From Quercus robur (lineage: Eukaryota > Streptophyta > Magnoliopsida > Fagales > Fagaceae), in NCBI RefSeq assembly GCF_932294415.1, contig NC_065535.1, positions 95,372,862-95,436,861 of the forward strand: 64,000 bases of DNA, written 5' to 3'. Below, in pieces: positions 1-64,000 of the stretch. Under the pieces are notes generated by a model, which had not been told where the DNA came from, ran no database searches, and saw only the letters and a program-made list of their open reading frames with translations. The number at the start of each line of letters is the position of its first letter. Position 1 is the first letter of the stretch. The translations under genes and the position numbers were made by a program.

Positions 1-175
1 AAATTTTTTATTGCACCAACATATATTATTACATCAAAATAGTCATTAAAATATTTAAAGTTATTGCAACAAAATTTTTTGTAGCACAAACACATTATCT
101 CAAATTTTATTGCAACACCTTGCATAAACTATTTCAATGACTCTAATATTATTGCAACAATTTTTTTCGTAGGGT
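1..175. repeat. TTGCAAC-rich repeat, left copy (truncated by window edge)
   Basis: This segment matches 1660-1835 through nearly its whole length with scattered substitutions. Shared landmarks are TTTTTTATTGCA, ATTACATCAAAAT, GCATAAACTAT and the final TTTTTTCGTAG. The form suggests the terminal region of a CACTA-like DNA element, since on the other strand the end reads CTACGAAAAAA followed by TTGCAA repeats. The left limit is cut by the window. Confidence 0.55.
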
Positions 176-1659
176 ATTAATCAGTACAAATATTTCATTT
201 TCTTGATCAAAACGAAATGGCTTCCAATATGGTATTAACTTCCTTGGTTGTGTGTGAAGAAAGAAGAACAATTAAGAAAATCAAGAAGAATTGATATTTT
301 AATAAATTGTAGTGTAAAATAGATTGTTGGAAATTAGATAGTTTCTCTTGTAACATTAAGCCACTATTTTGTTGGAAGAATTTTTCTTTGAGTTGATGAG
401 CCTTCTTCTTTTCAGGTCCCAATGTATCCAAAAACCTCCCATAAGCAATACTAAAAGGCCAACACTACCACCTGCAAAAGCTCAAACATTATTTGTCAAT
501 ACTATTGTTTTTGTAACAGTAAATACTTTGACACAATTGAGAACTAAATATGTTAATAAATAACACATTTAATATTTATAATATAAAGATAATTAGAATT
601 ACAACTCAGTTGGTGATTGCCGCGTAAGCATATATCTGCAAGCAGCTCTCAAATGTGGTCATGTCTACTTAAATCAATATTAAACATACAACTAAAATAG
701 AACTGGTGAACCACAATTTTGAATTTGACCTCAATTGTTAAAACCTTAACGTTCCTTTCTTAGTAGAGAAGAAGTCAATTAACCTAGAAATTTATGTTTG
801 TTCTTGCTAGTAGCTTAAATCAAGAAAACTAAAATAATATGACTAAATTTTATAAAATTTACAAATTAAATATGATCAAGTATAACTTTTTTGTACTCCC
901 AGTCATCAATGAAGAAATTAGAATACTTTAGTGTCCTTGGTCAAGTGTGTGTTGTGATGTGCAATGATGTGTGAGTGTTCTGTTGTGGCATGTACTGTGC
1001 TAAGTTGGATGTGCACTAAACTGATTAAGTGTAATTACAATGTGACATGTATAGGAATTGTTAAGCAAGTGCATAACTAGAATTAGAATTAGTTAGAATT
1101 TTCTCCTTCTAACTTCTCTCTTCTTAGTCTTCTATATCTCTCATTCTAAGGAGGATTATGGTTTCCTTGAATCAACCATAACTCTATAGCCATACAACCA
1201 TAAGATTCTGCAGAATCTTATCAGAATTTTTGTTGAGATTGAGCAATAGAGAAAACAATACGAAAACAATATATACTTACATAGTGCAATAATGATAATC
1301 TTGGATTGACTGTTCATATGAATGCAACCTATTCCATTTTTAATCCCATCGCCATGATAACCCTTGGGACAAAAGCAATTAAAACCCCCAGGAAAATTCT
1401 GGCATCATCTGCTATAGGAGTTTAGAGTTTCACACTCATTGATATTTGATATCAATTATTTTGCAACGAAAATAATATTACAATAATCTAATACAAATTA
1501 ATTTACAATCTATTGTAATGAACAATATAAAACAATTATCTAATACAATGAAGATATCATTGCAATAACTTAACCCAAATTATTTTTGTCAATTATTTGT
1601 AATCTATTGCAATAAAATTGGTGAAATAATAGCCTATTGCTATAATATATTTGAAGTAG

Positions 1660-1835
1660 AAATTTTTTATTGCAACAACAAATATATTATTACATCAAAA
1701 TTGTCATTAAAATATTTAAATTTATTGCAACGAATTTTTTTTTAGTACTAACCTATTACCTTAAATTTTTTTACAACACATTGCATAAACTATTGCAATG
1801 ACTCTAAAATTATTGCAATGATTTTTTTCGTAGTA
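1660..1835. repeat. TTGCAAC-rich repeat, right copy
   Basis: Second copy of the 1-175 repeat, in the same orientation and about 1.66 kb away. It ends in TTTTTTCGTAG followed by TAATAAATATATAT. The same orientation means the pair is not a simple pair of terminal inverted repeats of one element; two insertions or an internal duplication fit better. Confidence 0.55.
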
Positions 1836-3259
1836 ATAAATATATATATATATATTTTTTTTTTGGTAGTGTACCTTGACAACCATAAAGGAGGTATGGG
1901 TTTTATTGATAGTCATAAAATGTAATGAAGCTCAACTATAGGGAATTTGAGTATTAAATCAGGTGTAGCAAATTACAAATAGCAGAGCATGAGGATGCAA
2001 GTGGTTTGTGTTCACCAATAGAGTATTAGTTAGTTAGTAGTGGGGTTAATTGTACAGCTGGAGGTGAGCCTAGCATAAATACTTGTGATGGAACTTTTAG
2101 AGAACAACCGGAAATAAGACTACAATTTGTTTCCTCTTCTTCTCCGTGTTCCCTCTCTTTTCCCTCTCTACGTTCTTGGATGGTGAATCCCTCGAACCAG
2201 TCAACATTTTTCTTCACTCTCTCCATTAATTCCCTTTCAATTTCTATTCTGCTGCATTAGTTTACTGCACTATTACCAGAAGGTTCACTGCATAGAAGCA
2301 CTTGCAACAATATCCAGGACCGTTGTTGGAATCATAACACTCACTATGCATTGCCACGCCTATAGATCAAGTAAAACCCGCAATCTAAAGGCCTCTATGG
2401 TCGTTGATAACACCCCAACCACTAGATAGGTTGGTAGTACCTAATGAAGAGCTGTTTAGTTTCTACCGACCTTTCTTAAGTTTAGTTTGTACCAAACTTT
2501 TTCAAGTTTGGTCCATCTCACTCTAACTTCCTGCTTATTCTTGCTCATTTGAGACAGAGCAGTGCAAAAGAAATATTATAAGGGATCGAAAATATGCTTT
2601 ACTTTCTCTAACGAGCTCAAGTTTCACAAGTTTAAAAATTGTCTTTGTTTTTATGAAGCCAAATGTTTCAAATAGCCCAGCTATCTTATTTTCCAATGTT
2701 TGATAGCCACACGTGTGGGGTCAGGGTTGGCTGAATGGGTGAGCAAAAGATGCAATCGCCTAAGGCCCCAAGTAAAAAAAGGCCCCTAAATTTTAACCAA
2801 TAGGGTTATTTGTAATCAATAAATAAAATATTTTTTTCCCATATGAGAAACAAATAAAAAAGAGAGAAAAATGCAACGTTTACAATATTTTTTGTAACAC
2901 TTTTGCAACTAATGCTAAATAGTAGGTTGTTACAACTTGTTATTAATGGCAAAAAAATAATTATAGTGATATTTTCAAATAGAAAACAAAAAACAACTTA
3001 AAACCTAGAATTTGTTGTAAAAAAATATTGTGAATATTGCACTTCTAAAAAAAAAAAAGAATAATAATAAGAGGTGAGTTAGCAAACTTTTACTAGTTTT
3101 CATCTAAATCTATCACTAACCCCACTCTTTTACTTACCACTACAATCTGCCACATCAATAAGTATGAAAAATTTTGTCAAGTTTTTTCTGTCTATAAAAT
3201 TTCTAAAAAAAAGAAAAATTCTATGTAATTCATGTTAATTAGTAATAATTTTACATTTA

Positions 3260-3596
3260 GGCTCAGTTTGGATCCACGTTGCGTTTGCTGCGTTTAAGTT
3301 TCCTGTGTTTTCCCTTTTTTTTTTCTTTTTTTTTTTTTTTTTTGCACGCCTTTTCCCCCAACAAGCGACTACTGTTCATGTACTGTACATGAACAGTGGC
3401 CGCAACTTTTGACCAGTCTTCTATGAATAGTGCATCTATGCACTATTCACAGACCCACAAATTTCATTTTTTATCAATTTTTTCATTAAAAATGGGTCTC
3501 ATGGTATTATTCACATATTTAAAAATTATTTTACTACAGTGTTTTCAGTTTTCAGTTTTAGTTTCAGCAAAATAAGTTCTATCCAAACAGACTCTT
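3260..3596. mobile_element. MITE-like element with internal hairpins
   Basis: The ends are inverted: CAGTTTGGATCC at the left and ATCCAAACAGACTCTT at the right. Inside are a poly-T run and two short perfect palindromes, one around 3372-3397 (CTGTTCATGTA with its complement) and one around 3425-3448 (GAATAGTGCAT with its complement). No coding capacity is seen. A related element lies at 49249-49476, sharing the TTTAAAAATTATTTT...ACAGTGTTT part. Confidence 0.6.
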
Positions 3597-3809
3597 AAAA
3601 CAAAATAATCAAATTTCGTGTTAGGCCCAAATACATCAAGCCGCCTGTGTGGTAGGCACAAATACATCAAGCCGCCTGTGTGGGGTACGAGGAAGGGTAC
3701 CTCTTCACCAACCAACTAACTTGCGTTGATCAATGCTACATATACATCTACGAAAATGTTTTGACAGCAACCTACATTTTCGTTGCTTCTAAAACTCTCT
3801 CACGGCAAC

Positions 3810-6800
3810 ATGGCAAAGCTACCTGTGAAGTACTATGTGGTACCTCTCTCTATCTCTCTCTATTATGTATATATATATGGGATTTTGAGTTGGGTTTTGG
3901 GCGCAGGTGGACGCGTTCACTGACTCAGCTTTCAAGGGAAACCCAACAGCGGTGTGTTTATTAGAGGAAGAGAGAGATGAGAAATGGTTGCAAGCTGTGG
4001 CAACTGAGTTCAATTTCTCTTGTTACTTGACTCGGCTATCTGGGTCCGACTCTCTTGACTCGTCCAATCCTAGGTTCCGTCTTAGATGGTTCACTCCTGT
4101 TGCTGAGGTCTCACTTCTTAATTTCACTTCCACTCTTAAAAAAACCATAAATTTAAAAATGTTTCAAAGTGCTACTTTTTGAATTTTAGGCGGTGTTTGG
4201 TAGAGTAGTTTGACAAAGGTTGTTTGTAGTTTTTTGAAATATATATAGGTGAAAAAGTGTGTGGAAATATGTGTAATTTTGTTTAAAATGTAAAAATGTG
4301 AGTTTAAGATGGTAAAACAACCAGACCCTAATATTTGCCTTTGTGGGTGTTCTTAATTCATCTTATTATATATTAATTAATTTTAGATCATTAGAATAAT
4401 AGTTAAAATTTTAAAATTGGGTGCTTTCTATTAGCTTTTAGATCATGTATTAGTTGATCGTGTTTTACAATTGGAAAATGGTAATGATATTGACGTGCGG
4501 ATGAATGAGATTGTTGCCACTTCAAAGATATGGTAAATAAATATATCTATTACTTTTTATTTACTGACATATCAGTCTGTAAGATTTATATAAAAAATTA
4601 ATTGTATATCTATTATTACTCTTTGGTCTTAAGAATTTCAAGCGATGGGCCCTACATATTAAGGTGGAGTATGAGCCACATATGAGAGAAAGTGTTAGAA
4701 GAATATTGTATTGGACAATTCTATGTGTTTGGATTCTTTATAATCTTTCTTAATTTTTTTCTTATTCCAACATTGTATTTAGAGCTATGTCTTGTCATTT
4801 CTAACAATGAGTTTGAGTTAAGGTTGTTTATCACTTAAATTTCATACAAGTATTAATTACTTTTAAATGTACTTAAGATTTCTTATTTTCTTTCAAAATT
4901 GAACATCTTGCCATTATTTATTTACTTTTAAGTCTTTTAGCAATGAATTATTGATCAAATGAGTAATTGATACCTGGCCTTTTGCAGGTTAAGATATGTG
5001 GTCATGCTACATTAGCTGCTGCACATACACTCTTCACTTCTAGTTTGTTGAATTGTGATGTCATTGAGTTTGTCACAAAATCTGGAACATTAACTGCTAG
5101 AAAGGTTGCAGATATACAAACAATTGATGGTTCGAATATTCAGAATCATGAGTCACAAGAGAGTTTTCTTATTGAATTGGATTTTCCTACCATCCCAATG
5201 ATTGATTTCAACTCTGCTGAGTTTTCACCCATTTCCAAAGCCTTGAATGGTGCCTCTGTGATTGATATAAAGAGAACAGCAACTTTAGATGATCTCATTG
5301 TAACGTGTCCTAACATTTTCTCTTTGATTTAATTTTTCTTTCATACTTACCTTTCAAAGTTCATAACTATAGTAGTTATATATGCATTGAAAATTTTTCG
5401 ATAAAATATACTTAAAATGAATGATATGAACTAACTTGTGTATGATTTGTTGACCTATTGGAATCATGGCTCGTTCTCATTTGCAGCCATAATTGTTGGG
5501 TTAGATGTATAATAGGTTGTAGTATGTCTATTAAATGTTTTGTGTCTAAGTGAATCTTAATGGAAAAAATAGCATCTTTTTGTTTGGTTTTAGAATATTT
5601 TTAAGCACCTAAAAGTAATGCCTATCATGTTTCTCCTAAGATTTTGTGGAAGGAAAAGCATTGGAATGGGAAAACTATAAGAGCAGAGATATGTAAATTA
5701 GCCTTGGCAGCTGCTATCTATCACATTTGGCAACAAAATGCTATCCTTCATTGTGGGGTTTAGAGACAGAATAAAGAATTATTCAATCCATTAAAAGAGA
5801 AGTAAAAGCAAGAATTGAGGCTAGAGGGGAGTATATTGAATTCCATTCTGAATAGAGCTTTATGTAGTAAATGGGGAATTTCTCTATGTGTTCTAGTGTC
5901 CCCATGGTCTAAGTGATAGTTAAGGTGAATGGCTGAAAGTCTGTAATGTGTTGTCTAGTTGGTTTTTCAATGGCTGAAAGTCTGTAATGTGTTGTCTAGT
6001 TGGTTTTTCTCCTTTTATGTTTGGAGTTGGTGTTTAAGCATTTGTATTTTGTAAGCTTATTCTGCTCCTATGGTAGCAGCCCTTCAGCTGCAAGTTTCAG
6101 TTGTATTGAAAATTTCTATTTATTTCAATAATATATCTAATTCACGAAACCCTGACTAGTCTATTGAGGATTCATAACCGATCCCATAACTTTGGAACTA
6201 GCACTTGGTTGTTTCATTCATTGAAAACCTTATCATGTTTTGCAGGTAATACTCTCATCTGGAGAAACTGTTGCAAAACTTCAGCCACAGTTTGATTTGA
6301 TATGTAAATGTCCTGGAAGGGGGATAGTTATTTCAGGGCCTGCTCCCCTAGATTCTGGATTTGACTATTACTATCGATTCTTTTGCCCAAAACTTCAGCT
6401 CAATGAGGTAAAATATGTTTGGCATTTGGTCTCAAACAATGTAATGTTATTCAAGAACTTGATATATTATCAATCTCTGTTTGGTCTCTTTATTGCATTA
6501 ATAACATGTTTTTGATTATGTTAGAATGAACATTGAATATCTCTGGATACATGATTCAACAAGTCACGAGGGACTTTTAAGGTTGACACAGTTTAATGCA
6601 CTTATTAGAGCCTGCATAATGAATTGATCAAGATTATTTGATTGCAAAAAACAAACAAATGAGAGATGTTATCAGACCTAAGTAATACCCTTTACTCAAA
6701 CAAATTTCGTCATGTTAAAGGATGCTTCTTCATGTGTTGAATAGCTGAGTAATTCTTGTATCTAATTTTTTTATAATGACTTTGTACCGTGGATGATACT

Positions 6801-7185
6801 AGAATGCAGAAATAAAATGAGAAAAAAGAACCTCCCCTTCTTGTTATTGTCTAGAATTGAAATGAAACTAGTGCATTTTCCTCTTACCTATTTCGCTTCT
6901 TTTCAGGATCATGTTTGTGGGAGTGCAAATTGTTCCTTAGCATTGTACTGGAGCAAAAGGCTAGGGAAGTGTGATCTTGTTGCATATGCGGTATTCTTGC
7001 CTATCTTTAGTGCATGCAAACTCATCGTTGTAGTTTCTGTCTTCATCATATTAATTGACATTGTTGATTCTGTTCAGGCTTCAGCTAGAAGTGGAGTAGT
7101 AAACATTCATCTCGATGAACAAAACCAAAGAGTGCTACTGCGAGGAAAAGCTGTTACTATCATGGAAGGGTCTCTATCAGTTTAG
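3810..7185 (+). CDS. PhzF-family protein, copy A (298 aa, six exons; catalytic Glu replaced)
   Basis: PhzF-like proteins have the diaminopimelate-epimerase fold; bacterial PhzF isomerises a phenazine precursor, and the plant members' substrate is unknown to me. Exons by splice sites and frame: 3810-3839, 3907-4107, 4988-5299, 6246-6407, 6907-6990, 7078-7185, all phase 0. The start gives MAKLPVKYYV, then VDAFTDSAFKGNP, FTPVAE and CGHAT (residues 81-85). Two usual active-site features are changed: where copy B has NIAET, copy A reads NFS (a 6-base loss that removes the Glu equivalent to PhzF E45), and the DPVTGSAH motif reads DHVCGSAN (residues 236-243), keeping Asp and Ser. The ends fit a full-length family member. 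Intron 2 holds a 140-bp MITE and intron 3 a LINE 3' end. It may be expressed but inactive, or a young pseudogene. Confidence 0.75.
4189..4328. mobile_element. 140-bp MITE in intron 2 of PhzF copy A
   Basis: The segment is flanked by TA on both sides (4187-4188 and 4329-4330), and its ends are partly inverted (GGCGGTGTTTGGT and ACAACCAGACCC). The same place in copy B's intron 2 (around 16956) reads straight through as TTTTAATATTTGCC, so copy B shows the empty site. This pairs a target duplication with an unoccupied paralogue. The TA duplication suggests a Tc1/mariner-like MITE. Confidence 0.7.
5635..6150 (+). mobile_element. LINE 3'-end fragment in intron 3 of PhzF copy A
   Basis: Around 5645-5765 one frame reads LWKEKHWNGKTIRAEICKL and then a stretch with AAAIYHIWQQNA, which resembles the region after the reverse transcriptase of plant LINEs (typically KLALAA.VYHIW..RN). 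Stops follow. The rest looks like a 3' UTR and contains a perfect 41-bp tandem duplication at 5928-5968/5969-6009. No clear poly-A tail remains. The fragment is absent from copy B, whose introns are shorter. Confidence 0.6.
5928..6009. repeat. perfect 41-bp tandem duplication
   Basis: Two adjacent identical 41-bp units begin at 5928 and 5969, each starting AATGGCTGAAAGTCTG and ending GGTTTTTC. They lie in the LINE-derived part of copy A's intron 3. Identity without mismatches suggests recent slippage. Confidence 0.85.
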
Positions 7186-8950
7186 ACATTTGGAGTTAAA
7201 ACTCCATTTTGCATGTATTTTGCAATGAAATAATTCCCCGATGACTGGAATTGAAATTTTCAATCCATAGTTGATTTAAGGTAAAAGCAGTTTATTATCA
7301 TCATTTTTTTTTTTTTTTAAAGCAAAAATAGTTATAAGGCAATCTTTGGCCTTGAGTATATATGGGACTATAGGTAAAAACAATTGAACAAACTTTTTTT
7401 GGTAGAGTTATTAGAGGGACTAAAATCACAATTGATCCAAACTTAGATTGTATAATTTTCGTTTTAGTCTTAAAAAATTTTATTTTATGTAACACCTTGA
7501 GATAAAGGGAAAAAAATTAATGATCCAAAGAAGTCTAGGATTAAAAAAAATATATATAAGTGAATAATATAAAGGAAGGCTTTTAAAGATCATAGCTTTG
7601 GATTTGTTTGTTTATTTAATGTAATTTTTCAGCATATAAATCAATTAAAAAGAAATATCGTCTTATACTTTCATGTATAAGTTATCAATACTATTGGTAA
7701 GAACTTGAAAATTGATGGCCCAAGCCCACTAAGAAAAGTAGTGTCTTGTCCTTCAAACTAAGCCCAAACAATAAAAGGTAAATATGTAGAGAGAGGGAAG
7801 ACAATTTTGGTGTAATTTTAAGCTAAGTTCAAGTCTAAGGCCGAAGAGCCTAAAGTAACAAAGAAAAATAATTCACGTTGTAATTGAGAATAAAGCTCTC
7901 CTCAATCAGGTCCGAGGTTAAGTTCTTATATATGATTGATACAAGTTCTAAGTCAGGCAATGCATTGTTCACTTTCTTGTTTATCTTCTGTAATTATTTG
8001 TTTGAGTAATTTTTAGTTTACACGTTACTATCAAAAGTAATGTAAACTTATATTATGAGGCCACAATATTTATTAGCTTTTATGTGTCTTGCACTGTTGC
8101 TCCTTTTTGTTGATACCACCACAATAATACGTCGTGGTTCATGACGACAAGGATGTTGTCTACCATTTCTTGTTAATTCCTATCTAACCCTCAACCAACC
8201 AAAAAAAAAAAAAAGGAAAAAAAAAACCTAAATAGCAATTTCAGAATGCAGATCAAAGCAAATTTTCTTCCATTTCTGCTTGAACCCTATGCCAGAATCC
8301 TCTGAGAGGGATTGACCAAAGCTTCCCAAGCTGAAAGCCGATCTCTTTCCCCACTATCTGTCTTTTACCTTCTACCATCCTTCTTAGTTAACTTCAGATT
8401 TGTGAAACCATCTTTGCTTGAACTTAAACTCTTTCTTCTTTCAATAACTTCACAACCAAATAGAATTACGCAGCTACATTTCTTCACTCAATTGCATGCT
8501 TTCTTGGTTTTATCAGTGTGCGGATTATAAAGCAAGTTTTTGACATCATCTTGACACTTTAATGTGGTACTTTAAGCACACGTTTGTGGATAAGAGTAAT
8601 TCTAGGTTGCTTTTAGTATGAAGCCCTTCGGTTACATAAAGGGCCAATGCATCAGTATTGACGGAGCTATACTAATTGCAATGACTATAGATGACAAAAG
8701 CACTATCCAATGGGCCAAATCATTGTTGCCGGAATCATAAGCCAGCATTTTTTTAGCGGAAATATTATTCTTTATCACCAAACAATTTTTATCAACCTCA
8801 CATCTTTATATTTTAGTAAAATACCAAACTACAAAGCTAGCTGTTCTTCAAGATTTGCATATTGCATAAATTCCTTTCTTTCTAATTATGCATACTCCAA
8901 TGAACTAACTAAGCATACTCAAACACATACCAAAACAATGAACAAAAACT
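7186..8950. other. 3' flank of PhzF copy A, shared with copy C
   Basis: From 7186 to about 7990 this flank is nearly the same as 21848-22643 downstream of copy C, including a poly-A/T tract, the CTTTGGCCTTGAGTATAT stretch and a piece that looks like an old LTR (about 7700-7990). After about 7990 the two diverge. The remaining part, up to the Copia insertion at 8951, has short open frames without recognisable content. Confidence 0.6.
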
Positions 8951-9408
8951 TGTAAGAAAACAGAGTGTAACAAACACAGTGAAGCTAGAGAGAGAGAAAG
9001 AATGAAGAATCAAAGCTCTGTGAAATTTCTGAATCAATACATCAAAGAAACAGTTACAGAAATATTATATAGCCTAAAGAACAAAGAGAATAATCTAACC
9101 ACTCCCTAACCAATTCTAAATTTCACGGATCAACTTCCCACCATCTGATCATTACAACCTACAACTGATCATCACCTTACACATGTCAACACAAATAAAC
9201 TAACTACACTACAACAAAGAGCTACATGTAAACTGATTACACTATTACAGAAAGCTACAGGTCGTATGCTTTGTAGCTGAGGCAATTGTCGTTTAATGAC
9301 TTTGGCAAACTTCATCAATGCAACGTGTACTTTGCCCCAATACTCTGCCTCTCTGCCTAATCTGAAACCTTATCTTGAAATACTCTCATTTACCTTCAAA
9401 CTTTGACA
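8951..9408 (-). repeat. LTR of the Copia fossil (3' LTR in element orientation)
   Basis: A 458-bp terminal repeat with TG...CA ends, flanked on the outside by AAACT and on the inside by a purine-rich tract on the minus strand. It aligns end to end with 14935-15409, with about 18-20 substitutions counted by eye and one length change in a GA-rich microsatellite. Confidence 0.93.
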
Positions 9409-10629
9409 TTCCCCCTAAGATGAGAATCCAATATGTTGCTTGCATCTACATCTGTTTTCTTTGCAACTGATCTATCACCATCTAAGATTGTACATTCCCC
9501 CTGAGGAAGAGAAGCTGAAACATGAATGTTCATAACATTCATTTTACTTAACAAATGTCTCAACTATGAACTGTTAAGGGCCTTATGAGCAAATCTGCCA
9601 GCTGAGTGTGTGTGGGAGTGAAAAATAGCCTAACCACATTGTCTTGTACCTTATCCCTAACAACATGACAATCAACCTCTATGTGTTTGGTTCTCTCATG
9701 AAACATAGGGTTTTCTCCAATATAAATGGCTGCTCGATTGTCACAAAATAGAAGAGCAGGTTGAGGATGCCAAATCTCCAAATCCTTTAACAATGATAAC
9801 AGCCAAGTCAACTCACACATAGTGACAGCCATAGCTCTGTATTCTGCCTCAGCAGAAGATCTAGACACTATAGATTATTTCTTAGACTTCTAAGAGATTA
9901 AGGAATCACCTAAAAATAGGCAATAGCCTGTGGTTGATCTTTTGGTGTTTATACAAGTTGCCCAATCAGCATCTGTATAAGCCTTCAAATGAAAATCTGA
10001 AGATGCAGACAAGAAAATTCCTTGACCTGGACACCCTTTTATGTACTGCAAAATCTTGTAAGATGCATCTAAGTGAGGCTTCCTTGGTTTGGACATGAAT
10101 TGACTCAACTTGTGAACCGGGTAGGCTATGTCTGGTCTGGTGATGATTAGGTATATCAATCTACCAACTAACCTTCTGTAGACTCCAAGATCAGGTAACA
10201 AAGTACAATGTAGCTTGCTTAACTTTAAATTCTGCTCCATTGGTACTTTACTAGACTTGCAAGCTAACATACCAGAATCCTATAGAATCTCCAAAGCATA
10301 TTTTCTTTGGCATAAGCTTATCCCTTTGGCTGATCTGGCTATTTCAAGACCAAGAAAATACTTCAAACCTCCAAGGTCTTTAAGCTTGAAGTGTTGATCT
10401 AAGGAGACTTTGAGTGCTTCAACCTCTTGAACATTATTGATGGCTATGAGAATGTCATCAATATAGACCACCAATGCTATGAAAGAACCACCAAGCCTCC
10501 TTGTAAACAGTGAGTAATCAGCCTTGGATTGCTAAAAACCAAGCTGTTTGACAACAAAACAAAATTTAGCATTCCATTGCCTTGAGGCCTGTTTGAGTCC
10601 ATATAAAGACTTATTTAACTTGCAAACAA

Positions 10630-11481
10630 TGATGGTTTTTAGACCCCTTAAACTATTGATTAAACCTAGGTAATTAGCCAAGTTGTTACTTAGTCCAATT
10701 AAACAAGTCTAGGTTACCACAATATAAAAGATTAAATCATGCAAAGTAGTGGAAAATAAATAACATAAGATATGATCACCCAAGAAACCAAACCGGTAAA
10801 AACCTGAGGAGGATTTGACCTAGCTATCCTCAAGGTAAACTTGAATCCACTATCTTGAAAGAATCGAAGTTCATACAATAAGACTTACAAGCCCCCACGC
10901 TCGACTTCTTATTGCTACCAACCAGTAGAACTTACTGACACGACCACGTGCAAGCTCCGAATCCACGGACTCCTTCTTTCTTGGATTTACTACCAGATAC
11001 AAGCACACCCGCTTGTGTTTTCTTTGAGCTTCAATGGCAGCAACTGAATTGATCATCAAGGTATAGATAAATCTTCTCCTTGAAAACCCTAAGTTTGTGT
11101 AAAGGAAAGCTCCTCTAGATCTCACAAGAGATTTACACAAACCGCAAATATGAGCAACACTAAAACGTGGCTAGGGTTTGCCTTTTATACCTAGGACAAA
11201 TAAGAAATCCTAAAAATGTTTTAAAACACTTAGGGCTGAGTTGGATGAATCTATAGAAAAACATTATGCCCGAGCTTCGATCGATCGAGCCTATCTTTCG
11301 ATTGATCGAGCCAGGCCGAAAGGCACAATCCTTTCCTGCTTTAACTCGATTCCAACTTTACATAGGCGCACAACTTTGAGTAGGACTTAAACACTTCTAA
11401 ACACATTGTTTTGATCATGGTTTGCCAACAATACAAATTAGAGTTCTAAATACATAAAATCCTAAACTTTAGAACCGAACA
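10630..11481. mobile_element. solo LTR nested in the Copia element
   Basis: An 852-bp insert starting TGATGG and ending CCGAACA, with the 5-bp target duplication AACAA on both sides (10625-10629, 11482-11486). It interrupts the Copia reverse transcriptase region; the sequences on both sides belong to one conserved stretch of that domain. No internal coding region and no second LTR are seen, so a solo LTR fits best. A GATCGATCGAG-type motif occurs near 11280-11320. Confidence 0.8.
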
Positions 11482-14400
11482 AACAACATTCCCCCTTTTG
11501 CTGTGAAAGCCTTGAGGGAGTTTTATATACACCTCCTCATGTAAATCCCTATTTAAGAATGCATTGTTGACATCTAACTGTACCAAGTGCCACCCTTTCA
11601 CAGTAGAGATAACAAGAAGAGTTTTAATGGTAGTTAACTTGGCAATAGGTGAAAAAGTGTCAGTAAAATCTAATCCCTCTTGCTGAGTAAATCCTTTTGC
11701 AACTAGTCTTGCTTTATACCTCTCCACAGATCCATCTGCCTTGTATTTAACCCTATAGACCCACTTGCATCCAATTGCCCTTTTGTTGGAAGGCAAAGGA
11801 GTAAGTGTCCAAGTATTGTTAGAAATCAAAGCTGCAATCTCAGCATTCATGGCATCTTTCCACTTAGGATCCTTAATAGCCTCATGATAGAATCTTGGTT
11901 CAGGGATTGAGGTAATAAGGGAGCAAAAATGGGCATAGGAAGGAGAGAGTTAGGAAGAATCAATGTAATTAGAGAGAGGATATTTAGTACCTGATGGATG
12001 AATAGAACCTGACTTGTTGCTGCTGAGATAAGTGGACTGTGTAAGCTCATTTGAAGTAATGGTGCTGCATTTGTAATCCTTTAAGTATGTAGGAGCCTTA
12101 GAAGGTCTAGAAGATCTTCTTAAGGAAGGGATAGATGCAGGTGGATCATTTATAGGATTTTGAGCAACTAAAAGAGTAGTAACAGATTTTGCAGAAGTGG
12201 AATGACTAGAATCTAATATGACAGATTTAGGTACAATAGAATCAGGGATGACAATATTGATAGGATCTACTGCTTGATGTGAAACTTGAGTAGGATTACA
12301 AGGGGAAGGAGAAGTGTGTGAAGATGGAAGGATAGGATCAAGAAATATGGCATCAACTGAGGTTGCCACATTAGGACAGATATGAGGAAAAGACATAAAA
12401 GCTTGTGGTGAAGTGATAGAAGAGATGAAAGGAAAAATATGTTCATGAAAAGATACATCCCTTGAAATGAAAAGTTGTTTGGTTATCAAATTCAACAATT
12501 TGTAACCCTTGACACCAAAAGGGTATCCAAGAAAGACACAAGGAATAGATCTAGGAGCAAATTTTGATCTATTGTGAGCTAAGGTAGATGCAAAACATAA
12601 ACATCCAAACACTTTTAAGTGATTATAGAAGGAGTTTTGCAATAAAGTTTCTCAAATGGAGTTTTATGATTCAAAACAGTACTAGGCAACCTTTAATAAT
12701 GTGAACAGCTGTCAAAACACAATCCCCCCAATAGCAAAGTGGTATACTTGACTGAAATTTCAACGCTCTAGCAATGTTTAAAATGTGTTGATGCTTTCTC
12801 TCCACAACTGAATTTTGTTGTGGAGTAGCAACACAGGAGTCTTGATCTATAATCCCATGTTGAGCATAAAAATCTTTGAGAAAAAATTCTTGAGCATTGC
12901 CAGTCCTAATTACTTTAATATGAGATTGAAACTGAGTAAAGATCATGTTATAAAAAGAGATTAACAAAGGCCTAGTTTCTGTTTTGGATTTCATTAGATA
13001 AACCCAAGTGGATCTTGTAGTATCATCCATAATTGTAAGAAAGTATCTAAAACTATCATGAGTTGCTTTAGCAAAAGGTCCCCATACATCACAATGTATT
13101 AAATCAAAAGCATTCTCAGATATATAATTAGAATTAGGAAAGGGTAATCTTTTAAATTTGGCAATTGGACAAACAACACATTCTTTATTGGAATGAAAAG
13201 AAGATACATCTGATACACAATAAGGAAGTTTGTCATCAGACACATGTCCTAATCTAAGACACCATAAGTATGACTTATTGACAGTAGAATCATTAGAGAT
13301 AGAATGAACAAAAGATTTGAAAACTGACTCTAGGACAGTAGTTGCTTCTGAAGCAGTCTTGCAATTTTCTGAGGTTTGCAGCAGATAAAGATTGTTGTGA
13401 AGCTTACCCAATCCAATTACTCTTCAACAAGTAAGGTCCTGTATAAAATAGTAGTTTGAAAGAAAAACCAAACAGCATGATAATGATTTGGTTAATTTGC
13501 TCATTGATATCAGATTAAATGAAAAAGCTGGGACACAAATCACATTTTCAAGAATCAATGTTAGGGTAAGTTGGACTGTGCCTATGTGTGTGACAAGAAC
13601 CCTTTCACCATTAGGTAAATGTACAAAGGATGACAAGGAACTAGTTATGCTGGTGAAAAGGGATGTAGAATGAATGATGTGATCAGTGGCTCCTGTGTCT
13701 AGAACCTAAGTTTTAGCATTATGAGCTATTTTATTTGAAGGATTTTCAGAAAAAATTGAATTCTTCAAATTAATGCAAACAGAATCCTAGAAAGAGGCAC
13801 AAGAAATACCTGAGAGAGTAGAATTGGCTACATGAACAACATCTTGACTGGTAGAGGAAGAAGCATGAGAGCTCAACATTGACAGTAATTGCTAGCATTG
13901 CTCATCTATGAATGGAAAGGAGCTTGCAGTAGCCTCGGATTGACCATTTTCACCATCAAAAATCACTTGATTTGCCACAGAAATTTTGCCTTTTTGCTTG
14001 TATCCTGGTGGAAATCCAACTAGTTTGTAGCATTTTTCCATGAAATGGCCAAGTTTTCCACAATAACTGCAAACAGGTTTGCCTTTGTCTTTGTTCTTTC
14101 CTCCTTGATTGAAACCTTGAGTCTTGAATGCCAGAGCTGTTGAATCAACTGACACACCACCTCCATTGAAACTTAAAGCCCTCTGCCTCTCTTCTTGTAT
14201 CACCAAAGAGAAGGCTTTGTCAATTGAAGGACTTGGCTCCATCATCAAAATCTGAGTTCTAACTTGTGAGAAAGCTTCATTCAAGCCATTGAGGAATTGC
14301 ATCAATGCATCTTGATGATTGAAGAGTGTGATTTTATCATTCACTCCACAAATGCATCAGCCACATGAACAAGATGGTGAAGGCCTGAGATTGAGTAACT

Positions 14401-14934
14401 GATCCCATGATGCTTGAAGATTAGTGAAGTAGGTAGTCACGGTTGCATCTCCTTGCATAATTGTTGAGATCATCTTCTAAAGCTGTGAAATTCGTGGACC
14501 ATTAGCTTGAGAAAAACGGTTTTTGAGTGAATTCCAAACCTCCATTGCAATGTTTCTGTAGATCACACTTGCAGTGATATAAGGTGAAACAAAATTCAAA
14601 ATCCATGAGGAAATCATGGAGTTGTTCTTCGACCAAGCAATTTTCTACAGGGGTGTGACAGCCATAGAAATCGTGATAGAGCCATCAACAAAACACAGCT
14701 TGCTCTTCGCATCTAGTGCCATAAGCATAGCCCTAGCCCAATTGGGGTCATTGTCCTCAGTCAAGAGCTGAGTAACGAGAATCGCACCTGGTGACTCTCC
14801 ATGGTGAAAAAAAAAAAGGGCTTCTCGAATCCTCCATTGGAGAAAGCTCACAATGAGCATTAGATTGAGAAGCAGTGGAAGAAGGAGCTTGATCTTGATT
14901 CGCCATTAATGGAAGCAAAAATGCTCTGATACAA

Positions 14935-15409
14935 TGTAAGAAAATAGAGTGTAACAAACACAGTGAAGCTAGAGAGAGATAGAGAGAGAGAGAAAGAAAG
15001 AATGACGAATCAAAGCTCTGTGAAATTTCTGAATCAATACATTAAAGAAACAGTTACAGAAAGATTATATAGCCTAAAGAACAAAGAGAATAATCTAACC
15101 ACTCCCTAACCAATTCCAAATTTCATGGATCAACTTCCCACCATCTGATCATTACAACCGACAACTGATCATCACCTTACACGTGTCAACACAAATAAAC
15201 TAACTACACTACAATAGAAAGCTACATGTAAACTGATTACACTATTACAGAAAGCTGCAGGTCGTATGCTTTGTAGCTGAGGCAATTGTCATTTAATGAC
15301 TTTGGGCAAACTTCATCAACACAACGTGTACTCTGCCCCAATACTCTGCCTCTCTGCCTAATCTGAAACCTTATCTTGAAATACTCTCATTTACCTTCAA
15401 ACTTTGACA
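14935..15409 (-). repeat. LTR of the Copia fossil (5' LTR in element orientation)
   Basis: A 475-bp terminal repeat with TG...CA ends, slightly longer than its partner because of an expanded GAGA tract near 14971-15000. The primer-binding site lies just inside it, and the target duplication AAACT follows at 15410-15414. Confidence 0.93.
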
Positions 15410-15416
15410 AAACTCC

Positions 15417-15705
15417 TTAAGTATTGAATGAAACAAGTCTGCAAAAACCAAGCTCTATAGCCTTGATTAATGTTTTTCGAACAGCCAGGCATCTGGCTGC
15501 CATTCGGTTGCAAATGGCATAACTGCAACCTGCAGAAACTTTTCCCGTCAAAACATGATTTTGCTGCACGGGGAAAAACCAACCCATTTGCAACATCTCT
15601 GCCGGCTGGTGTCCCTCCACAACTAGACACTTGCGCTGGTACTCTCCAGCAGTTACTTTGATCCACCACCTGTACATCATAGGCATCTGCATCCCTGCAA
15701 AACAA
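15417..15705 (-). other. unidentified exon-like open segment
   Basis: On the minus strand a TTTTGCAG acceptor-like site is followed from about 15696 by an open stretch in two frames of 90-100 residues, GC-richer than its surroundings. One frame is Cys-rich (DADAYDVQVVDQSNCW at the start); the other ends with AVRKTLIKAIELGF, faintly like the RNase H-like domain of plant non-LTR elements. I recognise no gene. The Copia element inserted at its 3' side. A decayed exon or TE piece are both possible. Confidence 0.3.
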
Positions 15706-16200
15706 AAGCTTTACTGAGCAGTGAGCAGTAGCACTTCATAAAAGCAGACTGTTTTACGCTCTTAAACATAACTTCATTGCGGTGATACTCTGGTGACTGG
15801 TCACAATGCAGTTCATTTGAAGAATAGTGTTAACATATGACCGCAGAGAGAGATGTGTTGAATTCACCAGGTGCTAGCACTAGACATTTATAAAATAGAA
15901 ATCCATGATCACATGCATTATTTTTTTAAGGAGCAATCATTCACTACAAACAAATAACAGTGGTGTAGAATCATTTGACACTGACCGCACCACTTTAACT
16001 AAAAGCACTATATCTAGATAAGGCCCAAAAGGTAAAACAGGAGTCTCCTTGATACATAACCAGATCCACCCAAGCCCATGTTGTGACCCAAGGCATGAGA
16101 TCCACCAATAGCCATGTAAACCCTATAATACCTGATATCATAAAATACACTATGTCCGATGTATGTTAACTTCACACGTGTAAGGTATGAGGAATATGAA

Positions 16201-16390
16201 TTATGCTAGTGTCACACAAAGTGACAATTTATATCACAATTTAAGTCACAATTCGACTACTTTATGAGTTGTGAGTAATAAAAAGGTGATCTCATATAAA
16301 CCTACCATCAGCATTTTACCACGCACAACTTGCTACATAGATGAATTGTGACACAAATTATACCACTTTTTACGTGTCACCAGCATTATT
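16201..16390. mobile_element. MITE with about 40-bp inverted ends
   Basis: The left end reads TTATGCTAGTGTCAC and the right end GTGTCACCAGCATTA, and imperfect complementarity continues inward for about 40 bases (shared TCACAATT with its complement). The length is about 190 bp with no coding potential. It sits about 120 bp upstream of the PhzF copy B start codon and is not present at the matching place before copy A. Confidence 0.65.
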
Positions 16391-16510
16391 CAGAGAATAT
16401 ACCTCTTCACCAACCAGCTGATGTGCTTTGACCAATGCTACATATACATCTACGAAAATGTTTTGACAACAAACTACATTCTCGCTGCTTCTAAACTCTC
16501 TCACGGCAAC

Positions 16511-16571
16511 ATGGCAAAGCTACCTGTGAAGTACTATGTGGTACCTCTTTCTATCTCTCTCTGTTATGTAT

Positions 16572-16618
<47 letters not shown>

Positions 16619-18572
16619 ATGTATATGTATATATGGGATTCTAATGAGTTGGGTTTTGGGTACAGGTGGACGCGTTCACTGACTCAGCTTTCAAGGGAAA
16701 CCCAGCAGCGGTGTGTTTATTAGAGGAACAGAGAGATGAGAAATGGTTGCAAGCTGTGGCAGCTGAGTTCAACATCGCCGAGACTTGTTACTTGACTCGG
16801 CTATCTGGGTCCGACTCTCTTGACTCGTCCAATCCTAGGTTCCGTCTCAGATGGTTCACTCCTGTTGCTGAGGTCTCACTTATTAATTTCACTTCCACTC
16901 TTAGAAAAACCAGAATTTTAAAAATGTTTCAAAGTGCTACCTTTTGAGTTTTAATATTTGCCTTTGTGGGTGTTCTTAGTTTATCTTATTATATTTTAAT
17001 TTTAGATCATTAGAATAATATTTAAAATTTTTAAATTGGGTGCTTCCTATTAGCTTTTAGATCATGTTGGCAGCTGCACATGCATTGTTTTCATCTGGTT
17101 TGGTGAATTCCAACATTATTGAGTTTGTCACACTCTCTGGAATTTTAACTACTAAAAAGTTCCAGGAAACCAAGGCATCTAATATTTCGGATATTCAGAA
17201 TGGTGAATCGCAAGATTGCTTTCTGATTGAATTGGATTTTCCAACTATTCCAACAATTGATTCCAATTCTGAAGAAGTTTCATCAATTTCCAATGCCTTC
17301 AATGGTGCTTCTGTGATTGATATAAAGAACACTACTACTTCAGATGGCCTCCTTGTAATGTTCTAATACAGTTTATATTTATTTTCTTTTTCTTCAATAC
17401 CTTAGTTAGTATCTTAATTATCTTTAGTGAAATATTCATTGCGAAAATTTCAAAAGCTTAATGTTTGATTAAAATGAATGACATGAACAATATGGTGTCT
17501 CATTCATGACTTTCTTGCTCAAATCTTTGGACACAGATGTGTGGTTGGTTGGAATATTTGTAGCATTCCTTGTGTTTTTAGATGATTCCTTATGGAGCAA
17601 TGCCATATTTTCCACTGATTTATGACTACTTCATAAGTACTCAGGAGTCAAGCTTATCAATATTGCAGGTTGTACTCCCATCAGGAGAAAGTGTGGTTGA
17701 AATACAGCCAGAGTTTGATGCTATACGTAAATGTCCTGGACCGGGGATAATTGCAACAGGGGCTGCTCCCTCAGGGTCTGGGTTTGATTTTTACAGTCGG
17801 GCCTTTTGGCCAAAACTTGGGATCAATGAGGTAAAATTTGTCAGTCTTTGGTCTCAACCAATTGCAATGATTGTGAAGTGCATGACGCTATAGCTAAATA
17901 TCTATTGCATCTCTTTACAGTGTTAATAATATTTTATAACTTTGTTAGCATGATCTCTTGAGATAATTCAAAAGGTTCAGTAATGTTTAATGTAATGATC
18001 ATTGCCTGCAGAATGGAATTATGATGCTCATGCTATTGCCATAAACAAGCAAGAGATGTTTTTTAACCTCATTCTCTTCACTAACAGCATTTAAAGAGTA
18101 AATGCTTCATACATTGGATAGCTTACTAGTTCTTATATAGTTATATCTATTGTTCCTCTCCTTTCAGCTTTCTAACTCTATCTTCCTTTTGTCATCTGGA
18201 AAAGAAGATAGACAGTAGTGATGAATTGATAATTTAATGACATTTCCCTTAGTTGGAATTCAAAACATCTGCATAATAAAGTTATATAACTTGCCTTTCA
18301 GGATCCTGTTACTGGGAGTGCACATTGTGCACTAGCACCATACTGGAGCAAAAAGCTTGGGAAGTGTGATCTTGTTGCATATCAGGTATTTTCACCATGT
18401 GTATTGCAAACTCATAGTTGTATTTTTGTCTGTCATATTAATTTACAACGTTTACTCTGTTCAGGCATCACCTAGAAGTGGAGTACTAAACATTCATCTA
18501 GACGAACAAAACCAGAGAGTGCTAATGCGAGGAAAATCTGCTACTATCATGGAAGGGTCTCTCTTAGTTTAG
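16511..18572 (+). CDS. PhzF-family protein, copy B (about 294 aa; GHAT motif lost)
   Basis: Exons by splice sites and frame: 16511-16540, 16666-16872, 17061-17354, 17669-17830, 18302-18385, 18465-18572, all phase 0. It keeps NIAET with the Glu expected to be the catalytic base (E49) and DPVTGSAH (residues 232-239). However, the start of exon 3, which in copy A encodes VKICGHAT, is missing together with about 530 bp of intron 2. An AG at 17059-17060, inside former intron sequence, lies in frame and would join FTPVAE to IMLAAAHALF. The product would then lack the Gly-His-Ala-Thr segment that contributes the active-site His. So the frame is open, but activity is doubtful; it could also be called a pseudogene. 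Intron 1 contains a long TA microsatellite. Other exons are cleaner matches to the family than those of copy A. Confidence 0.7.
16573..16636. repeat. TA/GTATAT microsatellite in PhzF copy B intron 1
   Basis: A run of about 17 TA units is followed by degenerate GTATATAT units. The corresponding intron of copy A has only a short TATATATA, so the tract expanded after the duplication. Confidence 0.85.
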
Positions 18573-20292
18573 AAATTTGAAGTTAGAACTCCATATTGCA
18601 TGTATTTTACAATTGAAATAAATGACTATTACCGGGTGGAAGAATCCCCTGGAGCTAGAGTTTTCAAATTCTATAGCTGCAAGGTGATATTTTTTTCCCT
18701 TTAAGAGAAACTTTCAATAACTGTTCCACATAACAATGTTTGTCAAGGCAAGTTTTCAAATACAGCTTCATTTTTCTCTGTAATGTCTTCCTAAAATTTT
18801 CTAACTCTTACCTTGAAAAGAGTGTAACTTTGCACTCCATTGTTTGAGATATTGGAGACAAAATGATTGCATTTGCCTTTTGAAAGCTTACGTTTTCATT
18901 GATTTTCCATTAAAGAATCTAGAACAAACTAGGAACCAGGCAAAATATTCAAAAATCATATGCATCAACCTTACAAAATGATCTTAATTTTGACTAATAC
19001 TTAACAGATACATACAAGTATTGCAATTATTTTATTTTATCTTATTGGGTAAGTACAATTATTTAAAGATCAACTATAACATGTTATTAAGCCTTTCGCC
19101 TTATCATAATTTTTTTTTATGATAAACTTTATCCACCATTTCTTTGTCTCCCTCGGTCTTTTGAATGTTCTTCTAGGTTATTAATATTATTAGATGGTTT
19201 AAATATCATGTGAATGGACATAATGGACTAATTAGACTAAAATGGATTTAATGAACTGAAATACTATGCTGATGTAGTTCAAAAAGAGCGAAGTAACAAT
19301 AAATGAGTAACTGCCATTACATTTGTATATTCATAGCTTTTGAGTTTAAAACGACTTTCACTTAAATTTAGCTAGACAAAAGTAGATCAAAATGTTACGT
19401 TAATATAGCTTAACAAAAGCGTAATAACAATAAATGCTATATTGAAAATTTTAGATATTATGAGTTTATGATATGTATATATTATAAATAAATTTAGATT
19501 TAAAAAAGTGCTATTAATCCAAAACTGTCTTTTTACATTATGTAAGCGCACAAAAATGGGTTGAATGGACTGAAGTAGACCAAATTAGACTAAAGTGGAC
19601 AGAATAGATTGAAGTAATCCGAATGGATTGAAGTGGACCAAAATGGACCTATTTGGACCAATTGGACGGAAGTTGACAAAATAGGGCCGAATAGGACCAA
19701 AGTGGACAGAATAGACTGAATAGAACTGAAGTTTTCAAATAAAATAAAAGGTAAATTAGGAGATTTATTAACATATCTCTATTGGCCTACGAATATATAT
19801 TGCTTATATGTTAAAAAATTGAATAAAATAACAATAAAATTCGATTGAATAAGTATATTTTTCTTATTTATTAAAAAAAACACACACACACACTACATTC
19901 CCTTGTACTTAGAGATAGACCTGATTTCTTCAGTATTACACTTTACCCCTTGTGCATTGGAGTGAAGTGAATATGTGCCTTTCCGTCATTACTCATGTAT
20001 GTTGCACTTGTGATGCGATTTGGGAATATAAACCAACCAGCTCACAGCCACAGGTCGTAGATTCAATATAGTTAATGGGGTTTCTGAGATGTGTTATATG
20101 GACATGAAGTGGAATAGTTTATATATCTATACACACACAAACCACCAAGTTGGCAAGTTCGTTTTTTATTTTTTATTTTATATAAATCCAATTCTTTCCT
20201 CAATTTGCTTTCTGATGTCCGTTGACCATTTTATATTAACAGAAACAACTTCATTTTCAGTGCATCAGAAATTCTCTGAGTCTCACAGGAAC
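18573..20292. other. intergenic DNA between PhzF copies B and C
   Basis: No gene is visible. The main feature is a degenerate minisatellite at about 19557-19735. There is also a short CA run at 19880-19893 and a TCATTTTCAG...CATCAGAAATTC leader just before copy C. Confidence 0.6.
19557..19735. repeat. degenerate GGACTGAAGT minisatellite
   Basis: Variants of GGACTGAAGTGGACCAAA recur about a dozen times with irregular spacing of roughly 10-20 bases (GGACTGAAGTAGACC, GGATTGAAGTGGACC, GGACAGAATAGACTG and so on). A short outlier of the same motif lies near 19215-19260. The block has no open frame worth noting. Confidence 0.65.
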
Positions 20293-21847
20293 ATGGCAAT
20301 GAAACCTGTCAAGTACTATGTGGTATTGTGTGTGTGTTTTATAATCTTATATGTATGTGTTGTATATTTGTGAATGAAAGTCTGAGTTGGCATTGGGAGG
20401 TGGACGCGTTCACTCACTCAGCTTTCAAGGGTAACCCAGCAGTGGTGTGTTTCTTAGAGGAAGATCAGAGAATCCAGGAGTGGCTACAAGTGGTGGCAAC
20501 CGAGTTCAACATCCCTACCACGTGTTACTTGACTCACCTCACTCAGTCCAACTAGGCCAATCCTCAGTTCCGTCTTAGATGGTTCACTCCTGTTGCTGAG
20601 GTATGTACTTTCATTTCCATACATGACTGAGAAAGCAATATAGAAAAGGAGATATATTCTAATTTACCTGAAAGAAAAATGAATTAGTTTAAGCATACTT
20701 GGCTGTTCTTGATAAAAATTTGGCGTCCCAAGTAATATAATTTTAAATTATGAATCCTATGAATTTTGAATTTCTTTATATTGTGATACGATTATTAATG
20801 TTAGTGATATCAAGGCCCCAAATTGTACTATTCTTGTCAAGTTCATTGTATTAGGAATCTTAATCCTAACCATAGTACTATAACCTTAAGGTTAGTTCAA
20901 GGTTAACCTGTAAATAGTCCAATGCTTATTCGGTTCATTTGTAACACACAAAGCTAAATAGTAAAACGGTAGACGTTTAGAGGTTTTTTTGCTATGAACT
21001 TACACCTCCAAGCTGAACCACTTGAATTCTTTATAATCTTTCTTAATTTTTTCTTATTCAAGAACTTGATATATTATCAATCTCTGTTTGGTCTCTTTAT
21101 TGCATTAATAACATGTTTCTGATTATGTTAGAATGAACATTGAACATCTCTGGATACATGATTCAACAAGTCATGAGGGACTTTTAAGGTTGACACAGTT
21201 TAATGCACTTATTAGAGCCCGCATAATGAATTGATTAATATTATTCGATTGCAAAAAACAAACAAATGAGAGATGTTATCAGACCTAAGTAATACCCTTT
21301 ACTTAATACGGCTTTTGTGTTGAATAGAATGTTATCAGACCTAAGTAATACCCTTTACTCAAACAAATTTCGCCATGTTAAAGGATGCTTCTTCATGTGT
21401 TGAATAGCTGAGTAATTCTTGTATCCAATTTTTTTATAATGACTTTGTACCTTGGATAATACTAGAATGCAGAAATAAAATGAGAAAAAAGAACCTCCCC
21501 TTCTTGTTATTGTCTAAAATTGAAATGAAATTAGTGCAATTCCTCTTACCTGTTTCGCTTCTTTTCAGGATCATGTTTGTGGGAGTGCAAATTGTGCCTT
21601 AGCATTGTACTGGAGCAAAAGGCTAGGGAAGTGTGATCTTGTTGCATATGCGGTATTCTTGCCTATCTTTAATGAATGCAAACTCATCGTTGTAGTTGTT
21701 GTCTTCATCATATTAATTGACATTGTTGATTCTGTTTAGGCTTCAGCTAGAAGTGGAGTAGTAAACATTCATCTCGATGAACAAAACCAAAGAGTGCTAC
21801 TGCGAGGAAAAGCTGTTACTATCATGGAAGGGTCTCTATCAGTTTAG
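20293..21847 (+). pseudogene. PhzF-family pseudogene, copy C (chimeric, lacks exons 3-4)
   Basis: Exon 1 (20293-20322, MAMKPVKYYV) and exon 2 (20400-20601) are diverged: the NIAET position reads NIPTT, losing the Glu, and an in-frame TAG interrupts exon 2 at about 20552. Exons 3 and 4 are absent. Exons 5 and 6 (21569-21652, 21740-21847) are almost identical to those of copy A, including the unusual DHVCGSAN motif. From about 21027 to 22643 the sequence follows copy A (about 4732-4767, then 6446-7990), so the 3' half was copied from A or its parent. Not expected to make a functional enzyme. Confidence 0.85.
21305..21362. repeat. small direct duplication in copy C intron
   Basis: The phrase ATGTTATCAGACCTAAGTAA with the following CCCTTTACT occurs twice, about 60 bp apart (near 21270 and 21329), while copy A has it once (about 6666). 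The second copy is joined through a short unrelated stretch, ACGGCTTTTGTG, which suggests a local template-switch duplication after the copies separated. Confidence 0.7.
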
Positions 21848-22643
21848 ACATTTGGAGTTAAAACTCCATTTTGCATGTATTTTGCAATGAAATAATTCCC
21901 GTGACTGGAATTGAAATTTTCAATCCATAGTTGATTTAAGGTAAAAGCAGTTTATTTTCATCATTAAAAAAAAAAAAAAAAAAAAGCAAAAATAGTTATA
22001 AGGCAATCTTTGGCCTTGAGTATATTTGGGACTATAGGTAAAAACAGTTGAACAAACTTTTTTTGGCAGAGTTATTAGAGGGACTAAAATCACAGTTGAT
22101 CCAAACTTAGATTGTATAATTTTCGTTTTAGTCTTAAAAAAATTTATTTTATGTAACACCTTGAGATAAAGGGAAAAAAATTAATGATCCAAAGAAGTCT
22201 AGGATTAAAAAAAATGTATAAGTGAATAATATAAAGGAAGGCTTTTAAAGATCATAGCTTCGGATTTGTTTGTTTATTTAATGTAATTTTTCAGCATATA
22301 AATCAATTAAAAAGAAATATCATCTTATACTTCCAAGTATAAGTTATCAATACTATCTGTAAGAACTTGAAAATTGATGGCCCAAGCTCACTAAAAAAAG
22401 TAGAGTCTTGTCCTTCAAACCAAGTCCAAACAATAAAAGGTATATATGTAGAGAGAGGGAAGACAGTTCTGGTGTAATTCTAAGCTAAGTTCAGGTCTAA
22501 GGCCAAAGAGCATAAAGTAACAAAGGAAAATAATTCATGTTGTAATTGAGAATAAAGCTCTCCTTGGTCAGGTCCGAGGTTAAGTTCTTATATATGATTG
22601 ATACAAGTTCTAAGTTAGGCAATGCATTGTTCACTTTCTTGTT

Positions 22644-23989
22644 TATCTTCTTCTTCCAGAATCATCCCCCTTTATTGGGAGGTTTTTCCCCCTTATATAT
22701 CCTCCTTTCTTGCATCCTAGTCCTCCAATTGTATGCCTCAAGGCTTTCCTCGAGATATTGGTCAAATCAGAGTTCTGCTGAAGGTGATAGAAGGGGCTAC
22801 TAGCTGTGAAATTATTGTTCAGATGTCATTTCCTCATTAATGCAGCTGATAAGGTGTTGCAGAGCATTTAATGTGGAGGGGAAAGGTATACCCTTACAGG
22901 AAGGTCCCTTCCACCATCTTGGCCCCTTCCCCAGGTCTTTTCCCTTCCATTAGCCCCCTAAAACCTTACTATCTTGACCAAAGCGTTATTCTTTTTTTAA
23001 GAGACAATGAATTTTTTTTTTTTTTTTGCTGAGAAATACATGAATTTTATTAAGGAGAAAGATACATAGCATCCTGAAACACAGAGTTTTCAATACATGA
23101 TAGGTTTCCTCTAACCAAGTAACAAAAGTGTCGATCCCTTTGGCGTGTTGTGCCAAAGTGTGTGCTGGTATGTTGCCATGCCGCCTAACATGCAGTATCT
23201 GAGTTCTTCGGAAGTCACGTAGGGTGTGGTGAGTGCCTCTAATGATGTCCTCAACAGTAACCGGTGTTGTGGATGAGCCAGTGAGAGCACCTGAGATGGT
23301 TGATGAGTCGGTCTCGAAGATAACATCCTATAGTCCAATATCTCTACTCTCTAGCGAAGTGAGCTACTTCTTCCATGGCCTTAGCTTCAGATGCAAGAGG
23401 TCCCAGCGGTAGTGGGAGACAGAGAATTTGTTAATTATCAAACAAGCCTCTAAATTTATAAAAACACACACAAGCACACAAATAACAAATTCCTGGCATC
23501 TGGCATTAAATTACAATTGATATTTCTGGCTATTTGCTTTTTTCTAAGGAGAATAACCTACTTTAATAAATTTATGAAACATGATAAGAAGGATTTATAA
23601 GTCAATAAAATTAGAGGCATAATTTTTTTTTTTTTTTTTTTTTTTGTTGCAACCGTTGACATGAAGTATTGTAATTAGTGTACAAAGTATGTGTTGTCAA
23701 TGATGGACTTATGTAAAAGTACGTAATATTACTCAAATTGCAAGTTACAAATAGAAACCACTCTTTTAATGTTATATTATGGTTAAATTTTACAAAAAAG
23801 TAGCATGATCAAAGCCTATATATATATATATATATATATATATGATAATTCGATAGTTATTATTGATGTGATCATTTTGTTTGATTATTTATTGGTTTTG
23901 GCTAATGAACTTCAAGCTTGTGTTCCTTGTCAAAAAAAAAAAAAAACCTTCAAGCTTGTGTTAATATTTTCACTCTCGTTGCCAAACAT
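22644..23989. other. LTR-like and LINE debris
   Basis: At 22644, where the homology with copy A's flank ends, an LTR-like fragment begins (about 22644-22985; pyrimidine-rich with GCATTTAATGTGGAGGGG). A LINE 3' end follows (23013-23420). The rest is AT-rich with poly-T at 23622-23645 and a (TA)n run at 23818-23842. No gene is seen. Confidence 0.55.
23013..23420 (-). mobile_element. LINE 3' end with RNase H-like domain
   Basis: On the minus strand, frames read ASEAKAMEEVAHFA near 23350-23390 and then fragments such as HVRRHGNIPAHTLAQHAKG (about 23110-23190), the pattern of the plant non-LTR RNase H-like C-terminus (A.A...A...G, then R..N..AH.LA..A). It ends in a poly-A tail, seen as poly-T at 23013-23028 on the + strand. 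At least two frame or stop defects are present. Confidence 0.65.
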
Positions 23990-24172
23990 ACCTGTGAAAC
24001 GTATTGCCCAAGAGATGTAGAAAGAATACATGATAGGAGAATATTCTATAAATTAAGATAAAGTGGAAAAAGAAAACTGTTGAAAACCTAATGGAAATAA
24101 TATGCAATAAGTTTACCCCAGTTTTTAATCGCAACTACCTTTTATAAAAAATTAGATGATTGCATTAAAAGT
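23990..24172. repeat. 183-bp direct repeat, left flank of the tandem-array block
   Basis: This segment, from ACCTGTGAAACG to GCATTAAAAGT, recurs at 27929-28111 in the same orientation with only about five differences. The sequences outside the two copies differ. It does not begin with TG or end with CA, and no primer-binding site or purine tract adjoins it, so it is not a typical LTR. The tandem array begins directly after it. Confidence 0.92.
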
Positions 24173-25924
24173 ACTGGGTAATTTTTTTTTTTTTACTTTT
24201 TTTTTTTGGTAAATTTTTATTATTAAGTGGATTATAAATAATTAAGATAGTAATTAATATTTAGAGTGTGGACTGCGAAGTAATTTATCTTTTCTTTTTG
24301 TATGATACTTTACTTTCAAGAGATCAAATACTAGGTAAATTTTTTTTTTCATATTTTTCACTTTTTTTTTCATTTGTTAATTTTATATTATTAAGTGAAT
24401 TATAAATATTTAACGTAGTAATTAGTATTTAGAGTGTGGACTGCAGAGTGATTTATCTTTTCTTTTTTCTTTTTCTCTTTATATGGTGCTTTACTTTCAA
24501 GAAATCAAGTACTAGGTAATTTTTTTTCACTTTTTTTATATATTTTATATAATTAAGTGGATTATAAATATTTAAAATAGTAATTAGTATTTAGATTATG
24601 AACTGTAGAGTGATTTATCTTTATCTCTTTTTTTTTTCTTTTCTTTTTTTGTATGGTACTTTACTTTTAAGAAATCAAATACTAGGAAAAAGAAAATTTT
24701 CACTTTTTTTTCACTGTAAATTTTATATTATTGAGTGAATTATAAATATTTAAGATAGTAATTAGTATTTAGATTGTAGACTATGGAGTGATTTATCTTT
24801 ATCATTTTTTTTTTTTTTTTTTTTTTTTGGTATAGTACTTTACTTTCAAGAAATCCATAATTGAGTTTTTTTTTTTTCACTTTTTTTTTCTTTTGTAAAT
24901 TTTATATTATTAAGTAGATTATAAATATTTAAGTTAGTAATTAATGTTTAGACTGTGAACTGCGGAGTAATTTATTTTTTCTTTTTCTTTTGCTTTTTGT
25001 ATGATACTTTACTTTCAAGAAATCAAGTACTGGGTAATTTTTTTTTTCTTTTGTAAATTTTATATTATTAAGTGGATTATAAATATTTAAGATAGTAATT
25101 AGTATTTAGATTGTGGACTGTGGAATGTGGAGTGATTTATCTTTATCTTTTTTCTTTTTTCTTTTTTTTGGTATGGTACTTTATTTTTATGAAATCAAAT
25201 ACTAGGTAATTTTTTTTTCATTTTTTTTTTTTTTGCAAATTTTATATTACTAAGTGAATTATAAATATTTAAGATAGTAATTAGTATTTATATTGTGGGC
25301 TATGGAGTGATTTTTCTTTTTCTTTTTCCTTTTGTATGGTTCTTTATTTTCAAGAAATTAAGTACTAGGTAATTTTTTTTCACTTTTTTTTTTTCGTTTG
25401 TAAATTTTATATTGTTAAGTGAATTATAAATATTTAAGATAGTAATTAGTATTTATATTGTGGAATATGGAGTGATTTGTCTTTTTCTTTTTGTATGGTA
25501 CTTTATTTTCAAGAAATCAAGTACTGGATAAATTTTTTTTTCACTTTTTTTTTTCTTTTGTAAATTTTATATTATTAAGTGGATTATAAATATTTAGGAT
25601 AGTAATTAGTATTTAAAGTATGGACTATGGGATGATTTATCTTTAATTATATATATTTTTTCTTTTTGTATGGTATGTTACTTTCAAGAAATCAAGTGTT
25701 GAGTAAATTTTTTTTCTTTTTTAAATTTTATATTATTAAATGAATTATAAATATTTAAGTTAATAATTAGTATTTAGAGTGTGAACCTTGGAGTGATTTA
25801 TCTTTATCTTTTTTCTTTTGTATGGTACTTTACTTTCAAGAAATTAAGTACTAGGTAAAAAAAAAAATTTTCACTTTTTTTTTTCTTTTGTAAATTTTAT
25901 ATTTTTAAGTGGATTATAAATATT
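24173..25924. repeat. AT-rich tandem array, 11 units of about 168 bp
   Basis: The landmark ATTATAAATA occurs at about 24231, 24399, 24561, 24739, 24918, 25076, 25258, 25423, 25583, 25743 and 25913, giving spacings of 158-182 bp. Each unit contains CACTTTTTTT, TAAATTTTATATTATTAAGT, TAGTAATTAGTATTTAGA, GAGTGATTTATCTTT, TATGGTACTTTACTTTCAAG and AAATCAAGTACTAGG. Poly-T length differences explain most of the size variation. No open frame spans it. The unit size is like that of plant satellites, but only this one block is seen. Confidence 0.93.
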
Positions 25925-26106
25925 GTGGAGACTTTTTGCCTCAGCTCGGCCAATAGCTTGCTTGTGATCGAGGCTTGGTGGTACACTACTCCCTTAGCTT
26001 CACAGCTTATAAGGCAGAAAGTGGGGGGGTTTTCTTTCGATGTGGGATTCAAGCCAAAATCGGTTACAAGCAAGCTATTGGCCGAGCTGAGGCAAAAAGT
26101 CTCCAC
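25925..26106. mobile_element. 182-bp foldback MITE with perfect 41-bp inverted ends
   Basis: The arms 25925-25965 and 26066-26106 are perfect inverted complements over 41 bp, beginning GTGGAGACTTTTTGCCTCAG. A 7-bp AAATATT flanks both sides (25918-25924, 26107-26113). It landed in the last unit of the 168-bp array, whose ATTATAAATATTTAAG is interrupted at that point. The 100-bp middle is unrelated to any gene I know. The perfect arms suggest recent insertion, and a transcript would form a long hairpin. The 7-bp duplication leaves the superfamily open. Confidence 0.9.
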
Positions 26107-26113
26107 AAATATT

Positions 26114-26518
26114 TAAGTCATTTTTTAGGTCATAAGGGTATTTCGGTTACTTTTTAGGTTATGAGGTCATTTTAGTCATTTTTTTGTTTCAAGGTCATTT
26201 TGGTCAATTTCTAAATTTCAAGGTCATGTGGTCATTTTTTTTGTCCTAGGGGTATTTTGGTCATTTTTTAGGTTTTAGTTTTATTTTGGTCATTTTTTAG
26301 GTTTTATGATAATTTTGGTCTTTTTTTTTTTTTTTGTTTCAGGGTCATTTGGTCAATTTTTTTAAGGGTATTTTGGTCATTTTTTAAGTTTCATGGTTAT
26401 TCCAGTCATTTTAGTAATTTTGGAATTTTTTTTGAGTTTTAGGGTATTTTGTCATTTTTTAGGTTCTAACGGTATTTCAGTCATTTTTTAGTTTTCAAGG
26501 GTATTATGGTAATTGGCA
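26114..26518. repeat. GGTCATTTTTTAGGTTTT minisatellite
   Basis: Degenerate repeats built from AGGGTATTTTGGTCATTTTTTAGGTTT variants, with a period of about 25-40 bp and roughly a dozen copies. The GGTCATTTT core recurs throughout. It directly follows the foldback element and precedes the 93-bp array. Confidence 0.8.
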
Positions 26519-26524
26519 AGAAAA

Positions 26525-27835
26525 AAAAAAGGAATCATCGAATCTAACAAAAGTACCACCAAGTGTGAGAAATGTACAGTCTAATATGATGTTAGTACTG
26601 TCTAATGTGATTATGGAACCATCAAATGTGATAAAGAAATAAGAGGAACACCAAATGTGACAAAAGTTTACTCACATGTGATATTGGAACTGCACAATGT
26701 GAAGACGGCACTATCAAATGTGAGGAAAAAATTAAAGTATAACAAAATGTGAGAAAAGTACGGTCAAATGTGATGTTGGTACTGCCTAATGTGACAATGG
26801 AACCATCATTTGCGAGAAAAAAAAATTTTGAACCACCAAACATGACAAAAATACATTCACATATGATTTTGGTACTGCACAATTTGAAGATGGTACCATC
26901 AAATGTTAGAAAAAAATATGAGTACAACCGAATGTGGCAAAAGTACTGTCATATGTGATGTTAGTACTACTTAATGTGATAATGGAACCATCGAATGTGA
27001 GAAAAAAAATAAGGGAACTATCGAATGTAACAAAAATATGGTTACATGTGATGTTGGTACTACCCAAATCCCAATGTAACGATGAAACTGTCAAATGTGA
27101 GTAAAAATTAAAGTACCACTAAATGTGAGATAAACACGGTCAAATAAGATGCTAGTACTACCCAATGTGACAATGGAACCATCAAATGTAAGAAAAAAAA
27201 AAGGGGGGGAACCATCGAATGTGATAAAAATACAGTCACATGTGATGTTGGTACTACACAATTTGAGGATGGTATAATCAAATATGAGAAAAAAATACGA
27301 GTACAACCGAATGTGACAAAAGTATGGTCAAATGTAATTTTAGTACTACCCAATGTGACAATGGAACCATCAAATGTAAAAAAATAATAACAGAACTATC
27401 GAATGTGACAAAAGTACAGTTATATGTGATATTGGTACTACCTAATGTGACAATGGAACTGCCAAATGTGAAAAAAAAATTAAAGTATCACCGAATGTGA
27501 GAAAAATACGATTAAATGTGATGTTGAACTGCCTGATATGACAATAAAACTATCAAATGTGAGAAAAAAAATAAAGGAACCACCGAATGTACAGTCACAT
27601 TTGATGTTGGTACTGCATAATGTGATGATGGTACCATCAAATGTGAAAAAAATAAAGGAACCACCGAATGTAACAAAAGTACAGTCACATGTAATGTTGG
27701 TACTGCATAATATGATAATGGTACCATCAAATGTGAAAAAAAAAAATAAGGGAACCACCGAATGTGACAAAAGTACAGTTACATATGATGTTGGTACCGC
27801 ACAATATGAGGATGGTACCACTAAATATGATGCTT
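26525..27835. repeat. tandem array of about 14 units of about 93 bp, with internal sub-repeats
   Basis: The landmark ACCATCAAATGTGA (with variants) recurs about every 80-100 bases, near 26612, 26708, 26808, 26900, 26988, 27088, 27180, 27270, 27367, 27460, 27550, 27640, 27722 and 27818. Each unit is built of four related 20-27 bp pieces on the plan GTAC..-.CA-AATGTGA, for example GTACAGTCACATGTGA and GTACTGCACAATGTGA. Because many units are multiples of three, open frames run through the block on both strands, but they are low-complexity by-products. Confidence 0.93.
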
Positions 27836-27928
27836 TGGTAACCTGGTATAGTAGGTTGCCTACTAATGAGTATCTTACCAAAAAAAAAAAAAAAAAAAAA
27901 AAAAGAAGAAGGGAGTACGGTAGAATTA

Positions 27929-28111
27929 ACCTGTGAAACGTATTGCCCAAGAGATGTAAAAGAATACATGATAGGAGAATATTCTATAAATTAAGATAAA
28001 GTGGAAAAAGAAAACCGTTGAAAACCTAATGGAAATAATATGCAATAAGTTTACCCCGGTTTTTTATCGCAACTACCTTTTATAAAAAAATTAGATGATT
28101 GCATTAAAAGT
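27929..28111. repeat. 183-bp direct repeat, right flank of the tandem-array block
   Basis: Second copy of 23990-24172, same length and orientation, about 97 percent identical by eye. It is followed by GATTCCTTAATCG, whereas the left copy is followed by the array. The two copies enclose 3756 bp. Confidence 0.92.
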
Positions 28112-28403
28112 GATTCCTTAATCGTTAAATATGGAATATATGCTAAATGCTTGCATAGCAAATCTCAGAAATTTTGGAATTGATTACTCACTAATAAATT
28201 TTGAGATTTAAAGGTAAGAGAGGGAAACAAATGACAATCACAACAAAATATCCCTTATAACATGTTGAAAAAAAAAATCCCTAACAATGAAAAATGTTAT
28301 AATTTCCATATTCAACTTATTTGTACTCCAAGGGCAAAAAAAATGGAAGTCAATGGAATTAGGATTTATTTTTTGTTGCTAAATAAAAAGAATTATGGTC
28401 TAG

Positions 28404-28434
<31 letters not shown>

Positions 28435-28912
28435 TGAGAAACAAATTATGGTCTAAGTTTCACAGCCCCGCTCATTCCCAATCTAAATTTTGAACTCACT
28501 CAAACGGAGTTAACAGATGTTAAAGATGGGTAGGGGTTATTGAGTTGATGTGGCATGAAAGTCTATGTAAGCATTTTTTTGGTGAGGTGTCATGTATTTA
28601 TTGGCTGGGATTACAAGGTCGGTAAGCTGACCTTGTAGTCCCGGACTATACAATAATTTCCCAATTGCATGATATCTTGTGCACGAATTTATGCGTTCAA
28701 TTATTCTTTTTTTTTTTTTTCCTTTTTTAATATTCGTTTTTGCTTTATTGACAGATTTAGACCCACTTGATTAAGGCTTATATCCAACCAGAACCGTTTA
28801 TCACGTCAAATAATTAAGCACCTTTCATGATCATTCTCACCCACCCTTTATTTCAAGTTTCAAGTTTCAACAATGTGAGGGAAAAAATAAACACACATAT
28901 ATAAAATATAAG

Positions 28913-29100
28913 CAATGTTACAACTGACAATTACAAACTATTTTACAATATTTCTATAAAATTGTTGATATTGCTGTTTTTTATTAATTCTCATTTAGAC
29001 TTACCATTAACATTACTTTTTCAATTATCAATAACTATTCACCATGTTAGCAATTTGTGAAAATTAATTTTTGTAAAATATTTTATAGTTCTAACATTTT
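28913..29100. mobile_element. MITE-like inverted repeat in the galactinol synthase promoter
   Basis: The left end reads CAATGTTACAACTGACAATT and the right end ATTTTATAGTTCTAACATTTT, which are imperfect inverted copies together with the adjacent TATTTTACAATA/TTGTAAAATA. It is about 188 bp long and non-coding, lying 230-420 bp before the start codon. Confidence 0.55.
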
Positions 29101-29218
29101 CCATACAGTATATATTCTGAACCAAATCAGTACCAAGATTTTTGGCAAAAAAGATACATAAGAATAATTCATTTCCCCTAATATCAAACATTACCATTTT
29201 TCACCACCACATACTGCC

Positions 29219-29226
29219 TATATATA
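29219..29226 (+). promoter_or_regulatory. TATA box of the galactinol synthase gene
   Basis: TATATATA in a CCTATATATACAGCC context, about 108 bp upstream of the ATG at 29334. This gives room for a 5' leader of about 80 bases rich in C and T (TTCTTTCCCTTCC). It is a prediction from position and sequence only. Confidence 0.6.
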
Positions 29227-29333
29227 CAGCCACAACCCTATTCTTCAAAAACCATCTTGCTAGACCTTCGTGATTTTTGTTCTTTCCCTTCCATTAAAAA
29301 TCTTGCTTCTTTCTCTTCCTTTCAACCCCAAGA

Positions 29334-30675
29334 ATGGCACTAGAAGCAACAACCAAGAGTGTGAATTTCCCTAAGAGAGCCTATGTGACCTTTTTGGCTG
29401 GTGCTGGAGACTATGTGAAAGGTGTGGTTGGTTTGGCTAAGGGCCTAAGAAAGGCCAAGTCTGCCTATCCTCTTGTGGTGGCCATGTTGCCTGATGTGCC
29501 TGAGGAGCACCGTTGCATCCTTGAATCTCAGGGATGTATTTTACGTGAGATTGTGCCTTTAAGCCCTCCAGAGAACCACACTGCTAAGTTTGCTATGGCA
29601 TACTATGTCATCAACTACTCAAAACTTCGTATTTGGGAGGTAAATCTTTGCTACACAATATATGTTCATGATTTCATGTGCGATATATACATTTTTTTTT
29701 ATTGATGTCCACATTTAAAACATGAAATACACTACCAAGTTTTTATATCTTTTCTTTCAAAGCACTCGATCTACCAAGTATATTATATCTTCTTTTTTCT
29801 ATAAATTGTATGCTATAATTAATAAGTGATTTGATTATTGGCATTTGGCATGTAGTTTGAGGAGTATGACAAGTTGATCTACTTGGATGGTGACATACAA
29901 GTTTTTGGCAATATTGATCACCTATTTGACTTGCCTGATGGATACTTTTATGCTGTGATGGATTGCTTTTGTGAGAATGTATGGATCAATTCTACTCAAC
30001 ACAACATTGGCTATTGCCAACAGTGCCCAGAGAGGGTTCAGTGGCCAGCTGAGTTGGGCTCACCTCCCCCACTTTACTTCAATGCAGGCATGTTTGTCTA
30101 TGAGCCAAAACTTTCAACTTACCAGGATATTTTGGAGACTGTCAAAGTCACCCCTCCTACTTTATTTGCTGAGCAGGTAATTTTAATTTAATTTTTGGTT
30201 ATATATAATATACTATCATGACCATATTTTCAATTTGTTTCACTAAAAAATATACTAAATTCTGGGTTATCTTTTGTAGGACTTCCTTAACATGTACTTT
30301 AAGGACATTTATAAGCCCATCCCTCCCATATACAACCTTGTTTTAGCCATGCTGTGGCGCCACCCTGAAAATTTCAACTTTGATGAAATAAAAGTTGCCC
30401 ACTATTGTGCAGCGGTATGTTAATCTTTTGGTTGATTTCAATTATAGCATCTTATACTTAATAAGTATTATATTTATTAATAATTAATTTGTCTCCTTGT
30501 GTTTATGATAAAGCAGGGTTCAAAGCCTTGGAGGTACACTGGGAAAGAAGAAAACATGCAGAGGGAAGATATCAAGAATCTAGTGAAAAAATGGTGGGAT
30601 ATTTATGAGGATGAGTCTTTGGATTATAAGAATATCATTGCTGATCATGACAAGAATGCTCCATCGGCTGCTTGA
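29334..30675 (+). CDS. galactinol synthase (306 aa, four exons)
   Basis: Transfers galactose from UDP-galactose to myo-inositol to make galactinol, the first committed step of raffinose-family sugars, in the cytosol; the family is often induced by drought, cold and heat. Exons 29334-29639, 29856-30176, 30280-30414, 30517-30675 by splice sites and frame. The glycosyltransferase 8 fold is shown by AYVTFLAGAGDYVKG at the start, the metal-binding DGD (D113-D115) in YLDGDIQVF, and the YFNAGMFVYEP, NMYFKDIYKPIPP and HYCAAGSKPWRYTGKEEN blocks. It ends in the hydrophobic APSAA typical of the family. The stretch between ESLDYKN and APSAA is only about seven residues, where Arabidopsis members have about 35, so the protein is shorter than the usual 325-340. 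A full catalytic domain remains. Confidence 0.95.
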
Positions 30676-32256
30676 TTAGCTTTAGAATTATTTTTTTCTA
30701 TGTTGCAATTAGTTTTAGTATTGTTAAGTGCTACCACTTGTCCTTATTTTTTGAGAGACAAGTAGGGTAGATTGCTATCTAAGATATAGCCAAAATAATT
30801 AGTGTGGGATATCAATGCGTTTTTATTAGCCATTGTTCCCCGAATTATCGTTATTATTTACGATATGCTTAATGTGACAGTCTTTTTCAATTTTATGAAA
30901 TTAGTAATAATTTTTATGGTTAATCCTTTGCTATCATAATGAAGATCTTTTTAAATCTTAACCCTTGCAACGTGATTAATATTTCTTTTTTGAAGTGAAG
31001 GTTATGTAACAAAATCAGTAATTTAATTAATTCCTTAAGAAACTATACGTTTTAGAACCATTAAAAACCATTAATGAATGGCATGGTGTCATCATTCATT
31101 AATCATCAAGAGTGTGCGTAATTTTCTGGCTTTCCTAACTTGTTCAGACTACTGACTTACACTAGATTATGAGGCTTACGTACTTTACAATCAAGGCTCT
31201 ATCTAAGGTCGTAATTTTCTGCTCTCCTAACTTATCAAGACCACCTACAAAACTCAATCTAAAGTAGTTGATCAAGTAAGGAAAGCAATAACATTATATA
31301 TTTTACAATCAAGGTGTTATTCATTACATCATTGTATTTACATATTTCTCTCCTTAAATAGCTCCTTTAATGTTGGAAAGTAATCTCACTGCAAAATACT
31401 TTCACATGATTTTTCTTTATTTGTTTTTGAAAGAATCACTTTCCCATGATTTGTTATTTTTAACTCATCCATTTATTTTTTAATAATTCGATGAGGGAAA
31501 TTAGCTCAAAGAATTGTTTTTTTGTTCTTTTTTCATTGGGGCAAAAATATGGTTTACATCAAATCATATCAAAAGTGAAGATTTAGGAGTTAATTGCAGA
31601 AAGAATATCTTGAGTTCAACTTCTCTCTTTGGCACAAATTAATCATCATACCATCTGAAGTAAACCATATTTTTCTCTAAACTTCCTTTTCATTTCTTTT
31701 CCTTCCATGCTAACAAAAGGAGATACTACAAACTTCATTTTTCGCCATTCCCCTTTACCTCACTACTTTTCTCACTAACTAAATTTGTCAAACACACTGC
31801 AACAACCTTACTGAAGGTATCCTCTCTTCTTTTTGCCACATTGAAAAAATATCCTAAACATATATAAAAATAAATCTAAAAAAATATATATATATATATT
31901 CACATCTCCAAAAGTAACAACAAACTACGCCAATTTTGGCATCTATGCATTTTTTTTTTTTCAACAAATGGAGAGAGGACTTGAACCCAGGTTTATCTCA
32001 TAGAAAAATTGGGAAATGTCACTTAGCCTGAGACCTATGTGTTGAGTAATGCTGAACTTTTTTGGCTCAATCTTTGGATACAAAAAAGATGGAATCAATG
32101 TCAGTAATATGACATGAAAATTCTATAAGAAGCCAGAAAAGTCCGCCAACAAGAGGACCTTTTTCTTCCTTGGTTAATTTCTATCATGAACCATTTTTAA
32201 ATATTCAACAATGTAGAACATTTGTTTTCCAAATGAGCCACCTTTATTTTCTCATA
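30676..32256. other. intergenic DNA, converging 3' ends
   Basis: Lies between the 3' ends of the galactinol synthase (+) and GARS (-) genes. A SINE-like element on the minus strand is at 31945-32045, and a short TA run at 31882-31898. The rest is AT-rich with nothing recognisable. Confidence 0.6.
31945..32045 (-). mobile_element. tRNA-derived SINE remnant
   Basis: On the minus strand an A-box-like TCAGGCTAAGTGACA is followed by a B-box-like GGGTTCAAGTCC about 40 bases on, then TCTCTCCATTTGTTG and a poly-A run (poly-T at 31951-31963 on the + strand). This is the plan of plant tRNA-derived SINEs. It is short and probably 5' truncated. Confidence 0.5.
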
Positions 32257-35200
32257 TTAGTTCACCCTCTTTGTAGCAAAATGTTTCTGGGGCAGTGCTC
32301 TCCAACCAATATCCCGCCTGTAGAATCCTCCCGGCCAATTAATTTCCTCAACAGCTTGGTAAGCTCGTTCCCGTGCTTCTTCAAGATCTGTTCCCTTGGC
32401 AGTAACCCCAAGAACGCGTCCTCCCGTGGCAATGATATTGCCATCTGAGTCTTGGGCAGTTCCAGCGTGAAATATCTGAACACATGGAGCAACATGCTCC
32501 GCTTCCTCAAGACTTCGAATCACAGATCCTTTCTCATAGGCCCCAGGATAACCCTTACTTGCCATTACCACTACCATGGCTGAACCTGGGGACCAGTTCA
32601 GGGATACCCCACTCAGCTCTCCTCTACAAGCTGCAAGCAAAACTTGTGCCAGATCAGACTCCAGCCGAACCATCAAGACCTGTTCATCATTAAGGGCAAA
32701 CAAGGCCAAAAGAATCCAGTTCAATATGTCACCAACAACATAAATTTTTTTTTGACAACTAAGAGGGTTACTGGGAAGTGCCAAAAAGGTGTCATGAACA
32801 ATGTCATTGACACATTGTAATGTCTTAAGTTGATAACATATTGTTATAGTCACAGCAAAAACATGGATCTCTAAAGCAGACCCATTCAAAAAGTTTTGAG
32901 TATGCAATTGAACCCATGTGTTTGTAGAGTACGTACACAATATAACTTATATCATGTTGGCACTTTACTAATTAGAGAAAAGGCAAACCAGAATTTGGCA
33001 TTAAAAAAGAAGATTAACTAAGTGATCTGCCTTTAACTTATATTATTCTTTTCTTACCTATCTCACTACCTCAGCCATAATATTCACATGCTACATGGTA
33101 CAATTTTTACACTAGCCTAATACTTGGGCAATATATCAACTTATCCACCATCTACTTTTAAAAACCAACTTAAAGAAAGTTCATTGTGAAAGAATTGCAG
33201 ATTAATATAAGCAAAGAAAAGCAAAATTTAATGACTTCCCAAACAGTAACAGCACCATAGCTAACTGAACTAAGTCAGCCATACGGGATTGAATTTTGAA
33301 GTCAAAATAATTTATGAAGATACCACATTCAAAGCCTGACCACAATTTGCATCTTGCTATCATGCTTCAAAGCCAGCAGGGTCCACAATATCCAATTATA
33401 TATTGGACCATAGAATAAATATCAATTTAGTGTCTGTTAACTGACCTGGCATTCTGGATCTCCAAAGCGCACATTGTACTCAATCAGCTTTGGTAAGCCA
33501 GACTTCTTCTCAATCATAAGCCCAGCATACAAAACCCCAACAAACTTACACCCTTCTGCAGCCATTCCATTTACCGTAGGAAGAATTATAGATTTCATGA
33601 CCAATGCCTGAAGTTCTTTTGTTAAGATAGGTGCTGGAGAATATGCCCCCATCCCACCAGTATTGGGCCCTGTATCTCCATCTCCAACTCGTTTATGGTC
33701 CTGAGCAGACTCTAGAGGTATGGCATTCTCTCCATCCACCAGGGCAAAAAAAGATGCTTCTTCTCCTTCTAGATATTCTTCAACAATAACACGGCAACCT
33801 GCAGAACCAAAATCACCCTTCACAAGCATTGAGTCAACAGCTTCACATGCTTCCTCCACATTCATAGCAACAACAACTCCTTTTCCAGCTGCCAATCCAT
33901 CCGCTTTGATAACAATTGGTGCTCCTTGCTCTTGAATGTATTGCTTTGCAGCAGATGGATCTGTAAATGTTTTATACTGCACAATTGAATAATAAATTCT
34001 TAAGGTAATTTTGTGGGAAAATGGTGACACAATAATGCGAAAGCAAAGAAATTCCAGACTTGAAATTTGTTAAAATATAAAAGGATAGTAAATATAACAG
34101 TTAAAAGAAAGGAAAGAAATGCCCATTAGAAAAATAAGACTAAAAATATGGATAGCAATAGGGAAAACTGGGATCAAGCTCACTTTTACCGTCCAATAGA
34201 GAAGAAACTACACAAATACACGCATGTATCTAAAAAGAAATAGCATACCAATGTGCCACTATAAGGAACTTTAGAAAATGAAAGCTAATAATTAGTACTA
34301 AGGTTCCAAAAAATATTTAACACAATGAGATGAATGGAGATTGCTCTTCTCTTGGTTTGATGGATTAAAGAAAGGAGGATAAACCTTAGCAGTAGGAATT
34401 CCATATTTGTCACACAAATTCTTCATGAAGTTTTTGGAACCTTCCAAAGCAGCAGCCTCTGCTGAAGGGCCAAAAGTTGGAATTCCAAACTTAACCAGAT
34501 CATTTGCAAGGCCTGAAACAAGAGGAGCCTCTGGTCCCACAACAACCAGCCCCACACCCCATTTGTGGCAGAAGGATATTACAGCCGAGCTGTCAAAGAT
34601 GTCAAGGTCTGAAATACAAGTGGCATTCCCTGAGTTGGAAATCCCAACATTACCAGGTGCGCAGAAGACAGCATCACAGGAGGGAGATCGCTGCAAAGCA
34701 TAACAAAGTGCATGTTCCCTTCCCCCTCCACCAATGACCAAAACTACCACCCTCTCTTCTGCAACATTAGTAAATAAAGAGGACCAGTTAATTACTATGC
34801 AAAGTAGATTAAACCAATACCTCATAGGCTCATATCTTTGCATGAATCAACAGTTATTTTCAAAAAAGAATAACTCCTTAAATTTGACTAGTGTTAATGA
34901 TGGTGACAACACCACTGATTCCCCAAACCTCCTTGCAAAGGGTTAGAGAATTTTTAAAAAAAACAAATAAATAAGCTTTCAGACAATTGTTAACTTATCA
35001 GTCACTAAAGTGATGCAGAGCTAATAATTTATTTTCTCCCCTAACATGAATAAGAACAACCATATTTGAACAACACCAGAACAAATCCTCAGCCTCTCAA
35101 GTCTCACCACCATAGGTCCATAGCCAAGGTCAAGAAACCCTCAATGCTAAATTCAGACAGAGAATCAATGTGTATGCGCAAGCATACACACGATACATCT

Positions 35201-36208
35201 GGCTTCAACAGGGAACCTCAAATCAACACTTACTAAAGAAATGGACTAATATGTGAATAAAACTCCTGCAATATCAGGTACGGATTCACTACTACTATCA
35301 ATGTGGCCAAGCACATTGCTAATTATTACAGTTGGGCTATTTACATGGAAAGGACCATTTTAAACTAGTGACTAAAAAGCTAGTTAAAGAAAACTAACTA
35401 TATATGTGCTTCTTCAACAGGATTACTCCAAGTAAAGCTTAACATATAATAGCTCATGCATTTAAAACCACTTCAAAGCCTAAAAATTATTTATCAAGCC
35501 AACCACAAGAACAGATTTTGACTTTATTCAAAGAAAGCCCATTTCCCAATTTTTTCGTATAATTGTAATTTTCTCTAAAAATATACAAAATATTTGAGAA
35601 ATAGCTAGAAATTAAAAAGAGAAATATATAAGCTTTTTTTGCACCGATAAATTTAAGGAATAACAGGAGAGTTCACTGAATTTTAGCAGAATCATTCAAC
35701 ATAATACAGTAAAACTACCCAACAATAACAACAACAACAACAACACTGATCACAATAATAATTCGCAATATTTTTTTTTTCAAATACTGTAACTTTCCCT
35801 TAAATTTATCAAATTATTTGTGAAATTAGAACACATAAATTAATATAAAAAAAATTATTAAAAAAAAAAGAAGAAGATATACTTACGAGAAGCAGAGTTG
35901 TTGGTTTGATCAAGAGAGACGGACGGCTGAGATTTGAGAGAAGAGCAGATGAAGAAGGGCGAGGAAGACGATCGTGAGCCGTTGAATGAGGTAGAGCGAT
36001 GATTGGTTGAAATGGAAAAGAGGGTACCCACAGAGTACGAGGAAGTGTTGTCGCTGTAGTTGTTGTTGTTAGAGACAGCGAAGTAGTGAGCAAAGGGCTT
36101 CGGAAATCGCAGGTTGTTGTTGTTGTTGTTGTAGTTGTAGTTGTTGTAGCTGTAGTTGTGTAGTCTCAGTGAAGGTCCAAGGTTGAAGGTGGTAGTGGCG
36201 CAAGACAT
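32257..36208 (-). CDS. PUR2: phosphoribosylamine-glycine ligase (GARS, PurD-type), plastid (549 aa, four exons)
   Basis: Joins glycine to 5-phosphoribosylamine with ATP, the second step of purine synthesis, which in plants takes place in plastids. Exons on the minus strand: 36208-35887, 34758-34385, 33976-33446, 32679-32257; the first joins within a codon and the others fall between codons. Residues 1 to about 107 are a Ser/Asn-rich transit peptide (with [12 protein letters not shown]). Then come the N-terminal domain ([28 protein letters not shown]), the ATP-grasp domain ([40 protein letters not shown]) and the C-terminal domain ([37 protein letters not shown]). The length fits plant GARS (about 530). 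All key blocks look intact. Several in-frame ATGs lie just upstream, but MSCATT begins the transit peptide best. Confidence 0.95.
36108..36155 (-). repeat. Asn-codon microsatellite in the GARS transit peptide
   Basis: GTTGTT/GTAGTT triplets on the + strand encode alternating Asn and Tyr on the minus strand, including a run of six Asn. Triplet slippage here would change the transit peptide length in steps of one residue. Confidence 0.85.
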
Positions 36209-38208
36209 GCTTTTTTTTTTTTTTTTTTGTCTGTTGCTGTTGGGGAATTGGAGGAATGACACTCACCGTCGCTGTCGCCGCCGCCTAGGAACTTATCTGG
36301 TCGGGCTGATGGTTTCACGATGACCTGCTCTGCGATTCTGGGAGTGTGACGCTTCGTCGGGTTTTGGCTTTTTGATTTTATAACTTGGCCGAACGGTGTC
36401 GTATTGGAGCTTGAAGTTTTGTGTTTTTTAAACCTTGGTATTCTCTCCTTCGTAAAAACGGTGCGGTTTGGGCGGATTTGACAAAAACAAAATTCTTTCG
36501 GTGTAAAAACTAAACTTCAGATATAAAATCAAATTTTAAAAATTTTGGGAGCGTAAAATTCAAATAACTCCAAAATTTAAAAAGTGTATGCAATTTACTC
36601 TTTTAAAAAAATAAAACTTAACATACTATTAGTTTTATAGTTTTTTTTTTTTTTATTCTATAGATTTTTAGATAAAGATTCTTTCATGCTAATATATATA
36701 GATTCTCTTGAGTTTCTTTTAAACGCCTTAGTTCTAATACTTTAGAGGATTGGTGATTGACCTTCAATTGTCTTGTTAGAGTCTATTACATGCATTCTTC
36801 TCCATTATTCAACTTTTTATAATAAAGCTTATGGTTTTTATTTATGAAAGGGGGTCTTTATAGTTTATGAATTATAAATGTCATTTATGTTTCCAATGAT
36901 GAAAACAGTTTATGAATAAAAGTGAAGTTATACTACTAATCCCAAAGAAAATGGCGAAAAAGAAAAAAGAAATTGAGTTTTATTCTTTCTACTTAATGGT
37001 AAAAAATATTTTACCTAATTAGACGAAAGAATATTAATAGATAAATTTTCTAGATAAAGGGAATAAATATCTCAATCAAAGGATGATAGAGATGGAAAAG
37101 AGAGGGTGAGTGTTTCTTGGCTCAAAACTAAAAATTCTTTCTTTTCTTATAAGGTGTCTTGATAGATGATAAGCATAATGCGTAAATATTAGGTTATACT
37201 TAGATCATTCTTTCTTGCCATGCTCAACACTCGAAGAATATGTGTGTTGGCACAATCACATCCGAAAAATATCAGAAAACAAAGCAGTCTGATAGTGCAA
37301 TTCGCAACTTGTAATTAAGGTACATGGATCCATCACTTTTCGTAGACTATTTATAATCATACAAGTTAACAAGTTGAGAAATTTGGTATGAGACTAATTA
37401 GTATTTTTAATTGTTTGAAGGATGAATCGGGTCCAACCTGTTTGATCCACAAATACCCAACCAGTCCTGACCCTTCAACCCAGTTTGTCACAAACAAATT
37501 GGGTTAAGCACCGTAATGAAACATTGAAACCCAGCACAATGCACTTGAACCATCCACATTAAATAACATAATTCACTAACTAATCCTAACATCTTTTTTC
37601 CTTGAAAGTCCAATCCAAATCCAAATTAAACTAAGCCCAAAATTCATTTCTTTTAATCAAGCCCATCAGTTTTCTTTAAAAGGCCCAATAGCCCATCAAA
37701 TGCAACTCTTGTATAAAAATAATAATAATAATAAATAAATAAATAAACTCAAAAGGTTGAGCTGAACTGAGCAAAACCTTTATTTATTTTGGTAGTGGAT
37801 TTCTTTAGGCTTTAACAATTATGCATAAAATTGCATTGTTAGGGACAAATTTTTTTACAATTGTGAAGGTGATGAATGGCTATCACATGTGACTTTTATT
37901 ATACATCAATTACAACATCTTAGGTTGATTGTTGTAAAAAAAAAATTTTCCTTAAAAAATTGTCACTCATCTCGTTGTGCATCACAAATCCCTTGATAAT
38001 TTGGAAATTGTGGGGCCTTAGCCAATAAGGAAGTGGTGGGGAAGAAAATTGGCACATTGGCATAATGGCCGGAGTGAAAAAGTATCATCCCCAACCAAGT
38101 CAACCATAGGATACATGTTTCTTAATTTCACTTAAATCACTCTTTGCATAATCAACAACTAAGAACATGTTTTGTTTTATTTTATTTTAATATCCACTTA
38201 TTTGCTAG
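36209..38208. other. upstream region of GARS and intergenic DNA
   Basis: The GARS 5' leader begins with a poly-A tract on the minus strand just before the ATG. The GC-richer part up to about 36480 is the likely promoter and leader. Beyond it is AT-rich DNA with an (AAT)n/(AAAT)n microsatellite at 37716-37747. No gene is recognised. Confidence 0.55.
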
Positions 38209-38328
38209 GAGCTTTGTGGCTTAATTAGCATCTCTAAGTGTTTCCAGTAGAAATGTTCACGGTTCAAATCCTCTATTTTTCCAATTAATCTCAATAATTT
38301 TAGTTATAATAATTCTTTTTATACCATT
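38209..38328 (+). mobile_element. tRNA-derived SINE interrupted by a solo LTR
   Basis: GAGCTTTGTGGCTTAATTAGCA contains an A-box-like element, and GGTTCAAATCC at about 38264-38274 is a good B box. The 3' part (CTATTTTTCCAATTAATCTC) leads into a T/A-rich tail, where the solo LTR at 38329 inserted; the tail seems to continue at 39115. Confidence 0.55.
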
Positions 38329-39114
38329 TGTAGGGGTAAAATTCCCAAATCAAACAATGGGCCTTGGGCCCCATACAGAGTCCAGCCACGATCGAGGAGA
38401 AAATGGAGCGCCAAAAGGACTTCCAGCCCAACTCTGATGAGTTCAAGCTTATTTTAAAAGAGGTCCGAGGAGGAATGTCTCCTCGGACGTGCCAAATATG
38501 AACCAAACGTGCACCCTATCCATAATAAGGAATTACTCCAACGAATATTGGTAGTAAGGACGAGCCTCACAAAGTCGGGAGAAGGAAGAGAGTACAGGAT
38601 GTCCAGGGGGAGACCACAACTGCCGCATTAAATGTAAGGAAGCTACTTTTCTAACCGCATTAATGTGGAGAGGACAGGCGAACAATGTTACCTTGGCCAC
38701 TACAACTCACAGAAAGGTAGGGTAGATGTCCGATGGGACGGGCACTCAAGTGAAGGTCCAGCTGATCAACAAGTGTAAGGATCTGATTACTTTAAGGAGG
38801 CTATATAAGAGAAGGGCATCCCATGAAAGGGGGATGGAAATAAAAAGGAGAAAGAAAGAAGGAGAGATTGAGAAAGAAAGACTATAGCCTTTAATCAGGA
38901 ACAGAAGTGCACCCACATGTTTCCTCGGACCGAACATCCAGTGGACATAAAGGAGGTATTCTTACGTTCAAATCGCTGCATGGCCCTAAATTAACTAACA
39001 CTCACTTCATTAAGGCCTAGTTCTGTAACCCGCTTTCTACAAATTCATTGTCTAGGACTCTTTGGGCCAGAATCACCTACCTGCTGGACCTGGGTCCCAA
39101 AAATTGATCCTACA
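38329..39114 (+). mobile_element. solo LTR, LTR-retrotransposon fossil
   Basis: A 786-bp segment with inverted ends TGTAGG...CCTACA and the 5-bp target duplication CCATT on both sides (38324-38328, 39115-39119). A TATATAAG at about 38804-38811 fits an LTR promoter in + orientation. No internal region or second LTR is present, so this is a solo LTR left by recombination. Gypsy-type is my guess from the sequence style (CCTCGGAC motifs); the family is not proven. Confidence 0.88.
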
Positions 39115-39213
39115 CCATTTATTTTTAAACAAAATAAACCAATTAAAAATTAAGCTCATCTAGACATAGCAAAATCAAAATTGAACTATGTTGGACAGTT
39201 GGAGTGTAGGACA

Positions 39214-39217
<4 letters not shown>

Positions 39218-39279
<62 letters not shown>
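39218..39279. repeat. (TA)n microsatellite, about 31 units
   Basis: An uninterrupted TA run of about 62 bases, the longest dinucleotide tract in the window. Confidence 0.95.
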
Positions 39280-39283
<4 letters not shown>

Positions 39284-39570
39284 GATGAATCAGCCACCTT
39301 TGTATAAATCCTTAGCTAATTATGAATGCAAAAATGAGGGTTCAAAAAGAGTATGGCCCCAAAAATTACCAAACACATTTATCAGTCTTGGGCTAGACTG
39401 AAGTCCAAAGGCCCAAAAAACCTACACCAGCCTATAGAGAGAAAGGAAAAAGGAAAATGCTGCACAGGTACAAGCACATCTCTGATCATGCCGTAAATTG
39501 AACACTTTCAACAGCATAGACAAAGGTATCGCTACACATGCATCACAATTCACATGCACATCCCTGCCAT

Positions 39571-39978
39571 CTAGGAACCTGTTTCAGCTAATGAAATTGA
39601 ATTATAGTCTGACTTGGATATAAGACAAGACAGACATGCAACCTTTGAGTTTAGCAGATTTAAGATTTAAAGCAAGGTACAAGTTATGATTATTATGATT
39701 AGTAGAAGAACCAAATAGGTGCCATTTTAAAAAGAATCAAGATGTACCTCACAAGGTGGCAACCACATGCAATCTAAGAACCGGTTTCAGTTCATGAGAT
39801 TGAATTATAGTCTGACTTTGATATAAGACATGAGAGACTTGCAACTTTTGACTTTAGCAGATTTCAAATCAACGCAAGGTACAAGTTACTTATGATAATT
39901 ATGCAAGAGCACAATAACCAAACGAGTTCCATTTCAAAAAGATACAAGATGTACCTCACAAGGTGGCAACCACATCCA
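39571..39978. repeat. two-unit tandem duplication, about 204 bp per unit
   Basis: Unit 1 at 39571-39773 and unit 2 at 39774-39978 both begin with CTA(G/A)GAACC and contain AATTATAGTCTGACTT, TTTAGCAGATTT, AAGGTACAAGTTA and GATGTACCTCACAAGGTGGC. They are about 85-90 percent identical by eye. It is non-coding and lies downstream of the L21 gene. Confidence 0.85.
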
Positions 39979-40326
39979 CAATGTCAATATATGTTTTAGA
40001 ATCCAAGAGTTTGGCAAAAATCTAGGAGCAAAGATACGATTCTTTAAGACCACGGTAACATCTCTGTTTGGGAACAGAAGTAGGTGATTCTACAGTAGGT
40101 TTTATGAATCAAATTACTATTAAAAAAAAAAATTATGCAACCAGTCCTACAAGTCGTGCTCAATTTGGTGGTATGATTATCTGCATGACAAGACATCCAA
40201 GATGTGTACATGGAGAAAATTAGGAATGGAATCATGCTCATCCTATAAGATTAACAAGTCAAAACTCAGGAGTTATAAGCATGGACGGCCATTATTGTTG
40301 ATGTATAGCCATGGAAAAAATCCCCC

Positions 40327-43300
40327 TTAAGCAGCAACTGCAACCTTTTCTGGCTTCTTCCCAGTTACCTTTTCTGGCTTCTTCCCAGCAGCCTTTGAAG
40401 GCTTCCCAGTGTAGGGTTTTTCAGGTTTCTCAATTCCTTGAATATCAGTAATCCTTAATTTAGTCAGTTCCTGAAAAGGAGAAGCATGGGTCAAGAAAAA
40501 TGATCACTGTGAGGTAGCGGAAAAAAATTGTTTAGACCATAGATTTATGAAATACCTGACGATGTCCTTTGGTACGGCGATAATTCTTCCTTCTCTTTTT
40601 CTTGAATATAATTACCTTTGCATCTAATGCCTGAGAGAGAGCAACATGAGAAAAATATAAATTGCCTTACAAAAAAGAGAAGCTGTAACCTTTTTGGTAA
40701 TTCACAAAAGCCATATAAGTTTGGTCCCAGACAATACAAAAGGAGAAAGTGAAAAGATAACTATAATGTCTATAAACATGGTGATCACAGGAGTAATTTG
40801 CTTCATAGGCAAATTAATTAATATCATTGTGATCTATCTTAAACTTTACTAGCACAATGATATAACATGGGGTTATATTAGGAGATCTGCATACATTTTC
40901 TCCCTGCCTTGCATTTTAGAAATTTTCAACTTGCACCAACACCTTTAGGTAGTAGTTTAGGAGGTTTCTTGGGCCTTCAAAACCAGCACCCCTCCGTCCA
41001 TCACTAGTTTGGGGCATATGCCCTGCTTGTATTTGTTCATTTGGCTTATCATTTTTTTAGAACTTTCAAGTAGTCCACCTAGCAATTTCAAATCAAGGTT
41101 AAAATTATGCAAAAGCACTTTATTGGCAAACATAGAAGCCAACCCCAAGCATTATGGCATGGATTACAGAATAGCAATTTCAAGATAACCAGTACTTTCT
41201 TGATAATAAAAAAAAAAATAATCCCATTTTTATTTCTTGATTTTCCCCTGTTATAGAGTTGGGATCATAATCACAACTTAGCATATAACATAGCTGTTAG
41301 TTTTCATGTAATTTATGAAGCTAGATAAACTCTAGTTACTATTTCTTTCTCTTTGTATTGCAGTCCATTTAGATAGAAAGTTCTTCCTGGAAAAGTTTGT
41401 TTTGACCTTTTTAAGAGGCTCCAAGTATCAAAATGGATATCTTTCTCTGAACTCAAATATAATGACCGCCTCTTCTGAATTAACTCTTCAAATTGGAAAT
41501 TCCAGTTATCCTAAGGAATTAATTTTGCAAGAAATGTATCCCATGAAACAAACATGATTGCAAAAATTATATGCAAATGAGAACACAATGAGAGAGAGAT
41601 GGAGAGAGAGCGAAGATTAGTATCACACTCACATGCTCTTCAACAACTGCATGAACAGCTGCATCTGGTAATATGGGCCTACCAATAATGGTCTGACTAC
41701 TAGAGCCAAGCAAAAGAACCTTGTTCAAAATTAACTGCAACGGAAAGAGATGGAAGCATTAATAAAGTAATCACTTTTTTGAGAGAAAAAGACAGGTTAT
41801 TGAATTTTTGTTGGGAAAGTAAAACTTCATATAACTTCCCAGAAAACTATAGAAGACTACACAATTGAAATCAAGGCAATCTCAAATCAATCCTAATACC
41901 ATCTTGGATAAAAATGCCTTCAATTGCATCTCCTTTGTTAAGGTAGGGAAAGCATGGATCATAAAGATATTACATGGCAAATCAGCCCAAGCAGAAATGA
42001 ACAAGGAGAATATATATAAGTTTCTATAAGCTGAATTGCTATGTCTTTGTTTTTATGTTTTTTGATAAGTAATTTGCTGTGTCTATTTTGGCTTGCTCCA
42101 TCAGGTGAATGAGCCAATGAAGTGGTTCATGGAATTGATATATACCCAATTTGGCACCACTTAACAAAAAATTTAATTTATTGACTTGGAAGGTCCAAAG
42201 ACAATGTAAAATGCCAATTGTCTCATTCGAGAGGCTTCCAAATTTATCTACCAGGGCCTTTTATTTAAAAAAATGTGAGCATGAAGGGAAAGAAGATTAA
42301 ATATAAATCCTGTTTCGTTTCATTGGATATCATTTTTGTTTTGAAATTCCTTCTTCATTATGATAAAATAAAAGACAGAGAAACCTGTAAGGCATGAAGT
42401 TCAGACCAAAGATCTCCTTTATTAGCAAAAAGATCTGCTTTTTGAGTCAACTGATAAAAAAAAACCAATAACAAGAATCTCATTATTGAGAAGCGATTAA
42501 CAATCTATCTTAACATATTGAAATACTCGATGGCCAAGAACCAAAATGATTCCAACCTCTCCCCCCTATTTTTGAACAAAAGCAAGACTAAATTCCCATC
42601 CGTACTTCTTTTGATCCCACCAAGAGCACATTTCAGAACTGTTCATGCAAGTCTATCACACAGCAAGTACACCATGCCATATGACATCCTATATTAGCAG
42701 CAAATCTAGTTGCATGCTTGGTGATCTGTAGCAATAATGGCAAAACTTAGGTACACTTCCTGAGACATTGTAACTTAGGTACCCAATTAAATTCAACCGT
42801 GTAGCTGCAGTGACCAATAAGCACAAAAAGTAATATCTTCCCTCATGGACAATTAAATTCAACTATGTGACTCATGTTTTTGATAGGTACTGTGAACAAA
42901 ACAAAGAAAAGAAATGTACGAGCATCTGAATGCAGAAGCTGCATAGAGAAGTGAATTCACGGCAAGTGCAAGCATATCTGCTCATGTCAGTACCCAAAGT
43001 ACTAACAACGATTTTGGCAACAGAAAGGGCTGTATACGCTATTGATCTCAAGCGCATTAGTAACTAACTAATTGCCTTCTTCTACCAAAAAAAAAAAAAT
43101 ACTCATTAAATCTTATCATCATATATATCTACTAGTCTAAACCTTAGTCGCAGACAGAGAGAGAAGCATATGAATAATTCTTCGTAAAGATCTATGAATG
43201 AGCCCTGAAGGCCACTCTGGTGTAACCATGTGACTCATTGGCAATGCAGCAACATAGTTGAATTAAATTGGAGGACCTAAGGTACAGAAACTGTTTGTAA

Positions 43301-44180
43301 GTTTTGTCCAGAACTATAAAGCATGCTAAGTACATAACTTCTCCCTCAAAATAGTACTATAAGTAACCAATAACTCTGAATTTCCATCAACATGAGATAC
43401 TTGGCAAAACCCATTACTTCTTTTTTTCCCTGCATAATTTATATGATATGGAAATGATATCCTTGACTGTGACTATCAATTAACAATGCAAAGTACAAAT
43501 GAACACATAGTTTTATAAGTAATCACGCAAATTCAATAGCAACCCACCTTGTCATTCACTTCGCAGAATTTCAATCTCTCAGTGAAAATCGAATCCCCAT
43601 TGCTCACCTTGAACTGGTGCGATCCAATCTAAGCACAAAAAGATAACCAAAAAAAAAAATCTATACCTCCAAAACATCCAATCAAAAAAACGACACCAAA
43701 AGACACAAGAAGAAGAAGAAGAACCTGAACGACAGCGAAAACCGGGTCGTAGCGCTTGAAAACCCGATCGGAGGGCTCTAGTGGGCCCACCACTTTGTAA
43801 CCAATCTCCGCAGCCTCGGCCTCTTTCTCCTCCGGAGAGTACTCTCTCTTCACCAATTTCAGCTCGCCCTCCTCCTCGCTAACCCCACCCACTTCATCGT
43901 CGTCATAGTCATCGTCATCTTCGTCACCATCGTCTTCGTCATCGTCATCGTCTTCAGCTTCGTCGTCGTCTTCTCTTTTGGATGAGAAATGACGAGTGTT
44001 GGACCAGTGCTGGGTGGGTTCGGGAGTGGTGAAAATGTGGGCGGCGAGGAAGGGTTTTAGGGGCTGGGTTTTGGAGAGAGGAAGTGGGAGAGGGAGAGGG
44101 AGGGAAGGGAGAGACGGGTTTGTGGAGAACAGGGCGGAGGCGTGGCGGGTCAAAGCGTGGAGACACCGTCTGCTCGCCAT
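40327..44180 (-). CDS. NFD1: mitochondrial ribosomal protein L21 (285 aa, five exons)
   Basis: Part of the large subunit of the mitochondrial ribosome, of the bacterial L21 family; I recall the Arabidopsis gene as NFD1, needed for nuclear fusion in gametophytes. Exons on the minus strand: 44180-43725, 43628-43548, 41734-41633, 40630-40556, 40470-40327, all phase 0. The Arg/Ser-rich start (MASRRCLHALTRHASALFS) suits a mitochondrial targeting signal. A strongly acidic stretch follows at about residues 70-97, mostly Asp and Glu. The L21 domain runs through FAVVQIGSHQFKVSNGD, VLLLGSSSQTIIGRP, HAVVEEHALDAK and FKKKRRKNYRRTKGHRQ. The C-terminal tail has a short doubled Lys-rich unit (GKKPEKV twice). 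Introns are AT-rich, the second about 1.8 kb. Confidence 0.93.
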
Positions 44181-44409
44181 GGATGGCTCGTTGAGCTCAC
44201 CCTGAGTTCTGACAGAGTGGTAGTAGTAGGGTTTTAGATTGATTGTTGAGGGTTTAGGTTTTGAGATGGACTAATTCCAATTGCACGTTAAATTTCACAA
44301 CTTGCCACAATTATTTTCACTTGGATTAATCTTTTTTTTTTTTTTTTTCTCTCTACTCTTCTTGGTTTGTCACGTGGACAATTATAACAAAAAATTATAA
44401 TAGTTTTAA

Positions 44410-44580
44410 GAAATACTATGTTAACAAAATTTTCACAACATTTTCGTAACAAATCATACGTGTTGTTATTAGAGAGCAAAAATGTAATTTCAATGATAAG
44501 TTTAAATTATAACCAATAACAACTTACCATGTATAATTTGTTATGAAAATTTTATAAAAATAACATTTTTTAGTATTTTT
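44410..44580. mobile_element. MITE with about 45-bp imperfect inverted ends
   Basis: The left end (AAATACTATGTTAACAAAAT, then TTTCGTAACAAAT) and right end (ATTTGTTATGAAAATTTTAT, then ATTTTTTAGTATTT) are imperfect inverted copies. It is about 170 bp, non-coding, and lies about 230 bp upstream of the L21 start codon. Confidence 0.7.
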
Positions 44581-45098
44581 AATATGATTATAGCATCTTT
44601 ATTAGAGATGGCCAATTTTTTTTTTTTTTAATTATTCCAATATATCTAAATTAAGATGATTTGAGTGAAGCTATCCTTTTTTTTTTTTTTCCTTAATTTT
44701 TATAAAGACTAAGTTTAGATACAATTCTACTTAATAATTTTTAAAAAAATGTTTCCCTCTAAACTAATTTGAAAAGAGAAAAATTTTAAATTCTCTTTAT
44801 ATATTTTTTATTGAATATGAATTTAGAAAATCTAACGGTTGAATTGCATGTTGTTATTATATCGTCCATGCTTACGATATTATGCAAGGAGACATTGCTA
44901 TTGCGAATTCAAATTGACGGATGATATATAATTTATTTCCGGCATCATATCCATAGATAGCACATTTGTCATAATTATAAGCTCCAACACTATATTATGG
45001 TCACGATCAATATTGTCATGAGCCAGATTTAGGGTGTATGTTTTGCCCTATATAATATGGACCATGATTTCCGATAAATGAAGTTTTGCACCATAAAT

Positions 45099-45140
<42 letters not shown>

Positions 45141-45142
<2 letters not shown>

Positions 45143-45345
45143 AAGATGGAATCGGAGAGGCTGAAACATTTCTGATGTTTTTGCAGGAATTGGAATTTTC
45201 TTTCCTTTGCCTTCAAGAAGCATTCTGATGTTTTGCAAGCCACACCTTTAAACCTCTCGGCTACAGTGAATGATTCCTTAGCCTGGGCTTTTACTAATTA
45301 TGGTAATTTTTCCTCAAAGACGGCATTTGATCAAATGCTTTGAAG
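45141..45345 (+). mobile_element. small LINE-derived fragment
   Basis: From about 45267 one frame reads TVNDSLAWAFTNYGNFSSKT, resembling the stretch before the zinc-binding reverse-transcriptase domain of plant LINEs (W.....G.FS.K.A). It stops soon after. The link to the poly-A run just upstream is unclear. Confidence 0.4.
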
Positions 45346-45965
45346 TTTTAACCCTCTTACTTTCTCAGCTTATTGGGATATGTCATGTAATATTTATCAG
45401 CTTTGCACAGAAATGCTGAAAGATAAATATTGCATGACATAGCCCAATCCGACTAAATTTTTGAATAAACACTTTAATAAAAATCTAGTTTATAACATAA
45501 ATATTACACTACTTACAAAATCCCACCGGTTCTTTTAACCCTTAAACAAATGAAAAGGTTTAGATACACAAAATTTGACACAAGTTGACATGGCAAATCA
45601 TTAGTTGCAGATAAAATTGTAATGTTAACGGTGGGTCTAAATGAAAACCTATACAAGTTTACCAACTCAACTGGTGTAAATAATCTTTCTCAAAAAAAAA
45701 AAACTGGTGTAAATAATATATCTAGCATTACTCTAAACAAATACAATAACTAGGTACAACAGATAAATCAAAATAACCGAGTCTCTTTTAGCACTTTGAA
45801 ACTACATTTATGTTTATGCACTTGGCTCCTTAGCTACTAAGTACTAACAATAGTGGAATCTTTTATTCGTGTTACATAAAAGGAACAACAAGATCACTAG
45901 GTCACAGGTGGGCAAGTATCATGCTTACTGATAATGAAGACAGTTCAGACAAAAACTTGTGGCTG

Positions 45966-48380
45966 TTAATATGAACTTGAACAAGTCTCAATCTCATGGC
46001 AAACACTAGCTTCCATTGGATTTTCTGAAAGGCGCCGGAAATAAAGAGGTATTTGAGGTATGCCCAATTGCATCAATCCTTCAAGAATTTTAACTACATT
46101 TCCCATGGTTGGTCTATCCCTTGGATCATCTTGAATGCACCAACAAGCAACTTTACATGCTCTAGTTAGCTCTTTCATATTAGCATTGCCCTCTAACTTG
46201 AAATCTAGCAATGTTAGAAGGTCTTCCCCCTTGTTTATTGCCACTGCAACACGAGCTGGAAAGTAGTTACATATCTCTTCATCTAGCATGTTTATATTTC
46301 TCCTACCAGATATTATCTCGAAAAGCAGCTTCCCATAACTGAAAACATCAACTTTTGGAGTGACAGCTTCACCTGAGATCCATTCTGGTGCCAAATAACC
46401 TCTGGTTCCCCTCATGGTGGTTAAAACCTGACTGAAGTTCCGACCTATTACCTTTGCAAGCCCAAAATCAGCCACTTTCGGGTCATACTCAGCATCCAAC
46501 AATATGTTCTCAGGCTTGATGTCACAATGTATGATACAGTCTATACAATTCTCATGAAGGTATGCCAACCCTCTAGCTATCCCAATTGCAATTCGATATC
46601 TTGTATTCCAATCCAAAATTTTAGAAACCTCCTGGAACAAATGAGATTCTAAAGAACCTTTTGGCATATAATCATAGACGAGAAATCTTTTTGAAGCTTC
46701 TACACAGAATCCACATAGGCGAAGAAGATTGACATGCTGGATTGCTCCAAGTGTTCTCACTTCTGCACGAAATTGTTTCTCTCCTTGCTCTACACTTCTT
46801 ATTTTCTTCACTGCTATGGCTGTTGAATTTGGCAAAGTCCCTTTGAAAACAGTACCAAAACCGCCCTCCCCAAGTTTTTGGGAGAAGTTCTTTGTTGCTT
46901 TTCGTAAATCCCGATACTTGAACAACATCAAAGAAAATTCTGATTCCTCGAGTGCACCATCAGCGGAAGGTTTCCACAATATAATTGCCAAAACAATACT
47001 TAGGAGAAGAATGAGCATTGCAAAAACTCCAAGAATCCAAGCAACCTTTTTCGACATCTTGGTTCTACTTCCAACCAACTCAATTTGCTCAGACGCTGAA
47101 ATGCGAACATGCAAATCTCCACCAATCTCATTATCAGATGATAGTTGTCGTAAATTCCTCAATTGTTCCATGTAAATTAAACATTCATTATAATAGGCAT
47201 AAGCAATGCAGTCACAATCCCTAAAGCATGTTAATTTGCATGCCTCAACATTTTTAACTGCTCTATTAATCTCTGTTGCCGCCACAAAGCTCATGTTGGG
47301 CATCGTGAGAAACTTATCGATTCCTCCATCAGAGCATCCTAATCGAGTTCTCCTAATACACCCTCCTGAGTAGTCTTGTAGTAAGCTCCAAGATCCTGAC
47401 CACCTTGGTTCAAATCCTTTTGGGCAATCACAGAGAGGTACCCTATGCTGAGTGCAGATGCCATAATTGCCACAAAAACCATCTATCTCACAATGTCGTG
47501 AAGCTTCTGTCCAAGCCAAATTCCATTGCCGCGCATAATTGCTCCATACATAGAGATTGAGATCCCCAGTAACATCCAAAACAATTCTAGTGAATATAGA
47601 AGGGTAAAGAGTAGAATATGTAGAATATGTAAAATAGCTTCCATACTTATCAGAAACATAGGATACGTTTATTACACCGCTCCATTCCTTCTCAGTCACA
47701 TTGTTGATATGCAGCTTAAGTGAAGAAGAACTGCGCATATAGTACAGTAAGAATTTACCTTGTTCAAATTCAGCAGAGAACTGCCCACTATCTGGATTTT
47801 CTAAACTTGTCCATGATCTTAGAATATTGCTTTCATTGGTAAGTCTATTGTACCCAATCTTGGCCTCTGGAAGCCACGTATTGGTTTGCTCCTCAAAACT
47901 CTGCCACAATACATTATCTAATTTATCCCTTAAGATAAAATTCCCATTGTCAAGAAGCACTGCTACAGTATAATTAGGCATGCCAGAGTTTGTGCAATTG
48001 CAAAAAGGAATTCCTTTTTCAGTTATCAACAAATTGCCATCCTCAGAAATTTCTAGTGCTTTAGAGGACGGGTTATAGACTGGGCAGTCTCTATTTGCCA
48101 CCCAAACCACTGTTAACTCTGCTATAGTTTTATACCATATGCCTACATAATGCTTGTGAGACTTACCAGGTGTGAAGAAACCCAGTTCGAAAATTCCGCT
48201 TTTAGAAGTAAGGGTCTGGTTCCATGCCAGAGGCTGACCTCGGTACATGGTATCAGATGCAGTGGAGAGATGAGCTTTGAGTGACAAGATGAGAAGTAGA
48301 GCAAAATGAGACCATGCCTTCTTGCTTGTAGTATAGATTTCCTGCTTTTGGCTTCTTTGTGCCATACTACGATTGTTCAT
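45966..48380 (-). CDS. G-type lectin S-receptor-like Ser/Thr kinase (804 aa, single exon)
   Basis: A plasma-membrane receptor kinase of the S-domain class. Order: hydrophobic signal segment (about residues 22-42, ending STAS), B-lectin domain (about 45-165, with WVANRD), S-locus glycoprotein domain (about 215-330, with an EGF-like Cys set around CEIDGFCGNYGIC), PAN/apple domain (about 345-430), one membrane segment (about 446-470, LGVFAMLILLLSIVLAIILW), and a kinase domain. Kinase motifs: GEGGFG (about 502-507), the AVKK Lys (about 525), HCDIKPEN (about 618-625), DFGLAK (about 637) and GTRGYLAPEW. The catalytic loop has Cys where RD kinases have Arg, so it is non-RD, a class often linked to immune signalling. 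No introns, as is usual in the At2g19130-like subgroup. The ligand is unknown. A start at the second Met (residue 6) is also possible. Confidence 0.93.
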   Translation of the reverse strand: MNNRSMAQRSQKQEIYTTSKKAWSHFALLLILSLKAHLSTASDTMYRGQPLAWNQTLTSKSGIFELGFFTPGKSHKHYVGIWYKTIAELTVVWVANRDCPVYNPSSKALEISEDGNLLITEKGIPFCNCTNSGMPNYTVAVLLDNGNFILRDKLDNVLWQSFEEQTNTWLPEAKIGYNRLTNESNILRSWTSLENPDSGQFSAEFEQGKFLLYYMRSSSSLKLHINNVTEKEWSGVINVSYVSDKYGSYFTYSTYSTLYPSIFTRIVLDVTGDLNLYVWSNYARQWNLAWTEASRHCEIDGFCGNYGICTQHRVPLCDCPKGFEPRWSGSWSLLQDYSGGCIRRTRLGCSDGGIDKFLTMPNMSFVAATEINRAVKNVEACKLTCFRDCDCIAYAYYNECLIYMEQLRNLRQLSSDNEIGGDLHVRISASEQIELVGSRTKMSKKVAWILGVFAMLILLLSIVLAIILWKPSADGALEESEFSLMLFKYRDLRKATKNFSQKLGEGGFGTVFKGTLPNSTAIAVKKIRSVEQGEKQFRAEVRTLGAIQHVNLLRLCGFCVEASKRFLVYDYMPKGSLESHLFQEVSKILDWNTRYRIAIGIARGLAYLHENCIDCIIHCDIKPENILLDAEYDPKVADFGLAKVIGRNFSQVLTTMRGTRGYLAPEWISGEAVTPKVDVFSYGKLLFEIISGRRNINMLDEEICNYFPARVAVAINKGEDLLTLLDFKLEGNANMKELTRACKVACWCIQDDPRDRPTMGNVVKILEGLMQLGIPQIPLYFRRLSENPMEASVCHEIETCSSSY

Positions 48381-48521
48381 CTTTCTAGCTAATTTATCAA
48401 GGGAGAGTCTTCCATTCTCTCTCTCATTTTATTAGAGTCGCTGTTTTTCTGTGCGAAATGTTTCTATTCAACCAAAGTACTACTTGCAATTAAAGATCCA
48501 AAACCAGTCTCAATGCACGCC

Positions 48522-48615
48522 CCTTTTGACTCTATTTATTCAAAGACATGAAATTTCCATGTTTTTCTCCTTTTGACTGCGTGTATTCAAAGAGATGAAA
48601 TTTCCATGCGTTTCT
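48522..48615. promoter_or_regulatory. 47-bp tandem duplication carrying W-box cores upstream of the receptor kinase
   Basis: Two adjacent units start at 48522 and 48569 with CCTTTTGACT and share TATTCAAAGA.ATGAAATTTC. Each contains TTGACT, a WRKY-binding W-box core. They lie about 140-235 bp upstream of the kinase start codon (48380, minus strand), in the probable promoter. Regulation by WRKY factors is an inference. Confidence 0.55.
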
Positions 48616-49248
48616 TGTCGGCACATTGCTAGCTAAAAATTCTACAATTATTTCTTGAACATGAATTTCTTTTTCTTCTGTCCTTTCTTATTTTTTTCAA
48701 ACTTTGCTGACTAAAGGATATGATAGAAGAAAGCAACGGAAGAATTGCAATCTTTGGGGACCATCTCCCTCTAGAAGCTCCCAAATCGGTAGATGAGGGT
48801 GGACCCAGGAAAACATGAAGACAGATACCCTTTGGGTCAGAGAAGTAACACATGCACAAACGAAAAAAATCATTGATCACAAAATTATAAGCCCGAATAA
48901 ATTATTGTTTAGACCAGAAACACAAGCTTTGCCACTCAACAGTTTAATAGCTTTACCCATAAATCAGATGAATTTCAGGCAGGACGACCCAGGATTTTAA
49001 AGTTAGCGGGGTCGAAAAAAAAAAAAAAAAAAAGCTCATATAATATTAAAAAATTATAAATAATCAAATGGATGTTGCTAAATACATTAAATTACAATCA
49101 TTTATCAACAAAGATAAAGACAAAAACAAAAACAAAATAATATTCTTTTTAATACTAGGCCACTAAGATTTTTCTTTTTTAGTTAAAGCATTCACAATAA
49201 TGACACTAAAAATTATAACTTTTAACATTTCAAAAATCTATTTAGTGT

Positions 49249-49476
49249 GAGTTCGGATAGTGACAGGAGTGGTGTTTTGTGCGTCTGCGTTTTACTTGAC
49301 TGGTCCCAGGCACTGTTTATGGGACCTGCAAATACGGAATTCACAAAAAAAAAAAAAAAAAAAACCTTTAAAACTAGGTCCCACACGACACTATTTATAT
49401 TTAAAAATTATTTTGTTACAGTGTTTCAGCAATAAGTTTTCAATTTTCAACAAATATCGGTATCCAAACAAACTCT
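49249..49476. mobile_element. MITE-like element related to 3260-3596
   Basis: The ends are GAGTTCGGATAGTGAC and GGTATCCAAACAAACTC, inverted and imperfect. It shares TTTAAAAATTATTTTGTTACAG and CAGCAATAAGTTTTCA with the class of element at 3260-3596. A poly-A run of about 20 lies in the middle. Confidence 0.5.
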
Positions 49477-49564
49477 TAATCTATTTTACCAACTCGTTTT
49501 ACCATACATCTAATATCAAATATTCTATTTTTTTTATCACTTCATTCAAAATAATATAAACAAC

Positions 49565-49930
49565 TCTTTCTTTTCTTTTCTTTTTTATACCATTCTAAGG
49601 AAAGTCTAACAAAAAGGTCGAGTTAACCCAATTGCAATGCAATGGCGTTCTAGTTGCCATATTAGCTAGGCTACTAATATTACATGTGATTATCTTGGGT
49701 ACAAAAACAGAGTGATAATTGAGACCAGACTGATTTAGGTGAGATAAATCAGCCATCAAGATCCTTTCCTGCCAACTGGGAGCTGCTTCTTTGTTGGTAA
49801 ATTGGACTAATCTCTTGTTATCACTGAGAAACAAAATTTGGGTGAAACCAAGACTCCTAGCTTTCATTGCTGCTGTTACCATTGCTTCCTAGATGGCACT
49901 GGGAGTTGTGTCGACTGCACAGGTTGAGAG
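49565..49930 (-). mobile_element. LINE 3' end with RNase H-like domain
   Basis: One minus-strand frame reads AAMKARSLGFTQILFLSDNK, then ADLSHLNQSG and SSLANMATRT, matching the plant RNase H-like domain carried by non-LTR elements (A...A..LGF..I.F.SD...L; then LA..A). An A-rich tail (seen as TTTCTTTTCTTTTCTTTTTT at 49566-49585 on the + strand) follows, as at a LINE 3' end. Upstream coding is gone after a stop near 49890. Confidence 0.65.
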
Positions 49931-49997
49931 ACCAAGACATTAAAATAATAAAGGAATAGAGAGAATTTGATTTTTTTAATTGAAGGAAGAGATATAT

Positions 49998-51018
49998 GTT
50001 GCGTTTGACATTGGCTAAAAAATACAGTTTTTAACTATTTAACTTATTTTTGCTATTATTCATGGGTTTTGTACATTACACCACTAAGGCATGGGAGAAT
50101 GCATATATGGTTGGATCTGGGCCCTACACGTGGAATGGTTGTGAGCAAAGGAAAAGGAAGAGTTGGCTAAAAGATCCTATTCTTGGTCCGTGCCAAAGGC
50201 ATGACTGCATTGGAAAGGAAGTAAGATATGCACCTGACCTGGTACTCAAGCACTCATAAAAAGGGAAATAGTGACTTTCTAAGGTCAGCAACTATAAGGA
50301 CACCCCTTATTGGTTGAATACATGTTGGACTACTTTAGAAACACGAGTATCATTCACAGTACTCTTGATGTCCCTCTCAATATCCAGGACTTGTTTCCCA
50401 AGCAGTGGCAAAGTCACCTACCCACAAGTCCTAGTGCCACGTTGGCGTAATCTCTATCTTTTAGTCAGCAAATAATATCACAGCTGTGAAAATGTCCAAA
50501 ATAGAGAAATGATGACTTGATACCTGTCTTTGTACTCAGCCATATTTATCAGATTATAAGAGGAATGTGCAGCTGTATTTTAAGGTAAAAACCCAAGTAG
50601 ATATTTTGGAGAAAAGAGTAGAAAGTTGACAAGATAGAAAAGTAAAAAACAAGGTCTCTCAGAACATTCCATTCTTGCTCAAAACCGTGGATTTTTTTAG
50701 TCCCTTTTCTAGGGTTTTCCATGTACATCTTGTGTCCTTTTACACTTTTGCTATCACTTTCTCCTTCTCTAACATGTGTCATGTCAAAACTAGCATCTTT
50801 GTCACTTAAAAGCTTTTTCATGTAAATGTACTATTAGATAACTTTTTTTATTCCTCTATATAAGCTCAAATCTAACTTACACATACATGTTTCATTGCAC
50901 TTTTTGATATTATTCATGAACCTCACTATACAATTTCAGCTAATTTTTAGTTTTATTTACAGTACTTTTAGCAAAAAAAATTTCAGTTTCAGCTAAATAA
51001 GTCATTCTCAAACAGACA
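49998..51018. mobile_element. possible 1-kb nonautonomous DNA element
   Basis: The left end (GCGTTTGACATTGGCTAAAA, then CTATTATTCATGGG) and the right end (ATTATTCATGAACC, then TCAGCTAAATAAGTCATTCT, CAAACAGACAC) are imperfect inverted copies over roughly 60-100 bp. The interior has no recognisable coding region. The target duplication was not resolved. Confidence 0.4.
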
Positions 51019-51929
51019 CATAATCTTAATAAAATATTGTATTTTATTTTTAACAACTTGTTACAATCAACTGGTATTTATAAAGTGTACTGTAGTTACA
51101 AAAAATTTAGTTACACATGATTTTTTTGTTCTTTGGTGGTAAAGTAGTTTTTTTTTGCTAAAATACAATCACCATTGTGAATGTTTTTATTGTTTTTGTT
51201 AAGTTTTTGGATTGGATAATTGTTATTTGAGTGAGGCTAATTAGGCTTATTGAGAATAATGGGGGCCTAAGGTTTTGAAAGGAGGGCCCAACTACAAAAA
51301 TGAAATATATAATAATTATTAAAAAAAAAAAAAGTAATTACACTCTCCTTTCTTGAGGTTTGGAAAAATAACACTTCACGTCAAACTTGTAGGAAAAAAA
51401 CACTTTCTCCCCTTACATCCAATTGACTAAACTTTGTTATACTAATATTAAAAAATCATGTACTAACTTGTCATTTGCTTAAAGGTAGGTTTATCTTATT
51501 TCATAATTAAAATTCATTGTTTTAAATTTTTAATCAAAGTGTATTTTAAAATATCAAGTGTGAATTAGCTTATTATTTTTTTTTATCTTTTTTAACAGGG
51601 GTTATAGAGATATTTGTTGTTACAAGTGTTTTGGTGCTTGAAAAATTTTTCATTTTCATTGTAAAGTTATAATTTTTTTTACTTACCATGATTACATTTT
51701 GGTAAAAAGATTCTCATACAAATTTGGAATATTTCATTATTAATTTAAACAGAAAGGAGGAGAGTGTTTTTTCTCATCATGTTTGGGATAGAATGTTATT
51801 TTTCCAAACTTCAAGAGAGGGGAATGTAATTACCCAAAAAAAAAAAAAAAAATGGACCCAGTAGGGCTTGTCCCTGATTTCATGTTTTGTTAGTGTATCA
51901 ATATCATGTAGGATCCAAAACGAAGAAAT

Positions 51930-52245
51930 TAATTTAAAAGAGAGGATGACCTTTATCGATGAAAAAAATGAGTGAAAATTGCTTGAAATGTTTGATCATG
52001 TTTAAAGGAAAGTAATTAAGGCACCAATAAAAAAGAAAAGTGAGTTTATTCAAGTTCAGCTAAAAAAGAAGATAGAGGAACACCAAAAATAATATTTAAA
52101 TTTATAGATGTAGTAAAATATGAAATGTCAATTAAGGAACTAACTGTGGGTGTGACTTTCGATAGAATAAAATGGCGGAAACGATTATATATAGATTACA
52201 AAAATCATTTTCGACTAATGAGCAAAAGAAGACTTATTACAGGAT
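51930..52245 (+). mobile_element. RTE-type LINE 3' end
   Basis: Reading frames with several stops and shifts show the order WFGHV-like, then a Lys-rich patch, and MSIKELTVGVTFDRIKWRKR (52125-52184), which resembles the C-terminus of plant RTE LINEs (MSIKEVTESMTLDRIEWRKRI). It is clearly decayed. What follows up to 52400 is not recognised. Confidence 0.55.
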
Positions 52246-52519
52246 TTACTATACAGTGCTGTAAAATTGGGGGCATGGACAGCCACAAATCAGCAATAGA
52301 TGATTCCCAATCAACCATAATAAATGCTAGCGTAGTCTTAGGAATAAGTTTCAGACATGAGCTTAATCTTTTCGTCGAAAACGTCAAAGATCAACCACAA
52401 CTATAATTTTTATAATGAGATCTTTGTCATAGTTATATATGGGTAAAAACATAAAAATGGAATAAGGGAAGAACAAGATCATAAGAAGAGTTGCTAAAAG
52501 AAAAACATTTTTAGCACAG

Positions 52520-52553
52520 GTATACATACATACATACATACATACATACATGC
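52520..52553. repeat. (CATA)n microsatellite
   Basis: About eight CATA units in a row downstream of the SHAGGY-like kinase gene. Confidence 0.9.
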
Positions 52554-52829
52554 TCATACTTTTCATCCTACTAAAATCCCCTGCAATTGGGGTCACAATA
52601 AATACACATGATATAAGTCATAGTGTCTTTGAATTAAATTTAAAAGCACCATCAGCAAGCAAATTCAAAGCCTCAGGTTTCCTCTACTGTCCTAGGAACT
52701 CCGTTTGTAGTACTCTCTCACAGGAGGCAAGATGACTAATAATAAGGGTGAGGGATTTTGGACAGATGCTGATCAAGACCAAACCTGGGTGGAATGGCAA
52801 CCAGAAGTAAGAAAGATTTGGTACGGTTG

Positions 52830-60365
<7,536 letters not shown>

Positions 60366-60384
<19 letters not shown>

Positions 60385-60461
60385 AAATGCGCTTGGTGTA
60401 TATTACGGACGCTAGTATGTGCTACCCTCGTGATACTTTTCTGTTCTGCCTCCCATACCAT
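60366..60461 (-). other. upstream ORF overlapping the kinase start codon
   Basis: In the 5' leader exon (acceptor at 60478-60479, exon from 60477) an ATG at 60461 opens a 31-codon frame (begins MVWEAEQKS) that ends at 60366, 19 bases inside the main coding region and in a different frame. A second upstream ATG at 60456 opens a 14-codon frame ending at 60412. Overlapping upstream ORFs usually lower translation of the main frame. Whether the leader contains them depends on the splice site inferred here. Confidence 0.6.
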
Positions 60462-60477
60462 CCAAGCAAGTACCTTC

Positions 60478-61900
60478 CTAAAATAATTAATTGCATTACT
60501 TTAAACCGAGAAACATATATTGAGCACAAAACACGGTAGATATCATGTTGATTTTAGACGGCATTAAATATCTAAACTGAATGTTGTCCTCAATCACTTC
60601 ATCTAATTTAAAAATTCCAACCAATATTATAGACTTGTTAATCCTTATAAGTGAACAATACGGTAGAATCTTGTTAGCCAAAAGTAAGAAATAAATAAGC
60701 GATTTATACTATTGTGAACAGATAGTTAAATGACAGGAAAAGATTCCCCCATATATCACCATCAAACATCAAAATGAAAAACAAGAGAAATATTTACAAC
60801 CATCTTATAGGGAGCCAACAGTCACATAATCACATAAAGATACTAGCTTTTAGGTGGAAGAAGAATTGCCAATCATAGAGCTATGTCAGAAAACGTTATT
60901 ATAGATTTGTAACAGAATGAATAATAAAAAACACAGTAGCATTATCGTGATCTTTCTTCTCTCTGCACCAAACATATATATGACCATCACTACAAAGGTT
61001 AGGTCATGCATCAACAATTTGGCAGCCAAACTCAAACAACAAAAAGGAGGAAAACAGAAGTGCACAAAACTAAGTCAGAAATGCATAATAAGGGAAATAA
61101 AATATAAAAAAACCACCAACACAAGACAATCGCAACAATTAAAGTCTCAATTAATTCAGCAACATAGAAACCCATGGTTGAAAGCCTTATGAACACACAT
61201 CCTACAATTTTTCAACTTTAAATTGCGGCCCCTCCTAAACCAACTAACCCAACTTGAGTAAAGCATAAAATTGGCAAAAATTAAGCTCTACCAACGAGCT
61301 TCGGCTCAAATGATATTTCTTGTTCCCACAAGAAGAGGTGCAAGGTAAGGCCGCGTGTTCAAAACCAGCGTGTAATTTATCAATCAAAAACAAATACATA
61401 AATAAATAAAACCATAAGCTGCACTATCTCAAGTATGAATTACCTTTGTGGAAGCTAGAATAGAAGTAATTAAAACAAGCAAATCAATGGCATTAAAGTT
61501 TAATACTCCATTCATCACAATTACTTAAAACTAGGGCCACTGTAATTGTACAAAACCACAATCTTTTTTTCCTTGTTCTTACAATTTCCACTACCAAATT
61601 ACCAAATTGAGACCCAAAACAAAATGAGATACGAAAATTTACATTTCAAATTCCTATCAGATTCATCGCACAATTTATCCACCAATTAAAAACAAAAATT
61701 CACAAAACCCAATAAACCAAAACCGCATAGATCTACACCAAAATTACCCTTTTTTTTTCTTGCAATATTCAAATCCAATTTACTCAACACCGAATTTTTC
61801 CCAAAAATAAACAAAAAAAGCACAATTTTTTTTTTTCAAAAATCGAATCAGATCGATGAGAAATGAGAATTCAGTGACGCAGAAAGAGAGAGAAACTCAC
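60478..61900 (-). other. intron in the 5' leader of the SHAGGY-like kinase
   Basis: A donor GTGAGT is at 61900-61895 (minus strand, after ...CGCTG) and an acceptor TTTTAG at 60483-60478. The intron is about 1.4 kb, AT-rich, and holds a SINE on the + strand (61290-61410). Leader introns are common in this kinase family and can enhance expression. Confidence 0.65.
61290..61410 (+). mobile_element. tRNA-derived SINE in the 5' leader intron
   Basis: CTTCGGCTCAAATGATAT is A-box-like, and GTGTTCAAAACC about 45 bases on is a decayed B box. The tail is an AT-rich stretch with AAATAAATAAA. The element is antisense to the kinase gene. Confidence 0.5.
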
Positions 61901-62340
61901 CAGCGAGTGTTTCGGAGCGAATTCGAATCGGAGCTCGAGCATTTTACTTTAGCTTTTCGATTTTCGCAAAATTTTTTTTTTTTTTCCTCTCTAAACCAAA
62001 ACTTTTTCGCTTTCACTAATTAAATATAAATAAATTAAAAAAAATAAAAATAAAAATTTTGATCGGAGAGCGTGAAGTGAGTGAACTGTGTGTTTGATCT
62101 GATTGATTGATTTTCTTTTTTGGTTTTTCACTTTTTTCTTATTTTTTTTTTGGCTTTGTGTGTTTGAGAGAGAGAGAGAGAGAGTGGAGGGATTCAAAGA
62201 ATAGTGTTGTGAGAGAAGAAAAGAGGTGGTTTTGGTGTTTTCAAAAAAACAAATGTCTCTCTCTCTCTCTCTCTCTCTCTGACAGTTTTTATTTTTGGTT
62301 TCTCTGACAATTATCAGTATCACTCTACATTTATCTCTTA
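61901..62340 (-). promoter_or_regulatory. 5' leader exon and core promoter of the SHAGGY-like kinase
   Basis: The leader exon ends at 61901 before the GTGAGT donor; its start is uncertain, probably between 62100 and 62290. The region has a (GA)n tract at 62167-62184 and a (CT)n tract at 62252-62281, the kind of GA/CT runs common around plant transcription starts and bound by BPC/GAGA factors. No clear TATA box is seen. Open frames across it are low-complexity. Confidence 0.5.
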
Positions 62341-62861
62341 AAATGGAGTGGTTTGGATTTTGGGAATTGGATACCATACATACTCCACTACAAACGTTGT
62401 TTGTATTGTAACTTTGTATACACCACAAATATGACCATTTTTTTTTCTCAAAAAGGCTTAGGTGGCATGCTACGAGTGGTGCATAATTTAACAACAAAGA
62501 GATATAAATTAATCCATCTTTCCAAAAAAAAAATTATAAATTTTTTAATAATTAATGATTTTGGATAAAGTAATTTCGGCAGTAGACCTAGACAAAAAGC
62601 CGTAAAAGTTTGTCAACTTAACTTTTTTTTTAAAATTTGAATTTTTTATTTTCCTGCAATATCCAAATATTTTCATACTCTATTTTATACTCATTTGTTG
62701 ATTTGTGTTAGTGCAAATGATCGATTAAAAGTAACTGATTCCATGTAAATAAGGAGGGAGAGAAAATATTTACCGCTTACAATTGTACACATCAACATAT
62801 TATCAAATTAAGATGTGAGATTAAGTGTATTCCTATCATTATTCATGCCCATATATTATTA

Positions 62862-63170
62862 GTTTACTAGCTTGTAACTCCATGCATATATATAAGTACA
62901 CTTAAAAATATACAATAAGATGCATAATATAATTCTTATATATAATTTAAATACTATTAATAATCATTTTTGTATTTTATTAACGTTTAAAAAAAAATGT
63001 AAGGATATTATTAGGTATAAAATTTAAATTGTCCATTTTTTTAATTATTGTGAAGCACTTTTTTTTTACGATTCATTTATTCTATACTTTTTGGTTTTTG
63101 TACTTAACAACTCACTTGAATGAATATTTATGATATAGTCTCACATTTGATTTTAAAATTAAGAAATAAA
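62862..63170. repeat. long direct repeat, left copy
   Basis: About 310 bp matching 63687-64000 at roughly 85-90 percent, with landmarks GATGCATAATATAATTC, ATTTTATTAACGTTT, AATTGTCCATTTTTTTAATT, ATTGTGAAG and GAATATTTATGATATAGTC. The centre-to-centre distance is about 825 bp. Confidence 0.85.
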
Positions 63171-63686
63171 ACTCTTTAAAAATAAATAATTTAGGACACA
63201 TGGCGCAAAATTGGAACTCTAATTTGGAATTCTAATTTGAGTTTCTCTCAGTTTCACCTATTATTATTGGAATAATAGATTAGGAGTGATAGTTTTAAAT
63301 TCAATTATCAAATTTGATGGACTGTGAGTTATGTCATTCTACCTCAAAATCAATTAGTGATGAAGAAAACACACTCAAATCTTTTATGGCATTCAACATT
63401 ATACTTTGAATGCCTATTTTTAGAGTGGTTGTATGAAGTTAAATTATGGTCTCCTAACAAAATTGATAATGTCTTGGTTGATAAGTATTATTTTCTTACA
63501 TTTATTAAAAAAAGAAAAAGAAAAAAAAGAACCTAGGCTCGAATACTCTTGAGTTTGGTTTTTTACTTAATATTCAATCTTGATTTACCAAAGGAAATGA
63601 ATTTCAATTATAAATTAATAATATAAAAAGGCAGCACCAACAGTCAAAAAAGTTAGAATCTTTAATAGTAGTAATTTTATTGTACG

Positions 63687-64000
63687 GTCTATTAACTTAT
63701 AACTTCATACATATGCATGAAAACACTTAAAAATATATAATAAAATACATAATATAATTCCTATATATATATATATAATTTAAATACTATTGATAGTCAT
63801 TTTTATATTTTATTAACGTTTTAAAAAAATTTGTAAGGATTTTATTAGGTATAAACTTTAAATTGTCCATTTTTTTAATTATTGTGAAGTACTCTTTTTT
63901 TTTACGACTCATTTATTTTATACTTTTTAGTTTTTGTATTTAATAACTCACTTAAATGAATATTTATGATATAGTCACATATTTGATTCTAAAATTAAAA
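63687..64000. repeat. long direct repeat, right copy (cut by window edge)
   Basis: Second copy of 62862-63170, in the same orientation, running to the edge of the window, so its true end is not seen. It carries a longer TA tract (63763-63777) than the left copy. Confidence 0.85.

Follow-up and report, generated by a model that had tools for sequence, protein, structure and literature searches.

Transposons with array-bearing ends and other related systems

Mutator-like elements (MULEs) are marked by inverted ends that start with G and by 9-bp duplications; the duplicated target measures 8–11 bp and is usually 9 bp long. Their full-length members encode a mudrA/MULE transposase, and foldback elements are recognized by long, composite inverted repeats that bear tandem arrays at the two ends. 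LTR retrotransposons and TRIM elements are defined by repeats running from TG to CA, a primer-binding site, a polypurine tract and a target duplication of 4–6 bp, while Helitrons have a 5′ TC and a 3′ hairpin followed by CTRR, insert between A and T and make no target duplication. One MULE family with 9-nt duplications is described in PMC4486113. Tm1, a nematode Mutator/foldback family, is described in PMC3169594 as having composite ends with tandem repeats of variable number, made of 13–15-bp units in both ends, and 9-bp target duplications. Arrays derived from or borne by transposons are reviewed in PMC9659126, arrays in Retand elements are treated in PMC11963269, and break repair is considered as a source of duplications or direct repeats in PMC7407515, PMC8355091 and PMC4202315.

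Here we analyze a stack of tandem arrays in Quercus robur. We infer that this seemingly unclassifiable locus, close to a glycosyltransferase-8 gene, resolves into three separable events: the insertion of a transposon, the duplication of a flank and the insertion of a MITE.

Layout of the repeat block

The window, the whole 64,000-nucleotide stretch that was analyzed, occupies 95.37–95.44 Mb on a contig of 98.2 Mb; the genome comprises 785.7 Mb in 42 contigs. The block within it, numbered from the first letter of the window, has the following parts:

23990–24172, plus strand: 183-bp flank duplicate, copy 1 (alignment; genome search)
24173–25924, plus strand: 168-bp array, 10 anchored units and partial ends; its left edge falls within the array at ACTGGGTAATT; dispersed family
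25918–25924, plus strand: target duplication AAATATT, 7 bp, left copy
25925–26106, no strand: 182-bp hairpin (foldback, MITE-like) insertion in an array unit (folding; flank probe; dispersed)
26107–26113, plus strand: target duplication AAATATT, 7 bp, right copy
26117–26510, plus strand: 29-bp minisatellite, 13 pattern hits at a loose threshold (pattern search)
26549–27832, plus strand: 93-bp array, about 13.8 units (repeat analysis; dispersed)
27833–27928, plus strand: conserved 3′ transposon end, 96 bp, with two inverted repeats, an A-rich loop (27880–27915) and the terminus GTAGAATTA
27929–28111, plus strand: 183-bp flank duplicate, copy 2, starting at the transposon end (alignment; genome search)

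The two flank repeats align over 184 columns with three substitutions and two one-base indels (BLAST E 4e-82); their surroundings are unrelated. The anchored units of the 168-bp array are spaced 158–182 bp apart. Each 93-bp unit consists of about four 21-bp sub-repeats, and the array shows a two-unit (~184-bp) alternation (permutation p 0.002). Open reading frames of at least 90 amino acids within the block all lie in or across the arrays.

The original prediction, of two 183-bp direct repeats enclosing a stack of arrays, thus described a real structure with exact coordinates. The 182-bp foldback, the minisatellite of roughly 30 bp and the 93-bp array of 14 units were all recovered, and the 168-bp array is present as well, with ten anchored units and partial ends in place of the eleven units proposed.

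An Rfam scan of the window returned no family at gathering score, and exact-pattern scans of viral contigs, a set from which the window's own genome is possibly absent, gave no match. In a 155-kb genome sample of 16 stretches, 8 of them adjoining the window, the block had a single weak hit, of 34 bp at E 4e-4.

The interior belongs to a dispersed family

In whole-genome searches, the 93-bp array gave at least 193 matches (best 40 of 573 candidates scored), the 168-bp array at least 218 (best 39 of 128) and the last 93-bp unit with the tail at least 71 (best 40 of 290); these counts are lower bounds and include the window locus and several matches per copy. Seven other loci contain all three arrays in the stretch examined, and at six of them (L033–L037 and L044) the order is that of the window, 168-bp, 29-bp and 93-bp array, so the support that had been hoped for, other loci with the same order of parts, exists. 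At the seventh, L040, a 93-bp array and an end precede the 168-bp and 29-bp arrays; this locus is two elements placed tail to head. L029 shows the minisatellite, the 93-bp array and the tail, and L041–L043 show the 168-bp array only, in the stretches examined.

The 183-bp segment, in contrast, was found at two places only, both at this locus and both full length, in a genome search that skips very common words. The feared outcome, a segment dispersed through the genome as a plain repeat, is therefore not what we see, and the proposal that the whole block is mobile stands in part: the interior recurs elsewhere, whereas the 183-bp repeats were found at this locus only. The mobile unit is the interior and not the whole block, and on the evidence of these sequence comparisons the interior, 24173–27928, is probably a 5′-incomplete copy of a dispersed transposon family. 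Its kind is already known; it is the local scar that is unusual.

At three other family copies for which both flanks were compared (C41:1949k, C41:2669k and C39:31392k), no comparable flank repeats were found, and these copies give no support to the idea that the family as such makes long target duplications. A fourth copy, C3:6773k, was dropped from this comparison, as no 3′ end was located in its stretch.

A conserved terminus and facing ends

Ten 3′ ends from nine loci, including the window, were picked by pattern after the exclusion of two spurious pattern hits. They align through GGTAACCTGGTATAGCAGGTTGCCTACTAGTGGGTACCGTACC, an A-run and then GGTACGGTAGAATTACC, and the flanks beyond differ. 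The examined stretches of L034 and L037 did not yield this terminus. In the window it reads GGTAGAATTA followed by ACC, which is common to terminus and flank, and it ends where the second 183-bp copy starts, with one extra A (GAATTAACC, versus GAATTACC elsewhere). The right edge of the window copy is the true transposon end. Across the aligned 3′ ends, the two inverted repeats that this end contains are largely preserved (pairing in 85% of cells, versus 83% in shuffles), and four pairs with double changes, versus 2.7 in shuffles, make covariation of the two putative terminal hairpins only suggestive.

Read in reverse complement, the terminus becomes GGGTAATTCTACCGTACC; with up to one mismatch, this motif occurs at 76 forward and 78 reverse places (154 in total), and its reversed control at none forward and two reverse. 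The listing covers about 100 of these places and includes one-mismatch places only up to contig C35. A listed plus-strand variant, GGGTCATT..., faces a minus-strand place 6.4 kb off. In a genome search with the 85-base end of this variant, the best 40 of 98 candidates were scored; 27 of these lie on C1–C6, the contigs where the motif listing appears complete, and for five of these 27 a listed 3′ end lies opposite. At these five loci, inverted ends of the 5′ GGGTCATTCTACCGTACC type and the 3′ GGGTAATTCTACGGTACC type face each other across 6464, 6169, 18028, 6737 and 9403 bp (6.2–18 kb), and their 9-bp flanks match at 7, 5, 3, 9 and 9 positions, in the same order. Twenty cross-pairings of the flanks, used as a control, gave a mean of 2.75 and a maximum of 5. 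A 9-bp target duplication is clear in three of the five pairs, perfect in two and 7/9 in one, while the pairs with 5/9 and 3/9 are not above the control. Examples of such long members are C2:77811536–77817999 and C2:18063062–18069798.

The 5′ inverted end was read over 85 bases at L051 and over 20 bases at four other loci, and arrays were seen beside one end. At L052, the sole long member read inward, a 93-bp unit adjoins the 3′ end (by eye). The window copy has no 5′ inverted end.

Given the shared array order, the conserved 3′ terminus, the facing ends and some 9-bp duplications, the data point to a putative DNA transposon of the Mutator/foldback type, bearing terminal inverted repeats. Like MULEs, the family has 9-bp target duplications and inverted ends that start with G, and three of the five facing pairs span 6.2–6.7 kb; it differs in its short recognizable inverted ends and its palindromic, array-bearing subterminal regions. 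With Tm1, as portrayed in PMC3169594, it shares composite, array-bearing ends and 9-bp target duplications, but the oak family has three different arrays, all towards one end, in place of 13–15-bp units at both. The earlier statement that no named element has this form is partly answered: in its behavior the family is like those Mutator/foldback transposons whose ends bear arrays. We do not claim that the family is unpublished; the literature covered concerned mechanisms and element classes. A family likely of this type spreads stacks of satellite-like arrays in a plant genome, and a tandem row of nine of its end motifs at C6:25287619–25292902 bears on the seeding of satellite DNA.

Comparison with other element classes

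The locus resembles an LTR retrotransposon or TRIM in having 183-bp direct repeats around a non-coding interior, but it differs in the TG..CA ends, the primer-binding site and the outer short target duplication, all of which it lacks, and in a repeat that was found at one locus only. The repeats run from ACCTG to AAAGT, and their outer flanks are unalike. The prediction that this is not an LTR element holds, as do its observations on TG..CA ends and, judged by eye, on the primer-binding site. Its statement that there is no purine tract needs amending: a purine run, A25 GAAGAAGGGAG, is present at 27880–27915, 13 nt from copy 2, yet it is no polypurine tract and is read as the A-rich part of the transposon end because the other copies show it as such. 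A poly(A) tail was dropped as an interpretation, given the conserved sequence that follows the A-run in other 3′ ends, and a SINE or LINE was rejected since the A-run is internal to the conserved end and does not form a terminal 3′ tail. Against a Helitron stand the 3′ end GAATTACC, the variable base after it and the 9-bp duplications of the family. A retrozyme, which has a hammerhead ribozyme in its repeats, was rejected as well: no Rfam family reached gathering score in the window.

The foldback as a passenger

The stretch 25912–26120, which contains the hairpin, has a folding z-score of −15, and a genome search with the foldback gave at least 98 matches (best 40 of 215 candidates scored). 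A probe of 92 bases, in which both foldback flanks are joined with one AAATATT, matches all seven tested copies (L033–L037, L040 and L044) over 60 to 92 bases. Because the probe spans the joint ungapped, the foldback is missing from these seven copies, and it is a later insertion, a passenger in the array. As a dispersed, near-perfect inverted repeat with a target duplication it is like a hairpin MITE; its duplication of 7 bp sets it apart.

The left edge of the window copy

The left edge falls mid-unit, at an AAGT common to the flank duplicate and the array unit: the last four bases of copy 1 match the array unit at the junction (both by eye). The phase in which the array starts differs among other copies. 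At L044 it starts (GTACTGGGTAATT) within two bases of the array phase of the window copy, which could reflect a genuine second transposon end there. The left edge in L033 and one internal place in L050 resemble, by eye, a later LTR-type insertion.

How the locus may have arisen

We give about an even chance to a template switch, or an unequal joining, that would have linked an empty to an occupied version of the site and so duplicated 183 bp of flank. A family member (E) would first have landed immediately beside the segment that is now copy 2 (A), on its left side, to form X-E-A-Y. Later, repair or replication that proceeded on a version of the site with no element, X-A-Y (a sister, a homologue or an excision product), would have copied A for 183 bp and then, at the 4-bp microhomology AAGT, jumped to the 168-bp array of an occupied version; by continuing through the element it would have entered A a second time, yielding X-A183-E′-A-Y. 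The arrival of the hairpin MITE in the array would have been an event of its own. Only one new junction, between A183 and the array, would be needed, because the right junction (E-A) would be that of the original transposition and the left flank with copy 1 (X-A) the old empty site. The empty allele would consist of a flank ending CCAAACAT, ACCTGTG..AAAAGT once and then GATTCC, with no element.

At the window copy a 9-bp target duplication is absent (2/9 matches, by eye). Simple transposition is disfavored because such a duplication would be expected; its lack is expected under the switch, and also under other explanations. No empty or full-length allele of the site was among the sequences seen, which counts against the switch.

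At L031, a 5′-truncated element end with about 30 bp of flank is repeated in tandem, a pattern comparable to the window locus and counted for the switch. So were the array order shared with six other loci, the common 3′ terminus at the start of copy 2, the motif counts, the facing ends, the AAGT at the left edge, the single-locus 183-bp segment, the higher divergence of the array units and the lack of the foldback in other copies. Counted against it were the near-identical array phase at L044, the 5/9 and 3/9 pairs, the extra A at the terminus, the order at L040, the terminus not found at L034 and L037 and the weak hairpin covariation.

The same junctions and the same product would result if, starting from X-E-A-Y, the end of E together with A were duplicated in tandem and joined at AAGT, giving X-E-A-E′-A-Y, with the first E then excised or deleted. 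L031 resembles such a duplication with its first E still present, and the row of element ends on C6 is in line with it; since two events are required and no doubled target is seen by eye at 23980–23995, although excision or deletion may have been clean, we consider this route unlikely. Less likely again, and rather doubtful, is a staggered break whose 183-bp overhangs were filled in while a piece of transposon was captured as filler. PMC7971508 and PMC7407515 report that rice tandem duplications ascribed to adjacent-nick repair are common and enriched at 50–200 bp, the window holds two filler-free tandem repeats of ~205–215 bp, and the locus shares with the plant patch-repair duplications described in the former a local duplication of ~200 bp. 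Its copies, however, are separated by 3.76 kb of transposon, and a filler ending at the transposon 3′ terminus would be a matter of chance.

An assembly error that joined a repeat copy to the locus is very improbable: the repeats are long and T-rich and the assembly sequence alone was examined, but the locus lies within a 98-Mb contig, and the duplicates differ at five places, which a single segment entered twice would not. We give even less credence to the insertion of a 5′-truncated retroposon through target-primed reverse transcription, with 183 bp of target duplicated. The constant 3′ end, the variable 5′ ends and the A-run near the 3′ end would fit it; the conserved GGTACGGTAGAATTACC after an internal A-run, the facing inverted ends and 9-bp target duplications of the family, and the three other copies with no long flanking duplication speak against it.

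Relative age of the arrays and the flank duplication

Pairs of 168-bp units differ by at least 8.8% (45 pairs, 10 units) and pairs of 93-bp units by at least 7.8% (78 pairs, 13 full units, with 2 partial units left out). Since every unit pair is more diverged than the flank pair, with 3/182 (uncorrected p<0.05), the arrays predate the flank duplication, unless the flanks were homogenized by conversion or the arrays mutate much faster. Adjacent tandem arrays do exist, but this divergence and the same stack at other loci lead us to reject the other option that had been proposed, that the arrays grew at this site with a duplicated segment on either side. The flank divergence, K 0.017, corresponds to 0.6–4 million years at substitution rates of 1.3e-8 to 2e-9.

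Implications and genomic setting

Long direct repeats around a transposon fragment may mark recombination between occupied and empty alleles, a reading that we offer as plausible though somewhat short of an even chance. With the same reserve, we propose that the repeat in such a footprint would have the transposon end as its exact starting point and a microhomology as its other limit. If true, structure-based annotation would meet scars of this type that look like LTR or TRIM elements, and the scars would give a date for the switch; this suggests that LTR finders could mis-call such loci.

Reading frames of the window match the Pfam families glycosyltransferase family 8, GARS, PhzF and lectin receptor kinase. 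A copia-type element is also in the window, with an integrase match under the Pfam cut-off. The repeat block lies ~1.2 kb upstream of the glycosyltransferase-8 gene, which resembles a galactinol synthase and whose reading frame has its ATG at 29334.

Tandem arrangements at other loci of the transposon family

The conserved 3' terminus of the window's transposon family recurs in a tandem row on one contig of the Quercus robur genome, and a repeated element end is found at L031, another locus of the family:

G000:C6:25287619-25292902, nine copies of the terminal motif, all in the same direction
G000:C39:31391143-31394259, L031, tandem repeat of an element end with its TCTA(CA)n flank

Within the first of these, seven of the eight motif spacings measure 565-611 bp, and the row looks like a tandem array built from the end of this element. 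The repeated element end at L031 is 5'-truncated, and its arrangement follows the same logic as the window scar, the 183-bp flank duplication with its inferred junction at the microhomology AAGT. At a further family locus, L040 (G000:C5), the 168-bp array of one element directly adjoins the 3' end of another, tail to head.

Other duplications, a copia-type element and possible retroposon remains in the window

3698-7989, 16400-18621 and 20236-22651, three alike stretches in tandem
8951-15409, copia-type element, repeats 93% identical
22986-23327, minus strand, RNase-H-like fragment (PF13456), left of the block
23910-23962, 23-bp insert ccttgtc(A)15c with flanking repeats (by eye)
28391-28457, T-run insert with flanking near-copies (by eye)
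39565-39978, tandem duplication of ~205-215 bp, no filler, 83% identity
58631-59058, tandem duplication of ~205-215 bp, no filler, 92% identity

The three alike stretches share up to 95% similarity across 1.3 kb, with Pfam PhzC-PhzF matches in both of those scanned. The coding sequence of the copia-type element is divided among several ORFs. The RNase-H-like fragment may represent a LINE 3' end.

Two small inserts lie near the 183-bp copies. The 23-bp insert, ~27 bp left of the first copy, is enclosed by two copies of cttcaagcttgtgtt (15 bp) and has the appearance of a SINE/LINE insertion that has undergone extreme truncation. The T-run insert, ending in gagaaaca and enclosed by two near-copies of aattatggtcta(a)gttt, lies ~300 bp to the right of copy 2 and may be another very small, truncated insertion of a retroposon.
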